Assembly (NCBI RefSeq): GCF_900166625.1
Contig: NZ_LT800499.1
Span: 1,033,558-1,097,557, forward strand
Length of the DNA stretch: 64,000 bases
Direction of reading: 5' to 3'
DNA from: Halobacillus massiliensis
GTDB lineage: Bacteria > Bacillota > Bacilli > Bacillales > Halobacillaceae
Shown in pieces: positions 1 to 64,000 of the stretch. Every line of letters starts with the position of its first letter. The stretch's first letter is position 1. The position numbers and the translations under genes are program-made. Below the pieces are notes generated by a model. That model was not told the origin of the DNA. It did no database searches and saw only the letters and a list, made by a program, of their open reading frames with translations.

Positions 1-1859
1 TGGGATATGATGCAGAAACAACGGATCCTTTATATAAGCATATTCCTTTTTATCTCGTTTATCAGCCGGAGTCCTCGGCTTCTTATGGAATTTTCTATGA
101 TAATTACTCAGACAGTATATTCGATATGGGAGCTGAATTGGACAATTATCATGGATTTTACCGATATTATCAGGCGGAAAAAGGAGACTTGGACTATTAT
201 TTCATCCTTGGCCCGAAGATCAGCGAGGTCGTTGAACGGTACACATGGATGACAGGAAAAACTATAATGCCTCCGAAGTGGAGTCTAGGATACTCCGGCT
301 CTACGATGACTTATACAGATGCACCAGATGCCCAGGAGCAGTTGAAAAAGTTTGTAGAGGACTGCCGTGCGTATGATATCCCGTGTGATTCCTTCCAATT
401 ATCCTCGGGTTATACATCGATTGGTGATAAACGCTATGTCTTTAATTGGAACCATTCGAAAGTTCCGGACCCAGTCGAAATGAATCAGCATTTTCACGAC
501 AATGGCATCCGGGTGTGTGCCAATATTAAACCATGTTTGTTGGATGATCACCCAGAATACGAGAGTTTGAAAGAACAAGGACTGTTCGTGAAAAATGAAG
601 AGGGCACCCCGGAAATCTCACAATTTTGGGATGCGCTCGGATCGTATGTCGATTTTACCAACCCACAGACTATTAAATGGTGGAAGGATCGAATTAAAGA
701 AACACTCTTATCCTATGGAATCGATTCTACGTGGAACGACAATAACGAGTACGAAATTTGGGATGAACGGGCAACAGCTGACAATTTCGGCCGTCCGCTA
801 TCCATTCAATACGTAAAGCCGATTCAAACACTGCTTATGATGAAAGCATCGTTTGAAGCACAGCAGGAATATGAACAGCAGAAACGGCCATATCTCATTT
901 CCCGATCCGGCGGGCCTGGAATGCATCGCTATGTGCAAACATGGTCAGGAGATAACTATACCGAGTGGAAAACAATCAGATACAACTTGAAAATGGGCTT
1001 AAGCCTAAGTCTTTCTGGTATTTTTAACTTCGGCCATGATATTGGCGGCTTCGCGGGTAAAGCGCCTGAACCGGAGTTGTTTATCCGCTGGATCCAAAAT
1101 GGCATCTTTCATCCTCGTTTTACGATTCATTCCTGGAATGAAGATCAAACGGTCAACGTGCCATGGATGTATCCTGAATACATGAGCATCGTTCGTAATT
1201 TAATGAAGGAAAGAGTTAAGTGGCTTCCCTACTTTTACCATCTGATGTACCAAGCCCATGAAAACTATCAGCCGATTTTGGCACCCACATTCTACCATTT
1301 CGATGAAGACGAACGAACGTTTTTAGAAAATGATGAGTTCATGGCAGGAGAGGACTTGCTGATTGCTTCTGTTATGGACAAGGGCCAAACGAAAAGAGAG
1401 CTTTATCTGCCGGAGAATTCAAACGGCTGGTATGAGATAGAAACAGAAAAATGGTACGAAGGCGGCCAGACGATAACAGCTGACGCTCCTCTTGATGTCA
1501 TTCCTAAATTTGCACAAGGAGGGGCCGTATTCCCAATTCGTGATGGGGAGATCACTTTTGAAAATAAAGAAGATACCGAAAGAGGTCTTCTCCTTTACCC
1601 TATGCTAGGAGAAGGAGAGACGAAAAGAGTGTTCTATGAAGACGATGGCCTCACCATGGATTATAAAAAGGGAAGTGCTGCCTGGCTTGAGGTCAGCATG
1701 AACACTACAGAGGAAACCATTGAAGTATCTATCGAAATTACGGGCGACTACAAGCTGCCTTATTCCTCGCTCAACGTATATTTCCCAGAGCGTGAAGACC
1801 GGACAATTATTGTAAATCATAAGGAGATATATCAAACCTCCTGCGAGCTAAAGCTCTAG
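1..1859 (+). CDS. GH31 family alpha-glycosidase (5' end outside window)
   Basis: The reading frame is open from base 3 with no start, so the N-terminus lies upstream; 618 residues are visible. The (beta/alpha)8 barrel and C-terminal beta domains of glycoside hydrolase family 31 are recognisable. The nucleophile Asp is in the W-N-D-N-N-E motif (codon at 738) and the acid/base Asp in S-G-D-N-Y (codon at 951). GH31 members release alpha-linked glucose or xylose. Placement directly before uxaC-uxuA suggests a role with glucuronate-containing hemicellulose, perhaps as an alpha-xylosidase; substrate is inference. There is no secretion information because the N-terminus is missing. Confidence 0.88.
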   Translation, partial: GYDAETTDPLYKHIPFYLVYQPESSASYGIFYDNYSDSIFDMGAELDNYHGFYRYYQAEKGDLDYYFILGPKISEVVERYTWMTGKTIMPPKWSLGYSGSTMTYTDAPDAQEQLKKFVEDCRAYDIPCDSFQLSSGYTSIGDKRYVFNWNHSKVPDPVEMNQHFHDNGIRVCANIKPCLLDDHPEYESLKEQGLFVKNEEGTPEISQFWDALGSYVDFTNPQTIKWWKDRIKETLLSYGIDSTWNDNNEYEIWDERATADNFGRPLSIQYVKPIQTLLMMKASFEAQQEYEQQKRPYLISRSGGPGMHRYVQTWSGDNYTEWKTIRYNLKMGLSLSLSGIFNFGHDIGGFAGKAPEPELFIRWIQNGIFHPRFTIHSWNEDQTVNVPWMYPEYMSIVRNLMKERVKWLPYFYHLMYQAHENYQPILAPTFYHFDEDERTFLENDEFMAGEDLLIASVMDKGQTKRELYLPENSNGWYEIETEKWYEGGQTITADAPLDVIPKFAQGGAVFPIRDGEITFENKEDTERGLLLYPMLGEGETKRVFYEDDGLTMDYKKGSAAWLEVSMNTTEETIEVSIEITGDYKLPYSSLNVYFPEREDRTIIVNHKEIYQTSCELKL

Positions 1860-1884
1860 TATGACAAGAAAGGCGTGATAGACG

Positions 1885-3285
1885 ATGAAAACTTTTATTA
1901 CGGATGATTTTCTATTACACAATGAGTATGCGCGTGAATTATATCACGAGCATGCGAAAGACTTGCCAGTAATCGACTATCATAATCATCTGCCACCTAA
2001 TGAAATTGAACAGGATCGAAAGTTTGAGAATATCACTCAAATTTGGCTGCAAGGCGATCATTATAAATGGCGTCTTCTGCGGGCGAATGGAGTAGAGGAG
2101 AAATACATTACCGGAAATGCATCAGATAAAGAGAAGTTTATCGCCTGGGCACAAACCGTTCCAAATACATTAGGCAACCCTTTATACCATTGGACGCATA
2201 TGGAGCTGCTTCGCTATTTTGGTATCGATGAGTTACTTGATGAAGACAGTGCCGAGGATATTTGGAATACAGCCAATGAACGATTACAGGATCCAGGCAT
2301 GTCGACGAGAAATCTGCTGGCAGGAAGCAAAGTAGAGTTTGTAGGTACAACAGATGATCCTGTGGACGATCTCAAATTCCATCAATCCATTGCAGGCTCT
2401 GAATTCTCTACCGTTGTCGCTCCTTCCTTTCGTCCGGATCAGGGACTCGATATAGGCCATAGGGGAAAGTTTAAGAGCTGGGTAGACAAGTTAGGCATTG
2501 CCACAGGAAGAGAAGTTCATCGATATTCCAATTTTTTAGAGGCCTTAGCTGATCGCGTGGATTATTTTGATAAGCAAGGCTGCCGCGCTTCAGATCATGG
2601 CATTAATGTCATGTTTTATGAACCTGCAACAGAGCAGGAGGCAGGAGAAATTTTTGAAAAGAGCTTAAATGGAGATGCTCTTTCTTTAAAAGAAGTGCAC
2701 CAATTTAAAACACATACCCTGCAGTTTTTGGCAGAAAGGTACGAGGAAAAGAACTGGGCAATGCAGCTTCACATTGGGCCGATGCGTAATAATAATTCGA
2801 AAATGTTTGAGAAAATCGGTCCTGACAGCGGCTTTGATACGATGGGGGATCAGCTTTTAGCAGAGCCTTTATCAAACTTTCTAGACTCCCTGGAGCAACG
2901 TGACGGGCTTCCTAAAACCATCTTATATTGTCTGAACCCGCGTGATAATTATATTTTGGCAACGATGGCGGGAAACTTTCAGAATGCCACTATTCCAGGA
3001 AAGGTCCAGTTTGGCACCGCGTGGTGGTATAACGACCATATTGATGGCATGGAAAACCAGATGAATATTCTGGCTAATGTCGGACTGATCAAGCATTTCT
3101 TAGGTATGCTGACAGATTCGCGGTCGTTTCTATCTTTTTCCCGGCATGAGTATTTCCGGAGAATACTATGCAATTTAATTGGAAGCTGGGCAGCCAAAGG
3201 GACTATTCCTGCTAATATGAAGCTTTTGGGAAGATATGTTGAGGATATATCCTATTATAATGCGAAACGATATTTTAACTTGTAA
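1885..3285 (+). CDS. uxaC: Uronate isomerase
   Basis: This 466-residue protein has the full length expected for UxaC, an amidohydrolase-fold enzyme that interconverts D-glucuronate and D-fructuronate (and galacturonate/tagaturonate) in the cytoplasm. The metal-binding H-x-H is H33 and H35 in D-Y-H-N-H-L-P-P, and the barrel strands follow in the usual order. The ATG lies 25 bp after the GH31 stop and follows an AAGAAAGGCG ribosome site. The gene is followed after 15 bp by uxuA, so it sits in a hexuronate operon. No regulator of this operon is visible in the window. Confidence 0.95.
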   Translation: MKTFITDDFLLHNEYARELYHEHAKDLPVIDYHNHLPPNEIEQDRKFENITQIWLQGDHYKWRLLRANGVEEKYITGNASDKEKFIAWAQTVPNTLGNPLYHWTHMELLRYFGIDELLDEDSAEDIWNTANERLQDPGMSTRNLLAGSKVEFVGTTDDPVDDLKFHQSIAGSEFSTVVAPSFRPDQGLDIGHRGKFKSWVDKLGIATGREVHRYSNFLEALADRVDYFDKQGCRASDHGINVMFYEPATEQEAGEIFEKSLNGDALSLKEVHQFKTHTLQFLAERYEEKNWAMQLHIGPMRNNNSKMFEKIGPDSGFDTMGDQLLAEPLSNFLDSLEQRDGLPKTILYCLNPRDNYILATMAGNFQNATIPGKVQFGTAWWYNDHIDGMENQMNILANVGLIKHFLGMLTDSRSFLSFSRHEYFRRILCNLIGSWAAKGTIPANMKLLGRYVEDISYYNAKRYFNL

Positions 3286-3300
3286 CGGAGGTGAAGTCAC

Positions 3301-4344
3301 ATGGAAATGAGTTTCCGCTGGTATGGCGATGATGATCCGGTCACACTGGACTATATTAAACAGATCCCAGGAATGAAAGGGATCGTATCAGCTATTTATG
3401 ATATTCCGGCAGGAGAAGTATGGCCGTATGAAAAAATTATTGAATTAAAGCATAAGGTTGAAACAAAGGGGCTTGTGTTAAATGTTATCGAAAGTGTGCC
3501 TGTCCATGAGGATATAAAATTGGGACGGGAAAACCGAATGAAATGGATAGAAAACTATAAACAAACATTGAGAAATCTAGCAAAAGCAAATATTCGGACC
3601 GTCTGCTACAACTTCATGCCCGTCTTCGATTGGACACGCTCTGCTCTTGACGCTCCTTTAGAGGATGGTTCACATTCGCTGCTGTATGATGAGGAGAAAA
3701 TAAAAGACCTTGATCCTTTAAGCGGTGAACTGGATCTGCCCGGCTGGGATTTATCATACCAGACCGAAGATTTAAGAAAAGTGATGAAGGAGTATCAATC
3801 GATTACTGAAGCAGACTTAATGGATCATTTGATTTTTTTCTTAAAAGAAATCATACCCGTGGCGGAAGAAGAGGATGTCTTAATGGCGATCCATCCCGAT
3901 GATCCGCCATGGTCTATCTTTGGACTCCCACGTGTGATCATCAATGAGGAAAATGTCGTTCGTATGCTGAAGGAAGTTGACAGCATACATAATGGTTTGA
4001 CCTTCTGTACAGGATCATATGGAGCGAATCCTGATAATGATTTGCTGTCTATGATTGAAGCGGCAAAAGGCCGTATTCACTTCGTTCATGCGAGAAATAT
4101 TAAAGTGACGGGGACGAAATCCTTTCAGGAAACTTCTCATTTAACACGTGATGGATCTGTAAATATGGTCAACGTTATGCAAAAACTGCAAGAAACTGGT
4201 TTTACGGGCCCTATTCGTCCCGATCACGGTCGAATGATCTGGGGAGAAGAAGGCCGGCCGGGGTACGGACTTTACGATCGTGCACTGGGAGCTGCCTATT
4301 TGAACGGAATTCTTGATACATTGACAACAGAAAAGGAGGGGTGA
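3301..4344 (+). CDS. uxuA: Mannonate dehydratase
   Basis: UxuA (347 residues) dehydrates D-mannonate to 2-keto-3-deoxygluconate, the step after fructuronate reduction. The sequence starts with the characteristic M-S-F-R-W-Y-G motif of the TIM-barrel family and keeps the metal-binding surroundings C-T-G-S and F-V-H-A-R-N. A strong GGAGGTG site precedes the ATG. It lies between uxaC and an SDR gene, giving the order isomerase, dehydratase, reductase. KDG kinase and aldolase are not in the window and must be encoded elsewhere. Confidence 0.95.
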   Translation: MEMSFRWYGDDDPVTLDYIKQIPGMKGIVSAIYDIPAGEVWPYEKIIELKHKVETKGLVLNVIESVPVHEDIKLGRENRMKWIENYKQTLRNLAKANIRTVCYNFMPVFDWTRSALDAPLEDGSHSLLYDEEKIKDLDPLSGELDLPGWDLSYQTEDLRKVMKEYQSITEADLMDHLIFFLKEIIPVAEEEDVLMAIHPDDPPWSIFGLPRVIINEENVVRMLKEVDSIHNGLTFCTGSYGANPDNDLLSMIEAAKGRIHFVHARNIKVTGTKSFQETSHLTRDGSVNMVNVMQKLQETGFTGPIRPDHGRMIWGEEGRPGYGLYDRALGAAYLNGILDTLTTEKEG

Positions 4345-4348
4345 ACAA

Positions 4349-5197
4349 ATGGAGTTACCTTTTTCTATTAATCTAACAAATAAAGTGGCGGTTGTGACCG
4401 GGGGCAGTGGTGTGCTCGGGGCCGTCATGTCTGAAGCATTAGCTAAGGCAGGAGCCAAAGTAGTTATCCTGGCCCGGAACAAGGAAAAAATTGATTCAGT
4501 GGTCGAGAAAATTAAAAAATCAGGCGGTGAGGCTTATGGATACAGTGTTGATGTCCTAAACAAAGATGAGCTTGAGGAAGTACATGCAAATATTAGGGAG
4601 AACGTTGGACCTTGTGCCATTCTGATTAATGGAGCCGGAGGGAATCACCCACAGGCTACGACTTCACAAGAGTATCTTTACCCTGAAGACGTAAATAGTG
4701 AGGAAAACACCTTTTTCGACCTTGATAAGGAGGCCATCAATGGAACGTTCAACATGAACTTTCTCGGCACCCTCCTGCCTTCCCAGGTCTTTGGCAAAGA
4801 TTTGCTCGACCAGAAGGGAGCGGTCGTCATCAACATTTCTTCAATGAATGCTTTTCGGCCGCTTACGAAAATCCCTGCATACAGCGGCGCTAAAGCCGCT
4901 GTCAGTAATTTCACCCAGTGGCTGGCTGTTCACTTTTCCAAAGTCGGCATACGTGTCAACGCCATCGCTCCCGGCTTTTTCCTGACAGAGCAGAATAGAG
5001 GATTATTAATTCAGGAAAATGGAGAATTCAGCGAGCGGGCAAATAAAATTTTGGACCAGACACCAAACGGAAGATTTGGAGAGCCGGAAGAACTCGTGGG
5101 TACATTGTTATGGCTCGTGAGCGAAGAAGCTTCCCGGTTTGTAAATGGAGTGGTTATCCCTGTGGATGGAGGCTTTTCGGCTTATTCAGGTGTGTAG
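4349..5197 (+). CDS. SDR-family D-mannonate oxidoreductase (fructuronate reductase)
   Basis: This 282-residue short-chain dehydrogenase has a T-G-G-S-G-V-L-G cofactor loop (residues 17-24), N-A-G-G, and the catalytic Y178-x-x-x-K182 with an upstream Ser pair (I-S-S). Bacilli use an SDR of this type (YjmF-like) in place of the long-chain UxuB for reducing D-fructuronate to D-mannonate. The gene starts 4 bp after uxuA with an AAAAGGAGGGG site, so translation is probably coupled. Function follows from family plus operon context; an alternative sugar-acid substrate cannot be excluded. Confidence 0.85.
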   Translation: MELPFSINLTNKVAVVTGGSGVLGAVMSEALAKAGAKVVILARNKEKIDSVVEKIKKSGGEAYGYSVDVLNKDELEEVHANIRENVGPCAILINGAGGNHPQATTSQEYLYPEDVNSEENTFFDLDKEAINGTFNMNFLGTLLPSQVFGKDLLDQKGAVVINISSMNAFRPLTKIPAYSGAKAAVSNFTQWLAVHFSKVGIRVNAIAPGFFLTEQNRGLLIQENGEFSERANKILDQTPNGRFGEPEELVGTLLWLVSEEASRFVNGVVIPVDGGFSAYSGV

Positions 5198-5224
5198 GAA
5201 AAGTTGATAATGTAGTCGGTTTTC

Positions 5225-5270
5225 CCGAATAATGTGGTTATTTCTCAGACCACATTATTCGGTTTTTTTG
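5225..5270 (+). terminator. Rho-independent terminator of the hexuronate operon
   Basis: A perfect 14-bp stem (5225-5238 with 5249-5262) with a 10-nt loop is followed by seven T residues. It closes the GH31-uxaC-uxuA-SDR operon. Confidence 0.93.
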
Positions 5271-5345
5271 TTTCTATAGTCATTCACAGCTTTTATAATG
5301 ACATATAAAGAAACAGGACAAGAAATTTTTGGAAAGGAGAGTACG

Positions 5346-5591
5346 ATGAAGAAGTTTTTAAAGTGGGGAGAAGGAATAACGGCAGTATTATTGATCATTC
5401 TGCTTATTTTACGTTTCGCAATATCGTTAGAAGTTTTTCATGTTTTAATGATCATTCTGGGTATTCATTTTATCTTAAGAGGAGCTAATATAAGGGTGAG
5501 GGAAGGTCGTTATGCAAAAATAGAAGGATATATGTTTTTGATTATTGGATCGGTCATTACTTTGCTTATATTCGTTGATTTATTATTTTAG
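5346..5591 (+). CDS. Small hypothetical membrane protein
   Basis: I do not recognise this 81-residue protein. It has a short basic start (M-K-K-F-L-K-W) followed by about three hydrophobic segments (roughly residues 10-28, 30-43 and 61-81) separated by a basic loop R-V-R-E-G-R. The ATG at 5346 is chosen because GGAAAGGAGAG lies just upstream; the frame extends upstream to an ATG at 5298 that has no ribosome site. It stands alone between two terminators, so it is probably monocistronic. A membrane location is inferred from hydrophobicity only. Confidence 0.75.
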   Translation: MKKFLKWGEGITAVLLIILLILRFAISLEVFHVLMIILGIHFILRGANIRVREGRYAKIEGYMFLIIGSVITLLIFVDLLF

Positions 5592-5593
5592 GA

Positions 5594-5627
5594 AGTTCAA
5601 TTCTTAGAAAAGGATTGAGCTTTTTTG
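5594..5627 (+). terminator. Rho-independent terminator
   Basis: Stem AGTTCAATTCTT / AAGGATTGAGCT (with G-U pairs) and a run of T residues follow the small membrane protein gene directly. Confidence 0.85.
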
Positions 5628-5678
5628 TTTGTCTGCAGAAATTCAAACAAATTTTTATTTAGACTAAAAAAAAGTTTG

Positions 5679-5707
5679 TTGACAAAATATAAGAATGATT
5701 TTATAGT
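5679..5707 (+). promoter_or_regulatory. Sigma-A promoter for the D-amino-acid operon
   Basis: A perfect -35 TTGACA (5679-5684), 17-bp spacer and -10 TATAGT (5702-5707) stand 54 bp before the regulator start. Confidence 0.75.
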
Positions 5708-5760
5708 TTAGTTACACAATATTCTAAAAATTTCATCACTTCAAAAAGGCGGTATTCAAT

Positions 5761-6420
5761 TTGGAACATATTAACGAAGAACTGGATTTTCTTAAATCTT
5801 TTATTAAAGGAATGGCCAATCATTTTGGTGAAAGCTGTGAAACTGTGCTGCTCGATGTATCCAATCACGAAGAATACGGAAGCGGCCTGATCGTAGCGAT
5901 TGAAAACGGCCATATTACCGGACGAAAGGTGGGAGATACAGGGACCAATTTAGGGTTAGAGATTTTAAGAGGGTCGGAAAGCTCTGGGGATAAGCACAAT
6001 TATATGACACAGACGAAAGATGGCAAGATGCTTCGTTCCACGACAATGTACATAAGGAACTCAGAGGGACAGCCGATTGGCTGTATTTGCATTAACTTAG
6101 ATATTACCGATTTAGTGATGGCTGAGAATACCATCCGGCAGTTTACGAGAACGGATGATATTAATACAGATGTAAATGAAGTGTTCGTCAACAATGTAAA
6201 TGATGTGCTGGACATGCTGATTTCAGAGGCTCAGGATCACGTAGGGAAACCTGTAGCACGTATGAGTAAAGAAGAGAAGATGAAAGGAATTAAATATTTG
6301 GATGAAAAGGGCGCCTTCTTAATTAAGAAAGCAGGAGACACGATTTGCTCTTATTTTGATATTTCCAAGTATACGCTGTATAACTATCTGGAAAAATCCA
6401 GAGACAATGGCTCCAGCTAA
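5761..6420 (+). CDS. YheO/DauR-type PAS and HTH transcriptional regulator
   Basis: This 219-residue protein has the two-part build of the YheO family: an N-terminal PAS-like sensor domain (about residues 5-115) and a C-terminal HTH_22-type helix-turn-helix ending in Y-F-D-I-S-K-Y-T-L-Y-N-Y-L. DauR, a known member, controls D-arginine use in Pseudomonas. It starts with TTG behind AAGGCGG. The next genes encode a symporter and D-amino-acid enzymes, so it is probably their local regulator responding to a D-amino acid; the ligand is inference. Confidence 0.88.
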   Translation: MEHINEELDFLKSFIKGMANHFGESCETVLLDVSNHEEYGSGLIVAIENGHITGRKVGDTGTNLGLEILRGSESSGDKHNYMTQTKDGKMLRSTTMYIRNSEGQPIGCICINLDITDLVMAENTIRQFTRTDDINTDVNEVFVNNVNDVLDMLISEAQDHVGKPVARMSKEEKMKGIKYLDEKGAFLIKKAGDTICSYFDISKYTLYNYLEKSRDNGSS

Positions 6421-6554
6421 AACTGCGGTTTACCCCGCCAATAATCACCTGTAGAGCTGACAGAAAATAAATCACTACATCATAGATTTTTCTCCAAGAC
6501 TAACGGTTTGTCATGAATGTGAATCATACAAAAATGTTTAAAGGAGATGTACAA

Positions 6555-8042
6555 ATGGGAGGAGAACAATTCGTTTATCTTTTTGTGTTTCTTGGATTTC
6601 TTTTAGCTATGATTGCAGTTGGTGTGCTGGTCAGCCGCAAGGTGAAGAGCGGGGAGGACTTCCTTATGGGAGGGCGGGGGTTAACGACTCCTTTGCTTAT
6701 TGGTACAACACTCGCAACACTTGTAGGTACAGGTTCCAGTATGGGAGCGGTCGGTTATGGATTTGCCAATGGATGGGCAGGGGCTCTATACGGCATTGGA
6801 GGCTCAGTCGGAATGTTTCTGCTTCTGTTCTTATTTGCTGATGTGAGAAGACATAATTTTATGACATTCTCTGAGGAGCTGAGCTTCTATTACGGAGCGA
6901 ACAAATTAATCAAAGGCGTCACATCGATCATTCTTTACGTTGCTTGTATAGGCTGGCTGGGAGCTCATATCATTGGTGGCAGTTTGTACTTAAGCTGGAT
7001 CACTGGAATTGATCCTACACTTGCCAAGGTAATTGTAGCTTTAGGGTTTGGTTTATACACACTGATCGGAGGTTACTTAGCTGTTGTTTATACAGATGTC
7101 ATTCAAGGGATGATCTTATTTCTTGGGTTCATTCTGCTGACCGTGCTTTCGGTTGTGGCTATTGGCGGATTTGGCGAGCTTAACTCCAGTGTGTCACCGG
7201 AAATGAGCTCATTTTTAGGACTTCAGCAGGTCGGCATTATTCCGGCGCTCTCCCTGGCTGTTGTAATTGCTGTAGGGGTTCTTGCCACACCGTCTTACCG
7301 CCACCGGATTTACTCTAGTAAAAATCACGAAACCATTAAGAAAGGTTTTATCATAACAGGTATTCTTTTTGCTCTGTTTTCATTATTCCCAGCGATCGTC
7401 GGTATGTCTGCGAGCATTCTAAATCCTGAAATTGAATCAGGGTTTGCTTTTCCATATTTAGCTACAGAAGTGTTTCCATTATGGATAGGCGCAATTGTGC
7501 TAATTGCCGGACTGAGTGCTACGATGTCATCGGGAAGCTCAGATTTTATCGCTGCCGTTGCCATTTTACTGCGGGATGTATTTGAAGTGGTGACAGGCCG
7601 GCTCCCTGAGAAGGAAAAAATGGTGCTCTACTCAAGAATTTCTCTAGTTTTCACACTGGTGATTGCCTTATTCTTCACACTGTTTACAAACAACATCATT
7701 ACGTACATTTCAAACTTTATCTCTACCGTTATGTCAGGTTTGTTCGTAGCGGCACTGCTCGGCAAGTTCTGGCCGCGTGCGAATTGGCAGGGCGGAATGG
7801 CCAGCTTAATCGGCGGATCGGCCACGTCTTTTATTATTTTAAGCAGTGAGAGCATGACGGCTTTCTGGGGAAACCCCATTATCCCATCAATCGGTGTAGC
7901 TCTTGCTGCCAATCTTATCGTCAGCCTGCTCACCCCGGCTCAACCAATTTCTAAAGAAGAAGCCCTGCGGATTTTGGAAGAAGAGCGGACAAGACTGGAT
8001 GAAGGCACGATCATAAAACCTGATCACAAACAGGTTCAATAG
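6555..8042 (+). CDS. Sodium:solute symporter family transporter
   Basis: The protein (495 residues from the ATG at 6555) has about 13 hydrophobic segments and the SSS-family signature regions, including G-G-R-G-L-T-T-P and the sodium-site helix near A-G-L-S-A-T-M-S-S-G-S-S-D. The start at 6555 is preferred because AAGGAGATGT lies just before it; the frame is open upstream to 6513. It lies in one direction with a D-amino-acid racemase/aldolase-like protein and a D-aminoacylase. Uptake of a D-amino acid or N-acyl-D-amino acid with sodium is therefore likely, though the exact substrate is unknown. Confidence 0.88.
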   Translation: MGGEQFVYLFVFLGFLLAMIAVGVLVSRKVKSGEDFLMGGRGLTTPLLIGTTLATLVGTGSSMGAVGYGFANGWAGALYGIGGSVGMFLLLFLFADVRRHNFMTFSEELSFYYGANKLIKGVTSIILYVACIGWLGAHIIGGSLYLSWITGIDPTLAKVIVALGFGLYTLIGGYLAVVYTDVIQGMILFLGFILLTVLSVVAIGGFGELNSSVSPEMSSFLGLQQVGIIPALSLAVVIAVGVLATPSYRHRIYSSKNHETIKKGFIITGILFALFSLFPAIVGMSASILNPEIESGFAFPYLATEVFPLWIGAIVLIAGLSATMSSGSSDFIAAVAILLRDVFEVVTGRLPEKEKMVLYSRISLVFTLVIALFFTLFTNNIITYISNFISTVMSGLFVAALLGKFWPRANWQGGMASLIGGSATSFIILSSESMTAFWGNPIIPSIGVALAANLIVSLLTPAQPISKEEALRILEEERTRLDEGTIIKPDHKQVQ

Positions 8043-8052
8043 GAGGATTCCA

Positions 8053-9144
8053 ATGAAGGACACACCGTACATTGAAATTGATGAACAAATTTTACTTAAC
8101 AATATTAGAAGAATGAGTCTATTGGCGAACGAGCAGGGGGTTCAGCTGCGTCCGCATATTAAAACACATAAAATCCCATACATCGCAAAATTACAGCTGG
8201 CCGAAGGAGCCGTTGGAATTACGGTCGCCAAAATTACGGAAGCCCAAGTGATGGCGAATCATGGAATTGACGATATTTTCATTGCTTATCCAGTAGTCAC
8301 TAAAAGCAAAGCAGAGGAGCTCTGCTCTCTGAATAAAAAACTGTCTCGATTAATTGTCGGAGTCGACAGCCTTGAGGGTGCTGCCGTGCTAGATCAGGCG
8401 GCAAAAGACCACAACGAGATTTTAAAAGTGCGTTTAGAAGTTGATACGGGCTTGTCAAGGACAGGAGTAGATACTGAGAAAGCCGTTGATTTGGCACAGG
8501 AAATCTTCCGTCTTGAGTCCTTGGAATTACAGGGGATTTTCACCTTTAAAGGAGCTGTTTTTGAAGGAGAAGCCACCATGGATACGCATAAAGCGGGTAT
8601 TGAAGAAGGGGAAATAATGGTTGAGCTTAAGGATCAGCTGGAGAGAAACGGGATAACAATAGAAGACATCAGTGTAGGTTCTACACCGACAGCTGCTTCG
8701 GCAGCTAAGGTAGACGGCATTACAGAAATTCGACCGGGTACTTATGTATTCAATGATTCTATGCAGGTGAAGCTTGGAGTCAGTAAGTGGAAGGATTGTG
8801 CAGCAAAAGTCGTTGCTACCGTTGTAAGTCGTCCTTCTGAAAAACGAGCGGTCATTGATGGAGGAAGTAAAACCTTTGCTACAGATGTCCAGCCCAATCA
8901 TGCGCCTTTGCATTTAAAAGGTTTTGGTGTTCTCCCTGAGTATCCCGAGGCAGAATTTGCCCGGATGAATGAGGAGCATGGGGTGATTTTAACAGACGCC
9001 TCTGATTTAAAAATTGGCGGCCAGGTAGAGATCATCCCTAATCACATCTGTAGTACAGTGAACCTTCATAACTATGTCTATTTGAAAAAAGAGAACAATG
9101 AATATGAAAAGATAAAAGTTGAAGCACGAGGCATGATCCAATAA
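8053..9144 (+). CDS. PLP-dependent D-amino-acid enzyme (D-threonine aldolase / D-serine dehydratase-like)
   Basis: This 363-residue fold-type III PLP enzyme has an alanine-racemase-like barrel and a C-terminal D-serine-dehydratase-like domain. The PLP Lys is K37 in R-P-H-I-K-T-H-K, and the late motif P-N-H-I-C holds the His and Cys that bind the metal in this family. Members cleave D-threonine-type beta-hydroxy amino acids or dehydrate D-serine. It begins 11 bp after the symporter with a GGAGG site. Which of the two reactions it performs cannot be told from sequence. Confidence 0.88.
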   Translation: MKDTPYIEIDEQILLNNIRRMSLLANEQGVQLRPHIKTHKIPYIAKLQLAEGAVGITVAKITEAQVMANHGIDDIFIAYPVVTKSKAEELCSLNKKLSRLIVGVDSLEGAAVLDQAAKDHNEILKVRLEVDTGLSRTGVDTEKAVDLAQEIFRLESLELQGIFTFKGAVFEGEATMDTHKAGIEEGEIMVELKDQLERNGITIEDISVGSTPTAASAAKVDGITEIRPGTYVFNDSMQVKLGVSKWKDCAAKVVATVVSRPSEKRAVIDGGSKTFATDVQPNHAPLHLKGFGVLPEYPEAEFARMNEEHGVILTDASDLKIGGQVEIIPNHICSTVNLHNYVYLKKENNEYEKIKVEARGMIQ

Positions 9145-9155
9145 GGAGGCATTGT

Positions 9156-10778
9156 ATGTTTGATACTTTTATTAAAGACGGCAAAATTGTAGACGGAACA
9201 GGGAATCCCTGGTTTTACGGCAATGTAGGTATTAAAGAGGGAAAAGTAGCCTATGTTGGCCCACGCTCTGATCTGCAGTCTAAACAGGTTGTCGATGCGA
9301 AAGGGAGTATCGTCTCTCCGGGATTTATAGACGGTCACTGTCATTCCGATTTAATGATCCTGGACTTCCCGGAAAGTGAAATCAAGCTCCAGCAAGGGGT
9401 CACGACAGAGGTGGTGGGGAACTGCGGACTTGCTCCTGTCCCCGTTAACCCTTTATACAAAGATGCTCTTCAGAATTATGTAGAGCCTGTGTTAGGAAAA
9501 GCCAATAAGGACTGGCAGTGGCAGACAATCAGTGACTATTTCAATGAGCTCGATCAAAGCCTGATTTCAGAAAATGTCGCTTCCTATGTGGCTCACGGTT
9601 CATTACGGATTGCCGTTATGGGGTTCGATAACAGACCACCTTCGCGAGAAGAAATGGAGGAAATGAAATTTATTTTGGAGCAGGGAATGAGGGCAGGAGC
9701 CATTGGTTTATCGATCGGTCTGCTTTATTCGCCAGGCAGCTACTCGACGAAAGAAGAATTATCCGAACTCTGTGAAATTGTCGCTAAATATAACGGGCTC
9801 TTTTCCACACATATCAGGGGGGAAGGCAATAATTTAATCCCATCAGTTAAAGAAGTCCTTTGGATTGCACAGAAAGCAAATGTTCCTTTACATATCAGTC
9901 ATCTAAAAGCAGCAGGCAGGAGGAACTGGGGAAAAGTTCTTGAAGCTATGGATTTGATCGATCAGGCGAGAAGCAAGGGCATGGATGTTACGTGTGATGT
10001 CTATCCTTACTCTGCCGGCTCAACAATGCTGACCACACTGCTCCCTCCATGGTCGTTAGAAGGCGGGCTGGGCGCTGTACTTAAAAGGCTGAAAAATCCT
10101 CAAACGAGAGAGAAAATAAAACAGGAATTAAAGCAAGAGCAGGAGGCCTGGGATAACTTAGTAGTCTCCACTGGCTGGGATAGTGTTATTATCTCTTCGG
10201 TAAATTCACCTGCTTTAAAGCAGGTGGAAGGAAAAACGGTGGAAGAAATCAGTAGGGAAACAGGCAAGGATCCGGTTGATCAGGCAATTGATTTGCTGCT
10301 TGAAGAGAACGGGAACATTGGCATTGTTTTTTTTCATATGGATGAGCAGGACGTCAAGCATGTGATGCAATATCAAAATTCCTTAATTGCTTCAGACAGT
10401 TTGACGTGCTATACAGGAAAACCGCACCCGCGGCTTTATGGGACATTTCCTCGCGTCTTCTCCAAGTATGTAAAGGAAGAAAACATCTTATCACTGGAGG
10501 ACGCCGTCAGGAAAATGACTTCCTTTCCAGCAAGGAGGTTTGGACTGGGGAAGCGTGGTCTCCTGACAGTGGGATATGCTGCGGATGTTGTCATCTTTAA
10601 TTTTAATGAAATAGAGGATACAGCAACTTATGAATCCCCAAAAAACTATCCGCAAGGCATTGAATACGTATTTGTAAATGGACGATTGACGACGAAGGAG
10701 AAAAAGCATACGGCCGAGAAGTGCGGCTGTTTAATCAAAAACGCTCCTTCTAAAAATCCCATTGAGGTGATGAAATGA
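9156..10778 (+). CDS. N-acyl-D-amino-acid deacylase (D-aminoacylase)
   Basis: This 540-residue amidohydrolase removes acyl groups from N-acyl-D-amino acids. The metal motif H61-x-H63 in P-G-F-I-D-G-H-C-H-S-D and the bridging Cys C90 in V-V-G-N-C-G-L-A-P are those of D-aminoacylases, with further His ligands in S-T-H-I-R-G-E and I-S-H-L-K. The start follows a GGAGG site 11 bp after the PLP enzyme gene. Its stop overlaps the RidA start (ATGA), so the two are coupled. It would feed free D-amino acids to the PLP enzyme. Confidence 0.92.
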   Translation: MFDTFIKDGKIVDGTGNPWFYGNVGIKEGKVAYVGPRSDLQSKQVVDAKGSIVSPGFIDGHCHSDLMILDFPESEIKLQQGVTTEVVGNCGLAPVPVNPLYKDALQNYVEPVLGKANKDWQWQTISDYFNELDQSLISENVASYVAHGSLRIAVMGFDNRPPSREEMEEMKFILEQGMRAGAIGLSIGLLYSPGSYSTKEELSELCEIVAKYNGLFSTHIRGEGNNLIPSVKEVLWIAQKANVPLHISHLKAAGRRNWGKVLEAMDLIDQARSKGMDVTCDVYPYSAGSTMLTTLLPPWSLEGGLGAVLKRLKNPQTREKIKQELKQEQEAWDNLVVSTGWDSVIISSVNSPALKQVEGKTVEEISRETGKDPVDQAIDLLLEENGNIGIVFFHMDEQDVKHVMQYQNSLIASDSLTCYTGKPHPRLYGTFPRVFSKYVKEENILSLEDAVRKMTSFPARRFGLGKRGLLTVGYAADVVIFNFNEIEDTATYESPKNYPQGIEYVFVNGRLTTKEKKHTAEKCGCLIKNAPSKNPIEVMK

Positions 10779-11239
10779 TAACAGTTAAAGAAAAAATTAA
10801 TGAACTAGGTATCGAAATACCGGAGGCACCAAAGCCGGGGGCCGTCTATGTCCCAGCTAAGAGAGTAGGCAATCTTATTTATACGTCAGGACAGGACTGC
10901 CGCATCGATGGAAAACTGCTCTATGAAGGTAAACTAGGCAGTGATTTGACGGTAGCACAGGGCTATGAAGCGGCCCGGCAGACCATGATTAACTGCCTTG
11001 CTGTTATCCAGGCAGAGATCGGAGATTTATCAAAAGTCAAACAGGTTGTAAAGTTGTTAGCCTTTGTAAACTCTGCCCCTGGATTTGTCCAACAGCCCTA
11101 TGTAATCAATGGGGCATCAGAGTTACTGGAAGAGATATTCGGAGAAAAAGGACAGCATGCACGGTCAGCGATTGCCTCGAATGAACTGCCGTTTAATACT
11201 CCGGTGGAAATAGAGATGATTGTTGAGGTTGAATCGTAG
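10775..11239 (+). CDS. RidA family protein (reactive enamine/imine deaminase)
   Basis: This 154-residue protein belongs to the YjgF/YER057c/RidA family, trimeric enzymes that hydrolyse reactive 2-aminoacrylate-type enamines released by PLP dehydratases. The version with an N-terminal extension and the motif L-I-Y-T-S-G-Q-D resembles the larger RidA subgroup. Overlap of 4 bp with the D-aminoacylase gene and the nearby PLP enzyme fit a protective or deaminating role in D-serine or D-threonine breakdown. Confidence 0.9.
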   Translation: MITVKEKINELGIEIPEAPKPGAVYVPAKRVGNLIYTSGQDCRIDGKLLYEGKLGSDLTVAQGYEAARQTMINCLAVIQAEIGDLSKVKQVVKLLAFVNSAPGFVQQPYVINGASELLEEIFGEKGQHARSAIASNELPFNTPVEIEMIVEVES

Positions 11240-11319
11240 GGAAAAATTGAGTAAGGGTCCTTTTACAAGAGGTATGGAAGAATAGGAAAAGTAGATTAGT
11301 AAATGGTTAAATAATCATC

Positions 11320-11350
11320 AGAACTTCCCTATGAGGAAGTTCTTTTTTTA
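11320..11350 (+). terminator. Rho-independent terminator of the D-amino-acid operon
   Basis: Stem AGAACTTCC (11320-11328) with GGAAGTTCT (11335-11343), 6-nt loop, then seven T residues. Confidence 0.93.
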
Positions 11351-11478
11351 TTCAGCGGATATAGAGGGATGACAGCCAAAACTAGAGCAAAATACCTCCA
11401 TTATGACAATAATCGTAGAAGGAATTAAAAGGGAATTCACCGAATTTATATAACAAAAGGACTAAAGGAGGCTGTGCA

Positions 11479-11781
11479 TTGCAAAATTTTATTTTGGATA
11501 ATTTAGCGCTTACCACTGCGGAAGAGTTATTTAATGTTAGCCATGAAACGCCTAGTTCTATTTACACGCGCTATCGGCTTAATGGATTTGAACAAGCTTA
11601 TGCTCAAATGTATTTTAAGGTAATAAATAATCTTCGACTATGGGAAGAAGATGAAGAGGAGGCGCGAAAAGTTATTCATTCTGCGATAGGTGATCATGTG
11701 AGACAAGGGTACCGGACAGGTATTCGAGTGTTCGATGATTTACTTATTAAAGAATATATTATTGAGAAGTATACCGTTTAA
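11479..11781 (+). CDS. Hypothetical protein, 100 residues
   Basis: I do not recognise a family. The protein is soluble, acidic in the middle (L-W-E-E-D-E-E-E-A-R) and likely mainly helical, without Cys, signal peptide or membrane segment. It starts with TTG behind a strong AAAGGAGG at a good distance, which is the main reason for accepting it. It stands alone after the D-amino-acid operon terminator. Confidence 0.65.
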   Translation: MQNFILDNLALTTAEELFNVSHETPSSIYTRYRLNGFEQAYAQMYFKVINNLRLWEEDEEEARKVIHSAIGDHVRQGYRTGIRVFDDLLIKEYIIEKYTV

Positions 11782-11821
11782 TTCAGCTTAAGCAATAGCC
11801 TCTTTTTTTAGTAAAACATAA

Positions 11822-11951
11822 CTGGCAGGCAGGCCTGCAAGTAGATATAATAGTTGTAGAATAAACGCAAAGGGTGATGATGGCTATGATGCCTTATATT
11901 GCAGCAGCTCATGCAAAGTCTATTGGTTAGACGGGCGATGCTTTGCATGAG
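11822..11951 (+). other. Structured intergenic segment with a possible 17-codon ORF
   Basis: The gap between the 100-residue gene and the gene at 12045 contains a GCAGGC/GCCTGC hairpin (11826-11839), a TATAAT box (11845-11850), a possible 17-codon ORF (11878-11931) behind AAAGGGTG, and an 11-bp perfect inverted repeat CTCATGCAAAG / CTTTGCATGAG (11908-11918 and 11941-11951). This might be a leader or small RNA. No known family is recognised. Confidence 0.3.
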
Positions 11952-12044
11952 AGGATCAGTCGCTTAGGATCGCTTTTACAAAAGATAACCACAGACTTTG
12001 CACCTTCCATTTATGTATATAACTAATGAGAAGGGGCTGTCTGC

Positions 12045-12308
12045 ATGAATTATGTAAAAGCTAACGAGGTCCTGCCGCAGGAGCTCATTGAAGAAATCCA
12101 GAAATATGTTCAGGGAAAGACTCTCTATATTCCAAAGACGAAGGAAGCTTATGAAAAATGGGGAGCTCGTACCGGGACGAAAGCTTATATAAACGAGCGC
12201 AATCATTCGATAAAATCGGATTTTAAAGCAGGGATCTCTATCGGGGAGCTTATGGAGATGTACTATCTTTCAGAAGAAAGTATCAAGAAGATCGTTTATA
12301 CAAAGTAA
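12045..12308 (+). CDS. CD3324-family protein with Mor-type HTH
   Basis: This 87-residue protein resembles the short CD3324 family, with conserved P-Q-E-L-I-E-E-I-Q-K-Y-V-Q-G near the start, a tripartite middle (Y-I-P-K) and a C-terminal helix-turn-helix related to the Mor transcription activator (I-G-E-L-M-E-M-Y-Y-L-S-E-E-S-I-K-K-I). DNA binding is likely; targets are unknown. An ATG follows GAGAAGGGG. A hairpin plus T-run follows the stop. Confidence 0.78.
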   Translation: MNYVKANEVLPQELIEEIQKYVQGKTLYIPKTKEAYEKWGARTGTKAYINERNHSIKSDFKAGISIGELMEMYYLSEESIKKIVYTK

Positions 12309-12311
12309 AGC

Positions 12312-12345
12312 GGAAGGCCTGATCATAGGGTCTTCTTTTTTTTAT
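12312..12345 (+). terminator. Probable rho-independent terminator
   Basis: An imperfect stem GAAGGCCT / AGGGTCTTC with a short loop is followed by eight T residues. Confidence 0.7.
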
Positions 12346-12437
12346 GTCATTTTTAATTCTAAATGAAAGTATGCATAGGATCCGCCGGACGTTTTTCGTA
12401 ACATGAAAGGTGTAACAAACGTAAAGGTGGAGTATAT

Positions 12438-13073
12438 ATGGAACCGTTTTTGGAGCCTTATCAGTATCATTTTTTAAAGAGGCAAGGTCTTAAAATAGTG
12501 AATGCCCGAATCAGCTCAACTGATTCTCATGTCATTAAAGCCGTCCGGGGAATTGTGGAGGACAGCGTTTTTCATCAATTCAAACACTGTTCGGAGGAAG
12601 AAAGACAGCTGGTGGAACGTATGATTGCAGTTAAAGATGAGACAGAGGTGGAGCAGGTATTAGGTGATCTGCATTCTTTCATTATTCCGTTTCAAGCCTC
12701 AGAAAAGCAGATTAAAAAGCTTTTTCCTAAAGTGAAAAAGCTTAAGATTCCTGATCTAGACCGTATCGATACAAAGAAAATCACATATCTTACGTGGTGG
12801 GACCCGGGCTCTCACAAAAAGTTTATCGTCACAGTCAGAGAAGGAAAGCTATGGGGCATCAACGGGACGTTTCAGAAATCTCCTCAGGAAGGTATCTGTT
12901 CAATTTGCGGACGTCATGAACCGACAGGGCTTTTCTTAGTGGAAAAAAAGGGAAAAGAAGTAGGCACCTACAAGAAAAAAGGAAATTATATTTGCAGTGA
13001 CGGTGAAGCTTGTAATGAAAATCTGACAGATCTTACAAAGCTGGAAGATTTCCTAGATCATTTAAGCCGTTAA
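12438..13073 (+). CDS. FusB/FusC-family EF-G-binding protein
   Basis: The protein has 211 residues, the family's usual length. It has an N-terminal four-helix domain (about residues 1-85) and a C-terminal domain carrying a four-Cys zinc finger (C154, C157, C186, C192). FusB proteins bind elongation factor G and help it leave the ribosome, protecting against fusidic acid; chromosomal homologues are widespread in Bacilli. The ATG follows AAAGGTGGAG. It shares a bidirectional terminator with the convergent xylonate dehydratase gene. Whether this copy confers resistance cannot be judged. Confidence 0.88.
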   Translation: MEPFLEPYQYHFLKRQGLKIVNARISSTDSHVIKAVRGIVEDSVFHQFKHCSEEERQLVERMIAVKDETEVEQVLGDLHSFIIPFQASEKQIKKLFPKVKKLKIPDLDRIDTKKITYLTWWDPGSHKKFIVTVREGKLWGINGTFQKSPQEGICSICGRHEPTGLFLVEKKGKEVGTYKKKGNYICSDGEACNENLTDLTKLEDFLDHLSR

Positions 13074-13102
13074 GGAAGAAACTCTCATCTACAATAGAAA
13101 GA

Positions 13103-13145
13103 AACAGAAGCCCTTCGACTCTGTAAAGGGCTTCTGTTGTTTTTA
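13103..13145. terminator. Bidirectional terminator between convergent genes
   Basis: A 12-bp stem ACAGAAGCCCTT (13104-13115) with AAGGGCTTCTGT (13126-13137) has T-rich sequence downstream on the plus strand and lies between the convergent fusB-like gene and xylonate dehydratase gene. Confidence 0.85.
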
Positions 13146-15134
13146 TGTTGTTGAATAGCTTTTTTCCTTAAGAGCTTTTTCTCCTGCTTTTAACACTTCA
13201 ATAATCCTGTCCACATCATACACACTGCCTTTCCATGTACCGCCGCTGACCTTTTGCAGCTGTGCCCATAAGCGGGTATCATCCGGCAGGTTTTCAGACG
13301 GACGGATGTCCTTGTTTTGTGTGCGGGCCGCGAGAATCCGGCTTCCTTCTTCAGGGGAGACGGGCTGTTCTTCTGTGCCTAAAAAGTGAAGATGTCCTTC
13401 CAGGTTTACTGTATCAATATATATTTCTACAACGTCTCCGTCTTTTAATTTTCCAATCGGTCCGTCAGCTAAGCCTTCGGGACCAATATGACCGATGCAC
13501 GCACCTGTAGATACACCGGAAAAACGGGCATCCGTAATGAGCGAGACGTATTTTCCATACGATAAATGCTTCAAGGCGGAGGTTAATTGATAGGTTTCCT
13601 CCATTCCTGTCCCTAAAGGACCGCAGCCGGTGACGGCCATAATGTCTCCTTTTTCAATACTTCCTTCGCGAATCGCCTCAATGGCGCTTCTTTCACTCGT
13701 AAATACTTTAATTTTATTTTTATGATAATAAATACCTTCCTCGTCCAGCATCTCAGGATCGATGGATGTGGATTTCATTACAGCCCCTTCTGGAGCGACA
13801 TTGCCGACAGGGAAGGTGATGGTTGAGGTCATCCCCTTGGCTTTTGCTTGTTCCGGCGACATAATCACGTCATCAGCTTCAAGACCATCTGCTTCTTTTA
13901 ATCGTTCTTTCATAGCCTGGCGGCGCTGTGAATGCTCCCACCATTCCAGGTTTTCCCCTAGTGTTTTTCCAGTGACGGTCAGTGCGTCTAAATGAAGCAG
14001 GCCGAGCTCGCGTAAGTGCAGCATAACTTCCGGCACACCTCCGGCCAGGTAGGCACGGACGGTTGGGTGATAATCCGGACCATTCGGTAAAACGCTTACA
14101 ATTCTAGGTGTGCTTCGGTTGACCTCACTCCATTGCTCCACTGTAGGGATAGAACAGCCGGCAGAATAGGCGATCGCCGGGATGTGCAGCAGCAGGTTGG
14201 TCGAACCTCCAAATGCTGCGTGAACGACCATGGCGTTATGAATCGATTTGTCCGTGATAATATCTTTTGTCGTGATTTTTTGATGAATCAGTTCCATGAC
14301 GGCTTTTGATGACTGGCGGGCCATTTCCTTCCAAATATCCTGTCCTGATGGTGCCAGCGCCGCATGTGGAATGGACATTCCGAGGGCTTCTCCGACGACT
14401 TGTGCTGAAGCGGCGGTTCCGAGGAACTGACAGCCTCCGCCTGGTGTGGCACAAGCCCGGCAGCCGAGCTCGGCCGCTTCTTTAAGAGAGAGCTCATCAT
14501 TAGAGTAGCGGGCACCGATCGTCTGCACTTTGCCGGCATCTTCTCCAATCGCCGGAGGCAGCGTAACACCGCCCGGGATAATGACAGTTGGCAAGTCATG
14601 CATTGAAGCTAACGCCATCTGCATGGCAGGAAGGCCTTTATCACATGTGGCCACACCAATAACCGCATGACGTGTCGGCAAGGATCGAATCAGTCTTCGA
14701 TACACTTGTGCGGCATCGTTTCGGTAAGGAAAAGAGTCAAACATGCCGGTCGTTCCCTGTGATCTTCCGTCACACGGATCGCTTACGTACGCGGCAAATG
14801 GAACACCTTGCGTCTTCGTCACTTCTTTTGCTGCTTCTTTCATCAATAGATCGACTTCCCAGTGGCCGGTATGATAGCCAAGAGCCACGGGTTCTCCGTT
14901 ATGATCCTTTATTCCTCCGTGTGTACTTAACAGTAATACTTGTTTTCCGTTCAGCTGATCCGGCCTCCAGCCCATTCCTACATTCTGAGAAAGTCCAAAT
15001 AAATCACCGCTCGGGGAGTGGCGAAGCATATGGTCAGTGAGTGGAAGAGCACCAGAAGGACCCGGGGCTTTCGTCTTTATGGAACCTATATCTGTTTCCA
15101 AATCTCCCATTAAATCTTCAAGTGTATAGCTCAA
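13143..15134 (-). CDS. D-xylonate dehydratase, YjhG/YagF type
   Basis: This 663-residue IlvD/Edd-family iron-sulfur dehydratase matches the long YjhG/YagF subgroup rather than biosynthetic IlvD. Signatures are P-S-G-D-L-F-G near residue 42, cluster and metal Cys in [19 protein letters not shown] and C-A-T-P-G-G-G-C-Q, and S-G-V-S-T-G-A near the end. It converts D-xylonate to 2-keto-3-deoxy-xylonate. It starts with TTG behind AAAAGGAG. It is transcribed divergently from the xylan-oligosaccharide transporter, and its promoter region carries the same palindrome as the downstream-pathway operon at 24049. Confidence 0.93.
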
Positions 15135-15157
15135 AAATAATCACTCCTTTTCCAAGT

Positions 15158-15186
15158 ATTATGAATTTTAAGAATAGTATTGTCAA
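15158..15186 (-). promoter_or_regulatory. Sigma-A promoter of xylonate dehydratase
   Basis: On the minus strand, TTGACA (15186-15181), a 17-bp spacer and CATAAT (15163-15158) lie just upstream of the TTG start. Confidence 0.75.
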
Positions 15187-15200
15187 CATAGTAGAATTAA

Positions 15201-15217
15201 GTTTTATATTATAGAAC
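15201..15217. promoter_or_regulatory. Palindromic operator shared with the 24049 operon
   Basis: GTTTTATATTATAGAAC differs at one base from the perfect palindrome GTTTTATATTATAAAAC at 24018. It lies between the divergent promoters of the xylonate dehydratase and the ABC transporter. The best candidate binder is the IclR protein encoded at 23211; this is inference. Confidence 0.65.
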
Positions 15218-15237
15218 ATTTTTATTTATTAATAGTA

Positions 15238-15266
15238 TTGCTTTTCTGAATTTTATCGTGTACTAT
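15238..15266 (+). promoter_or_regulatory. Sigma-A promoter of the xylo-oligosaccharide ABC operon
   Basis: TTGCTT (15238-15243), a 17-bp spacer and TACTAT (15261-15266), with predicted start near 15273. Confidence 0.65.
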
Positions 15267-15277
15267 GACGTTAAATG

Positions 15278-15302
15278 TTAGTTTGTTTATTGGACGAACT
15301 AA
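15278..15302. promoter_or_regulatory. XylR-type (ROK family) operator
   Basis: The arms TTAGTTTGT and ACGAACTAA, separated by 7 bp, match the Bacillus xyl operator (TTAGTTTGT...ACAAACTAA) in arm sequence and total length of 25 bp. It lies just downstream of the predicted transcription start, where a XylR repressor would block elongation. The xylR gene itself is not in the window. Confidence 0.8.
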
Positions 15303-15360
15303 GTTTAGTCGTGAAGGAGGGGAGTGAAAAGTTCTGCAGAGCTTTTTTTAATTCTATTTT

Positions 15361-15376
15361 ATGAAAGCGCAAACAA
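15361..15376. promoter_or_regulatory. CcpA cre site (ABC operon)
   Basis: ATGAAAGCGCAAACAA matches the consensus WTGNNARCGNWWWCAW at every position. It lies in the leader between the XylR-type operator and the SBP start, implying carbon catabolite repression. Confidence 0.85.
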
Positions 15377-15398
15377 AATTGAAAGGGGAGGGATTTTT

Positions 15399-16676
15399 TT
15401 GATTAAAAAGTATACATGGCTGATGATGGTGGCTTTATTAGTTTTTGCGGCAGGCTGTGGAAATAACTCAACAGGTGGCGAGTCAGGAGGTTCAGGCGGT
15501 TCTGATACGATTACGCTTTGGCATATTGAAACAGGGGCTTCTGAAAAAGCCCTGGAGGATGCAGTCGCAAGGTTTGAAGAGGACCATGACGTGACGGTAG
15601 ATATTGTGAGACAGGAAAACGACCCGTATAAAACGAAGCTGTCCGTGGCTATGGGGGGAGGTACACCGCCAGATGTTTTCCACTCCTGGGGCGGCGGCTG
15701 GCTTGAGGAATTCGTAGATGCTGGGCAAGTGAAGGACATTTCCGAAGATGTCGATACCTCTCAATACTTGCCAGCAGCACTGACTCCGGCCACTTTTGAT
15801 GACAAAACATATGGGGTTCCTTTAGCGATGGATATTGTGCCTGTCTGGTACAACAAGGAAATGTTCGAGAAGTTCGGACTGGAAGAGCCGGAAACGTATG
15901 ATGAATTGCTTGAAATCGTAAAAACGTTAAAGGATAACGATGTGATTCCTTTTTCTATCGCCAACCAGTCGAAATGGCCGGGCTCTTTTTATTACATGTA
16001 CTTAGCTGAACGTATCGGCGGACCTGAGCTATTTAACGAAGCATACAACCGTGAAGGCAGAGGATTTGATGATCCAGCCTATGTTGAAGCAGGAGAGAAG
16101 ATTCAGGAATTAGAGAAAATGGGTGCATTCCCAGATGGCTTTAACGGTATGAATTTTGATACAGGGCAGTCAAGACAGCTGCTCTACGCCGAGCAGGCTG
16201 GCATGATTATCCAGGGAAACTGGATGCTTGGAACGACAAGAGATGATATGCCTGAATTCGAAGAAAAGCTTGGCTTCTTCTTATTCCCGACGATTGAAGG
16301 CGGCGAAGGCTCTAACAAAGATATTGTAGGCGGTGTGAGTCCGGTCTTTTCTGTCGCTGAGAAAAGTGACAATCAAGAAATGGCCACAGAGCTGGTAAAA
16401 GAGCTGACAAGCGCGGAAACAGCACAGCAGCTGGCCAATGAGGATGGAGCCATTTCTGCGGTCAAGGACGTTGAATATGAAGATAAATACGTCCAGCAGA
16501 TCAGCGAGGTCCTTGAAGAAGCAGAGTATATGCAGACATTCTATGATCAGACACTGCCGCCGGAATTAGCGGACGTTCACTTAAATACAACACAGGCTCT
16601 CTTTGGTCAGTCTATGACACCAGAGGAAGCGGCACAGCAGGTAGAAGAAAAAGCGAAGGAAGTATTGGAAGAATAA
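15399..16676 (+). CDS. Sugar ABC transporter substrate-binding lipoprotein
   Basis: This 425-residue CUT1-type binding protein has a lipoprotein signal (M-I-K-K-Y-T-W then a hydrophobic stretch and lipobox F-A-A-G-C) followed by a Gly/Ser linker and the family 1 solute-binding fold. The TTG at 15399 is chosen because GAAAGGGGAGGGA lies just before it; the frame is open upstream to 15324 but that would spoil the signal peptide. Two permease genes follow, and the XylR-type operator upstream points to xylose or xylo-oligosaccharide uptake. No ATPase gene is present, so a shared MsmX-type ATPase is likely. Confidence 0.9.
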   Translation: MIKKYTWLMMVALLVFAAGCGNNSTGGESGGSGGSDTITLWHIETGASEKALEDAVARFEEDHDVTVDIVRQENDPYKTKLSVAMGGGTPPDVFHSWGGGWLEEFVDAGQVKDISEDVDTSQYLPAALTPATFDDKTYGVPLAMDIVPVWYNKEMFEKFGLEEPETYDELLEIVKTLKDNDVIPFSIANQSKWPGSFYYMYLAERIGGPELFNEAYNREGRGFDDPAYVEAGEKIQELEKMGAFPDGFNGMNFDTGQSRQLLYAEQAGMIIQGNWMLGTTRDDMPEFEEKLGFFLFPTIEGGEGSNKDIVGGVSPVFSVAEKSDNQEMATELVKELTSAETAQQLANEDGAISAVKDVEYEDKYVQQISEVLEEAEYMQTFYDQTLPPELADVHLNTTQALFGQSMTPEEAAQQVEEKAKEVLEE

Positions 16677-16682
16677 TTGTTA

Positions 16683-16724
16683 AAACTGCATCAAGTTTTT
16701 AGCAAAGCTTGGTGCAGTTTTTCT
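16683..16724 (+). terminator. Attenuating hairpin between SBP and permease genes
   Basis: Stem AAACTGCATCAAG (16683-16695) with CTTGGTGCAGTTT (16708-16720) and a short T-run lies in the 69-bp gap. Partial termination would yield more binding protein than permease. Confidence 0.65.
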
Positions 16725-16745
16725 AATCTAAGTGAGGTGACTTAG

Positions 16746-17717
16746 TTGAGGAACGAAGCGAAAGCATTTAATGAGTATGACGAATCGTATTCGGGCGTTC
16801 AGCGTAAGCCGATCGTTTCACAGAAACCGAAACGTCCAAAGAAAAAAGAAGATTTTTGGGTCATCGTTGGGTTCATGGGACCGGCCCTGTTAATTTATGG
16901 GGTGTACGTCGTTTATTCCATTGCCATGACATTTTATTACAGCTTGTTTGAATGGTCGGGGATTGACAGCAACATGGTCTTTCTAGGGCTGCAGAACTAT
17001 GTAACATTAATGAGTGACAGTGTGTTTTGGACATCGCTGCAAAATAACTCCCTGCTTGTGGCAGCCTCTCTTTTAACACAATTGCCTTTAGGCCTGATTA
17101 TGGCACTGCTTTTGTTCAGCCCGGTCATTGGCATGAGGTTTTTCCGTTCGGTTTACTTTATGCCGTTTTTAATGTCCACGGTGGCTATTGGTATTCTATT
17201 TATCTATATCTATGACGGGAATTTCGGCATCGTTAACCAGTTTTTAGGGGCCATTGGACTGGACTCATGGCAGCGCGGCTGGCTCGGAAACGAAGAGACG
17301 GCGATCTGGGCCGTGATTGCTACGGTGTGCTGGCAGTTTGCTCCGTTTTATATGATTCTGTTTCGAGCGGCTATTGTCGGTATCCCGGAGGAACTGTATG
17401 AAGCAGCTGACATTGATGGGGCGAATAAGTGGAAAAAATTCGTAAGTATCACATTGCCTTTGCTCATTCCAACGATTGTGACTTCATCGATTCTTTCCAT
17501 TATCGGTGCTCTGAAGTATTTTGATTTGATTTATGTCATGACAGATGGCGGACCTAATAATTCGACAGAGCTAATGGCCACATATATGTATGAACAGACG
17601 TTTACGAATTTCAATATGGGATACGGCAGCAGTATTTCCTTTATGATGTTTATCATTGCACTGCTCGTAACCATTGTCATTATTAGCCTGGACCAGAGAA
17701 GAAAGGGGGCGAATTAA
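16746..17717 (+). CDS. Sugar ABC transporter permease (MalF/LacF type)
   Basis: This 323-residue inner-membrane permease has a cytoplasmic basic N-terminus, six predicted membrane segments starting near residue 40, and the ATPase-contacting EAA loop (E-E-L-Y-E-A-A-D-I-D-G-A-N-K-W). It begins with TTG behind GTGAGGTGAC and ends directly before the second permease gene (no gap). It would form the heterodimeric channel for the xylo-oligosaccharide importer. Confidence 0.92.
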   Translation: MRNEAKAFNEYDESYSGVQRKPIVSQKPKRPKKKEDFWVIVGFMGPALLIYGVYVVYSIAMTFYYSLFEWSGIDSNMVFLGLQNYVTLMSDSVFWTSLQNNSLLVAASLLTQLPLGLIMALLLFSPVIGMRFFRSVYFMPFLMSTVAIGILFIYIYDGNFGIVNQFLGAIGLDSWQRGWLGNEETAIWAVIATVCWQFAPFYMILFRAAIVGIPEELYEAADIDGANKWKKFVSITLPLLIPTIVTSSILSIIGALKYFDLIYVMTDGGPNNSTELMATYMYEQTFTNFNMGYGSSISFMMFIIALLVTIVIISLDQRRKGAN

Positions 17718-18539
17718 ATGCTTGAGAAGCTGAGACAGATTCCACTGTATGTGTTAGCGATTGCTTTGTTTTTATTTACGGGGGTTCCCTTTTTCATCAT
17801 GGTCAATACCTCGTTTAAGACCCAAATTGAGTTTATGAGCTCACCCTGGTCACTGCCAGAAAGTTTTTCCTTGGAAAATTACCAGCTGTTAGTTGAATCC
17901 GAATTTTTCCGGTTTTTCTTAAACAGTATGATTGTATCAGTCATTTCGGTTGTGGCGGTTATTGTCCTGTCAGCAATGGCAAGCTATCCGCTGGCCAGGA
18001 TGCGCTTTAAGCTAAATCGCCCGCTGTTTATATTGTTTCTCGTCGGGATGATGATTCCTATCCATACAACCTTAATTCCGATCTTTATTTTAACAAGAAA
18101 TATGGGACTTTATGATACGATCTGGGCGCTTCCAGGACCTTATATCGCTTTCGCCCTGCCGGTTTCGATCATTATTTTCACCCAGTTTCTAAAAGATCTG
18201 CCTAAGGAATTAGAAGAATCGGCTAAGATCGACGGCTGCGGGCAGTTCCGTTTGTTTTGGAAGATTTTATTCCCACTGCTAACTCCAGCTGTTGCTACAG
18301 TGGCGATCTATAATTTCATCAATATTTGGAACGAGTTTATTTTCGCGCTCGTACTTACGAACTCGCAGAGTAATGCGACTTTGCCTTTAGGATTAAGAGA
18401 GTTTTACGGTCAATTCTCTGTAAACATTCCAGGGATTATGGCTGCGTTAACGCTGGCAAGTCTGCCGCTGCTGTTAATCTACTTTGTCGCACAGGAGAAA
18501 ATCGTTAAAGGAATCGCCGCAGGATCTGTTAAAGGTTAA
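17718..18539 (+). CDS. Sugar ABC transporter permease (MalG type)
   Basis: The second permease (273 residues) has six membrane segments and the EAA loop K-E-L-E-E-S-A-K-I-D-G-C. It starts at the base after the preceding stop, so translation is coupled; an AAAGGGGGCG site lies inside the end of the first permease gene. The GH43 beta-xylosidase gene follows after 26 bp, supporting import of xylo-oligosaccharides that are then cut in the cytoplasm. Confidence 0.92.
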   Translation: MLEKLRQIPLYVLAIALFLFTGVPFFIMVNTSFKTQIEFMSSPWSLPESFSLENYQLLVESEFFRFFLNSMIVSVISVVAVIVLSAMASYPLARMRFKLNRPLFILFLVGMMIPIHTTLIPIFILTRNMGLYDTIWALPGPYIAFALPVSIIIFTQFLKDLPKELEESAKIDGCGQFRLFWKILFPLLTPAVATVAIYNFINIWNEFIFALVLTNSQSNATLPLGLREFYGQFSVNIPGIMAALTLASLPLLLIYFVAQEKIVKGIAAGSVKG

Positions 18540-18565
18540 TCTACTAAAAAGGAGAGGATTTCCCT

Positions 18566-20188
18566 ATGAGTACGATTGTTAATCCGATACTGCCGGGCTA
18601 TCACCCTGACCCATCGATCGTCAGGGCGGGGGAAGATTATTATATTGCCGTATCGACATTCGAGTGGTTTCCCGGTGTGCAAATCTATCATTCGCGCGAT
18701 CTCGCAAACTGGGAGCTGATCGGTTATCCGCTGACCCGCTCCTCTCAGCTCGATATGATCGGTAACATTAATTCCGGCGGAGTCTGGGCTCCGTGCTTAA
18801 GCTACTCTAATGGAAAGTTTTATTTAATTTATACAGATGTGAAAAGCCGGCAGGGAGCTTTTAAAGATACACATAATTATCTCGTCACTGCCGATAAGAT
18901 CGAAGGGCCGTGGTCAGAGCCGATCTACTTAAACAGCAGCGGATTTGATCCTTCTCTTTATCATGAAGAGGACGGCACGAAATGGCTCGTCAATATGATT
19001 TGGGACCACCGAAAAGGGCGCAATTCCTTTGGGGGAATTGTGCTCCAGGAATATTCTGAAGCAGAGAAAAAACTGGTCGGCCCGATCCGAAATATTTTTA
19101 AAGGTACACCACTCGGCTTAACAGAAGCTCCGCACATTTATAAACGAAACGGCTATTATTACTTAATTACGGCTGAAGGAGGAACCGGCTATCAGCACGC
19201 CGTAACGTCTGCCCGTTCGACGAGTCTGTTTGGACCATATGAAGTTGACCCCACGAACCCGATTCTTACCTCTCATCCAGACGATGAACTGCAAAAAGCA
19301 GGTCATGGCAGCTTAGTGGAAACACCTGAGGGAGAGTGGTATATGGCACATTTGTGCGGCCGTCCGGTCAAGGATAAGAAATGTATCCTTGGCAGAGAAA
19401 CGGCCCTGCAGAAATGCATGTGGACGAGTGACGACTGGATTCGTGTCGATGGCGGATCGGGGCCGCAAACGGAGATTGAAGTTCCTGGGCTTGTGGCAAA
19501 GCGGGCCGTTTCTATAAACGAGCGTGATGACTTTAACTCTTCAAAGCTCGATCACTGCTGGAACTCGCTGAGGCGGCCATTTACAGAAGAGTGGATGTCG
19601 CTTGAGGAGCGGACCGGTTATCTTCGCTTAAGAGGACAGGAATCCATGAGTTCTCTTCATAAGCAGAGCCTTATAGCGAGACGACTGGAGAGCTTACATG
19701 CAGAAATTGAAACGTGTATGGAATTCCAGCCGGATAACTTTCAGCAGATGGCGGGCTTGATCATTTATTATGACACAGACGATTATGTCTATTTACGGAT
19801 GTCTCATGATGAAGCAAAAGGAAGCGTCTTAGGGGTGATTCAATCAAAGCACGGCATTTATGATGAGCTCTTAGAGGAGGAAATCGAGCTGCCGGTGCAG
19901 AAGGTATATTTAAAGGCCCGCCTTGAAGAAGAATGGCTGACCTTTTATTACTCGCTCGATGGAGAAACGTGGGAGCGTGTAATCGGTGACATTGACTACA
20001 GTCACCTGTCTGATGAGGACGCAGATTATATTCGTTTTACAGGAACCTTTGTCGGGATGTGTGTCCAGGATGTAAGCGGCCAGCTTAAAACCGCTGATTT
20101 TGATTATTTTTCCTATAAGGAACTCAAAAAAGGAGGCAGTGAATATGAAACAAGCTCTCATCTTTCAGGGCGGCTGGGACGGTCATGA
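18566..20188 (+). CDS. xynB: GH43 beta-xylosidase
   Basis: This 540-residue protein without a signal peptide has the full length of intracellular two-domain XynB enzymes: a five-bladed GH43 propeller (to about residue 320) and a C-terminal beta-sandwich that shapes the active site. The catalytic base D15 (H-P-D-P-S), the pKa-modulating D128 (G-F-D-P-S) and the acid E187 (L-T-E-A-P) sit at the spacing of characterised GH43 beta-xylosidases. It releases xylose from imported xylo-oligosaccharides. The last 44 bp overlap the ThuA gene in another frame. Confidence 0.95.
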   Translation: MSTIVNPILPGYHPDPSIVRAGEDYYIAVSTFEWFPGVQIYHSRDLANWELIGYPLTRSSQLDMIGNINSGGVWAPCLSYSNGKFYLIYTDVKSRQGAFKDTHNYLVTADKIEGPWSEPIYLNSSGFDPSLYHEEDGTKWLVNMIWDHRKGRNSFGGIVLQEYSEAEKKLVGPIRNIFKGTPLGLTEAPHIYKRNGYYYLITAEGGTGYQHAVTSARSTSLFGPYEVDPTNPILTSHPDDELQKAGHGSLVETPEGEWYMAHLCGRPVKDKKCILGRETALQKCMWTSDDWIRVDGGSGPQTEIEVPGLVAKRAVSINERDDFNSSKLDHCWNSLRRPFTEEWMSLEERTGYLRLRGQESMSSLHKQSLIARRLESLHAEIETCMEFQPDNFQQMAGLIIYYDTDDYVYLRMSHDEAKGSVLGVIQSKHGIYDELLEEEIELPVQKVYLKARLEEEWLTFYYSLDGETWERVIGDIDYSHLSDEDADYIRFTGTFVGMCVQDVSGQLKTADFDYFSYKELKKGGSEYETSSHLSGRLGRS

Positions 20189-20801
20189 ACCGGCAGAGGT
20201 TGCTGATATTTTAGCAGGAATTTTAAAAGAAGAGGATTTCCAGGTAAAGGTGACAGATACACTGGAAACGTTAGAAAATGATGACTTAACCACCTATGAT
20301 TTAATCGTACCGAACTGGACACAAGGCACTATTACCGACGAGCAGCTTAAGCCATTGTTGGAGGCGGTCCGTCAAGGGACAGGTTTAGCCGGACTGCACG
20401 GAGGCTTAGGCGATTCCTTTCGGATGGCAACAGACTATCAATTTATGACAGGAGGGCAGTGGGTGGCCCATCCTGGCGATGACGGCGTTACATATACCGT
20501 GCGGATTACGGATGAAAACCATCCACTAACAGAAGGAGTGGACGATTTCGAAGTAGTCTCTGAACAGTATTACATGCATGTCGATCCCGCTGTGAAAGTC
20601 CATGCTGTCACAAAGTTTCCGGAGGCTGAAGGTCCCCATGAGCCGAATGGAGAAGTAGATATGCCGGTTGTATGGAGTAAGAAATGGGGAAAAGGAAAAG
20701 TGTATTACTGCTCGTTAGGACATGTTGCAGAAATCGTACGTATGCCGGAAGTAATGAAACTGATGAAAAACGGCTTTCTCTGGGCCGTAAGGGGACAGTA
20801 A
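20145..20801 (+). CDS. ThuA-domain protein
   Basis: This 218-residue protein has the ThuA (trehalose-utilisation) domain, a class-I amidotransferase-like fold without the catalytic Cys. Motifs are G-G-W-D-G-H, a G-L-A-G-L-H-G-G loop, and V-V-W-S-K-K-W-G-K-G-K-V-Y-Y-C-S-L-G-H. The ATG at 20145 is chosen for the AAAAAAGGAGG site, although it lies 44 bp inside the GH43 gene. ThuA proteins often travel with Gfo/Idh oxidoreductases in 3-keto-glycoside metabolism, as here; the reaction is unknown. Confidence 0.87.
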   Translation: MKQALIFQGGWDGHEPAEVADILAGILKEEDFQVKVTDTLETLENDDLTTYDLIVPNWTQGTITDEQLKPLLEAVRQGTGLAGLHGGLGDSFRMATDYQFMTGGQWVAHPGDDGVTYTVRITDENHPLTEGVDDFEVVSEQYYMHVDPAVKVHAVTKFPEAEGPHEPNGEVDMPVVWSKKWGKGKVYYCSLGHVAEIVRMPEVMKLMKNGFLWAVRGQ

Positions 20802-20802
20802 T

Positions 20803-21918
20803 ATGAAATCATTAAAAGCAGGACTTGTAGGCTGCGGGCATATCAGCGATATTTATTTGCAAAATGCCAGAAAGTTTCCGTCGTTTGAGATAGTCGCGTG
20901 TACGGATTTAAATGAAGAAGCGGCACAGCAGAAAGCTGTGGACTATAACATAGCCAAAGTTTGCAGCCGGGAAGAGATGATGAATGATCGTGATATCGAT
21001 TTTATTATTAATTTAACACCGCCGGCTGTTCATGCAGAGGTCGCACTGGAAGCCTTGCATGCCGGGAAGCATGTGTACAGCGAAAAACCGATCTCCATTT
21101 CAAGGGAGGATGCAAGTCAGGTGCTCCAGACAGCGAAGGATAAAGGACTGCATGTAGGAAATGCACCGGACACCTTTTTAGGCGGCGGCCTGCAGACATG
21201 CCGGAACCTCATTGATCAAGGACTCATCGGCCGGCCTGTTTCTGCAACAGCTTTTATGATGATCCCTGGCCATGAAAGCTGGCATCCGAACCCCGGCTTT
21301 TACTATCAAAAAGGCGGTGGGCCGATGTTTGATATGGGTCCTTACTATTTAACAGCGCTCGTATTTTTAATGGGACCGGTCGTAAGAGTGACGGGATCTG
21401 CAAAAACGACTTATTCTGAGCGTACGATTACGAGCCAGCCAAAATCCGGCCAGAAAATTCAAGTAGAAATCCCGACTCAAATCAACGGGGTGCTTGATTT
21501 CAAAAATGGGGGTGTGGCTTCTATCATTACGAGCTTTGATACGTGGCATCACCAGCTTCCCCCTATTGAAATTTACGGCACAGAAGGCAGCCTGTCTGTA
21601 CCGGATCCGAATCATTTTGGTGGCAAGGTTCAGATCAGGCGCTTCGATGAACAGGAGTGGAGGGACCAGCCACTAACCCATGGATTTACCGAAAACAGCC
21701 GCGGACTTGGAGCCGCTGAATTCGCGCAGGCGATTATGAATGGAGAGTCCCCGAGAGCCAGCGGTGAATTAGCACTGCACGTACTTGATATTATGCAAGG
21801 CATACACGACGCTTCCCAGCAGGAAAAGCATTATAGGATCCAATCCTCCTGTGAGCAGCCGAAAGCTTTACCGCAGGGTCTGGAAATGGAAAACTTTGTG
21901 AGCATGCTTCATCATTAA
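20803..21918 (+). CDS. Gfo/Idh/MocA family oxidoreductase (first copy)
   Basis: This 371-residue NAD(P)-dependent sugar oxidoreductase has a Rossmann start A-G-L-V-G-C-G-H-I, the catalytic-Lys motif Y-S-E-K-P-I-S near residue 95, and a C-terminal alpha/beta substrate domain with a long G-G-G-P-M-F-D-M-G stretch. The ATG follows the ThuA stop directly. Family members oxidise sugars at C1 or C3; haloarchaeal D-xylose dehydrogenases of the Weimberg pathway belong to this family. In this cluster it is a candidate xylose (or 3-keto-xyloside) dehydrogenase. Confidence 0.88.
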   Translation: MKSLKAGLVGCGHISDIYLQNARKFPSFEIVACTDLNEEAAQQKAVDYNIAKVCSREEMMNDRDIDFIINLTPPAVHAEVALEALHAGKHVYSEKPISISREDASQVLQTAKDKGLHVGNAPDTFLGGGLQTCRNLIDQGLIGRPVSATAFMMIPGHESWHPNPGFYYQKGGGPMFDMGPYYLTALVFLMGPVVRVTGSAKTTYSERTITSQPKSGQKIQVEIPTQINGVLDFKNGGVASIITSFDTWHHQLPPIEIYGTEGSLSVPDPNHFGGKVQIRRFDEQEWRDQPLTHGFTENSRGLGAAEFAQAIMNGESPRASGELALHVLDIMQGIHDASQQEKHYRIQSSCEQPKALPQGLEMENFVSMLHH

Positions 21919-21947
21919 ACGAAATGGTGGAAAGGATGAGAGAAAGA

Positions 21948-23108
21948 ATGAGCCGTAAAGAAATTAATATTGGAATGATTGGCTATCAGTTCATGGGGAA
22001 AATGCACAGTCATGCTTACCGTGATTTATCTTTCTATTTTGAGGACACATTAAAGCCCGTCCTCAAAGCCATTGCCGGGAGAAATGAAACCGCCGTTATC
22101 CAGGCTGCTGAACAAATGGGCTGGGAAAGCTATGAAACGGACTGGCGCCGTCTCGTGGAACGCGACGATATTGATGTGATTGACATTGTCACTCCGAACC
22201 ATACACATGCGGAAATCGCGATTGCGGCGGCTGAGCACGGAAAGCATATTCTTTCTGAAAAACCGCTGGCACTGACGGTAGAAGATGCAGAACGAATGAA
22301 GGAAGCCGTCGAAAAAAATGGCGTGCTTCATATGATCTGCCATAACTACCGGTTTGCACCGGCTGTTCAATATGCGAGGAAGCTGATTGAGGAAGGCAAG
22401 CTCGGTCAAATTTATCATATGCGTGCGAACTACCTTCAGGATTTTATTATGGATCCATCCTTTCCTCTCATCTGGAGATTGAATAAAGAGGTCTCGGGCT
22501 CTGGGGCATTAGGTGATATCGGTGCCCACAGCATTGATTTAGCGAGATTTTTAGTCGGAGAGATTTCTGAAGTCAGCGGGATGATGGAAACTTTTATTAA
22601 AGAAAGGCCGCTCCCCGGTGCTGGGCAGGGACTGACCGCTAAAACGGAAAACAGCGAGTATGGAAAAGTGACCGTCGATGATGCCGTTGCTTTTCTTGCC
22701 CGCTTCGAAAACGGAGCCATGGGAACCTTTGAAGCCACCCGCTTTGCCGGCGGAAATCGTAATAAGAACAAATTTGAAATTAACGGATCAAAGGGCTCGG
22801 TACGCTGGGATATGGAAAATATGAACAACCTGGACGTTTACTTTGAAGATTCGCCTGCCGGACTTCAGGGCTTTCGGAGTATTAATTGTACAGAAGAAGT
22901 GCATCCATATGCGGAGGCTTACTGGCCGCCGGGCCATATTATCGGCTATGAACACACGTTTATTAATTTAATGCATGCATTCATGAAAGGCATTGAAGCA
23001 AAAGAAAGTCCTTCCCCTAATTTTGTAGACGGTGTGAGGAATCAGAAGGTGCTGGCCGCTGTGGAGACGTCCGCTAGTGAACGGAAATGGGTATCTATTT
23101 CCAGGTAG
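21948..23108 (+). CDS. Gfo/Idh/MocA family oxidoreductase (second copy)
   Basis: A second, diverged family member (386 residues) has I-G-M-I-G-Y-Q-F-M-G-K-M-H-S-H-A-Y at the nucleotide site and L-S-E-K-P-L-A for the catalytic Lys. I place the start at 21948, behind AAAGGATGAG; in-frame ATGs at 21924 and 21936 are alternatives. It is the last gene of the GH43-ThuA-Gfo/Idh set and precedes the iclR gene. Two adjacent paralogues may act on different substrates or sequential steps; neither can be assigned as xylose dehydrogenase from sequence alone. Confidence 0.87.
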   Translation: MSRKEINIGMIGYQFMGKMHSHAYRDLSFYFEDTLKPVLKAIAGRNETAVIQAAEQMGWESYETDWRRLVERDDIDVIDIVTPNHTHAEIAIAAAEHGKHILSEKPLALTVEDAERMKEAVEKNGVLHMICHNYRFAPAVQYARKLIEEGKLGQIYHMRANYLQDFIMDPSFPLIWRLNKEVSGSGALGDIGAHSIDLARFLVGEISEVSGMMETFIKERPLPGAGQGLTAKTENSEYGKVTVDDAVAFLARFENGAMGTFEATRFAGGNRNKNKFEINGSKGSVRWDMENMNNLDVYFEDSPAGLQGFRSINCTEEVHPYAEAYWPPGHIIGYEHTFINLMHAFMKGIEAKESPSPNFVDGVRNQKVLAAVETSASERKWVSISR

Positions 23109-23147
23109 GATAGGCGAAAGGTTCTGTTATTTTCAGAATAGCAAAAC

Positions 23148-23176
23148 TTGACCGAATTTTTCGTAGCTTATATATT
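23148..23176 (+). promoter_or_regulatory. Sigma-A promoter of the iclR gene
   Basis: TTGACC (23148-23153), a 17-bp spacer and TATATT (23171-23176), 34 bp before the ATG at 23211. Confidence 0.75.
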
Positions 23177-23210
23177 GATGGTACACCATAAAGAGAAGGA
23201 GCTTCCTAGA

Positions 23211-23984
23211 ATGCCTATTATTCAATCCGTAGAAAGAGCTTTTAAAATACTAGATTTATTTAATGAATTCACTCCTGCATTGAAAATTACAGAAATCAGC
23301 CGACAGATGAATTTAAATAAAAGCACCGTGCATTCCCTGCTTAAGACATTAAAGGAATATGGATACATTAAACAGGACACAGAAACAGGCAAATACAGTC
23401 TTGGTATGAAGCTGGTCGAGCGTTCCAGCCTGTTGATGAACAGTATTGATATCCGCTCGATCGCAAGACAGCCGTTAGTCGAACTCTCTAAAGCTGCGAA
23501 TCTTTCGGTCCATTTAGTCGTATTAGACGGCCAGGCGGGAGTATACATAGATAAGGTAGACTCCCCCTCGGCCGTTATCGGCTATTCCCGGGTCGGCCGC
23601 CGTGTTCCCGTTCACTCCAGTGCGGTAGGTAAGGTGCTGCTGGCGTACCAGCCGCAAGACGTACAAAACGACATTTTAAGAAACTACCGTTACGTCAAAC
23701 AAACCGATCGAACGATTGTCACGAAAAAGGATTATATAGAGGAACTGCAGCGAGTGATCGAAAATGGCTATGGTATCGATGATGAAGAGAATGAGCCAGG
23801 TATTACGTGTCTCGCGATTCCTATTTATGACTATAAGGCACGAGTAATGGCGGCTATCAGCATCTCGGCGCCTACAGCGAGATTTTCCGGAGGTAATATC
23901 CATACGGCTATCACACAGCTGAAGGAAACAGGAGCCGTTATTTCTCGCAAACTGGGCTATTCCTCTCCTATATTTCAAGTGTAA
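23211..23984 (+). CDS. IclR family transcriptional regulator
   Basis: This 257-residue protein has an N-terminal winged helix (T-E-I-S-R-Q-M-N-L-N-K-S-T-V-H-S-L-L-K-T-L, about residues 24-44) and the IclR effector domain with H-S-S-A-V-G-K-V-L-L and G-I-D-D-E-E-N-E-P-G-I-T-C-L-A. The ATG at 23211 follows AGAAGGAG; the frame is open upstream to 23148 without a ribosome site. It sits directly before the dehydratase-dehydrogenase operon and is the obvious candidate to bind the shared 17-bp palindrome, with xylonate or 2-keto-3-deoxy-xylonate as possible effectors. Confidence 0.93.
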   Translation: MPIIQSVERAFKILDLFNEFTPALKITEISRQMNLNKSTVHSLLKTLKEYGYIKQDTETGKYSLGMKLVERSSLLMNSIDIRSIARQPLVELSKAANLSVHLVVLDGQAGVYIDKVDSPSAVIGYSRVGRRVPVHSSAVGKVLLAYQPQDVQNDILRNYRYVKQTDRTIVTKKDYIEELQRVIENGYGIDDEENEPGITCLAIPIYDYKARVMAAISISAPTARFSGGNIHTAITQLKETGAVISRKLGYSSPIFQV

Positions 23985-24017
23985 AGTCGCTTTTTTTTAA
24001 CAATATATCGAAACTTA

Positions 24018-24034
24018 GTTTTATATTATAAAAC
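24018..24034. promoter_or_regulatory. Perfect 17-bp palindromic operator
   Basis: GTTTTATATTATAAAAC is a perfect palindrome around a central T. It overlaps the probable -10 region and lies 15 bp before the start at 24049, a repressor position. The only near-copy I noticed is at 15201 beside the xylonate dehydratase gene. Confidence 0.7.
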
Positions 24035-24048
24035 GAAAGGGAGATTAA

Positions 24049-24954
24049 ATGAATATTATTAAATTTGTTCAGGAAGATGATTCGCTCCAGCTAGCCGCTG
24101 TGACGGAGGATAATACTGTCTATCCGCTGCCCTATGAAGACTTTCTTGAGATTATTGAAAAATCAGAGGACGAGGGGGTTTCTTGCCTGGAGCTTGTGAG
24201 TGAAGCGGTTCAGCTCACAGAGCCGCTGGCAAAAGACAACGAAGGCCTGAAGCTGACTCTGCCGCTTGATGCTTATGAAGTCTGGGCCGCGGGCGTGACA
24301 TACTTAAAGAGCAAGCATGCCCGTAACTATGAAGCCTACGGAGAGGAGGAAAAAGTCATATCGTATTATGACAAGGTGTATGAAGCGGACCGCCCGGAAA
24401 TCTTCCTTAAATCCACAGGGCGAAGAACAGTAGGACCCAATCAGCCTGTATATATCCGCTCCGATTCCAACTGGCAGATTCCTGAGCCGGAACTCGGACT
24501 AGTGTTAAACAGCAGTGGAAAAATCGTCGGCTATACCGTCGGCAATGATATGAGCAGCCGTGATATTGAAGGAGAAAACCCTCTTTACCTGCCACAGGCG
24601 AAAATTTGGAAGCATTCCTGCTCCTTCGGTCCGTCCATCAGACTAGCAGAGACGGTCGAAAATCCTTATGATTTGCTGATTACTTGTAAGATCACAAGAC
24701 AGGGGGAGGTCGTTTTTGAAGAAAGTGCCAGTACTGCTCAGCTTAAACGAAAATATAATGAACTAATCGAATACTTAACACGTGATAATGAAGTGTTTTC
24801 AGGGACTGTGCTCTTTACAGGCACCTGTATTATCCCTGGAAATGATTTTACATTAAATGAAGGGGATGTTGTGGAAATCACCATTCCTGAAATCGGCACA
24901 CTCCGTAACACGGTGGAGAAACAGCCGGTAAAAGATACATTAACAACACCTTAA
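24049..24954 (+). CDS. 2-keto-3-deoxy-pentonate dehydratase (FAH family)
   Basis: This 301-residue fumarylacetoacetate-hydrolase-fold protein matches the 2-keto-3-deoxy-arabinonate/xylonate dehydratase subgroup by length and motifs: W-A-A-G-V-T-Y near residue 83, metal ligands in P-E-P-E-L-G-L-V-L, and the diagnostic N-D-M-S-S-R-D-I-E-G-E-N-P-L-Y-L-P-Q-A-K. It would convert 2-keto-3-deoxy-xylonate to alpha-ketoglutarate semialdehyde in the cytoplasm. The ATG follows AAAGGGAG. The dehydrogenase for its product is the next gene. Other FAH activities such as acylpyruvate hydrolysis are less likely in this context. Confidence 0.9.
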   Translation: MNIIKFVQEDDSLQLAAVTEDNTVYPLPYEDFLEIIEKSEDEGVSCLELVSEAVQLTEPLAKDNEGLKLTLPLDAYEVWAAGVTYLKSKHARNYEAYGEEEKVISYYDKVYEADRPEIFLKSTGRRTVGPNQPVYIRSDSNWQIPEPELGLVLNSSGKIVGYTVGNDMSSRDIEGENPLYLPQAKIWKHSCSFGPSIRLAETVENPYDLLITCKITRQGEVVFEESASTAQLKRKYNELIEYLTRDNEVFSGTVLFTGTCIIPGNDFTLNEGDVVEITIPEIGTLRNTVEKQPVKDTLTTP

Positions 24955-24978
24955 AAATTACGAGGAGGATGATGAAAG

Positions 24979-26439
24979 ATGGCAACAACTACAAATACGA
25001 AAAGCTTTTCAAATTATATTAATGGAAAATGGAGCCCATCCGAGTCAAGCGAGGTGATTCAAAGTACGAACCCCGCCAAGCCGGATGAAGTGGTAGGAAC
25101 GGTCCCCAGCTCGACAAAAGGAGATCTGGAAGAAGCCGTTCAGGCCGCTAAAGCCGGACAGCAGAAATGGAAAAAGCTATCTGGAGCAGAGCGGGGAAAC
25201 GTCCTCTTTAAAGCCGCAGAAGTATTAGAAAAGAACCTGGAAGAAGTGGCAGAAACGATGACGAGAGAAATGGGAAAAACCCTGCCGGAAGCGAAAGGGG
25301 AAACAGCAAGAGGTGTGGCGATTCTTCGTTACTATGCAGGTGAAGGCATGCGCAGTGATGGGGATGTTATTCCTTCCACAGACCCTTCAGCCCTAATGTT
25401 CAGCAAACGTGTTCCGCTCGGTGTCGTCGGCGTAATTACACCATGGAACTTCCCTGTAGCGATCCCAATTTGGAAAATGGCGCCAGCGCTTATTTACGGA
25501 AATTCCGTCGTTATCAAGCCGGCCTCAGAAGGTGCTGTCACAGCGGCTAAAGTAATCGAATGCTTTGATAAAGCCGGATTTCCGGAAGGTGTTGTCAATC
25601 TCGTGACAGGAAAAGGATCTGTCATCGGCCAGGGGCTGGCGGAGCATAAGGATGTGGCTGCTTTAACGTTTACCGGCTCCAACGCCACAGGCACCCATAT
25701 CGGTCAGACCGTTGCGGCACGAGGCGGCAAATACCAGCTGGAAATGGGCGGAAAGAACCCATTAATTGTCGCAGAAGATTGTGACATCGATTTAGCAGTA
25801 GACGCTGCGATAAGCGGCGGCCTAAAGTCCACAGGGCAAAAATGTACGTGCAGCAGCCGTGTCATCATTCAAGAAGGGATTTATGATAAATTCAAGCAAA
25901 AGCTTCTTGAAAAAGTAGGAGAAATTACGGTCGGCGACGGCTTAGAAGAGCACACATGGATGGGACCGTGCGCGACGAAAGAACAATATGACAGTGTGCA
26001 AAAATATATTGAAATCGGCCAACAGGAAGGAGCAGAGCTGATCTACGGCGGCAAGACAGTATCCAGTGAGAACAACGGCTATTACGTAGAGCCGGCAATC
26101 TTCGATCAAGTGGAGTCAACGATGAAAATTGCTCAGGAGGAAATCTTCGGCCCGGTGCTTGCTTTAATGAAGGTGAAAACCGTGGAAGAAGCGATCAACC
26201 TCGCTAACGATGTCGATTACGGCCTGAGTGCTTCCATTTTTGCGAAGAACATTGACCATATTCTCGACTTCATTGAAGACGTCGATGCAGGACTAGTACG
26301 AATCAATTCTGAAACAGCAGGAGTAGAGCTTCAGGCGCCATTTGGCGGCATGAAAGCCTCCAGCTCTTATTCGAGAGAGCAGGGTCAGGCAGCGAAGGAA
26401 TTCTTTACGACGTTTAAGACAGTTTTTATAAAGAGGTAA
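24979..26439 (+). CDS. Alpha-ketoglutarate semialdehyde (2,5-dioxovalerate) dehydrogenase
   Basis: This 486-residue NAD(P)-dependent aldehyde dehydrogenase has P-W-N-F-P, F-T-G-S, catalytic E255 (L-E-M-G-G) and nucleophile C289 (G-Q-K-C-T). Its position 24 bp after the keto-deoxy-pentonate dehydratase gene, in one operon under the palindromic operator, indicates oxidation of alpha-ketoglutarate semialdehyde to alpha-ketoglutarate, the last step of the Weimberg pathway. The substrate is assigned mainly from context. A strong terminator follows. Confidence 0.88.
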
Positions 26440-26449
26440 ACATCAATGG

Positions 26450-26488
26450 ACACCTTTGTTCCGATTACGGAGCAAAGGTGTTTTTTTA
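26450..26488 (+). terminator. Rho-independent terminator of the oxidative pentose operon
   Basis: Stem ACACCTTTG (26450-26458) with CAAAGGTGT (26473-26481), then seven T residues. Confidence 0.92.
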
Positions 26489-26557
26489 TTTCAGTTGGAA
26501 AGAAGATTACTTTTGCCATTTAAGGTAGTGGCAGAAGAAAATATTTTAGATATTCAC

Positions 26558-26576
26558 AAGTGTAACGTACAAGTAA
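26558..26576. promoter_or_regulatory. Possible AraR half-site region
   Basis: AAGTGTAACGTACAAGTAA contains an AraR-like ACGTACAAG half, about 100 bp upstream of the araD promoter. The other half is degenerate, so this is tentative. Confidence 0.4.
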
Positions 26577-26661
26577 GGAAATTAAATAGTTAAAAACACT
26601 AGAAAAATAAGAGGTGCAACCGTTATTATATAACTTTCTTTATAAAACCTAAACAAAAACA

Positions 26662-26690
26662 TTGATTGTACGTACGTATTGTTATATTAT
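26662..26690 (+). promoter_or_regulatory. Sigma-A promoter of araDBA with embedded AraR box
   Basis: TTGATT (26662-26667), a 17-bp spacer and TATTAT (26685-26690). The spacer contains GATTGTACGTACGTATTG (26664-26681), an AraR-type box, so repressor and RNA polymerase would compete. Confidence 0.75.
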
Positions 26691-26705
26691 CTACATAAAC
26701 ATAAA

Positions 26706-26721
26706 AATATACGTACAAGGA
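26706..26721. promoter_or_regulatory. AraR operator overlapping the araD leader
   Basis: AATATACGTACAAGGA is a second AraR-like box about 42 bp after the first (four helical turns). It overlaps the Shine-Dalgarno region and would allow cooperative binding or looping. Confidence 0.65.
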
Positions 26722-26732
26722 GAGTGGTAACC

Positions 26733-27425
26733 TTGTTAGATGATTTAAAACAGCAGGTTCTGGAGGCTAACCTTGCTCTTCAAAAGCATAACCTTGTAAC
26801 TTTTACATGGGGGAATGTAAGCGGTATCAATAGAGGGGCAGATCTGATTGTAATCAAACCAAGCGGCGTTTCCTATAAAGATATGACTGTTGAAGATATG
26901 GTGGTTGTCGATTTTGATGGCAATGTGGTGGAAGGGCGATTAAAGCCTTCTTCTGACACACCGACACACCTCGTATTATATAAGCATTTTAAAGACATAG
27001 GAGGGGTTGTTCACACCCACTCCACATGGGCAACTTCTTGGGCTCAATCAGGTAAAGAAGTCCCTGCCCTTGGAACTACTCATGCGGACTATTTTTATGG
27101 ACCTATTCCATGCACTCGTCCGATGACTCAGAAGGAAATTCATCAAGATTACGAAAAAGAAACAGGAAACGTAATTGTAGAAACCTTTAGAGACAGAGAC
27201 CCCAAACAAATGCCTGGGGTGCTTGTACATAAGCATGCTCCATTTACATGGGGGGCAAGCCCGGCGGAAGCAGTTCACAACGCGGTTGTACTTGAAGAAG
27301 TCGCTAAAATGGCTTTGCTTTCTCATCAGTTGGATCAGCAGGTGGAGAATATGGCTCAGGCTTTATTAGATAAGCATTATTTACGTAAACATGGCTCAGG
27401 CGCTTATTACGGACAAACCACATAG
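26733..27425 (+). CDS. araD: L-ribulose-5-phosphate 4-epimerase
   Basis: The 230-residue protein aligns over its whole length with AraD, a class II aldolase-fold zinc enzyme that turns L-ribulose 5-phosphate into D-xylulose 5-phosphate. Visible motifs are [11 protein letters not shown] near the start, zinc ligands in H-T-H-S, and the ending [14 protein letters not shown]. The TTG at 26733 reproduces the AraD start ([13 protein letters not shown]); the longer open frame upstream lacks similarity. It is first in the araDBA operon. Confidence 0.96.
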
Positions 27426-27438
27426 GAGGCAAATAAGT

Positions 27439-29133
27439 ATGGGGAATAATAAATATTCGATTGGAATCGATTTTGGTACCGAATCCGGACGGGCTGTGCT
27501 CGTCAGGTTGGAAGATGGCCAGGAAATTTCTGAACATGTCACTTCTTACCCGCATGGAGTGTTGGATCGTAGACTTCCGCATAAAAACATAGAGCTTGGT
27601 CACGAATGGGCGCTCCAGCATCCCGGGGATTATCTGGAGGTTATTCGTCGATCCGTACCGGAAGTAATGAAAGATTCGGGAGTTAATCGTGAGGATGTGA
27701 TTGGTTTGGGTATTGATTTTACAGCCTGCACAATGCTGCCGATCGACCGGAATCTTGAGCCGCTTTGTTTTCATTCAACCTATCAAGATAATCCCCACAG
27801 CTGGGTAAAGCTGTGGAAGCATCATGCTGCTCAGGATCAGGCCAATCGTTTAAATGAAACAGCCGAACGCAGAGGGGAAGACTTTTTGTCACGCTATGGC
27901 GGTAAGATTTCTTCCGAATGGATGATTCCGAAGATTATGCAGATTGCTGAAGAAAGCCGGGAGATTTTTGACAAAACCGATCGATTTATTGAAGCGACAG
28001 ACTGGGTCATTTCTCAGCTGACAGGAGAATTGAAAAGAAATAGCTGTACGGCAGGATATAAATCCATTTGGCATAAGAAGGAAGGCTATCCTTCTTCAGA
28101 ATTCTTTGCGGCGTTAGATCCTAAATTAGCTAATTTGAAGGAAACAAAGTTAAAAGGTGAAATTTTGCCGCAAGGTTCAAAAGCCGGGCGTTTAAAAAAG
28201 GAAATGGCGGAAGCCGCAGGTTTGAATCAAGGGATTGCAGTCGCTGTAGGGAACGTAGACGCCCACTCGGCTGTACCGGCGATGGGAGTAGTAAGTCCAG
28301 GTAAAATGGTTGTGGTAATGGGTACATCGACTTGCCATATGCTGCTGGGCACGGAAGAGAAGAAAATCGAAGGAATGTGCGGTGTTGTAGAAGACGGAAT
28401 TATTCCTGGGTATTACGGATATGAAGCCGGACAGTCAGCGGTCGGCGATATTTTTGGATGGTTTGTTAAAAATCAAGTTCCTGCCTACGTTTACGCTGAA
28501 GCAGAAAAAGAAAATATCAACGTTCATACATGGCTTGAAGGAAAAGCAGCTACATATCAGCCGGGAGAAACGGGCTTATTAGCTTTGGATTGGTGGAACG
28601 GAAATCGTTCAGTTCTTGTCGATACGGATCTCAGTGGCATGATTTTGGGCTTGACTCTGCAGACAAAGCCGGAAGAAATTTATCGAGCTTTATTGGAAGC
28701 GACTGGTTTTGGAACAAGAAAAATCGTCGATGCATTTCATCAAAATGGAGTGGCTGTTGATGAAATATACGCTTGCGGCGGTCTGCCGCAGAAAAATAAA
28801 TTATTAATGCAAATATATGCTGATATCACCAATCGAAGGATTATTATTGGGGATTCCGTCCAGACTCCAGCAGTGGGGGCCGCGATGTTTGGGGCTGTGG
28901 CAGCTGGCGGTGAGTATGGAGGATTTGATTCCATTCTTGAAGCGGCTGACCACATGGCAAGAGTCAAAGATGAAGTTATCGAACCAATCCCTGAAAATGT
29001 TGAAATATATGAGGAGCTGTATCAAGAATATGAAAAGCTTCACGATTATTTTGGACGCGGAGAAAACGAGGTTTTAAAAAGGTTAAGAACGATCCGGTCT
29101 CATTCTGGGGAACAATTATTGATACAGAAATAA
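27439..29133 (+). CDS. araB: Ribulokinase
   Basis: This 564-residue FGGY-family kinase phosphorylates L-ribulose. The phosphate-binding [14 protein letters not shown] start, D-F-T-A-C-T near residue 95 and the late G-G-L-P-Q-K-N and [11 protein letters not shown] motifs are typical. The ATG at 27439 is chosen for the TAGGAGG site; the frame continues upstream into araD without one. It follows araD by 13 bp and precedes araA by 13 bp. Confidence 0.96.
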
Positions 29134-29146
29134 AGGAGGAAATTAG

Positions 29147-30619
29147 ATGCTAAGTGGAAAGCAGTACCTCTTCTGGTTTGTGACCGGGAGTCAGTACTTA
29201 TACGGGGAAGAAGCTTTGCAGCAAGTAGAAAAGAACTCAAAGGATCTTGTTCAGCAATTGAATGAGAATGGAAATTTTTCCTATTCTATCGAGTTCAAGC
29301 AGGTGGCAGTCAGTTCCGATGATATTTATCAGTTAGCGATGAAGGCTAATGAGGATGAGACATGTGCCGGACTGATTACATGGATGCATACATTTTCTCC
29401 GGCTAAATTATGGATTGCCGGCTTAAAGGCACTGCAAAAGCCGCTGCTTCATCTGCATACTCAATATAATAAGGAAGTACCTTGGGATACTATTGATATG
29501 GACTTTATGAATTTAAACCAATCGGCCCATGGAGACCGAGAATATGGATTTATGGGGACTCGTCTCAATAAAGCAAGAAAAGTTATTGTCGGTTATTGGG
29601 GAAATGAAGAGATTCAAAAAAGGATCGCTTCCTGGATGAGAGTAGCCATCGGGTTCAATGAAAGTCAGCACCTTAGGGTGGCCAGGTTTGGAGATAACAT
29701 GAGAAATGTTGCTGTTACCGATGGAGATAAAATTGAGGCACAGATTAAGTTTGGCTGGACGGTAGATTATTACGGAATTGGGGACCTTGTGGAAGAAATT
29801 AATCAAGTGAACGAGAGTAAAATTGAGACACTATTGGAGGAATACCAGGCGAGCTATCATTTACCCGAAGATCAACAGGACCTGTACAATGTTCGGGAAC
29901 AGGCCCGAATTGAACTTGGACTTCAATCCTTTTTAGATAAGGGTAATTATCATGCATTTACAACGAATTTTGAAGATCTCCACGGTATGGATCAGCTGCC
30001 CGGACTTGCAGCTCAGCGTTTAATGGCAAAAGGATATGGATTTGCCGGGGAAGGCGACTGGAGAACAGCAGCCCTCGTCCGATTGATGAAGGTGATGGCA
30101 GATTTTGAAGCTACTTCTTTTATGGAAGACTATACTTATCATCTCGAAGAAGGGAATGAAATGATTTTAGGATCCCATATGCTAGAAATTTGTCCGAGTG
30201 TTTCTGCAGCAAAGCCATCAGTACAAGTTCACCCGCTTAGCATGGGCAATAAGGCAGATCCTGCCCGGCTAGTATTTGATGGAATCGGAGGAGAAGCCAT
30301 AAACGTTTCTATTATTGAACTGGGCGGCCGGTTTCGAATGGTCATCAACAAAGTTGAGGCCGTACAGCCGGAGAAGGAAACACCGCATTTGCCAGTAGCC
30401 AAGGTATTATGGAAGCCGCTTCCATCCTTAAGTGTGGCAACAGAAGCGTGGATCTTTGCAGGCGGAGCGCATCACACAGTCCTTTCATTTCGTTTAACGA
30501 CTGAGCAGATGGAGGACTTTGCAGAAATAACGGGTATAGAATGCGTAACAATTGATGAAGAGACTAAGTTGAGAAACTTAAAAAAAGAGCTGCAGTGGAA
30601 TTCGGTTATTTGGAAGTGA
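29147..30619 (+). CDS. araA: L-arabinose isomerase
   Basis: This 490-residue protein converts L-arabinose to L-ribulose using manganese. The start Y-L-F-W-F-V-T-G-S-Q-Y-L-Y-G and the stretch T-W-M-H-T-F-S-P-A-K-L-W-I are diagnostic of AraA, and the metal-site G-A-H-H-T near the C-terminus is present. A GGAGG site precedes the ATG. A terminator follows directly, closing araDBA; araR follows with its own promoter region. Confidence 0.97.
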   Translation: MLSGKQYLFWFVTGSQYLYGEEALQQVEKNSKDLVQQLNENGNFSYSIEFKQVAVSSDDIYQLAMKANEDETCAGLITWMHTFSPAKLWIAGLKALQKPLLHLHTQYNKEVPWDTIDMDFMNLNQSAHGDREYGFMGTRLNKARKVIVGYWGNEEIQKRIASWMRVAIGFNESQHLRVARFGDNMRNVAVTDGDKIEAQIKFGWTVDYYGIGDLVEEINQVNESKIETLLEEYQASYHLPEDQQDLYNVREQARIELGLQSFLDKGNYHAFTTNFEDLHGMDQLPGLAAQRLMAKGYGFAGEGDWRTAALVRLMKVMADFEATSFMEDYTYHLEEGNEMILGSHMLEICPSVSAAKPSVQVHPLSMGNKADPARLVFDGIGGEAINVSIIELGGRFRMVINKVEAVQPEKETPHLPVAKVLWKPLPSLSVATEAWIFAGGAHHTVLSFRLTTEQMEDFAEITGIECVTIDEETKLRNLKKELQWNSVIWK

Positions 30620-30652
30620 GAGATCGGCTGAACAAGCCGGTCTTTCTTTTTA
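30620..30652 (+). terminator. Rho-independent terminator of araDBA
   Basis: Stem AGATCGGCT (30621-30629) with AGCCGGTCT (30635-30643) and a T-rich tail. Confidence 0.9.
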
Positions 30653-30693
30653 GTATCTAATTCATGCAATAAGTACATAATATATGATATGCT

Positions 30694-30712
30694 AACTTAT
30701 ACGAATATGTTA
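30694..30712. promoter_or_regulatory. AraR operator before araR (autoregulation)
   Basis: AACTTATACGAATATGTTA resembles the ACTTATACGTACATGT box at 33925 and lies 20 bp before the araR start, suggesting autorepression. Confidence 0.6.
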
Positions 30713-30732
30713 AGGAACTTGGAGTGAAGCAT

Positions 30733-31872
30733 ATGCAAACAAAGTATGGAATCGTGAAGCAATCGATCAAATCAAAAATTTTGGACGGGACATATGAAGC
30801 CCATCAGAAAATACAATCCGAAAGTGAAATGATGAAACAATTCAATGTCAGCCGCCACACGGTGCGTCTGGCTATTGGTGAATTGGTCAGTGAAGGGTGG
30901 CTTTACAGAGAGCAGGGAGCTGGAACATTCTGTGCAGATCGTACAATACAAACAGCAAAAAACGGAATCATTTCCAGAAAAAATATTGCCATCGTGACCA
31001 CATATATCTCTGATTATATCTTCCCCTCTATTATCCGCGGGGCAGAAGCTTATTTGAGTGAGCAAGGATACCACGTAAGTTTGTTCAGCACGAATAACAA
31101 CCATGAGAAAGAAAGAGAGTATTTGGAAAAGATTATAACTCAAGGTTTTGATGGAGCTATTATAGAACCGACCAAAAGTGCTTATTCCAATCCAAATATA
31201 AATTATTACTTAAACCTCGAAAGGCTTAATATTCCTTATATTATGATTAACGCATATTATGAAGCGTTAGAGCCTATCAGTGTAGTGGTCGACGATGAAA
31301 AAGGAGCGTTTATGCAGACCGAGCATTTAATTAAGCAAGGGCACCGGGACATCGTGGGCTTTTTTAAGACAGATGATATGCAGGGGACACTTAGAATGAA
31401 AGGGTACTTAAAAGCACACCGGGTTCATAAAATTCCTCTCAATCCTAAGCTGATTACTACCTACCAAACGGATGAGAAAAATAGTAAGCCCCTTGAGAAG
31501 CTCAAACAATTATTAACAAATACAGAGGATAAACCAACAGCTATTGTCTGCTATAATGATGAACTTGCCATTATGCTTATCAATGTGCTCCGGGAAATGA
31601 ATTTGAAAGTACCCCAAGATATTTCTATTGTCGGCTTTGACAATTCCTTTTTCGCAGAGCTTTCAGAAGTGAAATTGACATCAGTTGACCATCCTAAAGC
31701 CGAGCTTGGAAAAACAGCAGGAAAAATGATTCTTAATTTAATTAAACAGCAGGAAAATAGTAAAGAAGCAAAGAAACCTGTAGAAAGCGTTGTTTTTCCT
31801 ACCGAACTGATTGTCCGAAACTCGACCAGGGAACTGCCGCTGAAAGGAAAAAGTTTAGAAACAATAAAATAA
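30733..31872 (+). CDS. araR: Arabinose operon repressor AraR
   Basis: This 379-residue chimera has a GntR-type winged helix (S-E-S-E-M-M-K-Q-F-N-V-S-R-H-T-V-R, about residues 30-46) joined to a LacI/GalR-type sugar-binding domain from about residue 80. This architecture defines AraR, which releases DNA on binding L-arabinose. The ATG at 30733 gives the same M-x-x-K-Y start as Bacillus AraR; a GTG at 30724 is an alternative. At least four AraR-like boxes lie in this window. Confidence 0.94.
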   Translation: MQTKYGIVKQSIKSKILDGTYEAHQKIQSESEMMKQFNVSRHTVRLAIGELVSEGWLYREQGAGTFCADRTIQTAKNGIISRKNIAIVTTYISDYIFPSIIRGAEAYLSEQGYHVSLFSTNNNHEKEREYLEKIITQGFDGAIIEPTKSAYSNPNINYYLNLERLNIPYIMINAYYEALEPISVVVDDEKGAFMQTEHLIKQGHRDIVGFFKTDDMQGTLRMKGYLKAHRVHKIPLNPKLITTYQTDEKNSKPLEKLKQLLTNTEDKPTAIVCYNDELAIMLINVLREMNLKVPQDISIVGFDNSFFAELSEVKLTSVDHPKAELGKTAGKMILNLIKQQENSKEAKKPVESVVFPTELIVRNSTRELPLKGKSLETIK

Positions 31873-32006
31873 TAGCCTGATTATATAAAACAAATTACTA
31901 GATAGCTGGAAACAGGGGCAAGGGAAACGGTGAGCCTCTCCTCAGACTTTTTACTTTTCGGGATCTCATCGTCGCCTCTAGCCCCTAATAAAAATATTAT
32001 TAGGAA

Positions 32007-32076
32007 CGGAACACATGCAGAAGAACGTTTTCTTTTAAATAGGAAACTTTCTTCTGCATGTGTTCCGATTTTTTTG
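32007..32076 (+). terminator. Strong rho-independent terminator downstream of araR
   Basis: A perfect 17-bp stem CGGAACACATGCAGAAG (32007-32023) with its complement (32051-32067), a 27-nt loop, and a following T-run. Confidence 0.85.
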
Positions 32077-32282
32077 TTGCAATTAAAAAGGGAAAGAAGT
32101 TGCGAGGTTTAAAAAAACTGTAAAAGCCTGCTGTGCGTGGCAGGTTGTTTTATTTAGACCATACAAGTAAGGCGGCGTTTTGAATGTTAAGCTTTTATCC
32201 CTTGTAACTGTTTTAGAGCTAATTTATCAACAAAAGAACTAATGGTTATTTTACCATTTTACTATAATTGAACTACATATTT

Positions 32283-32302
32283 AATAAGGTACGTATAAGT
32301 AA
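32283..32302. promoter_or_regulatory. AraR operator upstream of the arabinan transporter gene
   Basis: AATAAGGTACGTATAAGTAA has the AraR core GTACGTATAAGT (complement ACTTATACGTAC, as at 33925). It lies 25 bp upstream of the -35 box. Confidence 0.65.
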
Positions 32303-32326
32303 ATGATTATTTTTTCTGAAGATTCA

Positions 32327-32355
32327 TTGACTGATTTAAAACGTAATGGTACTAT
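32327..32355 (+). promoter_or_regulatory. Sigma-A promoter of the arabinan binding-protein gene
   Basis: TTGACT (32327-32332), 17-bp spacer, TACTAT (32350-32355). Confidence 0.7.
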
Positions 32356-32480
32356 TTATTCAACTACTTACTGAACATTATAAAAGATGAAATGTATGCG
32401 CTGTCATTTACGGGGGTGGAGTCAGGAGAGAAGAATTAAAGTTGGTAAGCCCATCACTTTCAATTAAGGAGAGGTTCTTA

Positions 32481-33815
32481 ATGAAAAAAAGTTTAATGCT
32501 TTTGTTGTTTAGTTTATTGGCGCTTGTCTTAGCGGCATGCGGGGGCGGAGGAGACAGCGAAGCTTCAGGAGAGGCGGAAGAAGTAGATGTCATAGGGGAA
32601 GATATAGAAGACGCCACTGAACTGACCTATTGGACGTTTGCAGGCCAGCATATCGACTTGTTCAGGGATGCTGCTGAACGATGGAATGAAGAAAACCCGG
32701 ATAAAGCAGTTAAATTAGTAGCGGAAACATATCCATATGATCAAATGCACAACAACTTACTGCTGAGTTTGCAATCAGGTAAGGGAGCGCCTGATATCGC
32801 AGATATTGAGATATCAAAATTCCCTAACTATATGCAAGGAGAGCCGCAATTTGAATCTATGAACGAATATGTTGAGCCAGTCCTTGCCGAATCTGTTAAA
32901 GAGCGATTTGAAATTTACGCTAAAGACGGCACTTATTATGGACTGCCCACCCATGTCGGTGCGACGGTCATGTACTACAACACTGAAATTTTAAATGAAG
33001 CAGGGGTAGAAGTTGACTCTATTGAAACGTGGGATGACTTCGTGGAAGCTGGTAAACAAGTGGTGGAAAATACTGATGCTGTCATGTGGAATGTGAACAC
33101 TGGTGATTATATTGATTATTGGCCAATGATTTCCCAACAGGACTCAGATTTCTTTGATGAAAATGGGGAAGTGACACTTGATAACGAAACAAATATAGAG
33201 ACTCTGCAGTTTATGCAAGATGCGATTTATAAACACGAAATCGCTGAAATCACACCAGGAGGGGAGCCCCATGCTGAAGAGTTTTACGGTTATATGAACG
33301 ATGGAAATGCGGCTGCCCTCCTTATGCCTATTTGGTATATGGGAAGATTTATTGAAAATATGCCGGATTTAGAAGGGAAAATGGCGATTCGTCCAATGCC
33401 GGCCTGGGAAGAGGGCGGAAAGCGCTCAGCCGGTATGGGTGGGACAGGAACCGTAGTAACTAACCATTCTGAAAATCCTGAGCTTGCCAAAGAATTCTTA
33501 GCTTATACCAAACTATCAGAAGAAGGAAATATAAACCTATGGAAAGTTTTAGGTTTTGATCCTCCGAGGTGGGATGTATGGGAAAGTGAAGAAGTAAGAG
33601 AAGATAATCAGTATTACCAATATTTTGGAGAAGGAATTTTTGATACACTTCTGGATATCCGTGATGATATTAATACATTAAACATTACAGATCAGACCCC
33701 GGACGTTCTCAATGAATATACGACAAACATAGCTCAGAACGCCATCAGGCAGCAAACTGAGACACCAGAAGAAGCTTTAAAACAATCGGCAGATAAAATT
33801 AGAGATATGCAATAA
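32481..33815 (+). CDS. Arabino-oligosaccharide ABC transporter binding lipoprotein
   Basis: This 444-residue CUT1 binding protein has a signal peptide M-K-K-S-L-M-L-L and lipobox L-V-L-A-A-C, an acidic linker, and a family 1 solute-binding domain. The ATG at 32481 follows TTAAGGAGAGG; the longer frame from 32442 would put charged residues before the signal. Context with GH51, two permeases and AraR boxes indicates the AraN role, uptake of arabinose oligomers. No ATPase gene accompanies it. Confidence 0.9.
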   Translation: MKKSLMLLLFSLLALVLAACGGGGDSEASGEAEEVDVIGEDIEDATELTYWTFAGQHIDLFRDAAERWNEENPDKAVKLVAETYPYDQMHNNLLLSLQSGKGAPDIADIEISKFPNYMQGEPQFESMNEYVEPVLAESVKERFEIYAKDGTYYGLPTHVGATVMYYNTEILNEAGVEVDSIETWDDFVEAGKQVVENTDAVMWNVNTGDYIDYWPMISQQDSDFFDENGEVTLDNETNIETLQFMQDAIYKHEIAEITPGGEPHAEEFYGYMNDGNAAALLMPIWYMGRFIENMPDLEGKMAIRPMPAWEEGGKRSAGMGGTGTVVTNHSENPELAKEFLAYTKLSEEGNINLWKVLGFDPPRWDVWESEEVREDNQYYQYFGEGIFDTLLDIRDDINTLNITDQTPDVLNEYTTNIAQNAIRQQTETPEEALKQSADKIRDMQ

Positions 33816-33826
33816 AGGAAGACATA

Positions 33827-33857
33827 AGAGAGCGGGTTAAATGCTCGCTCTTTTTTC
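33827..33857 (+). terminator. Probable terminator after the binding-protein gene
   Basis: A short stem (AGAGCG / CGCTCT with a 12-nt loop) ends in six T residues. The GH51 gene downstream has its own promoter. Confidence 0.7.
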
Positions 33858-33885
33858 TGAATAATTTTTAATTTTGAAAAAGTTG

Positions 33886-33914
33886 TTGAAATAGTGTGAA
33901 GATTTGGCTATAAT
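33886..33914 (+). promoter_or_regulatory. Sigma-A promoter of the GH51 operon
   Basis: TTGAAA (33886-33891), 17-bp spacer, perfect TATAAT (33909-33914). Confidence 0.8.
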
Positions 33915-33918
33915 TTAT

Positions 33919-33940
33919 ACATGTACTTATACGTACATGT
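33919..33940. promoter_or_regulatory. AraR operator at the GH51 transcription start
   Basis: Two near-complementary ACATGTAC arms flank a TTAT-type centre; core ACTTATACGTACATGT (33925-33940). It is the most symmetric AraR-like box here and overlaps the predicted start of transcription. Confidence 0.75.
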
Positions 33941-34025
33941 TTAGATTTTTCTTCTTTTTTGAAGTTTTTGTTCGTATGTGACAGCAGTGTACATGATTTG
34001 TAAGTAGTTATTTTTAAAAGACTAA

Positions 34026-35567
<1,542 letters not shown>

Positions 35568-35623
35568 GCTTTTGACAGTAACTAATTTACCTTTCTTTGA
35601 TGAAGGGGTTAGGAGGGAAACTG

Positions 35624-36571
35624 GTGAACACACTTTCAAATAGCAGTACGAAATATCGGGAGAAAGCGAGAAGAGAGCCAAGTAAGATAGGGAAATTTTT
35701 AAATTCAAAAAAAGTTGTGCCTTATATATTTGTAGCTCCTTTCTTAATAAGCTTTTTGGTGTTAACTCTTTACCCGGCTATCCAGGGAATTATTATGAGT
35801 TTCCAAAGCGTACTTCCCGGCCAAGTGCAGTATATTGGGTTGGAAAACTATGTTCGGATCCCAAACGCGACCTTCTATAGAGCTTTATCTAATACAACCA
35901 TATATGTCATCCTGACCGTAGTTATTCTTACCCTTTTTCCCATGCTTCTTGCTGTCATGTTGAATTCTAGAATGGTTAAGTTTAAAACACTTTTTCGGGC
36001 TTCGCTTTTTATTCCAGCTCTAACCTCCACTATTGTAGGGGGAATGATTTTCCGATTAATGTTTGCAGAGCAGGATAGTGCGATAGCCAACCAAGTGATG
36101 AATTTCGTGGGCTTCGATTCGGTCAACTGGCGTTATTCCGCCTGGTCCGGAATGCTGCTGATGGTTATCTTGACTTCCTGGCGCTGGCTGGGTGTAAATA
36201 TTTTATACTTTCTCGCTGCCCTGCAGACGGTTCCTGAAGAATTATATGAAGCTGCAGATATAGACGGAGCCTCAAGGCTGCAGAAATTTTTGTTCATTAC
36301 GATTCCACAGCTGAAGCCCATTATTATTTTTGTAAGTACAATTACGATTATTAATGGTTTCAGAATGTTTGAAGAAAGCTTTGTCTTCTGGGAATCAGGA
36401 TCCCCCGGCAACATCGGGTTAACGATGGTGGGCTATATTTATCAACAGGGAATCCAGCAGAATGATATGGGATTCGGTGCGGCTGTAGGCGTAGTCCTTA
36501 TGCTTATCATATTCGTAGTAAGTATTATTTATTTAATCTTCACAGGGACATTTAAGAAAGGAGATGCGTGA
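35624..36571 (+). CDS. Arabino-oligosaccharide ABC permease (AraP type)
   Basis: This 315-residue permease has six membrane segments and the EAA loop E-E-L-Y-E-A-A-D-I-D-G-A-S. I choose the GTG at 35624 because TTAGGAGGG stands seven bases before it; the frame is open to a TTG at 35597. The stop overlaps the start of the next permease (TGATG). It pairs with the MalG-type partner and the binding protein at 32481. Confidence 0.9.
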   Translation: MNTLSNSSTKYREKARREPSKIGKFLNSKKVVPYIFVAPFLISFLVLTLYPAIQGIIMSFQSVLPGQVQYIGLENYVRIPNATFYRALSNTTIYVILTVVILTLFPMLLAVMLNSRMVKFKTLFRASLFIPALTSTIVGGMIFRLMFAEQDSAIANQVMNFVGFDSVNWRYSAWSGMLLMVILTSWRWLGVNILYFLAALQTVPEELYEAADIDGASRLQKFLFITIPQLKPIIIFVSTITIINGFRMFEESFVFWESGSPGNIGLTMVGYIYQQGIQQNDMGFGAAVGVVLMLIIFVVSIIYLIFTGTFKKGDA

Positions 36572-37404
36572 TGAAGAAATATACTTTGCTTGCATGGATT
36601 GCGAATATAAGCATTACCATCGTTTCGTTCATTGCTTTATTTCCTATTCTTAGTTTGTTAATTTCTTCTTTTATTCCTTCCTCACAGCTCATGAGGAATG
36701 GGATTACCCTTAAAGTAGATTGGAACCTTATCAGCTCGGTCAACTATGAATATATTTTCAGCCAGGCCTCAGAATATTGGACATGGTATGGAAACAGCTT
36801 AATTATCTCAGCCTTAACCATAGTACTCTCTCTATTCTTTTCTTCTATGGTTGGGTATGCACTAGCCTTATACGATTTCAAGGGGAGAAACTTCTTTTTC
36901 ATCCTTGTATTGTTTATTCTTATGGTTCCATTTGAGATACTTATGCTTCCTTTATATCAAATGATGATTAACACCCAATTAATTAATACCTATTTAGCCG
37001 TGATTCTTCCTATGGTAGTAGCGCCTATCGCAGTATTTTTCTTTAGACAATATGCTATAGGCTTACCGAAAGAACTCATGGATGCAGCCAGGATTGATGG
37101 AGCTACAGAATATGGGATTTTCTTTAGAATTATGCTCCCTCTTATGGGGCCCTCACTGGCTGCCATGGCCATCCTCCAGGGATTAGGAAGCTGGAATAAT
37201 TTCTTGTGGCCGCTTCTAGTTCTTCGATCCAACGATATGTTTACATTACCCATTGGGTTAGCAACCTTGTTGACTCCTTACGGGAATAATTACGATGTTC
37301 TTATAGCCGGATCAGTCATGACCATTGTTCCAATCATTATCCTCTTTATCTTTTTCCAGCGATATTTCGTTTCTGGATTAACGATGGGCGGAGTGAAAGG
37401 ATAA
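36571..37404 (+). CDS. Arabino-oligosaccharide ABC permease (AraQ type)
   Basis: This 277-residue permease has six membrane segments and the EAA loop K-E-L-M-D-A-A-R-I-D-G-A, ending in the common V-S-G-L-T-M-G-G-V-K-G. The ATG overlaps the preceding stop by one base and follows AAAGGAGATG. A weak hairpin (37413-37446) follows. Confidence 0.92.
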   Translation: MKKYTLLAWIANISITIVSFIALFPILSLLISSFIPSSQLMRNGITLKVDWNLISSVNYEYIFSQASEYWTWYGNSLIISALTIVLSLFFSSMVGYALALYDFKGRNFFFILVLFILMVPFEILMLPLYQMMINTQLINTYLAVILPMVVAPIAVFFFRQYAIGLPKELMDAARIDGATEYGIFFRIMLPLMGPSLAAMAILQGLGSWNNFLWPLLVLRSNDMFTLPIGLATLLTPYGNNYDVLIAGSVMTIVPIIILFIFFQRYFVSGLTMGGVKG

Positions 37405-37508
37405 CCTTTTTTAAAGGCTGTTCGTGAAGCGGACAGTCTTATTTTTATATTAACTTTCTCATATTACCTAACTATAATTATAGAATAGAACTAAAGGTGG
37501 TAATAGAG

Positions 37509-38129
37509 ATGAATGTGGATAACATCGTGAAAAATCTTGATAAGCTTCTCATGTGGATTACAAAACTAACTTTATTAAATATGCTCTGGTTCCTTTATTC
37601 AGTTTTAGGGCTGGTAGTCGGGGGTGTGTTTCCAGCGACAGTTTCTGCACTTGGGGTTGCGAAAAAGTGGTTGGCAGGTGAAAGGGAAATAAAGACTCAT
37701 CTTATGTTTAAAGAAATTTTCAAAAGAGAATTTAAATCGGCAAATAAACTAGGGTGGACGTTAACCATTATAGGGATTCTCCTTTATATCAATTATCGAT
37801 TAATTGATAATGATCAAGGACAGCTTTCTATTCTTGTTCCTGCCGCCTTTTATATCATTGTATTTCTATATCTCTTGATTACTCTGTGGAGTTTTCCAAT
37901 GCTGACTTATTACCAAACTACTACATTTAAGTATATAAAAAACTCACTAGTTATCGGATTAACTAAACTTCACATTTCACTAGCGATCGGGGTTTTACTT
38001 TTTGCTGTCACTTATCATTCTTTAAATATTCCTGTTCTTTTTTTGTTCTTTTATATAAGTAGTTGTGCCATTGGCTGGATGTGGTTAGCAATAAGAGTAT
38101 TTACTGCTATTCCGGCTGAAAAGACTTAA
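37509..38129 (+). CDS. YesL/DUF624 family membrane protein
   Basis: This 206-residue protein has about five hydrophobic segments and the DUF624 pattern (W-I-T-K-L-T-L-L-N-M-L-W-F near the start, G-G-V-F-P-A-T). These proteins sit near sugar ABC transporters in Bacilli; their molecular role is not established. The ATG follows AAAGGTGG. It follows the permeases and precedes araM by 41 bp. Confidence 0.82.
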   Translation: MNVDNIVKNLDKLLMWITKLTLLNMLWFLYSVLGLVVGGVFPATVSALGVAKKWLAGEREIKTHLMFKEIFKREFKSANKLGWTLTIIGILLYINYRLIDNDQGQLSILVPAAFYIIVFLYLLITLWSFPMLTYYQTTTFKYIKNSLVIGLTKLHISLAIGVLLFAVTYHSLNIPVLFLFFYISSCAIGWMWLAIRVFTAIPAEKT

Positions 38130-38170
38130 AACAATTGGTGTGAAAATTTTATCATAAGGAAGTGGTCTTC

Positions 38171-39388
38171 ATGAAGCTTTCAAAAGAAATTTTGAAACTA
38201 ACTGATGAACATCCAATAAAGTTAAATCAATTGCCAGAAATAGAATTGAAGCAAGGAAGTTTGAAAAGCATTCCAGAATACATAAAGAACAAAAACTTTA
38301 AACACATAGTGTTAATAACAGATGCAAACACGGAAGAAGCTGCAGGTGCTCGATTAAAGGAAGAGATCATTAAAGCGGGATTACAGGCTACAATTATTCA
38401 GTTAATATCCAATCATCATGGGCAAGTGAATGCTGATGAAACTTCCCTTATGCAGGTAATGGTCGAAACCCCTGTGGACAGTGATGCTCTTATCGCTGTA
38501 GGAGCGGGAACTATCCATGACATCACCAGGTTCTGCAGTGAGAAATTGTCAATACCGTTTATTTCAGTTCCAACCGCAGCTTCTGTGGATGGTTTTACTT
38601 CTAAAGGTGCTCCTCTTATCTTAAGAGGAAAAAAACAAACGATCCAAACCTGTTCTCCTATAGCCGTTTTTGCTGATACTGAGATCCTGAGCAAGGCTCC
38701 AATGGCATTAACAGCAGCGGGATTCGGAGATATTTTAGGAAAGTTTACCTCGTTATTAGACTGGAGAATTTCTCATCTAGTAGCGAATGAGCCATACAAT
38801 GCGACGGCCGCACAGATTACAATTAATTCCCTTGAAAAATGTATTAACTATGCCGATGAAATTGCCAAATCATCTGAGGAAGGAATACTTCTATTAATGG
38901 AGGCTCTCATTGAATCAGGACTTGTTATGCTGATTTTAAATTTTTCAAGACCGGCCTCAGGTGGCGAACATCACTTATCCCATTACTGGGAGATGGACCT
39001 GCTTAAAAATGATGCTCCACAGCTGCTGCACGGTGCTAAAGTAGGAGTCGCCACTTGTATAATCATAGACCTTTATAAAAAATGGAGCGAAACTATTAAT
39101 CTTGGATTACTTTCAAAAGAAGATACATACACAGAAAATCTAAGGGAGCATTGGAAGGAGATTAAACAAGAGATAGATCAATTACCAGAGGCCCAATGGC
39201 TGCGTCTGACTCTTGAACAAGTAGGGGCACCAAGTATAGAAGGGCTGAATATATCAGAAGAATTAGTAAAACGAAGTCTAAATGAAGCCTGGAAATTAAG
39301 AGACCGCTGCACAGGTCTCTTTTTAATCAATCGTTATAAAGAGAACGAAATATCTTTTTCTGTGCACTCACCCTTTCTGGAGAAATAG
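38171..39388 (+). CDS. araM: sn-Glycerol-1-phosphate dehydrogenase AraM
   Basis: This 405-residue iron-ADH-superfamily protein matches AraM/EgsA, which makes glycerol-1-phosphate from dihydroxyacetone phosphate. The NAD site G-A-G-T-I-H-D-I, P-T-A-A-S-V-D-G, the metal-site D-I-L-G-K and the late G-G-E-H-H-L-S-H are visible. In B. subtilis araM also lies in the arabinose operon, so the linkage is conserved. Why it is there is not known. The ATG at 38171 follows AAGGAAGTGG. Confidence 0.92.
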   Translation: MKLSKEILKLTDEHPIKLNQLPEIELKQGSLKSIPEYIKNKNFKHIVLITDANTEEAAGARLKEEIIKAGLQATIIQLISNHHGQVNADETSLMQVMVETPVDSDALIAVGAGTIHDITRFCSEKLSIPFISVPTAASVDGFTSKGAPLILRGKKQTIQTCSPIAVFADTEILSKAPMALTAAGFGDILGKFTSLLDWRISHLVANEPYNATAAQITINSLEKCINYADEIAKSSEEGILLLMEALIESGLVMLILNFSRPASGGEHHLSHYWEMDLLKNDAPQLLHGAKVGVATCIIIDLYKKWSETINLGLLSKEDTYTENLREHWKEIKQEIDQLPEAQWLRLTLEQVGAPSIEGLNISEELVKRSLNEAWKLRDRCTGLFLINRYKENEISFSVHSPFLEK

Positions 39389-39402
39389 AACTAACCACTA
39401 GT

Positions 39403-39447
39403 AAAAAAGAGCTTCCTTTCCTTTATTCAGGCGAGGGAGCTCTTTTC
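39403..39447. terminator. Bidirectional terminator between araM and the spo0E-like gene
   Basis: Arms AAGAGCTTCC and GGAGCTCTT with flanking A- and T-rich tracts form a stem-loop usable from both directions; part of it lies in the 3' end of the minus-strand gene. Confidence 0.7.
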
Positions 39448-39605
39448 TTCTTCATGCTGTCGAGTTGGTTAAGTAAGTGGTCGAGTTCTTGAGATATTTT
39501 AATGACTTCTTCATATTCCATGCCCTGATTATAAGCTTCATACATTTTCATCCGTAATTCTTCGATTTTGGCTTCAACATTTGCTATATCTGACAAGTTC
39601 TCCAC
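39423..39605 (-). CDS. Spo0E-like aspartyl-phosphate phosphatase
   Basis: This 60-residue two-helix protein carries the family signature S-Q-E-L-D-H-L-L-N around residues 43-51. Spo0E-family phosphatases remove phosphate from Spo0A-P and delay sporulation. It begins with GTG behind GGAGAGAG and is transcribed against its neighbours. Its presence supports a spore-forming host. Confidence 0.88.
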   Translation of the reverse strand: MENLSDIANVEAKIEELRMKMYEAYNQGMEYEEVIKISQELDHLLNQLDSMKKKRAPSPE

Positions 39606-40008
39606 CTCTCTCCGTCAAACTATGTCTTATACTTCCCTTTTTTGACGAATTAATCTCAATTTTATCATTTTTTTTATTTAAATAAAAAATGATAGGTTTT
39701 ACAGATGGAATTGACAATTTTCTGCAAAAGAATAACAATTTGTACAAAACAGAATTCTGGAAAATATAACTAAATTCTTGTTAAATTAAAATTAACGTCT
39801 TGGACACGTCTTCACAAATATTAACGTTCCGTGCATTTCTTCGCTATGTAAGAGATAAGGTTGAATGAAAAAATGCAAGCGTTATCAAAAGGGCGGTTAG
39901 CTCCTGTAAGGAGTACAGCAGCAAAAGCGGGAATACTGCACAGCAAAATTTTTTAAAAAAAGGAGGTACTCAGGGAAAGACGCAATCAATCGAAAGGGAG
40001 AGTTATCA
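39606..40008. other. Intergenic region with perfect cre site
   Basis: No gene is seen in these 403 bp. It is AT-rich at the left. On the right it holds the cre site at 39873 and a small AGCTCC/GGAGT hairpin near 39899-39916 in what is probably the leader of the alcohol dehydrogenase operon. A TTGACA at 39712 might be a -35 box, but no good -10 accompanies it. Confidence 0.6.
39873..39888. promoter_or_regulatory. CcpA cre site (alcohol dehydrogenase operon)
   Basis: ATGCAAGCGTTATCAA matches the cre consensus at all positions, about 120 bp before the start at 40009. Confidence 0.8.
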
Positions 40009-41172
40009 ATGAATGCTTTTATTACGCCTCAAAACATTTATCATGGAGAAAACTCTATCGAGCGTTTACGCACGATCGTCCGGGATTTACAGGTGAAGCA
40101 TGCGTTTGTGTTAACAGATCCTGCGTTAAAAGAGCTGGAAGTCATCCAGCCGATTGAGGATATTTTAGCAGAAGAAGAGGTGCCATACGCTTTATCAACA
40201 AACGTTGTGCCAGAGCCTCCGCTGGCTGTAGGAAATGAAGTTCTGCAGGAAATTAGAGAAATGGAGCCGGATCTTGTCATCGGAATCGGCGGCGGAAGTG
40301 CGCTTGATCTTTCGAAAGCTTCTGCCGTGCTCGCCGATCATGAAGGAACTGTGGAGGATTATTTGAATTTATCAGGAACTCGTAAAATTCAGTCACCCGG
40401 TATTCCTACAGTGCTCATTCCTACAACAGCTGGCACAGGTGCAGAGGTCACGGATATCGCTGTTTTTTCCTTAGAAGATACGAAAGATGTGATTACCCAT
40501 AAGCATCTGCTGGCCAACTATGCGATTGTAGATCCCCAGTTAACGTATACGCTCCCGCCTAAAGTGACGGCAGCGAGCGGGGTGGATGCATTAACACATG
40601 CGATTGAAGCGTTCACTTCCGTTAACGCAACACCGTTAACAGATACGCTCGCTTTAGATGCGATGACACGGATTGTCAATCATTTAAGAAGTGCCGTGTG
40701 GAATCCGAAAGCTTATGAAGCGAGAAAAGAAATGTCGCTCGGCAGTCTGATTGCCGGACTTAGCTTTTATAATGCAGGCGTTGCCGGGGTTCACGGGTTA
40801 GCTTATCCGCTCGGCGGTTTATTTAAAATTCCTCACGGTGAGGCAAATGCTGTGCTGCTTCCCTATGTCTATCATCGGATCTGGCCATCATGCTTGGATA
40901 AAATGTATCGCTTAGGAGAGGTTTTTAACCTGTCCCTGGAAGGGAAGAGTAAACGGGAGGCAGCTTTAGAAGTCGTCCAATCTCTCCATGAACTCGTGAA
41001 AGACGTTGGGCTGCCAACCTCGATCTCAGCTTACGACATTACATCAGAAGATATCGAGCAATTAACGAGCAATGGCCTTAAACAGACACGCTTACTGGCG
41101 AGAAGCCCGATGCCTTTTGATGGAGCGAGCATTCGTAGTGTGTATCAGCACGCCCTTCGCGGGTGGGAATAA
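40009..41172 (+). CDS. Iron-containing alcohol dehydrogenase
   Basis: This 387-residue type III alcohol dehydrogenase has the NAD motif G-I-G-G-G-S-A-L-D-L-S-K and the iron ligands Asp (V-D-A-L), His (T-H-A-I-E-A), His (V-H-G-L-A-Y-P-L-G-G) and His (I-P-H-G-E-A-N). The succinate-semialdehyde-type dehydrogenase 27 bp downstream suggests a two-step oxidation such as 4-hydroxybutyrate to succinate. The substrate is inference; 1,3-propanediol-type alcohols are alternatives. An AAAGGGAGAG site precedes the ATG. Confidence 0.9.
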   Translation: MNAFITPQNIYHGENSIERLRTIVRDLQVKHAFVLTDPALKELEVIQPIEDILAEEEVPYALSTNVVPEPPLAVGNEVLQEIREMEPDLVIGIGGGSALDLSKASAVLADHEGTVEDYLNLSGTRKIQSPGIPTVLIPTTAGTGAEVTDIAVFSLEDTKDVITHKHLLANYAIVDPQLTYTLPPKVTAASGVDALTHAIEAFTSVNATPLTDTLALDAMTRIVNHLRSAVWNPKAYEARKEMSLGSLIAGLSFYNAGVAGVHGLAYPLGGLFKIPHGEANAVLLPYVYHRIWPSCLDKMYRLGEVFNLSLEGKSKREAALEVVQSLHELVKDVGLPTSISAYDITSEDIEQLTSNGLKQTRLLARSPMPFDGASIRSVYQHALRGWE

Positions 41173-41199
41173 GCATTAAATAAAAAGAGGAGGAGAACA

Positions 41200-42642
41200 A
41201 TGACAACAAATGAAAGCCCATTACATTTATTAAACTATGTAGGTGGTGAATGGCAGGGGAAAGATGGCGATACCTTTGACATTATCAACCCGGCCACAAG
41301 TGAAGTAGTAGGAACAATGCCGCTTGGGACAAAAGAAGATGTGACTGCCGCCATCGATGCAGCAGAAAGAGCACTAGGCGAATGGCGCGAGTTATCTGCA
41401 GAGGAAAGAGCCGATTACTTAGAGAAGTTCTATGACCGAATCATCGAGCGTCAAGATGAAATTGCCCAAATTTTAACCCTTGAAAACGGCAAGCCGATCA
41501 AGGAAGCCAAAGGGGAAATATTATATGCCGCTTCCTTCATTAAATGGTATGCCGAAGAAGGAAAACGCGTATACGGCCGGACCATTCCTTCGAAAGGGCC
41601 GAATCAGCGCATCCAGGTGCTGAAGCAGCCGGTCGGCGTTGTAGCGGCGATTACTCCATGGAACTTTCCAGCAGCAATGATTACGAGAAAGTTAGCTCCG
41701 GCTCTTGCCGCAGGGTGTACCTTTATCGTGAAGCCGCCAAAAGAAACGCCGTTAACCGCAGTAAAAATCATGGAATGTGCCGAAGAAGCCGGCATTCCGC
41801 GCGGTGTTCTTAATTTGGTCGCATGTAAGAATAAAAATTTCAGTGAAACCATTCATGAAGATGAGCGTGTCCGCAAGCTCACCTTTACCGGTTCCACGGA
41901 AGTAGGAAGACTGCTCATGAAGCAGAGCGCCGAGCAAATCAAAAACATTTCACTCGAACTCGGTGGACAAGCGCCTTTAATTGTCTTAGATGATGCCGAT
42001 GTCGAAACAGCTGTTGACCAAACTATCGCTTCCAAATTTAGAAATGCCGGCCAAACTTGTATTTGTGCCAACCGCATATATGTTCAGGAAGGCATCTATG
42101 ATGAATACGTCAGCCGGCTGAAAGAAAAAGTCCAGGAACTTAAAGTAGGGAATGGCCTTGATGAGGACGTTGATATTGGACCACTGATCAATAAAGACGG
42201 CTATGAAAAAGTCGTCGAGCATGTGAAGGATGCAAAAGAAAAAGGAGCAGAAGTTGTAGTTGGAGGCGAAGGTAAATACGATGCCCCATTCTATGAACCT
42301 ACCTTAATTCTGGATGCGAAAGAAAACATGCTGTGCATGACAGAAGAAACGTTCGGCCCTGTCCTCCCGGTTCAGAAGGTGAAAAGCGATGAAGAAGCCG
42401 TCCGTCTGGCGAATGATACACCATTTGGACTCGCAGCTTATTACTTCACGGAAAGCATGAACCGCGGTACAAAAATTGCCGAAGCCTTAGACTATGGCAT
42501 TATCGGCTGGAACCACGGTGCCCCATCTGCAGCACAAGCCCCGTTTGGCGGTCTGAAGCAGAGTGGGTTAGGAAGAGAAGGGGGAGCGGAAGGAATCGAA
42601 CCGTTCCTTGAAACGAAATATCTATCGATTGGGATTAAATAA
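41200..42642 (+). CDS. Succinate-semialdehyde dehydrogenase-type aldehyde dehydrogenase
   Basis: The protein (480 residues) has T-P-W-N-F-P-A, F-T-G-S-T-E-V-G, L-E-L-G-G-Q-A-P and the nucleophile Cys in G-Q-T-C-I-C-A-N-R. The second Cys two residues on is typical of redox-sensitive GabD enzymes. It would oxidise succinate semialdehyde to succinate with NAD(P). The ATG follows AGGAGGAG and the gene is co-transcribed with the alcohol dehydrogenase. Confidence 0.88.
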   Translation: MTTNESPLHLLNYVGGEWQGKDGDTFDIINPATSEVVGTMPLGTKEDVTAAIDAAERALGEWRELSAEERADYLEKFYDRIIERQDEIAQILTLENGKPIKEAKGEILYAASFIKWYAEEGKRVYGRTIPSKGPNQRIQVLKQPVGVVAAITPWNFPAAMITRKLAPALAAGCTFIVKPPKETPLTAVKIMECAEEAGIPRGVLNLVACKNKNFSETIHEDERVRKLTFTGSTEVGRLLMKQSAEQIKNISLELGGQAPLIVLDDADVETAVDQTIASKFRNAGQTCICANRIYVQEGIYDEYVSRLKEKVQELKVGNGLDEDVDIGPLINKDGYEKVVEHVKDAKEKGAEVVVGGEGKYDAPFYEPTLILDAKENMLCMTEETFGPVLPVQKVKSDEEAVRLANDTPFGLAAYYFTESMNRGTKIAEALDYGIIGWNHGAPSAAQAPFGGLKQSGLGREGGAEGIEPFLETKYLSIGIK

Positions 42643-42654
42643 TTGATCTGTCAA

Positions 42655-42685
42655 AAGCCCTCCTGCTCCGGGAGGGCTTTTTTTA
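42655..42685 (+). terminator. Rho-independent terminator
   Basis: Stem AGCCCTCC (42656-42663) with GGAGGGCT (42671-42678), then seven T residues. Confidence 0.95.
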
Positions 42686-42755
42686 TATATATAATGAAGC
42701 TTATCCTGAAATTGAGTAAATCTCGCTCAATTTAAATACTATCCTAATATTACCA

Positions 42756-42771
42756 TTGAAAACGTTTACGA
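42756..42771. promoter_or_regulatory. Near-perfect CcpA cre site
   Basis: TTGAAAACGTTTACGA matches the cre consensus except one base (CG for CA near the end). It lies about 110 bp upstream of a sigma-54 promoter, a region where sigma-54 operons of Bacilli can be under CcpA control. Confidence 0.5.
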
Positions 42772-42803
42772 AATTCCTTATCCTATCCATCTATGAAATA
42801 TTA

Positions 42804-42827
42804 AATAGTTTATGCACAAGTGGGTAG
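42804..42827 (+). promoter_or_regulatory. Candidate upstream activating sequence for the sigma-54 activator
   Basis: AATAGTTTATGCA followed by N4-TG occurs 76 bp before the -24 GG. An almost identical element (AATAGGTTATGCA N4 TG) occurs at the same distance upstream of the second sigma-54 promoter at 47048. Confidence 0.6.
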
Positions 42828-42877
42828 ATAAATGGAAAAGTTATGTCAGAATATCGTGAATTGTTGGAAAACTAAAA

Positions 42878-42894
42878 TTGGCATGATTTTTGCA
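42878..42894 (+). promoter_or_regulatory. Sigma-54 (-24/-12) promoter of the NhaC-family operon
   Basis: TTGGCATGATTTTTGCA has GG (42880-42881) and GC (42892-42893) separated by exactly 10 bp, the sigma-54 rule. Confidence 0.88.
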
Positions 42895-42959
42895 TTGTAC
42901 ATAAGTGAGAGGACCTTATGACCCAAGGTTCAATACATTTATAGGGAGAGGGATTTATT

Positions 42960-44414
42960 TTGAATGGTAAGTTCGATAAGAAGGCGGTTAAAAAACCATC
43001 GTTAAAAGTAGCTATGATTCCGATTGTGTTTATGATTGTATCTCTTTACTTTGGTATTGCAGTGTTTGAATTAGATGCTCATATTCCTTTACTTTTAAGT
43101 GGTGTCGTAGCAGCTATTGTGGCCATGTGGCTAGGTCATTCGTGGAGTGATCTTGAAACTTCATTTCTAAATACTATCCGGCTGTCCCTTCAGGCGGTCA
43201 TTATTTTAATTATTATAGGGTCGATTATTGGTACATGGATTGCTTCCGGAATTGTGCCTACGATGATTTATTATGGATTGAATTTATTAGCACCAGGTTA
43301 TTTCCTCGTGTCTGCCTGTGCCATCTGTTGTGTAGTAGCGATGGCCTCAGGAAACGCATGGACTGCGGCAGGAACAATTGGGATTGCAATAATGGGGATT
43401 GGTCAAGGACTCGGTCTTGATCTCGCTATGGTCGCAGGTGCTGTCATTTCAGGAGTATACTTTGGTGATAAAGTCTCCCCACTATCAGAAACCACAAACA
43501 TGGCACCTGGAATTACGGGTGCTGAACTATTTGAACATATTAAGCACATGATGTTTACGACCATCCCTGCTTTGCTTATTTCTTTAGTACTTTATACCAT
43601 TATTGGACTGCGATTTACTAGCAGCAGTGCCAGTATTTCTGAAGTAGCTGACTTGCAAGGTCAATTAAGTGATATCTTTACAATTTCTCCTTGGCTGCTG
43701 CTGGCGCCACTGGCTGTTATTATCATGATGGTTCGTAAAATGCCGGCCATCCCTGCTTTAACTATTGGTTCATTAATCGGTGTTGCATTCGCCGCTGGGT
43801 TTCAAGGGATGCCCATTGGAGAAGCATTCAGTGTAATGTATTATGGATATTCTCAGGAAGTGGGCGTTGAAGTTGTGGACAACCTGCTTAATAATGGCGG
43901 CATGGAAAGCATGATGTATACAGTCGCCTTAATTATGATAGCTATGTCTTATGGCGGAATTCTGGAGAAAGCCGGGATTCTTGAAGCAATCGTAATCGCT
44001 TTGCTATCATTTGCAAAAAATACAGGAAGTTTAATTGCGACTACTGTAGCCACATGTATTGCTGCCAACATTGTGGCTTGTGATCAATATCTCTCCATTA
44101 TTCTTCCGGGCCGAATGTATTCTAAAGCTTATCAGGACCGGAATCTTCATCCTAAGAATTTATCAAGAACGATCGAAGATGCAGGTACAATGACTTCACC
44201 CCTTGTTCCTTGGAACACTTGCGGGGCTTTCATGTTTGCCACACTCGGCGTGTCTTCACTCAGTTATGCCCCATTTGCTTTCCTTTGTTTAATCAGTCCA
44301 ATCATTGCAATCATATACGGCTATTGCAATATTAAAATTGAATACCTGCCTGCTCAATCAGAAGATCAAGGACAGGGGCTGGAATTAGACGAAAAGACAA
44401 GCGCAGAAGCGTAG
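42960..44414 (+). CDS. NhaC-family Na+/H+ antiporter-like transporter
   Basis: This 484-residue protein has about 11-12 membrane segments and NhaC-family motifs (A-S-G-N-A-W-T-A-A-G-T, F-G-D-K-V-S-P-L-S-E-T-T-N, D-Q-Y-L-S-I-I-L-P-G-R). Relatives include sodium/proton and malate/lactate antiporters as well as amino-acid-linked transporters. It starts with TTG behind GGGAGAGGG. Its sigma-54 promoter shares architecture with the aminotransferase operon, so it may import that operon's substrate rather than act only in pH control; this is inference. Confidence 0.88.
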   Translation: MNGKFDKKAVKKPSLKVAMIPIVFMIVSLYFGIAVFELDAHIPLLLSGVVAAIVAMWLGHSWSDLETSFLNTIRLSLQAVIILIIIGSIIGTWIASGIVPTMIYYGLNLLAPGYFLVSACAICCVVAMASGNAWTAAGTIGIAIMGIGQGLGLDLAMVAGAVISGVYFGDKVSPLSETTNMAPGITGAELFEHIKHMMFTTIPALLISLVLYTIIGLRFTSSSASISEVADLQGQLSDIFTISPWLLLAPLAVIIMMVRKMPAIPALTIGSLIGVAFAAGFQGMPIGEAFSVMYYGYSQEVGVEVVDNLLNNGGMESMMYTVALIMIAMSYGGILEKAGILEAIVIALLSFAKNTGSLIATTVATCIAANIVACDQYLSIILPGRMYSKAYQDRNLHPKNLSRTIEDAGTMTSPLVPWNTCGAFMFATLGVSSLSYAPFAFLCLISPIIAIIYGYCNIKIEYLPAQSEDQGQGLELDEKTSAEA

Positions 44415-44435
44415 TGTTGGAGGGACAGACTGTAA

Positions 44436-44687
44436 ATGAGCGATTATGAATGGATTCTTTCCCCCTGTCAGGGATTTGTGGAAAAGATTTTTATTTCAGA
44501 GGAAAGCCGCATCGGAAAGTGGGATGTCTTATTTAAGATACGTACTGATTATGGTGAAATTGACGTTGTCTCTATCGATATTAACGGATGCGTTCAATCT
44601 TTGGAGGTCACCCAGGAAGAAGAGGTTTTCAAAGGAATGGTACTTGCCTATATCAAAGAAGATCTAGTGGAAAACAGCAAACATTAA
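44436..44687 (+). CDS. Lipoyl/biotinyl-like single-domain protein lacking the attachment Lys
   Basis: This 83-residue protein resembles a biotinyl/lipoyl hairpin domain: S-P-C-Q-G-F-V-E-K-I-F near the start, then G-K-W-D-V-L-F-K, then N-G-C-V-Q-S-L and V-F-K-G-M-V-L-A-Y-I. At the hairpin where the modified Lys of E-A-M-K or D-K-A should be, the sequence reads V-V-S-I-D-I, so no cofactor site is apparent. It follows the NhaC-family gene by 21 bp in the same sigma-54 operon and precedes a terminator. A partner or regulatory role is possible. Confidence 0.72.
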   Translation: MSDYEWILSPCQGFVEKIFISEESRIGKWDVLFKIRTDYGEIDVVSIDINGCVQSLEVTQEEEVFKGMVLAYIKEDLVENSKH

Positions 44688-44691
44688 TGGT

Positions 44692-44729
44692 AAAAGAGGG
44701 GAAGTTGTCAAGAAAACTTCCCCTTTTGT
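44692..44729 (+). terminator. Rho-independent terminator
   Basis: Stem GGGGAAGTT (44698-44706) with AACTTCCCC (44715-44723), extended by AAAAG/CTTTT pairs around one bulged base. Confidence 0.85.
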
Positions 44730-44816
44730 ATGTCGTTATAATGTGTAATTTTCCGAAAAATTAAATTTTTTGCTATAATTATGTATTAGATTGCCAGATA
44801 GGAAGGGGTACCACAC

Positions 44817-46931
44817 ATGAATAACACCATCTTAGAGAAAATGAAACAGTTTACAAAGGTATCGGTTTATCCTCCGGAGAAAAATATTAAAGAGAAACTG
44901 GTCAATGCGGAAGAACCGTTTTTTTTCTTAACAAAACAGGATGAAATCTATGCCTATGTTTATGGAGAAGATATGATGGACGAATCTGCCCTTTCATTGG
45001 AAGGCCTTCAATCATGTTCAGTTCCAATTTCTAATGTCGCAGAATGGAAAATTGCCGAACCTGTATCCCTCCCTATGATTTTTCAGGTGCTCGGGGAACA
45101 TATTACGATGGTGAACAATGAAGGAAGTTTGGTCGGCTATTTAAGGCGCGAAGATGCTTTAATAGAACTGCTGCGTAAAGATAATAAGAATCTTGATCTG
45201 ATAAAAGTCATGTTGTCCTCTATTCCAATGGGCATATTTATCGTTGATACCAACCGGCGGATCGTCAACTGCAATGAGTCGGGCCTGAAGATGATTAAGT
45301 CTACATATGAAGAAATGATTAACAGCTCAGCTAAAGATATGTTTGAAGAGGGACATATTGAGAAGGTTTTTGAGTCTGGTGAAACGATGCTTAATCAAAT
45401 TCTCATTACCGAAGACTTAGGGGTGCTTGTTGATTATAGTCCTATACTAACAGATCACAAACTGGTGGATGGAATAATGATCATCGTACAGGATCTCCCG
45501 ATGGTTGAGGAGATGGCCATGGAGATTGAATATGTTAAAAACCTTAATACTGATTTAAACGCTATTTTAGCTACTATGTATGATGAAATTTTAGTTGTTA
45601 ACCGTAAAGGCGAACTGCTGCGTCATAGTGAAAATTTTATCTCAGGATTCTGGGGTGTTGATAATTTAAGTGAACTGATTGGAAGAAGTTTATTAGAATT
45701 CGAAAAAAGAGGAGCGTTTAGTCCATCCGTTGCCCGCCTCGTAATTGAGAAAAAGAAGAAGGTTTCTGTAGTGCAGGAAACATCAGATGGAAAAAGCGTG
45801 CTGGCTGTTGGAAATCCTGTTTTTAATGATGAGGGAGAAGTCCATAGGGTAATTATTGCCTCCAGGGACATTACAGAAACGACAAAGCTGAAGTCTGAGT
45901 TAAAAGAAACGAAGCGGATTTCAAAAAACTATAAAAAAGAACTTGAAAAATTAAAGAGCAAAGACAGGCCGGCTGATAAAATCATTTATTGCAGTTCTAA
46001 GATGGAACAGGTGATGAACAGAACAAGGAAGCTGGCGGATTTTAACTCAACGGTACTTATTCTCGGAGAATCGGGGGTAGGTAAGGAATTGATAGCTAAA
46101 ATAATTCACCGTGAAGGGAACCGTTCACATAAGCCTTATTTAGCATTGAACTGCGGGGCGATTTCGGAAGATCTTCTGGAGAGTGAATTATTTGGTTATA
46201 CGAAGGGTGCTTTTACCGGGGCCGATGCTAAAGGGAAAATCGGATACTTTGAACAGGCAGACAAGGGTGTTCTGTTTCTAGATGAGATTAGTGAAATCCC
46301 CCCTCGGCTGCAGGTGAAACTGCTGCGAGTTTTACAGGAAAGGGAAGTTACCCCTGTTGGAAGTACTCAGGCCCATTCAGTTGATGTTCAAATCATTGCA
46401 GCAACGAACCGTGACCTCGATAAAATGGTGGAAAAGGGCACCTTTCGTGAGGATTTATATTACCGGATTAATGTAATCCCCATTCATATTCCTCCTTTAC
46501 GGGAGAGATCTGAAGATGTGCCGCTGCTTGCTTTTCACTTTCTCCAGCAGCTAAATGATCAATATAGTAAAAGCTATCATCTCTCTCCTGAAGCTCTCAA
46601 TATGCTTGAAGTCTATGATTGGCCGGGGAATATCCGCGAACTCCAGAATCTAATCGAAAGGCTTGTTGTGACTACAGATGATAAGGTGATTTCAGCTGAG
46701 TTTGTAAGTCAGTCTCTGAAGTTCGGAGAATCCAAACAAGCCAAAACGATGGTCACAGGAATACTTCCGCTCCAGGAAGCACGTGATCATTTGGAAGAGC
46801 AATTGATCCTTCTTGCGATGAAAAAATATAAAACGACGACTCGAGCAGCGAAGGCACTTGAAATCAGTCAGTCAGCGGTCAGTCGTAAATTTCAAAAAAT
46901 CACGGAGAAACAAAATAAAGTAGAGTTATAA
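44817..46931 (+). CDS. Sigma-54-dependent transcriptional activator with two PAS domains
   Basis: The protein (704 residues) has a unique N-terminal domain (1-125), a first PAS (about 130-235), a second PAS (about 245-360), a short coiled coil (365-390), a sigma-54 AAA+ domain with Walker A G-E-S-G-V-G-K-E near 416 and the sigma-54 contact loop G-A-F-T-G-A near 464, and a C-terminal Fis-type HTH (A-A-K-A-L-E-I-S-Q-S-A-V-S-R). It belongs to the RocR/PrdR-like class that senses small molecules. It lies between two -24/-12 promoters, which it very likely activates. It appears to have its own sigma-A promoter (TATAAT near 44773). Confidence 0.93.
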   Translation: MNNTILEKMKQFTKVSVYPPEKNIKEKLVNAEEPFFFLTKQDEIYAYVYGEDMMDESALSLEGLQSCSVPISNVAEWKIAEPVSLPMIFQVLGEHITMVNNEGSLVGYLRREDALIELLRKDNKNLDLIKVMLSSIPMGIFIVDTNRRIVNCNESGLKMIKSTYEEMINSSAKDMFEEGHIEKVFESGETMLNQILITEDLGVLVDYSPILTDHKLVDGIMIIVQDLPMVEEMAMEIEYVKNLNTDLNAILATMYDEILVVNRKGELLRHSENFISGFWGVDNLSELIGRSLLEFEKRGAFSPSVARLVIEKKKKVSVVQETSDGKSVLAVGNPVFNDEGEVHRVIIASRDITETTKLKSELKETKRISKNYKKELEKLKSKDRPADKIIYCSSKMEQVMNRTRKLADFNSTVLILGESGVGKELIAKIIHREGNRSHKPYLALNCGAISEDLLESELFGYTKGAFTGADAKGKIGYFEQADKGVLFLDEISEIPPRLQVKLLRVLQEREVTPVGSTQAHSVDVQIIAATNRDLDKMVEKGTFREDLYYRINVIPIHIPPLRERSEDVPLLAFHFLQQLNDQYSKSYHLSPEALNMLEVYDWPGNIRELQNLIERLVVTTDDKVISAEFVSQSLKFGESKQAKTMVTGILPLQEARDHLEEQLILLAMKKYKTTTRAAKALEISQSAVSRKFQKITEKQNKVEL

Positions 46932-46934
46932 ATG

Positions 46935-46961
46935 CCTGGGACAAGCTCCCGGGTTTTTTTA
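46935..46961 (+). terminator. Rho-independent terminator
   Basis: Stem CCTGGGA (46935-46941) with TCCCGGG (46947-46953), then seven T residues. Confidence 0.88.
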
Positions 46962-46971
46962 TGCGTAATAA

Positions 46972-46995
46972 AATAGGTTATGCATATTTGCATGA
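46972..46995 (+). promoter_or_regulatory. Candidate upstream activating sequence, second copy
   Basis: AATAGGTTATGCA N4 TGCAT matches the element at 42804 in 12 of the first 13 bases and also lies 76 bp upstream of the -24 GG. The core ATGCA N4 TGCAT is a perfect inverted repeat here. Confidence 0.62.
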
Positions 46996-47045
46996 ATTCT
47001 GAAAATGGGTAGTTGCTTGTCGTCGGCAGGACGCTATTTTAAAGG

Positions 47046-47062
47046 TTGGCACGGAACTTGCA
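47046..47062 (+). promoter_or_regulatory. Sigma-54 (-24/-12) promoter of the aminotransferase operon
   Basis: TTGGCACGGAACTTGCA matches the sigma-54 consensus TGGCAC-N5-TTGC exactly, with GG and GC 10 bp apart. The first transcribed bases (TACATAAGTGA) are also the same as at the other sigma-54 promoter. Confidence 0.93.
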
Positions 47063-47109
47063 TTATACATAAGTGAAGAGGGGAAAAATGAATTCCAGGA
47101 GGTTTATAT

Positions 47110-48495
47110 ATGACAGATCAAGTTTCACTGCATACAACAGCAGCAAAAAATTTAGAAGAACTAGATAAAAAACATTATCTTCATCCAACAACGGTTCCCA
47201 AAACTCATGCGGAGCAAGGGCCAAAGCTAACTTTCACCGAAGGAAATGGAATCTATGTGAAAGATCGCAAAGGAGATCAATATATCGATGGACTATCTAT
47301 GCTGTGGAATGTAAACCTAGGCCATGGGAATGAAGAGCTGGCAGAAACGGCTAAGGCTCAAATGTCGAAGCTTGCCTTCAGTTCATCTTTTGCAGGTTTT
47401 TCTAATGAACCGGCTGTAAGGCTTGCTGAGAAGCTGGCTTCCCTTTCGCCGGGAAATTTAAATACCGTCTTCTATACTTCTGGTGGATCCGAATCCAATG
47501 ACACGGCATTTAAACTGTCGCGTTTTTACTGGACGCTTCAGGGACAGCCTGCGAAAAAGAAAATTATCAGTCTAAGACAGGGCTATCATGGTGTCACAAT
47601 AGCTGCCCAGTCGGCAACGGCCATTCCGTTGTTTCACAATTTTTCTTCATCGGCTATACCAGAGATGCTGCATGCAGCACCTCATCTGACAAATTGTGAA
47701 CAGGGAGATAAAAATGATCCACACTATCATGAAAGTATTCGCGGCCTGATCGAAAAAGAAGGGGCTGATACGATTGCCGCTGTCATCGTGGAACCTGTAC
47801 AGGGCTCAGGAGGAGTTCATATGCCTCCTGAAGGGTATTTGCAGGCTGTTCGAAAGCTTTGTGATGAGTTCAATCTCTTATTTATCGCGGATGAAGTGAT
47901 CTGTGGATTTGGAAGAACAGGAACGATGTTTGGTGTCGATAACTGGGGAGTCGTTCCCGATCTCATGTGTGTGGCGAAAGGGATTTCCAGCGGATATTCA
48001 CAACTTGGCGCTGTATTAATGAGGGAAGAGATTCGTGACACACTGTCTCAATATGACGAGGTTCTGGCGCATGGGTTTACTTACAGCGGCCATCCCACTG
48101 CATGTACGGTTGCCTTGAAAAATATCGAAATTTTGGAACGAGATCATGTGGTAGCCAATGCAAAAGCAATGGAAAAGGTATTGAATGCAGGATTTGAATA
48201 CTTAAAAGAAAAGCATCCGACCATAACGAAAACAAGAGCATTAGGCTTGCTTGCCGGCTTTGAATTATATGCAGACCGTGATCGAGGTCTCCCGTTTGAT
48301 TCATCGGTTCTGCCATCGACAGAGGTCGTTGAGGAATGTTTTCGCCGAAAGCTGATTTTGCGTCCGTTAGCTTCAAATGTGGGAAGAAATATCGTTGCTA
48401 TTGCCCCGCCATTAATTATTAATCACCAGCAGGTAGAAGATATGGTCCATATTATTGATGAAGCGGTTACTGTCTTTGAACAGAAACACTGCTGA
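47110..48495 (+). CDS. Class III (omega-amino acid) aminotransferase
   Basis: This 461-residue fold-type I PLP enzyme has S-G-G-S-E-S-N-D (cofactor phosphate), Y-H-G-V-T, V-E-P-V-Q-G-S-G-G, A-D-E-V-I-C-G-F-G-R-T-G and Schiff-base Lys K290 in V-A-K-G-I-S-S-G-Y. It transfers an omega- or side-chain amino group to pyruvate or a keto acid, producing an aldehyde. An aldehyde dehydrogenase lies two genes on. The AGGAGG site precedes the ATG. Beta-alanine, GABA, taurine or polyamine-type substrates are all possible. Confidence 0.92.
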   Translation: MTDQVSLHTTAAKNLEELDKKHYLHPTTVPKTHAEQGPKLTFTEGNGIYVKDRKGDQYIDGLSMLWNVNLGHGNEELAETAKAQMSKLAFSSSFAGFSNEPAVRLAEKLASLSPGNLNTVFYTSGGSESNDTAFKLSRFYWTLQGQPAKKKIISLRQGYHGVTIAAQSATAIPLFHNFSSSAIPEMLHAAPHLTNCEQGDKNDPHYHESIRGLIEKEGADTIAAVIVEPVQGSGGVHMPPEGYLQAVRKLCDEFNLLFIADEVICGFGRTGTMFGVDNWGVVPDLMCVAKGISSGYSQLGAVLMREEIRDTLSQYDEVLAHGFTYSGHPTACTVALKNIEILERDHVVANAKAMEKVLNAGFEYLKEKHPTITKTRALGLLAGFELYADRDRGLPFDSSVLPSTEVVEECFRRKLILRPLASNVGRNIVAIAPPLIINHQQVEDMVHIIDEAVTVFEQKHC

Positions 48496-48514
48496 AAGGA
48501 AAGGAGTTCATTGT

Positions 48515-49597
48515 ATGATTAAACGGTTAAATTTACAGGGCTCACCGCGAGAAATAGGAAGAAGACATGGTCAGGAAGGAAAGGCTGAGGTACTTAAAAG
48601 TCTGGAAACTTATGAAAAGCTATTTCATGGCTATAAGAGTCTTAACTGGGCTCAAGCTAAGGATATTGCAATACAGCACCTTTCCGCTATTGAACAATAT
48701 GACATAGAGCTTTTAGAAGAAATGGAAGGAGTAGCGGAAGGAGCAGGCGTAGAATTTGAAGATATTCTCGCCCTAAACGCACGCAGTGAAATTGCGCTGG
48801 CTAATTATAAAGGAGCCGTGTTTGCAGACGGCTGCACAGCGATGTCTGTAGCGCCGCCTATAACAAAGGATACGATTATTGGCCAGAACTGGGACTGGAA
48901 ATCCACTCAAAAGGACAGCCTTCTACTTCTGGATATTAAGCAGGACAATAAGCCGGATATTACGATGGTGACAGAAGGTGGAATGATCGGGAAAATCGGC
49001 TTTAACTCTGAAGGTCTTGGTCTCTGCTTTAATGCCGTGCTTACAGATAAGAAGTCAGATGAGGTGCCTATTCACTTAGGACTTCGAAGTGTGCTCAATT
49101 CTTCTTCCCTTAATGAGGCTATTTCTAAAATCAAAGATGGTAAAATGGCTTCCTCGGCAAGCTTCTTAATAGGAATCGATGAAGGCAGCCAAAATGGAAT
49201 GGCCGTTAACATTGAAGTCTCACCATTTGGGATAGATATGGTTGGTGGAAATAAAGGCAGGCTTGTTCATTCGAACCATTTGATCTCGGAAACGATTAAA
49301 AAGAATGTGAAAGATATGAATGAATTTATTTTTGATGATTCGATGCTTCGTAAAAATAGAGCAGAGCAGCTGATCGATACGGCCATTGCCAGAGAAGAAA
49401 CGATTGATGTGTCTGCCTTTAAAAACTGGTTGTGTGATGAATTTAATGCCCCAAATTCTATCAACCATTATGAAAATTTACAGGCCCCTGAGCATCGAAG
49501 GATGGAGACGGTATTTTCTATCATAATGAATCTATCACAACGTAAAGTATGGCTTAGTATTGGTCATCCATCAGTAGAACAATTTCAAGAAATATAA
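48515..49597 (+). CDS. C45-family autoproteolytic acyltransferase/hydrolase
   Basis: This 360-residue N-terminal-nucleophile protein resembles isopenicillin-N acyltransferase (peptidase family C45). The conserved D-G-C-T-A places the nucleophile at C107, exactly where such precursors cleave themselves, followed by G-Q-N-W-D-W. The ATG at 48515 follows AAAGGAAAGGAG; an upstream extension to 48455 overlaps the aminotransferase gene. In a catabolic operon it probably removes or transfers an acyl group on an amino compound; the substrate is unknown. Confidence 0.88.
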   Translation: MIKRLNLQGSPREIGRRHGQEGKAEVLKSLETYEKLFHGYKSLNWAQAKDIAIQHLSAIEQYDIELLEEMEGVAEGAGVEFEDILALNARSEIALANYKGAVFADGCTAMSVAPPITKDTIIGQNWDWKSTQKDSLLLLDIKQDNKPDITMVTEGGMIGKIGFNSEGLGLCFNAVLTDKKSDEVPIHLGLRSVLNSSSLNEAISKIKDGKMASSASFLIGIDEGSQNGMAVNIEVSPFGIDMVGGNKGRLVHSNHLISETIKKNVKDMNEFIFDDSMLRKNRAEQLIDTAIAREETIDVSAFKNWLCDEFNAPNSINHYENLQAPEHRRMETVFSIIMNLSQRKVWLSIGHPSVEQFQEI

Positions 49598-49610
49598 AGG
49601 AGGAAGAAGA

Positions 49611-51035
49611 GTGCTCTATATTAACGGAGAATGGAGACAAGCGAATTCAGGACAAACACTGGATGTACTTAACCCGGCAACAGGTGAAATCATCAATACG
49701 GTGGCTTCAGGAGGAAAAGAGGAAACCAAGGAAGCTATTCAAGCTGCAAAGAAAGCGTTTAAATCCTGGAAAAAAGCTACAGGAGAAGAGAGAGGGAAAT
49801 ACTTAGCCAAAGCTGCCGAACTTATGAAAGAGAAAAAAGGTGAGATCGCCAGAACCATTACGATGGAAATGGGAAAGCCTCTCCCTCACGCTGAAAGGGA
49901 AGTAGCAGGGGCTATTAATTATGTCGTCTGGTACGCAGAAGAAGCGAAGCGGGTGTATGGCGAAACGATACCGGCCTCCCATCCGGATAAGCATCTCATG
50001 CTGCTTCGCCAGCCGGTAGGTGTAGCTGCCGCGATTACACCATGGAATTTTCCCGCTTCCATGATTACTCGTAAAATTGCTCCAGCCATTGCGGCGGGCT
50101 GTACGGTTGTTTTAAAACCTGCTCCGTCTACACCTTTATCGGCCATTAAAGTTTTTGAGTGTTTCCATGAGGCAGGTTTTCCAGAAGGAGTCGCCAATCT
50201 TATCATCGGACCCGCTGATGAAATTGGCAAAGAACTGACTAAAAGTCCAGACGTGCGAAAGCTAACCTTTACCGGCTCTACCCCGGTCGGAAAGATGCTT
50301 TTAAAAGAATCAGCGGACACAGTGAAAAAAATATCGATGGAGCTTGGCGGCCACGCTCCATTTATCGTCTTTGAAGATGCAGATATGGGCGCCGCCATTA
50401 AAGGTGTGCTCGGTACGAAATTTGTGAACTCCGGCCAGACATGCATTAGTACCAACCGCATTTACGTAGCAGAGAGCATTGCCGAGGAGTTTGGACAAAG
50501 GCTTGCTGAGCAAGCTGCCAAGCTTAAGGTTGGAAATGGGCTTGAAGATGGGGTAGATGTAGGTCCGTTGATCAATGAACAGGCTTTAGAAAAAGTAGAA
50601 AATCATGTTGCCGATGCAGTCCAACAAAACGGAAAGGTATTATGCGGAGGTAACAGGTACGGCAATGGGAAAGGCAGTTTTTATGAGCCTACCGTAATTA
50701 ACTTTGCTCAAGAAAGTATGAAAATAACCACAGAAGAAACGTTTGGTCCGGTGGCGCCCATTTATACATTTAAAGATGAAGAAGAAGTGATTGAACGAGC
50801 TAATCACGAGAGCTATGGGCTGGCTGCATACTGTTTTACAAAGGATCTGGGCCGGGGTTATCGGATGATGTCCGAACTGGAGTATGGAATCGTAGGAATT
50901 AATGATCCAGCACCCATTGTTGCACAGGCTCCATTTGGCGGCTTCAAAGAAAGTGGAATGGGCAAAGAGGGCGGAAGATCAGGAATATTGGAATACTTGG
51001 AAGAAAAATTCGTCTCTGTTGGAATAGGAAACTAA
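49611..51035 (+). CDS. Succinate-semialdehyde dehydrogenase-like aldehyde dehydrogenase
   Basis: The protein (474 residues) has T-P-W-N-F-P-A, F-T-G-S-T-P-V-G, M-E-L-G-G-H-A-P and the nucleophile Cys in S-G-Q-T-C-I-S-T-N-R. It starts with GTG behind AAAGGAGGAAG. In this operon it most simply oxidises the aldehyde formed by the aminotransferase to an acid. It is clearly different from the SSADH-type enzyme at 41200, so the window holds three aldehyde dehydrogenases. Confidence 0.88.
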   Translation: MLYINGEWRQANSGQTLDVLNPATGEIINTVASGGKEETKEAIQAAKKAFKSWKKATGEERGKYLAKAAELMKEKKGEIARTITMEMGKPLPHAEREVAGAINYVVWYAEEAKRVYGETIPASHPDKHLMLLRQPVGVAAAITPWNFPASMITRKIAPAIAAGCTVVLKPAPSTPLSAIKVFECFHEAGFPEGVANLIIGPADEIGKELTKSPDVRKLTFTGSTPVGKMLLKESADTVKKISMELGGHAPFIVFEDADMGAAIKGVLGTKFVNSGQTCISTNRIYVAESIAEEFGQRLAEQAAKLKVGNGLEDGVDVGPLINEQALEKVENHVADAVQQNGKVLCGGNRYGNGKGSFYEPTVINFAQESMKITTEETFGPVAPIYTFKDEEEVIERANHESYGLAAYCFTKDLGRGYRMMSELEYGIVGINDPAPIVAQAPFGGFKESGMGKEGGRSGILEYLEEKFVSVGIGN

Positions 51036-51066
51036 AAAATATAAATAGAAAAGGAGAGGATTCTTA

Positions 51067-51717
51067 GTGGGTAATATTCAACTTCCTCATTTAGAAGAGA
51101 AGCTTACCATCCGAACGATTGCTGAGAATGATGTAAAAGAAGTGGCCGCGTTGTCCGACAACAGTTTCGGACCCGACATTTCTTTTAAACGAGATCATTT
51201 TGCCAGTCAGACAAAGATTTTTCCAGAAGGGCAGATTTTAGCCGAGTATGAAGGAAGGATTGTCGGTTCGTGCTCAAGTCTAATTCTTAACTTTGATGAG
51301 TATGTGAATAATCATTCATATTCCGTGATCTGTGACAATGGCTACATCCGAAACCATAATCCAGAGGGGGCGAATTTGTATGGCGTGGAAGTTAGTGTGC
51401 ACCCTGATTACAGGCAGCTGAAGCTTGGTCGTCGTTTATATGAAGCAAGAAAACAGGTTTGCAAAGACTTAAATCTTAAAAGCATAATTATTGGTGGGCG
51501 TATTCCTTATTACCATAAATATGAGAAGAAGATGACAGCGGAAGACTATGCAGAGAAAGTAGTTAACGGGGAGTTGTATGATCCTGTGTTAACCTTCCAG
51601 GTGAATAATGGATTCACCCTAAATGAACTTCTTCCCAACTATCTGCCGGAGGATGATGCATCAAGAGGCTTTGCAACATCCATGGAGTGGTATAACCCTG
51701 ATTACAAAATTGATTAA
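51067..51717 (+). CDS. GNAT family N-acetyltransferase
   Basis: This 216-residue acetyltransferase has an acetyl-CoA binding loop V-H-P-D-Y-R-Q-L-K-L-G-R-R-L-Y (about residues 112-126). It resembles the GNAT half of bifunctional GNAT/carbon-nitrogen-hydrolase proteins, but no hydrolase domain follows here. It starts with GTG behind AAAGGAGAGG and is the last gene of the sigma-54 operon. It could acetylate or desensitise an amine intermediate; the substrate is unknown. Confidence 0.85.
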   Translation: MGNIQLPHLEEKLTIRTIAENDVKEVAALSDNSFGPDISFKRDHFASQTKIFPEGQILAEYEGRIVGSCSSLILNFDEYVNNHSYSVICDNGYIRNHNPEGANLYGVEVSVHPDYRQLKLGRRLYEARKQVCKDLNLKSIIIGGRIPYYHKYEKKMTAEDYAEKVVNGELYDPVLTFQVNNGFTLNELLPNYLPEDDASRGFATSMEWYNPDYKID

Positions 51718-51742
51718 TAGAGTTAGTAGTTAATAGAAACTT

Positions 51743-51893
51743 TTTACAAAGCCATAACATTCCTTTTATATCACAAACATATATATTTGCTATTCTTTAG
51801 ATGCTGGCAATCTGCTAAGACCTCCCCCTTCCAACTGTCTGGCTGCGCTGGCCACATATGTCTCCTGTCCCGTTTTTGGCGGGGCTTTTTTTT
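51743..51893 (+). ncRNA. Candidate C-rich small RNA with terminator
   Basis: Between the GNAT gene and the convergent MpsC-like gene lies a possible promoter (TTTACA at 51743, TTATAT at 51766), a segment with a short hairpin around TGGC/GCCA, an unpaired C-rich tract ACCTCCCCCTTCC (51820-51832) and an intrinsic terminator (stem 51867-51872 with 51880-51885, then eight T). Firmicute regulatory RNAs such as FsrA and RoxS use C-rich loops to pair with Shine-Dalgarno sites. I cannot match it to a named family, and it might only be the operon's 3' end. Confidence 0.35.
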
Positions 51894-51897
51894 ATAT

Positions 51898-51941
51898 AAA
51901 AAAAGCCGAAGAAGCGGCAGGAACTATCTGGCTTCTTCGGC
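51898..51941 (-). terminator. Rho-independent terminator of the MpsC-like gene
   Basis: An 11-bp perfect stem (51905-51915 with 51931-51941) is followed, on the minus strand, by seven T residues. Confidence 0.9.
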
Positions 51942-51945
51942 AAAA

Positions 51946-52737
51946 CTAGGAGTCGAGGGTTAGAACCTTATAGCCTACATCCTCCTTGAAATTAAAATCA
52001 ATAAAAATATCATTGATTTTTCTTCCGAGCATCTTTTCTATGGATTCCCTATCAAACGTTTGATCCTCAAGCTTACGTCTGACTTCGATTACTTGGGAAC
52101 AGTAGCCTTTATTAATAAATTCTTTTTCAACGCTGCAAAGAATCCCTTGCTGCCGGATCACAAGTGTACGGTCTCCAGACCAAAAAGCTTCCGTATTCTC
52201 GGGACTTTTCTGCTTTCTTCCGGTAAACTCAGATATTTTATCTTCAAAAGCTTCCCTGTTCACATGAGCAGGCCATGCTCGTTGTCGTGGCTGTTCGATT
52301 TCGCCCCAGATCATACCTGATTGATTTTGAAAGTTCCAATCATAGTAGATGTCTTTAAATTTCATGTTCGTTTCTTCTCGTAATTTTACTTGAAATTCAG
52401 GAAGCAGCTTATTCATCAAGAGTACGCGTGTTTCTTCGATATGTTTAGTCTTTCCTCTTTCGATAAGCAATCTTTCAATCGGCAGCATAATCCCGCGTAG
52501 TTGAATGGTAAAGAAAGGAGGAACTTTTGTCATATAGACTGACTTCGGCCCCCGACCAAAGTAATAGCGGATGCTCTTTCCGAAGTAGCTTGTTAATTCC
52601 TTTTGTATCGTTTGTTCCATATCAGGCAAAACCTCCTCGCAAAGAGATTTAAAGTTGGGGAAATTCTTCAGAAATCTATAATAATATGAGGCGCTGAGTT
52701 TAGCAAGCAGCATTCCCCTTGTCTGGTCGGAATCCAA
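51946..52737 (-). CDS. DUF2294 / MpsC-family protein with two domains
   Basis: This 263-residue protein contains two copies of the DUF2294 (Na+-translocating system MpsC) domain, roughly residues 15-120 and 140-255, each with a F-x-x-I/D-x-x-Y/F-D-x-N/F-F ending (K-D-I-Y-Y-D-W-N-F and N-D-I-F-I-D-F-N-F). In staphylococci MpsC accompanies the MpsAB bicarbonate/sodium system, but no mpsAB is adjacent here. The listed start is TTG with a weak ribosome site; an ATG at 52710 behind AAGGGG is an alternative. Role unknown. Confidence 0.8.
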   Translation of the reverse strand: MDSDQTRGMLLAKLSASYYYRFLKNFPNFKSLCEEVLPDMEQTIQKELTSYFGKSIRYYFGRGPKSVYMTKVPPFFTIQLRGIMLPIERLLIERGKTKHIEETRVLLMNKLLPEFQVKLREETNMKFKDIYYDWNFQNQSGMIWGEIEQPRQRAWPAHVNREAFEDKISEFTGRKQKSPENTEAFWSGDRTLVIRQQGILCSVEKEFINKGYCSQVIEVRRKLEDQTFDRESIEKMLGRKINDIFIDFNFKEDVGYKVLTLDS

Positions 52738-53070
52738 CAGTGATTAGTTAGTCCTATAAAGGTAGGATATAAAAAGGCCGCACTCTAAATTAAAGGATGT
52801 ATTCTTTATAAAATAAATATTTTGAAATAATTTAGAATAAAAGGTTTAACCTTGTGGTCTAAAGTGAATATACTCCAGTAAGGCGCTTTTTAGGGCCTAT
52901 AAGGGTTCGAAATCAAACGAATTCTCTTTTAGTCAAAAATTTTAAAAATTAAATGAAGCCATTGGCGGGAATGAACCGGACAGTAGAGCTGGACATAAGT
53001 CAAAAAGAACAGAACTTTAGTAAAATCTGTCTTTTTGGCTTTTTTTAGTGAAAAAAAGGAGGTTTTTCAT
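52738..53070. other. Intergenic region with terminator-like hairpin
   Basis: No gene is supported. The right end holds a 14-15-bp imperfect hairpin (52999-53013 with 53026-53039) and a T-run (53040-53046). It is not preceded by a gene on the plus strand, so it may end an unseen small RNA or be a leader structure for the next gene. Confidence 0.5.
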
Positions 53071-53381
53071 GTGAAAAAGGTAATAAATTTACCGAATGAA
53101 AACCAAACGTCTTATTTAAGGCGATCCATCTCGTTAAGAAAAGTAATGAGGCTTACGAGCATGCTCAATTCACTGCGGAAAACAGTCCGTCTATCGCTGA
53201 TGAGATTTGTAAAACGTGTGCATCCATATCTGTAAAATGTGCGGAAACAATAAATAAATGGAAATCAGAAGACCTTGAAGGAATGAGTGAGATTTGTAAA
53301 GCGAATGCCCTGCTTTGCGAAGCTCTTAGTGTAGATGAAGGAAGAGACATAGAAAGGAGTGCGAGTGTTGTTAAACTATAA
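53071..53381 (+). pseudogene. Small Cys-containing protein gene with an apparent frameshift
   Basis: A GTG at 53071 behind a strong AAAGGAGG opens a frame that codes V-K-K-V-I-N-L-P-N-E-N-Q-T-S-Y-L-R-R-S-I-S and then low-quality sequence. From about 53135 a different frame (stop at 53379-53381) reads L-V-K-K-S-N-E-A-Y-E-H-A and then two Cys clusters, C-x2-C-x6-C and C-x6-C, but has no start of its own. Joining them needs a one-base shift near 53130-53145. The second part weakly recalls four-helix Cys-rich metal-binding proteins. A sequencing error or a real decayed gene are both possible. Confidence 0.5.
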
Positions 53382-53553
53382 TAAAGGACAAATCATCCAA
53401 TATCGATGCCCTAAATGCTTTAATAATGAAGCCGTTGTGCTTAAGGCCGAGGATAAAGATTTTACGGAAAAAACAGCCGGAGTTTTATGGGTCCAGTGCC
53501 AGGAGTGCGGATTTAATGACAATGTGCTTCTTCCGGCAAAAGACTTTGCCTGA
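53365..53553 (+). CDS. Small zinc-ribbon protein
   Basis: This protein of about 62 residues has two Cys pairs, C-P-K-C and C-Q-E-C, separated by about 28 residues, the layout of a zinc ribbon. The GTG at 53365 or the TTG at 53368 best fit the AGAAAGGAG site; a GTG at 53359 is too close. It overlaps the end of the preceding broken gene in another frame. A role in nucleic-acid or protein binding is possible; I do not recognise the family. Confidence 0.7.
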   Translation: MLLNYNKGQIIQYRCPKCFNNEAVVLKAEDKDFTEKTAGVLWVQCQECGFNDNVLLPAKDFA

Positions 53554-53575
53554 AGCTTTTAATAATAGATGGAAG

Positions 53576-53608
53576 AGGGAGCAGCTAGTGAGCTGCTCCC
53601 TTTCTATT
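53576..53608 (+). terminator. Rho-independent terminator
   Basis: A perfect 10-bp stem GGGAGCAGCT (53577-53586) with AGCTGCTCCC (53591-53600) and a T-rich tail. Confidence 0.85.
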
Positions 53609-53661
53609 TGCAAAATAATCAGATAATTATTTATGATGAGTAAAAGAGGAGGGAATGAAAG

Positions 53662-54927
53662 ATGGCTAATATTCAAAAGGTAACTTCCTTTATAAAAGAA
53701 AACCGCGGTGAATATATCGAGTTGCTGCAGAAGATGGTTCGACAGCCAAGTAAGGCAGGAGACGAGAGCGGGATCCAGGATATTATGGAAAAGAGATTAA
53801 GAGAAAAAGGCTTTGAGGTCGACCGCTGGGAGCTGGATTATGAGGCTTTATCCAATGATAAGTATTTCTGTGCTTCAAGGTCTGACTTTCATGGAAGTGA
53901 AAATGTAGTCGGCGTGCTGAAAGGAGCCGGCGGAGGCCGATCGCTGATTTTAAATGGTCATGTCGATGTCGTTCCTGAAGGAGAACGGGATCAATGGACA
54001 GATGATCCTTTTTCTGGGGAAATTCACGGCAGCCATCTGTATGGTCGGGGTTCTACTGATATGAAAGGCGGCAACCTTTCCGCTCTTTTAGCGGTCGAGG
54101 CCATTCAGGCAGTCGGAATTACGTTAAAAGGCGATATTATTTTCCAAAGTGTCGTTGAAGAAGAAAGCGGCGGGTCAGGGACATTGGCAGCGATTGACCG
54201 TGGCTATACAGCGGATGCAGCTTTAATACCGGAGCCTACAAATATGAGGATCTTTCCAAAACAGCAAGGCTCGATGTGGTTTAAAGTACATATTTACGGA
54301 AAATCAGCGCATGGCGGGACACGTTATGAAGGGGTGAGTGCGATTGAGAAAGTACAGCCGGTCCTTCACGCTATCCTGGAACTTGAGAAGGAGAGAAATG
54401 AGCCCCTTCAAAGTCCTCTTTATGAAGGCAACCCGATTCCTGTGCCGATCAATGTTGGGAAAATTGAAGGAGGAACATGGCCGTCATCCGTCCCGGACCA
54501 GGTGACACTTGAAGGCCGTATGGGCGTGATTCCGGGAGAAGATTTAAATGAAGCAAAGAAACAGATTGAAAAAAGACTGGCTATATTAGCCGATGAGAAT
54601 GCCTGGTTTGCGGAAAGTCCTGTTAAAGTGGAATGGTTTGGAGCCAGGTGGCTGCCCGGTGAAATTGCCGAAGATCATCCTTTTTTACAGGCGCTCGTCG
54701 AGGCCTACCAATCAAATAAAAGAGAAGAGCCTGTCCAGAAGGCCTCACCTTGGGGAACAGATGGCGGACTGCTAACGGAAGTAGGCGGAGTTCCAAGCGT
54801 AGTGTTTGGTCCCGGCGAGACAAGTGTGGCGCATTATCCAAATGAATATATCAACATGGATTATGTGTTTGAAACTGCGGAAATTATTGCCCAGGCGATT
54901 ATGGATTGGTGCGGGGTGGACGAGTAA
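53662..54927 (+). CDS. M20-family deacylase (ArgE/DapE type)
   Basis: This 421-residue cytoplasmic di-zinc amidohydrolase has metal ligands in N-G-H-V-D-V-V-P, G-R-G-S-T-D-M-K-G-G and the catalytic Glu pair in V-E-E-E-S-G-G-S-G, with a late G-T-D-G-G. Members remove acyl groups from amino acids (acetylornithine, succinyl-diaminopimelate, others). The ATG follows AAAAGAGGAGGG. It has no biosynthetic neighbours, so a catabolic or salvage role is more likely than arginine or lysine synthesis. Confidence 0.9.
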   Translation: MANIQKVTSFIKENRGEYIELLQKMVRQPSKAGDESGIQDIMEKRLREKGFEVDRWELDYEALSNDKYFCASRSDFHGSENVVGVLKGAGGGRSLILNGHVDVVPEGERDQWTDDPFSGEIHGSHLYGRGSTDMKGGNLSALLAVEAIQAVGITLKGDIIFQSVVEEESGGSGTLAAIDRGYTADAALIPEPTNMRIFPKQQGSMWFKVHIYGKSAHGGTRYEGVSAIEKVQPVLHAILELEKERNEPLQSPLYEGNPIPVPINVGKIEGGTWPSSVPDQVTLEGRMGVIPGEDLNEAKKQIEKRLAILADENAWFAESPVKVEWFGARWLPGEIAEDHPFLQALVEAYQSNKREEPVQKASPWGTDGGLLTEVGGVPSVVFGPGETSVAHYPNEYINMDYVFETAEIIAQAIMDWCGVDE

Positions 54928-54937
54928 AAATAATTAA

Positions 54938-54974
54938 GAAGCGATTATCCATGCTGGGATAATCGCTTTTTTTA
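54938..54974 (+). terminator. Rho-independent terminator
   Basis: Stem AAGCGATTATCC (54939-54950) with GGATAATCGCTT (54957-54968), then seven T residues. Confidence 0.93.
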
Positions 54975-54992
54975 CGGTTACGTTTTTCTCGC

Positions 54993-55319
54993 TTAATCGT
55001 TAGGTTCTTCCTCAACCATATGCTTCAGCATGGAAAGTTTATTATCCCAGAACTGTTCAAAGTAAGAGACCCATTCTTTTACTTCCAGCAGCTGTTCAGG
55101 CTGTAAAGAGTATATCTTCTCCCGTCCTGCTTTTCGGTCACTTACAAGTTCAGCATCAGATAATACATTTAAATGCTTAACAATAGCAGTCCGACTGATG
55201 GTGAAATGCTCACAAATTTCTTTGATGGAAGAGTCACTGTGAGAGAGTAACTTGAGCATTTCTCTTCGGGAAGGGTCCGCGATTGCCTGATACACATCAT
55301 GCTTAGGAGCTGCGCCCAT
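54993..55319 (-). CDS. ArsR-family winged-helix repressor
   Basis: This 108-residue HTH protein has the ArsR-type recognition helix H-F-T-I-S-R-T-A-I-V-K-H-L-N-V-L and no metal-binding Cys. It follows the SRPBCC gene with the stop and start overlapping (TAATG). Pairs of this kind, a metal-independent ArsR regulator with an AHSA1 protein, are common in Bacilli. It probably binds the two tandem operators upstream and controls its own operon. Confidence 0.9.
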   Translation of the reverse strand: MGAAPKHDVYQAIADPSRREMLKLLSHSDSSIKEICEHFTISRTAIVKHLNVLSDAELVSDRKAGREKIYSLQPEQLLEVKEWVSYFEQFWDNKLSMLKHMVEEEPND

Positions 55320-55747
55320 TATTGTTCTACTGCCTTACGCAATCTTTCCTTGACGATGCTTTCCCAGCCGCCATCCATTGTATTACGTGTCTCCTGATGT
55401 GTCTTGCCAGTCGGACGCATTTTCTCTTCAGGATGTCCCCACCCGGAATGGATTAACGTAAATTCAGTCTTTCCATTTATCTCTTCCAGCAGGAAATGTA
55501 CGATCCATCCTTGAGTCCCCCAGGAGAAGGTAATCTCTTTTGGAGGTTTTACTGTTAAGACTTTACAGGCCGATGTTTCAAAAGGGCTTTCCAGATAAAA
55601 TTCATGTCCTTCTTCTGCCTTGAAATTATTTGGCATAAACCATTCGGCCATTCCTTCTGAAGAAGCAACGGCTTCCCATACCTTTTCTACAGGTGCATTG
55701 AAAATCACTTGTTTTCTAATCTCTTCTACTGTTTGGTTTTGACTCAT
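55319..55747 (-). CDS. SRPBCC (AHSA1/START-like) domain protein
   Basis: This 142-residue protein has the helix-grip fold of the AHSA1 family: F-N-A-P-V-E-K-V-W-E-A-V near the start, W-F-M-P-N, and a C-terminal long helix (G-G-W-E-S-I-V-K-E-R-L). The ATG at 55747 follows AAGGAGGG; the frame continues upstream without another good site. Such proteins bind hydrophobic ligands; no enzyme activity is established. It is first in the operon with the ArsR gene. Confidence 0.9.
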   Translation of the reverse strand: MSQNQTVEEIRKQVIFNAPVEKVWEAVASSEGMAEWFMPNNFKAEEGHEFYLESPFETSACKVLTVKPPKEITFSWGTQGWIVHFLLEEINGKTEFTLIHSGWGHPEEKMRPTGKTHQETRNTMDGGWESIVKERLRKAVEQ

Positions 55748-56053
55748 ATTTACCCTCCTTAAATATAACACCAAATGGTTATATTTAATAATAACACCTT
55801 TTGGTTATATGTAAAGTGGAAAATGTCCATAGCAATCTGAGAAAGTTATGTCATATCTTCTGACAACCCCATATTTTCCCATGTGAACCACTCCTCCGTT
55901 TCTCCTACTAAACCTTCTAATCTAGTTATAGGATTTTTCATATGATCTTAAGTTACGAGTAATATGACTTAATTCGACAATTTACCCTTATATTTTACAA
56001 ATTTCAGATATATAATTACCGTGTTTAAATAATTAATTGAGGTGGAGAAATTT
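55748..56053. other. Divergent intergenic region
   Basis: It holds the ArsR-type operators at 55765 and 55791 near the left edge and AT-rich sequence before the amidase gene (possible -10 TATAAT near 56017 without a clear -35). No further gene is seen. Confidence 0.6.
55765..55810. promoter_or_regulatory. Two tandem operator-like repeats upstream of the SRPBCC-ArsR operon
   Basis: ATAACACCAAATGGTTATAT (55765-55784) and ATAACACCTTTTGGTTATAT (55791-55810) differ at two bases. Each is an imperfect palindrome, and they start 26 bp apart. They overlap the probable promoter of the minus-strand operon. Confidence 0.7.
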
Positions 56054-56890
56054 ATGAATGTTAAATGGGGGGCTGCCTTATTCGCAGTGTTCTTTACAGT
56101 TATGTTGTTGTTACCTGTCAGCGCGGAAGCAAATCAGAGGATTTTTATTGATCCAGGTCATGGAGGCTCAGACCCGGGAGCGATTGGAAATGGGCTAAGC
56201 GAGAAAAACGTAACACTAAATATTGCTTTAAAAACCCGGGACATTTTAAATCAGGAATATGAGGGCCACTCTGTCATGCTGTCACGTACTACCGATCAAA
56301 CCCTTTCTTTGTCTACTCGGACAAACATGGCGAATAATTGGGGAGCCGATTACCTTGTATCCATACACATTAATGCAGGAGGCGGTACCGGTTTTGAGTC
56401 GTATACATACAATGGAAGTTATTCCGGGAAGGCCGAAACGAATCGGTTACGTGGAATCGTCCACAATGCGATCGTCGGGCAGACAGGCTTTATTGACAGG
56501 GGGAAGAAGGAAGCCAATTTTCATATGGTTAGACAGTCAGCTATGCCCGCCGTTCTTACCGAAAATGGCTTCATCGACAATTCGTCAGACGCAGCCGCGT
56601 TAAAATCGAACGCTTTTTTAACAGACATTGCAAGGGGGCATGCGGAAGGAATAGCCGCTGTATTAAATCTTCCCCGCAGCTCTCAGCAGGCTTATGTGGA
56701 AATTCTGGCTGACTCCCTATGGACGTACAATTCTGCCAACTGGAATGATCGTGGTAATATCGTTCACAAGGGAGAAGTCTATAAAGTGACGGGCAGCAAA
56801 TTCAAGGTAGATGGTGGAAATATGTATAAACTGGCGAATGGCGACTATATTACGGCCAGCACTTCTTATGTAAGATATTTTAAAAAGTAA
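56054..56890 (+). CDS. N-acetylmuramoyl-L-alanine amidase (Amidase_3), secreted
   Basis: This 278-residue protein has a signal peptide ending near A-E-A (26), a zinc amidase domain with H36, E50 and H105 as ligands and catalytic E170 (L-T-E-N-G-F-I-D-N), and a C-terminal SH3-like domain from about residue 215. It cuts the bond between muramic acid and the stem peptide in the cell wall. The ATG at 56054 is preferred over the GTG at 56042. It stands alone. Confidence 0.93.
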   Translation: MNVKWGAALFAVFFTVMLLLPVSAEANQRIFIDPGHGGSDPGAIGNGLSEKNVTLNIALKTRDILNQEYEGHSVMLSRTTDQTLSLSTRTNMANNWGADYLVSIHINAGGGTGFESYTYNGSYSGKAETNRLRGIVHNAIVGQTGFIDRGKKEANFHMVRQSAMPAVLTENGFIDNSSDAAALKSNAFLTDIARGHAEGIAAVLNLPRSSQQAYVEILADSLWTYNSANWNDRGNIVHKGEVYKVTGSKFKVDGGNMYKLANGDYITASTSYVRYFKK

Positions 56891-56990
56891 GTAGTCTAAT
56901 AAGTACAGAGACAATTACTATAGGTGAATCCACAGATGAAATTTTTGATCTACAGTAAAATTTTAGATAGTATGTGGGTTAAGATTTTCT

Positions 56991-57020
56991 GCCTCATTTT
57001 ATAATGAGGCTTTCTTTTTT
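56991..57020 (+). terminator. Rho-independent terminator
   Basis: Stem GCCTCATT (56991-56998) with AATGAGGC (57003-57010) and a TTTCTTTTTTT tail. Confidence 0.9.
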
Positions 57021-57044
57021 TAAAGAAGTGGAAGGAGAATTTAT

Positions 57045-57503
57045 ATGGATGATACCATCCATGAAGGATTAGGAGACCCGGCAGGCTTTTGGAAAAGAGC
57101 AGGTGGAAATATAGTAGATGGTCTTATCCTGTCGGTAGCCGGCTTTTTATTAGTAGATTTAGTACTAATGCTGAATTCCAACCCACCTGCTGATAATCAG
57201 CCATTCTCTGCTGCAGATAACATCAAAACCGTTATACAGTTAGCCTATTCCATCATTCTTCCTGTAGTATGGGCCGGATATACAGTGGGGAAGCGTGCAT
57301 TAAGTATTAAGATAACGAAGTTTGGAAGTCATGAGAAAGTTACGTTTGGTACGATGGTTCTGCGAATCCTCGTCGCTGGACTTGTATATGCTGTTTCTTT
57401 AGGAATCTGCTTTATTATTAGTCTGTTTATGGTTATTTTTAGAGAAGATAAAAGAGCCATTCATGACTTTATTGCCGGTACCCAGGTGAGAGAAGTACGT
57501 TAA
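57045..57503 (+). CDS. RDD family membrane protein
   Basis: This 152-residue protein has an RDD domain with W-K-R-A-G-G-N-I-V-D-G near the start, about three membrane segments, and the conserved ending R-E-D-K-R-A-I-H-D-F-I-A-G-T. The first motif carries W-K-R in place of the usual R-R-x-x-A-x-x-D. Some RDD proteins of halophiles act in sodium tolerance; a role here is not shown. The ATG follows GGAAGGAG. Confidence 0.88.
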   Translation: MDDTIHEGLGDPAGFWKRAGGNIVDGLILSVAGFLLVDLVLMLNSNPPADNQPFSAADNIKTVIQLAYSIILPVVWAGYTVGKRALSIKITKFGSHEKVTFGTMVLRILVAGLVYAVSLGICFIISLFMVIFREDKRAIHDFIAGTQVREVR

Positions 57504-57530
57504 AAGAGGCTTACACAAGCCTCTTTTTTA
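57504..57530 (+). terminator. Rho-independent terminator
   Basis: Stem AAGAGGCTT (57504-57512) with AAGCCTCTT (57517-57525), loop ACAC, then T residues. Confidence 0.92.
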
Positions 57531-57601
57531 TGGAAAAGGATTGAGTTTCCAATTTTATTTTCAAATAATTGGCAGGTAGAACTGTAAAAGAGGAGGAGTC
57601 T

Positions 57602-57739
57602 ATGAGACAAGCTACATTAAACACATCGCTTATCATTGCAGGTGTCTGTATTTTAGCAGGAGCATGGATGATTTCCAGTGCTATCAATAACAGCGCGGTT
57701 TCCGGTATTGAACAAGTTACTATGAATCAAGCTTCATAG
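57602..57739 (+). CDS. 45-residue putative membrane peptide
   Basis: A very short gene behind AAAGAGGAGGAG codes one hydrophobic segment (S-L-I-I-A-G-V-C-I-L-A-G-A-W-M-I, about residues 9-24) followed by a polar tail. I do not recognise it. It is 12 bp upstream of a small HTH gene in the same direction, so the two may be co-transcribed. The strong ribosome site and clean membrane segment are the support. Confidence 0.6.
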   Translation: MRQATLNTSLIIAGVCILAGAWMISSAINNSAVSGIEQVTMNQAS

Positions 57740-57751
57740 AGAAAGCAATTA

Positions 57752-57931
57752 ATGAGTCACATAGAGTTACAAGAATACTTAGGGGTAAGCGATGAGCAAT
57801 TTGATAAGTTACTGCCAGAGAATGAATCGGAACGTGAAGTACCATACATACGAATTGGACATGAATACTACTATCCAGTAAAAGCGGTAGATAAATGGCT
57901 GACAGAAATTGAAGCTGAAACTATTGAGTGA
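57752..57931 (+). CDS. Small helix-turn-helix (excisionase-like) protein
   Basis: This 59-residue protein has the layout of HTH_17/MerR-type mini-proteins: E-L-Q-E-Y-L-G-V-S-D-E-Q-F-D-K-L near the start, then P-Y-I-R-I-G-H-E-Y-Y-Y-P-V-K-A-V-D-K-W-L. The R-I-G-H-x-Y-Y-P segment is the wing. The ribosome site (AGAAAGCAA) is weak, suggesting coupling to the gene before it. DNA binding is likely but the target is unknown; no integrase or phage gene is near. Confidence 0.65.
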   Translation: MSHIELQEYLGVSDEQFDKLLPENESEREVPYIRIGHEYYYPVKAVDKWLTEIEAETIE

Positions 57932-57938
57932 CGGTCTA

Positions 57939-58100
57939 AGCGCTGAAAGAGAGCGGAGAAGCACTGAAAGAGAGCGGAGAAGCGCTGAAAGAGCGGGGGA
58001 AAGCGTCGAAAAGGAGAGGTCGACCGTCGAAAGAGGCCAGAACCGCTGAAAGAGAGCGAAGAAGCCTCCAAAGAACGGGACGAAGAGTCGAAAGAGACGG
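57939..58100. repeat. Degenerate tandem repeat of about 20-22 bp
   Basis: About eight consecutive units with core GCTGAAAGAGAGCGGAGA; the first two full units (57939-57959 and 57960-57980) differ by one base and later ones diverge. It lies directly after the HTH gene stop. Units are contiguous, so it is not a CRISPR array. Open frames across it (Leu/Ser/Arg-rich on the minus strand) look like by-products of the repeat. Confidence 0.8.
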
Positions 58101-58229
58101 CCCCAACACAGAAAAAGAGCAACCTCCTCCATAGGAAAAAGTCCAGTTGTGGAATAAGAAGAACTGGACAAAGCGAAACTAAAAGTATTATATGTAAAAT
58201 AAGACACAAATACAGGGAGGGACTTATAT

Positions 58230-58787
58230 ATGACAAATGAGTTATCATCCGAACAACGCGAAGAACTGCTCCATACGTTGGAAGACCGTTTTGAGAAAAA
58301 CAGGCATCGCCATGAAGATCTTGAGTGGGTTGAAGTTCGGGCTAAGCTGGAGGAGCTTCCTCATAAACTTTGGTCGCTCTATCAAATGGAACAAACAGGA
58401 GGTGAACCAGACGTCGTGGGCCGTGATGAGAAGACGGGTGAATACGTTTTTTTTGATTGTGTAAAGGAAAGTCCAAAAGGGCGCCGAAGTGTTTGCTTTG
58501 ATCGAAAAGCGCTGGAGTCGAGGAAAAAGTACAAACCTGATAATAATGCGATAGACATGGCAGATGAGATTGGGATTGAACTTTTAACGGAAGAGCAATA
58601 TCGGGAGCTGCAGGAGATTAATCCTGTGGATCTAAAAACATCGAGCTGGATTCAAACACCATCCACTATTAGAGATCTCGGCGGGGCGCTTTTTTGTGAT
58701 CGACGTTACGACACTGTTTTTGTTTACCATAATGGAGCAGAATCCTACTATGCAGCCAGAGGATTTCGCGGGTTATTAAGGGTCTGA
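58230..58787 (+). CDS. DUF4256 domain protein
   Basis: This 185-residue soluble protein matches the DUF4256 family in length and motifs: G-E-P-D-V-V-G-R-D-E-K-T-G-E-Y-V-F-F-D-C, L-L-T-E-E-Q-Y-R-E-L-Q, and the late R-D-L-G-G-A-L-F-C-D-R-R-Y. The function of the family is unknown. A GGGAGGG site precedes the ATG, and a terminator follows. Confidence 0.87.
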   Translation: MTNELSSEQREELLHTLEDRFEKNRHRHEDLEWVEVRAKLEELPHKLWSLYQMEQTGGEPDVVGRDEKTGEYVFFDCVKESPKGRRSVCFDRKALESRKKYKPDNNAIDMADEIGIELLTEEQYRELQEINPVDLKTSSWIQTPSTIRDLGGALFCDRRYDTVFVYHNGAESYYAARGFRGLLRV

Positions 58788-58811
58788 ATTGTACATGATA
58801 TTTATGATTGA

Positions 58812-58846
58812 GAGGCGATTGTTCAATAGGACGATCGCTTTTTATT
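58812..58846 (+). terminator. Rho-independent terminator
   Basis: A GGCGATTGTT / GGACGATCGC stem with a short loop and a T-run follows the DUF4256 gene. Confidence 0.85.
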
Positions 58847-58869
58847 AATTAATGGGAAGGGAGAAAAAA

Positions 58870-59283
58870 ATGAACGAAAAACTATGGAGAGTAGGAACTA
58901 CCTATATACCGGTATTCAATGTGGAAACTTCTTCTGAGTGGTACGTACATAATTTAGGAGCAGAATTAAATTACAGAGATAAAGATAAAGCCATCTTAAA
59001 TTTAGCAGATCAAAGTATTTTTCTTGTAGCATCGCAGGAAAACGAGACTTCAAATTTCCGGGACAAGCATGGAAAAGAGCATTTTTCTTTAACCTTTGAA
59101 GTGAATGGATTACATGCTTTGGAAGTCATGCATCAAGATTTTACTGAAAAAGGAATGCATGTAGGAGAAATCGAAAGCAGAGGACATGCTGGGAAGAACT
59201 TTGTCTTTTCCGATCCAGATGGGAATACCTTCGATGTGTGGAGCGAGCTTAGTCCATCTTTTAAAGAGAAGTATTTTAGATAG
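58870..59283 (+). CDS. VOC (glyoxalase/bleomycin-resistance superfamily) protein
   Basis: This 137-residue protein has paired beta-alpha-beta-beta-beta modules: Y-I-P-V-F-N-V-E-T-S-S-E-W-Y near the start and the ending F-S-D-P-D-G-N-T-F-D-V-W-S. Members bind a metal and act on small molecules or sequester antibiotics; the substrate is unknown. The ATG at 58870 is chosen for the GGGAAGGGAG site. Confidence 0.87.
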   Translation: MNEKLWRVGTTYIPVFNVETSSEWYVHNLGAELNYRDKDKAILNLADQSIFLVASQENETSNFRDKHGKEHFSLTFEVNGLHALEVMHQDFTEKGMHVGEIESRGHAGKNFVFSDPDGNTFDVWSELSPSFKEKYFR

Positions 59284-59318
59284 ATGTATTTGTTTTACTA
59301 CTGGGGGATAGTTTTTAA

Positions 59319-59849
59319 ATGACGAAAACAATTGCGATCGCCTCCGTTTCCGGCGGAGGAAAGACTTCTGTTACTATTGAACTAAGGAAGCGGCTGAAAA
59401 ATTCTCAAGCGCTGTTTTTTGATGACTATGATTTTAAGAAAGCGCCCGATGATCTCGTTCTATGGGTGGAGGAAGGCTCGGATTATAATCAGTAGGATTT
59501 GCAACCTCTTCACAAAGATCTAACATCGCTTTTAGAAAAAGAAGAGCCACCATCTTTCATCTTACTGGATTATCCGTTTTCCTATCAACAGGACCAATTG
59601 AAAAATTTGATTGACTTCTCTATTTACATCCATACTCCTTTAGACATTGCGATGGCCAGGCGGATGTTAAGAGATTATTCTCCCTCTTCCTCTTCTGAAA
59701 TTTTTTCCGACTTAGCCTATTATTTGAAAAGCAGCAGAAGAGCGTTTGTTCATATGGAGAATACAATAAAACCAGATACAGACCTTATCATAAACGGAGC
59801 AGCCTCCATCGAAGAAATTGTGCAGGTTATCTTACAAGAGATAGAATAG
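59319..59849 (+). pseudogene. P-loop (uridine-kinase-like) kinase gene with an in-frame TAG
   Basis: From the ATG at 59319 the frame codes a P-loop start (I-A-I-A-S-V-S-G-G-G-K-T-S) and F-F-D-D-Y-D-F, then meets TAG at 59493-59495. The same frame continues open for another 118 codons with matching kinase features (L-L-D-Y-P-F, a lid helix M-A-R-R-M-L-R-D-Y) to TAA at 59849. The codon context (Y-N-Q-stop-D-L) suggests a former Trp (TGG to TAG). A restart at the TTG at 59499 would lack the P-loop. Nonsense mutation, readthrough or sequencing error remain options. Confidence 0.82.
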
Positions 59850-59867
59850 TATCTTTTTAATGGTTAG

Positions 59868-59896
59868 TTGGTAAAAAATTTCCCTCATGATAAAAT
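59868..59896 (+). promoter_or_regulatory. Sigma-A promoter of the fluoride-riboswitch transcript
   Basis: TTGGTA (59868-59873), 17-bp spacer, TAAAAT (59891-59896). Confidence 0.75.
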
Positions 59897-59904
59897 AAGT
59901 ATAA

Positions 59905-59991
59905 AGAAGGCGATGGAGTTCGCCATAACTGCCGATTCGGCTGATGACTCCTACTAGTATTGCAGCATGCCTGCGGCTAGTGGGTTTTTTT
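59905..59991 (+). ncRNA. Fluoride riboswitch (crcB motif) with terminator
   Basis: The aptamer signature is complete: GGCGATGGAGTTCGCC (59909-59924), ATAACTGCC, and CTGATGACTCCTAC (59941-59954). A terminator stem CCTACTAG (59950-59957) with CTAGTGGG (59977-59984) and a T-run overlaps the aptamer's 3' end. Fluoride binding would prevent the terminator and turn on the two downstream fluoride channel genes. Confidence 0.96.
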
Positions 59992-60016
59992 ATGTAGAAA
60001 AGGAGGTCCTTATTCC

Positions 60017-60394
60017 ATGACATATATTTTGGTGGCCATTGCAGGCTTCTTAGGTGCTGTCCTTCGATATTCAGTCGGCGTGCTTATGTATGATGCCGAT
60101 ACCTTTTTCCCATTCTCCACCCTGACTGTCAATTTACTGGGGAGTTTCCTTCTGGCATGGTTCACTTTCAAGCTGTTTCATGATTTTCACATTTCCCCTA
60201 AACTGAAGACCGCGATCGGTACTGGATTTGTCGGTTCCTTTACGACGTTTTCCACACTGAGTGTTGAAACCGTGGAGCTGGCAGAGAGAGGCAGTTTCTT
60301 ACTGGCGGCCCTTTATGTAGCCGTAAGCATCGCAGGCGGGCTGCTTTTATCAAGGGCAGGGTTTTCTTTAGGAAAAAGGAGGGAGACGGCATGA
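60017..60394 (+). CDS. crcB1: Fluoride channel protein CrcB/Fluc, first subunit
   Basis: This 125-residue four-helix membrane protein has the Fluc motifs G-F-L-G-A-V-L-R-Y, T-L-T-V-N-L-L-G-S-F-L and G-S-F-T-T-F-S-T-L-S-V-E. Fluc proteins form dimeric channels that export fluoride. Two neighbouring genes with an ATGA overlap indicate an antiparallel heterodimer, as known for Bacillus Fluc pairs. The ATG follows AAAAGGAGG. Confidence 0.95.
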   Translation: MTYILVAIAGFLGAVLRYSVGVLMYDADTFFPFSTLTVNLLGSFLLAWFTFKLFHDFHISPKLKTAIGTGFVGSFTTFSTLSVETVELAERGSFLLAALYVAVSIAGGLLLSRAGFSLGKRRETA

Positions 60395-60759
60395 GCTTGG
60401 CTCATATTTTATTAGTAGGCACCGGAGGAGCGATGGGAGCCGTGCTTCGGTATTTGGTCAGCCAAATTGTTAATAAAAACTATACATTTCAGCTGCCGGT
60501 TGCTACGCTCCTTGTCAATTTACTCGGTTCCTTTTTATTAGGGCTGCTGCTAAGTCTGGAGCTGGCTGAATCTTGGAACTTGCTTTTAGGTGTAGGGATT
60601 ATGGGAGCTTTTACGACGTTTTCCACCTTTAAACTGGAAGGCATTCAACTGCACGCAAATAAAAAGTGGAAAGTCTTTCTCCAATATAATCTTATCAGTT
60701 ACGGAGGAGGAATTTTCCTTGCTTATGCAGGATTTCTTCTTGGCGGATTTATGCAGTAA
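60391..60759 (+). CDS. crcB2: Fluoride channel protein CrcB/Fluc, second subunit
   Basis: The 122-residue partner shows G-G-A-M-G-A-V-L-R-Y, T-L-L-V-N-L-L-G-S-F-L and G-A-F-T-T-F-S-T-F-K-L-E. Its start overlaps the first subunit's stop by 4 bp, and AAAAAGGAGG lies inside the end of that gene. Both genes are under the riboswitch at 59905. Confidence 0.95.
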   Translation: MSLAHILLVGTGGAMGAVLRYLVSQIVNKNYTFQLPVATLLVNLLGSFLLGLLLSLELAESWNLLLGVGIMGAFTTFSTFKLEGIQLHANKKWKVFLQYNLISYGGGIFLAYAGFLLGGFMQ

Positions 60760-60846
60760 CTCAGGCTTTTCCTTAAAGTGGAGTTGCTAATTTTATATGA
60801 AAAATTTAGAATCCTAATATAGAGTCAGCTTAAGGGAGTTATTCAC

Positions 60847-62214
60847 ATGATACGTAGTCCTTACTGGAAATTTTTCAATTATTTCAATAAGTTATCTCCT
60901 TTTCAGATTATTGTTTTTTATTATTTGACGGCTGTTCTGGTTTCCACTTTTCTGCTAAACTTGCCTTTTTTACATAAAGGCGGTGTCCATCTCAGCTTCC
61001 TTGATGCTTTATTTACAGCTGTCAGTGCTGTTAGTGTAACTGGTCTAAGTGTCATTACGGTTTCTGACACTTTAAATACTTCAGGTTACTTTGTCATGAT
61101 GTTTATTCTCCAATTCGGGGGGATCGGGGTCATGACACTTGGAACATTTATCTGGCTGCTGCTCGGCAGAAGAATCGGTCTAAAAAGACGGCAGTTGATT
61201 AAAACAGACCAGAATCAGACAACTTTTTCAGGAATGGTCGTTTTAATTAAGCAGATTTTGCTTCTCATTCTTGCGATTGAAGCCCTGGGGGCAGTAATTC
61301 TCGGCGTGTACTTTACGCAGTATTTTCCTACATTAGGGGAAGCGTTTGTCCAGGGAGCGTTTGCTTCTGTAAGTGCTACCACTAACGCAGGCTTTGACAT
61401 TACTGGGAACTCGCTTGTCATGTTTCAGCACGATTATTTTGTTCAGTTTATTAATATGCTGCTGTTGACACTTGGCGCGATAGGGTTTCCCGTTCTTATT
61501 GAAGTTAAAGATTATTTAACTAAGAAAAATGATGCTTATATTCATTTTTCTTTATTTGCCAAACTGACTTCCTTTACTTTCGCTGCCCTCGTAGTGGTCG
61601 GCGGCCTTCTGATTTATTTATTTGACCGGTCTCATTTCTTTTTAGGTAAATCATGGCACGAATCCTTGTTTTTTGCTCTTTTTCAGTCCCTGACCACTCG
61701 AAATGGAGGTTTGGCCACGATGGATGTGGCAGAGTTTACCGGGCCAACACTTTTAATTATCTGTGTTCTCATGTTTATTGGAGCGTCTCCCAGCAGTGTC
61801 GGGGGCGGTATTCGAACGACTACATTTGCTATTGCCTTATTAAGTGTTATTGCGTATGCCAGGGGGAAGTCCAATGTACGGGTATTTCGCCGAGAGATTC
61901 ACCAGGAAGATATTTTTCGTTCATTTATTGTCATTAACACCGCTATTGCAATTACAGGTATAGCTGTCGTGCTTTTAAGTTATGCAGAACCACAGTTTAC
62001 CCTGATGGAAATACTATTTGAAGCCTGTTCTGCCTTTGGAACGACTGGATTGTCGATGGGCATCACTCCGGAACTGCATGGAGCCGGAAAAATCATCATT
62101 ATCTGCTTAATGTTTATTGGGAGAATAGGAATCTTTTCCTTCCTGTTTATTTTAAGAGGAAAAGTATCCAGAGACCGCTACCATTATCCGAAAGAACCAA
62201 TGATAATAGGTTAA
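60847..62214 (+). CDS. TrkH/KtrB-family potassium uptake subunit
   Basis: This 455-residue protein has four pore repeats with selectivity-filter segments V-S-V-T-G-L, A-T-T-N-A-G-F, T-T-R-N-G-G and F-G-T-T-G-L, and the size of bacillar KtrB/KtrD rather than TrkH. It imports potassium (sodium coupled) when joined by a cytosolic KtrA/KtrC subunit, which is not encoded next to it. This fits osmotic adaptation. A TTAAGGGAG site precedes the ATG. Confidence 0.93.
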   Translation: MIRSPYWKFFNYFNKLSPFQIIVFYYLTAVLVSTFLLNLPFLHKGGVHLSFLDALFTAVSAVSVTGLSVITVSDTLNTSGYFVMMFILQFGGIGVMTLGTFIWLLLGRRIGLKRRQLIKTDQNQTTFSGMVVLIKQILLLILAIEALGAVILGVYFTQYFPTLGEAFVQGAFASVSATTNAGFDITGNSLVMFQHDYFVQFINMLLLTLGAIGFPVLIEVKDYLTKKNDAYIHFSLFAKLTSFTFAALVVVGGLLIYLFDRSHFFLGKSWHESLFFALFQSLTTRNGGLATMDVAEFTGPTLLIICVLMFIGASPSSVGGGIRTTTFAIALLSVIAYARGKSNVRVFRREIHQEDIFRSFIVINTAIAITGIAVVLLSYAEPQFTLMEILFEACSAFGTTGLSMGITPELHGAGKIIIICLMFIGRIGIFSFLFILRGKVSRDRYHYPKEPMIIG

Positions 62215-62285
62215 GTCTTTATAAAAGCATTTAAATTTTTTCTACGAATTTCTAGAAATTGCAGATAATAATGAGTATGCTCTCT

Positions 62286-62316
62286 CCTCCTTCCTTTAAG
62301 GGAAGGAGGTTTTTTA
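62286..62316 (+). terminator. Rho-independent terminator
   Basis: Perfect stem CCTCCTTCC (62286-62294) with GGAAGGAGG (62301-62309), then six T residues. Confidence 0.92.
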
Positions 62317-62326
62317 TTGTTTATAT

Positions 62327-62343
62327 GTTGACAAAATGTCAAC
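62327..62343. promoter_or_regulatory. Palindromic operator overlapping the -35 box of the ftsW/rodA-like gene
   Basis: GTTGACAAAATGTCAAC is a perfect inverted repeat (7-bp arms around AAA) and contains the -35 box. A 15/17 match lies before the HTH gene at 63602. Confidence 0.7.
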
Positions 62344-62356
62344 GTATATTGATAAT
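62328..62356 (+). promoter_or_regulatory. Sigma-A promoter of the ftsW/rodA-like gene
   Basis: TTGACA (62328-62333), 17-bp spacer, GATAAT (62351-62356). Confidence 0.78.
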
Positions 62357-62396
62357 AAAATCTGGCATACATAGATAGACAGGTGGTGATCAAAGA

Positions 62397-63527
62397 ATGC
62401 TGGCTCGTTTCAAAAAAATGGATCACCTGCTGATAGGTACCGTTCTTTTTCTGGCACTGTTTGGAACACTTATGGTGTACAGCGCAAGTTTTGTAAAAGG
62501 GACGATGGATTATGGGAGTGCGTCTTTCTTTTTTAAAAGACAGATGGTGTCGCTTCTGATCGGCATTATCCTTATGGGGATGGCTGCTTTTTTTCCATAT
62601 AAGCTTTACGGAAAACTGACGCGCTTTATGATTCTCACTTCCATTGTCCTGCTGCTCGCGGTACTGATTTTTGGTGTCGAAAGAAACAACTCGCAGCGCT
62701 GGCTTTCACTTGGACCTATTATGATTCAGCCGACAGAAATAATTAAGCTGATGATGATCATTTACTTTGCTTCCTTCTATGCAAAAAGGCAGCGCTGGAT
62801 ACATAGTTTCGGGAAGGGTGTAGTTCCTCCGCTTGTTATTTTGGGAATGGTGTTTCTGCTCGTTCTTCAGCAGCCTGATTTAGGGACAGCTTCAGCGATT
62901 CTCATTCCGTGCGGTTTTATTTTGTTATGTTCGGGTGCAAAGTTTAAGCATATTCTTCTGCTCGGTGGCACTGCTGCAGCAGGCGTCGCTTATTTTGCTG
63001 TGTCTGAGTCTTACCGGATGGATCGGCTGCTTTCCTTTCAAAATCCTTTTGCAAATCCGACAGGTGAGGGGTACCAGCTGGTCGGTTCTTACCGGGCGAT
63101 TGCTTCAGGTGGATTGCTTGGAAGAGGGTTAGGAAACAGTACAGAGAAGCTCGGGTTTCTTCCTGAAGCCCATACGGATTTTATTATGGCAATTATTTTA
63201 GAAGAGTTAGGTTTACTGGGTCTGCTGGTTGTGATTGGGGCTTATATGATTATTATGTATCAAGGCGTTCAAATTGCTTTTAAAACGGACGACATGTTCG
63301 GAAAATTGCTGGCGATCGGCCTTACCTTTCAAATCATGCTCCAGGTGATCTTTAATTTAGGAGCAGTTTCCGGACTGCTGCCGATTACAGGAATTCCGCT
63401 TCCGTTTCTCAGTTATGGAGGATCTTCTCTCATTATAATGCTCTTATCGATCGGCGTCCTGGCCAACATTTCTCAATATATTAAATATAAGCCTTTCACC
63501 CGGAAGGAGAGCCCGTCTTCAAACTGA
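62397..63527 (+). CDS. FtsW/RodA/SpoVE-family (SEDS) peptidoglycan polymerase
   Basis: This 376-residue membrane protein has about ten hydrophobic segments and SEDS motifs: a long outside loop with the catalytic-type Asp region (L-P-E-A-H-T-D-F-I) and the ending T-G-I-P-L-P-F-L-S-Y-G-G-S-S-L. SEDS proteins polymerise glycan strands with a class B PBP. The gene is alone, with its own operator-controlled promoter, so it looks like an accessory or stress-induced copy rather than the main ftsW. The ATG follows AGGTGGTG. Confidence 0.92.
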   Translation: MLARFKKMDHLLIGTVLFLALFGTLMVYSASFVKGTMDYGSASFFFKRQMVSLLIGIILMGMAAFFPYKLYGKLTRFMILTSIVLLLAVLIFGVERNNSQRWLSLGPIMIQPTEIIKLMMIIYFASFYAKRQRWIHSFGKGVVPPLVILGMVFLLVLQQPDLGTASAILIPCGFILLCSGAKFKHILLLGGTAAAGVAYFAVSESYRMDRLLSFQNPFANPTGEGYQLVGSYRAIASGGLLGRGLGNSTEKLGFLPEAHTDFIMAIILEELGLLGLLVVIGAYMIIMYQGVQIAFKTDDMFGKLLAIGLTFQIMLQVIFNLGAVSGLLPITGIPLPFLSYGGSSLIIMLLSIGVLANISQYIKYKPFTRKESPSSN

Positions 63528-63529
63528 AT

Positions 63530-63546
63530 GATGACAGAATGTCAAC
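63530..63546. promoter_or_regulatory. Operator-like element upstream of the HTH gene
   Basis: GATGACAGAATGTCAAC matches the palindrome at 62327 at 15 of 17 positions. It lies about 12 bp upstream of the extended -10 box. Confidence 0.6.
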
Positions 63547-63554
63547 GCCAGAAA

Positions 63555-63563
63555 TGTTATAAT
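63555..63563 (+). promoter_or_regulatory. Extended -10 promoter of the HTH gene
   Basis: TGTTATAAT is an extended -10 element; the -35 region is poor, as is usual for this promoter type. Confidence 0.6.
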
Positions 63564-63601
63564 AAGAAGTATCTTATTTTTCGGTAAGGAAGTGCAAAAA
63601 A

Positions 63602-64000
63602 ATGACTCAAACGAACGAACTGGGAATACAGCTGAAAGCATGGATGAAGGAACGATCTCTTTCTATGCGCGAGTTCAGCCGCAGAAGCGATATTGATCCT
63701 GGAACGGTTTCTAAAATAATAAATGGAAAGCGAAAAGCAACACCTCGCCACTTGGAGAAGTTTTCTAAAATACTGGGGGTTTCCATTACAGAGCTCTACA
63801 AAAAAGCTGATTATCCTGTGGCCGAAGAAGAACCTCAGCAGGAGGACCTCTATCAGTCGGTAGAAAGCATCCAAAGTATGTTAAAAGCAACAGATACGTA
63901 TCATGGCTCTTTTTCGATCGAACGGATTAAAGAAGAGCTTGAAACATACGAGCAGTATGCCGGAACAGAAGAAGGGAAAACATCTATTCTTCAAAATTTC
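63602..64000 (+). CDS. XRE-family helix-turn-helix regulator (3' end outside window)
   Basis: The frame from the ATG at 63602 (behind TAAGGAAG) is open to the window end, so only 133 residues are seen. Residues 8-66 form an XRE HTH (M-R-E-F-S-R-R-S-D-I-D-P-G-T-V-S-K-I-I-N-G-K-R), followed by an acidic linker and a helical region. Its promoter carries an element like the one at the ftsW/rodA-like gene, so it may regulate both. The C-terminal sensor or partner domain cannot be seen. Confidence 0.85.
   Translation, partial: MTQTNELGIQLKAWMKERSLSMREFSRRSDIDPGTVSKIINGKRKATPRHLEKFSKILGVSITELYKKADYPVAEEEPQQEDLYQSVESIQSMLKATDTYHGSFSIERIKEELETYEQYAGTEEGKTSILQNF

Follow-up and report, generated by a model that had tools for sequence, protein, structure and literature searches.

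The island described here lies in a 64,000-nucleotide stretch of Halobacillus massiliensis DNA, hereafter the window, where a gene for a predicted D-xylonate dehydratase is found next to genes for a sugar importer, a beta-xylosidase, two Gfo/Idh oxidoreductases, a regulator and two further enzymes. The features are listed below by position; strand is given as plus or minus, and the best matches are shown in parentheses.

13103-13138, minus: terminator-like hairpin 3' of yjhG, 14 pairs
13143-15134, minus: YjhG/YagF-type D-xylonate dehydratase (TIGR03432, 1117.8 bits against a cut-off of 808)
15158-15186, minus: promoter-like site for yjhG (consensus match alone: TTGACA-17-CATAAT, 11/12)
15201-15217: predicted XynR box 1, just upstream of the -35-like box of yjhG
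15278-15303: predicted XylR-type operator in the yjhG/importer gap, preceding the importer/xylosidase operon
15324-16676, plus: sugar-binding lipoprotein of an ABC importer (PF01547)
16746-17717 and 17718-18539, plus: two ABC permeases (PF00528)
18566-20188, plus: GH43 beta-xylosidase with a GH43_C2 domain (PF04616, PF17851)
about 20145-20801, plus: ThuA-like protein (PF06283)
20803-21918, plus: Gfo1, a Gfo/Idh oxidoreductase in which DMGPY replaces DxGxH
21924-23108, plus: Gfo2, a Gfo/Idh oxidoreductase with the motif DIGAH
about 23211-23984, plus: XynR-like IclR regulator (PF01614/PF09339)
24018-24034: predicted XynR box 2, immediately ahead of the FAH gene
24049-24954, plus: FAH-fold 2-keto-3-deoxy-D-pentonate dehydratase (best PDB match 2q18)
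24979-26439, plus: alpha-ketoglutaric semialdehyde dehydrogenase, ALDH (NF042993, 856.2 bits against a cut-off of 770)
26448-26483, plus: terminator-like hairpin ending the unit, 16 pairs

All genes named in an earlier, sequence-only reading were found as intact ORFs at these positions, and its limits for the island (13143-26439) agree with the two hairpins that close the unit nearby; terminator-like hairpins as a class number 12 in the sequence against a mean of 13.3 in shuffles, which is no excess. The importer ORFs together span 15324-18539, and no ATPase for the importer was found among the ORFs of the island. Reading of the sequence indicates TTG at 15399 as the likely true start of the binding-protein gene. 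The ORF of the ThuA-like protein is listed from 20100, and the ATG at 20145 has a good ribosome site; comparison of this protein with PDB sequences gave no match. The G+C content of the island (45-46%, the remaining 4-kb steps having 38-45%) shows only a slight excess and was not used as an argument. Placement in Bacillaceae fits: among 130 confirmed FAH relatives, the nearest ones that carry a name are from Halobacillus and Thalassobacillus (70-73% identity).

Predicted enzymes of the lower Weimberg branch and their linkage

Analysis of the dehydratase revealed 67% identity to E. coli YagF and 64% to YjhG. Among PDB sequences, the best match to the FAH protein is Sulfolobus KdaD (2q18, E 2.5e-69). 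The five catalytic residues of KdaD (E114, E143, E145, D164 and K182), whose roles are given in the available text of PMC9795676, are all kept in the window protein as E117, E146, E148, D167 and K185, and most of the chain aligns with the KdaD structures 2q18 and 3bqb. For the D-type keto-deoxy dehydratases that were tested in PMC7374468, the annotation given in the text available is likewise FAH family. A structure prediction of the FAH protein from a single row had a mean pLDDT of 36.5, too poor for use. With the dehydratase and the ALDH both scoring above the cut-offs of their models, the three steps from D-xylonate to 2-oxoglutarate proposed by the sequence-only reading are borne out at the level of sequence, and it is well supported that a lower Weimberg branch of three enzymes is encoded here.

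These three reactions are shared with xylXABCD of Caulobacter crescentus, where the dehydratase likewise belongs to IlvD/EDD according to the available text of PMC9795676. In contrast to Caulobacter, no SDR xylose dehydrogenase or lactonase was detected in the island, the regulators are different and the nearest solved relative of the FAH protein is the archaeal KdaD. The likeness to Sulfolobus does not extend to the first step, since archaeal aldopentonate dehydratases are described in that source as members of the enolase superfamily.

A total of 249 genomes, drawn evenly from the order, were used to analyse co-occurrence. YjhG above cut-off was found in 21 genomes and FAH (E 1e-60) in 30; the two occur together in 15 genomes against 2.5 expected (hypergeometric P 1.3e-11), and in 13 of these 15 a single contig carries both, no more than 22.1 kb from each other, indicating clustering beyond chance. 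A search at E 1e-60 found no FAH in six of the 21 genomes with YjhG, and YjhG alone thus does not imply a Weimberg route. Neither YjhG nor FAH passes these cut-offs in the nine remaining members of the family in this sample.

Related clusters occur in Halobacillus, Thalassobacillus, Neobacillus, Aquibacillus, Gracilibacillus and Paenibacillus. The best 80 of the 130 confirmed FAH relatives gave 23 loci with YjhG and 57 others; locus counts therefore describe close FAH relatives, and in several loci (L018, L024, L025, L030 and L075) the flank ends before the full cluster is visible. Within these best 80 of 130, GH43 is present in 11 of the 23 YjhG loci against 2 of the 57 others. In Halobacillus loci L015 and L016 the module stands beside XylE, a ROK regulator, GH43, XylA and XylB. 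The FAH tree placed the window in a clade of 15 rows (SH-aLRT 98%), 13 of them YjhG-linked including the window, and the YjhG-linked label needs at least five changes on starred branches.

Predicted control by XylR and XynR

Only three near-exact XylR-type operators were found in the whole genome: one in the island, one in the xylA/xylR gap and one in the gap before a XylE-type porter; the pattern was drawn from two of these sites and only the third place is independent. The predicted operator in the island resembles the xylA operator of the same genome. Together with a GH43 protein whose closest PDB match is 1yrz, a xylan beta-1,4-xylosidase, this upholds the tie to xylose. With a looser pattern (three mismatches) the window is no better than shuffles. 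Also on the opposing side, an operator scan covering 24 genomes placed a XylR-type site 600 bases or less from yjhG in just two (G000 and G163) of the 21 genomes that have YjhG. The Firmicutes XylR regulon of Gu et al. 2010 is similar: as far as the available text of PMC2873477 describes it, XylR sites there precede xylA and xylR as well as transporter and xyloside genes. The words Weimberg, xylonate and oxidative are absent from the main text of that paper.

The IclR protein shares 49% identity with E. coli XynR and 30% with YjhI, and a predicted XynR box precedes the xylonate dehydratase gene. All 17 bases of box 1, read on the other strand, equal the box in a Serratia gel-shift probe (PMC11778176). 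At most one mismatch being allowed, the XynR pattern occurs at three places in the 4.3-Mb genome and the reversed-pattern control at none; the pattern was built from the two window sites and only the third place is independent. Among the best 80 of 130 FAH relatives, the box was found in 12 of the 13 YjhG loci with a XynR-like gene and in none of the 10 without. Against this, over all loci of the same best 80 of 130, no box is seen in 15 of the 54 that have a XynR-like gene, and a box is present in 5 of the 26 that lack such a gene. A XynR-type box common to this genome, E. coli and Serratia offers a direct regulatory test.

The closest known arrangement is yagEFGH-xynR of E. coli K-12, which has counterparts of the dehydratase (YagF), of the GH43 protein (YagH, 46% identity) and of the regulator (XynR), and a box of the XynR kind before yagE. 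Unlike the E. coli cluster, which has the aldolase YagE (Dahms), the island has the FAH protein and a semialdehyde dehydrogenase (Weimberg), and it further includes the ABC importer, the XylR-type operator and the ThuA/Gfo genes.

Probable function of the island and possible sources of xylonate

Overall, our analysis suggests that the island is likely a Weimberg-type D-xylonate catabolic module joined to a xyloside importer and a beta-xylosidase, placed under XylR and XynR and additional to XylA/XylB. Gene identities, active-site residues, operator sequences and the linkage seen across genera are results of the analysis; enzyme activities, the direction of regulation and the origin of the xylonate are inferred. 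The importer would bring in xylo-oligosaccharides and GH43 would cut them; XylR, as xylose sensor, would govern importer and xylosidase, and the XynR-like protein would govern the dehydratase and FAH-ALDH genes. The effector of the latter is probably 2-keto-3-deoxyxylonate, by analogy with E. coli XynR (PMC13279387, in the text available). As the genome also encodes XylA and XylB elsewhere, the oxidative route would be additional, and the contrast that the sequence-only reading drew with the isomerase route is softened accordingly. Replacement of the isomerase route is rejected: xylA is kept here and in 17 of the 21 dehydratase-bearing genomes.

A probable second route for xylose acids, seemingly wired to two sensors, is thus indicated. 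Literature searches gave no natural Weimberg branch in Bacillales among the matches listed; in PMC6985040, as far as its text is available, Caulobacter genes were put into B. subtilis, whose native route is the isomerase one. If active, the module would be a source of Gram-positive parts with which hemicellulose could be turned into 2-oxoglutarate and glutamate with no loss of carbon, and the XylR/XynR pairing would offer a way to ask when xylan carbon enters the pentose phosphate route and when the citric acid cycle.

The source of xylonate admits several readings. Tentatively, Gfo1 (by its tyrosine motif) or Gfo2 may be the D-xylose 1-dehydrogenase, with the lactone opening spontaneously or through an SMP-30 protein. 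The Gfo genes are tightly spaced on one strand behind the XylR-type operator, and in L020 the genes for Gfo2, ThuA, Gfo1, importer, ALDH, FAH and YjhG are consecutive on one strand. Gfo1 and Gfo2 each occur in 10 of the 21 genomes with YjhG, where chance would give 3.5 and 2.6, respectively. Available parts of two papers give further support: tyrosine or histidine is the usual base in the superfamily (PMC9795676), and C. glutamicum IolG oxidises xylose, spontaneous lactone opening being possible (PMC6475665). However, the pair scores only 60.4 and 105.6 bits with the Gfo6 D-xylose 1-dehydrogenase model NF041392 (cut-off 350). The best NCBIfam model for Gfo2 is levoglucosan dehydrogenase NF052479 (423 bits, cut-off 650), and its PDB relatives include scyllo-inositol/L-glucose dehydrogenase. 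YjhG above cut-off is missing in 32 of 42 Gfo1 genomes and in 21 of 31 Gfo2 genomes, the latter being a hand cut at 53% identity or more from 38 genomes at E 1e-100 that dropped seven weaker genomes, one of which (G166) has YjhG. The Gfo1/ThuA/Gfo2 cassette is common without the dehydratase, and several sister clusters lack it. The presence of ThuA is a hint of a 3-keto-glycoside route (a remark on thuAB in the available text of PMC4765114). Structure prediction of Gfo1 from three rows (mean pLDDT 45.5) was too poor for use. The earlier claim of xylose oxidation by a Gfo/Idh protein is therefore not established, given the low scores and the sister clusters without the cassette. Its companion claim, that no lactonase gene is present, holds for the scanned window ORFs (29147-30619 and short ORFs excluded); elsewhere in the genome an SMP-30 protein is encoded at C2:2622115-2622846 (280.6 bits), unlinked to the island and with amino-acid genes as its three scanned neighbours.

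A serious alternative, if a somewhat unlikely one, is the import of oxidised xylo-oligosaccharides: GH43 would split xylobionate-type acids into xylose for XylA/XylB and D-xylonate for the Weimberg branch, with no xylose dehydrogenase required. Among the best 80 of 130 FAH relatives, ThuA, Gfo1 and Gfo2 are all missing, under the thresholds applied, from 8 of the 11 GH43-bearing YjhG loci; of the remainder, L075 has ThuA and Gfo1, and L016 has a Gfo1-like fragment (46%), while L030 ends too soon after GH43 for ThuA/Gfo presence to be judged. Module, GH43 and xylAB adjoin in L015 and L016, and E. coli yagEFGH-xynR likewise joins a dehydratase, YagF, to a putative xylosidase/arabinosidase. In the same best 80 of 130, YjhG is found with a GntP permease in four loci and with a YagG-like porter (33-34%) in two, so acids may enter as such. 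The window and L020, in contrast, keep the oxidoreductase cassette together with importer and module.

An extended form, which we consider rather unlikely, takes the island as a two-sensor splitter in which GH43 would cut imported xylobionate-type acids, XylR would direct the xylose to XylA/XylB and XynR the xylonate to 2-oxoglutarate. A single XynR-box regulon would then link the island with a second locus, which has a nickel-pincer isomerase, TRAP importers and a large IlvD-like dehydratase and from which other pentonates would reach the keto-deoxy intermediate that both share. Such a splitter would account for the retention of both xylose routes and for the lack of a xylose dehydrogenase candidate in several sister clusters.

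It is improbable that 2-keto-3-deoxyxylonate is mainly split by an aldolase into pyruvate and glycolaldehyde, as in the Dahms route of E. coli. A YagE-like aldolase (43%) in L107, a sister locus of the same genome whose TRAP binding-protein gene carries a XynR box, makes a Dahms branch possible in the same cell. A Dahms-only reading of the window is rejected, as no YagE/YjhH-type aldolase was found there at E 1e-3 and FAH and ALDH sit in the island; among the best 80 of 130 FAH relatives, the aldolase is present in a single YjhG locus out of 23 (L070) and in 17 of the 57 loci without YjhG.

D-xylonate and D-arabinonate give an identical 2-keto-3-deoxy acid, and the characterised FAH relative is named for D-arabinonate, but it is very improbable that the module serves such another acid, given that the dehydratase and regulator are nearest to E. 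coli xylonate proteins and that a XylR-type operator and a xylosidase lie in the island.

Layout and predicted enzymes of the xylonate island

Two terminator-like hairpins bound the island, and one leftward and ten rightward genes were found between them.

13103-13138: terminator-like hairpin, left boundary
Leftward (-): yjhG
Rightward (+), in order: binding protein, two permeases, GH43, ThuA, Gfo1, Gfo2, IclR, FAH, ALDH
26448-26483: terminator-like hairpin, right boundary

Intergenic gaps along the rightward genes are short: the second permease and GH43 are 26 bases apart, ThuA and Gfo1 1 base, Gfo1 and Gfo2 5 bases, and FAH and ALDH 24 bases; 39 bases lie ahead of the listed IclR reading frame, whose likely ATG is at 23211.

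The sequence-only reading had proposed an oxidative (Weimberg) xylose pathway here, and its core is borne out by how closely the proteins match characterised enzymes, by active sites that are intact, by gene linkage and by two operator types. YjhG scored 1117.8 bits against TIGR03432 (cut-off 808) and shares 67% identity with E. coli YagF and 64% with E. coli YjhG. ALDH is above the NF042993 cut-off. The PDB sequence nearest to GH43 is 1yrz, titled xylan beta-1,4-xylosidase and presumably from B. halodurans. In alignment, FAH keeps every metal ligand and catalytic-pair residue named in PMC9795676; position 164 is Glu as printed there and Asp in the PDB chain aligned with FAH. On sequence grounds, the island is a Bacillales xylonate set resembling E. 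coli yagF/yagH/xynR, with predicted enzyme activities. It has a Weimberg ending, in which FAH and ALDH would yield 2-oxoglutarate, and XylR- and XynR-type operators, and is a variation on a known theme.

The isomerase route is also encoded in this genome (XylA 719 bits, XylB 614 bits); a ROK-like regulator gene and another GH43 (52%) adjoin xylA/xylB. XylA is above cut-off in 17 of 21 YjhG genomes, and in two FAH-relative loci (L015, L016) the module is followed by XylE, ROK regulators, GH43, XylA and XylB.

Operators of the XynR and XylR types

The island IclR protein shares 49% identity with E. coli XynR, the IclR-type regulator of the yagEFGH set. The box GTTTTATATTATA(G/A)AAC occurs at 15201-15217 and 24018-24034; with at most one mismatch, one further box was found in the genome (C2:3745166, outside the window) and none with the reversed control. 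A Serratia gel-shift probe printed in PMC11778176, where binding is reported, contains the box, and reverse-complementing its GTTCTATAATATAAAAC gives exactly the bases at 15201-15217. In E. coli, GTTCTATAATGTAGAAC lies 24 bases ahead of the yagE start, the sole match at up to two mismatches over 11 kb, with none in 200 shuffles. An E. coli XynR palindrome is quoted from Shimada et al. 2017 in PMC11778176; PMC13279387 calls the XynR consensus not yet characterised and names 2-keto-3-deoxyxylonate as effector. Among the 80 FAH loci, 54 have a XynR-like gene (at least 40% identity), and 39 of these carry a box (up to two mismatches, upstream of YjhG, FAH or IclR), against 5 of the 26 loci that lack such a gene (Fisher P 1e-5); for the 23 loci with YjhG, the counts are 12 of 13 and 0 of 10.

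At 15278-15303 a XylR-type operator, TTAGTTTGT-N8-CGAACTAAG, is similar to one that this genome has between xylA and the ROK regulator, and the pattern for the genome scan was built from these two sites. It matched without mismatch at three places (two with one mismatch on the opposite strand): these two and C2:1344577, between a divergent ORF resembling a PTS permease and a XylE-type porter whose score against XylE is 741 bits (cut-off 608). With three mismatches each, the other five places are on a par with the reversed-pattern control. Within the window there is one match, versus none in 100 shuffles; a looser pattern (three mismatches) did no better there than shuffles. Gu et al. (PMC2873477) describe Firmicutes XylR sites that precede xylose and xyloside genes.

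Across the 80 loci, 16 XylR-type sites were found at up to two mismatches; in four cases the site precedes a gene of the six island families. These four lie ahead of yjhG/importer in L015 and L016, ahead of the L027 regulator gene and, in L055, roughly 100 bases ahead of FAH. A scan of 24 genomes at one mismatch gave matches in 19, the reversed control giving about as many in several. By hand reading, 5 of 17 xylA genomes have a site no more than 200 bases from xylA, and 2 of 21 YjhG genomes (G000, G163) have one no more than 600 bases from yjhG, which speaks against a general rule.

The ThuA-Gfo1-Gfo2 cassette and the source of xylonate

One of the two Gfo/Idh oxidoreductases had been proposed as xylose dehydrogenase. 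Gfo1 carries the motifs EKP and DMGPY, and Gfo2 EKP and DIGAH. Gfo1 has Tyr181 at a position where His is usual, and His was found there in all five PDB relatives of Gfo1 with printed alignments. Glucose-fructose oxidoreductase and the dimeric dihydrodiol/xylose dehydrogenases have Tyr at this position. Either residue can act as base in the superfamily, according to PMC9795676.

The cassette (20100-23108) recurs in many genomes of the order. Gfo2 (at least 53% identity) was found in 31 of 249 genomes, 10 with YjhG (2.6 expected), and Gfo1 (E 1e-60) in 42, 10 with YjhG (3.5 expected). By hand reading, Gfo1 and Gfo2 lie within 3 kb in 16 genomes; of the 10 genomes in which Gfo2 and xylA were both looked for and detected, 3 have them no more than 3 kb apart (G037, G049, G222). 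The cassette thus seems connected with xylose-type sugars, but the xylonate branch does not require it and it also occurs without that branch. As sources of xylonate, xylose oxidation by the cassette and import of oligosaccharides that are already oxidised are about equally likely; the arrangements in locus L020 and in genome G094, where a stretch of 14 kb holds Gfo2, Gfo1, YjhG and FAH, favour a link between cassette and branch.

SMP-30 was absent from all 23 YjhG loci. Elsewhere in the genome, C2:2622115-2622846 (L012, L108) holds an SMP-30 lactonase-like protein of 302 aa, whose three scanned neighbours are amino-acid genes.

Distribution, sister locus and surroundings

YjhG (above 55% identity) occurs in 23 of the 80 FAH loci, the best 80 of 130 relatives. 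These 23 hold ALDH (21), XynR-like (13), GH43 (11), importer (8), GntP (4), Gfo1 (3, one a 46% fragment), ThuA (2) and Gfo2 (1); the 57 loci without YjhG hold GH43 (2), importer (0) and YagE-like aldolase (17). Among the 57, L018 has permeases, GH43, ThuA, Gfo1 and Gfo2 and stops short of the expected yjhG place; L024, L025, L030 and L075 also end within the cluster. YjhG genera among these best 80 include Halobacillus, Thalassobacillus, Lederbergia, Aquibacillus, Neobacillus, Halalkalibacter, Ammoniphilus, Peribacillus, Lysinibacillus, Alkalicoccobacillus, Gracilibacillus and Paenibacillus. In Thalassobacillus pellis (L017 7820-9925), a GH52 protein, from a beta-xylosidase family, lies between GH43 and FAH.

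In a quick-method FAH tree of 82 rows, the window falls within a 15-row clade (98% SH-aLRT) in which 13 rows, the window among them, are linked to YjhG. YjhG linkage requires eight changes, at least five on starred branches, so the YjhG-FAH pairing was gained or lost more than once. Both genes occur together in 15 of 249 genomes versus 2.5 expected; at these cut-offs both are absent from the sample's three genomes of the same genus and six of the same family, and the island is therefore patchy.

A sister locus in the same genome (L107, C2:3729000-3748900) encodes two TRAP importers, a nickel-pincer isomerase of group 22, a 734-aa IlvD/EDD-like dehydratase, a XynR-like regulator and an FAH protein (51% and 58% to those of the window), a galactarate-dehydratase-like protein, ketoglutarate-semialdehyde dehydrogenase, a YagE-like aldolase, a hydroxyacid dehydrogenase and LarB, with a XynR box ahead of the TRAP binding protein. 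The large dehydratase or the isomerase occurs in 37 of the 80 loci, in L038 together with YjhG. L107 reads as a sugar-acid route; C2 epimerisation of pentonates within it is a guess.

UxaC and UxuA lie to the left of the island, and AraD, AraB, a putative AraA-like ORF and an arabinofuranosidase to its right, which makes the surroundings as a whole a hemicellulose-sugar region. The right-hand genes belong to an adjoining arabinose island (26679-39388) with a GntR/LacI-type regulator, ABC importer, DUF624 and Fe-ADH_2 protein. UxaC and UxuA, with a GH31 enzyme and an SDR protein (126-5197), form a glucuronate branch, perhaps for xylan side chains. At 8053-11239, a D-amino-acid type set (Ala_racemase_N/D-ser_dehydrat protein, amidohydrolase, YjgF-type protein) adjoins a sodium:solute symporter and a YheO-like regulator. 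An EF-G-binding protein (PF07299) lies between islands at 12438-13073, and a Sigma-54 activator at 44817-51035 is followed by a class III aminotransferase, an AAT-type acyltransferase and an aldehyde dehydrogenase.
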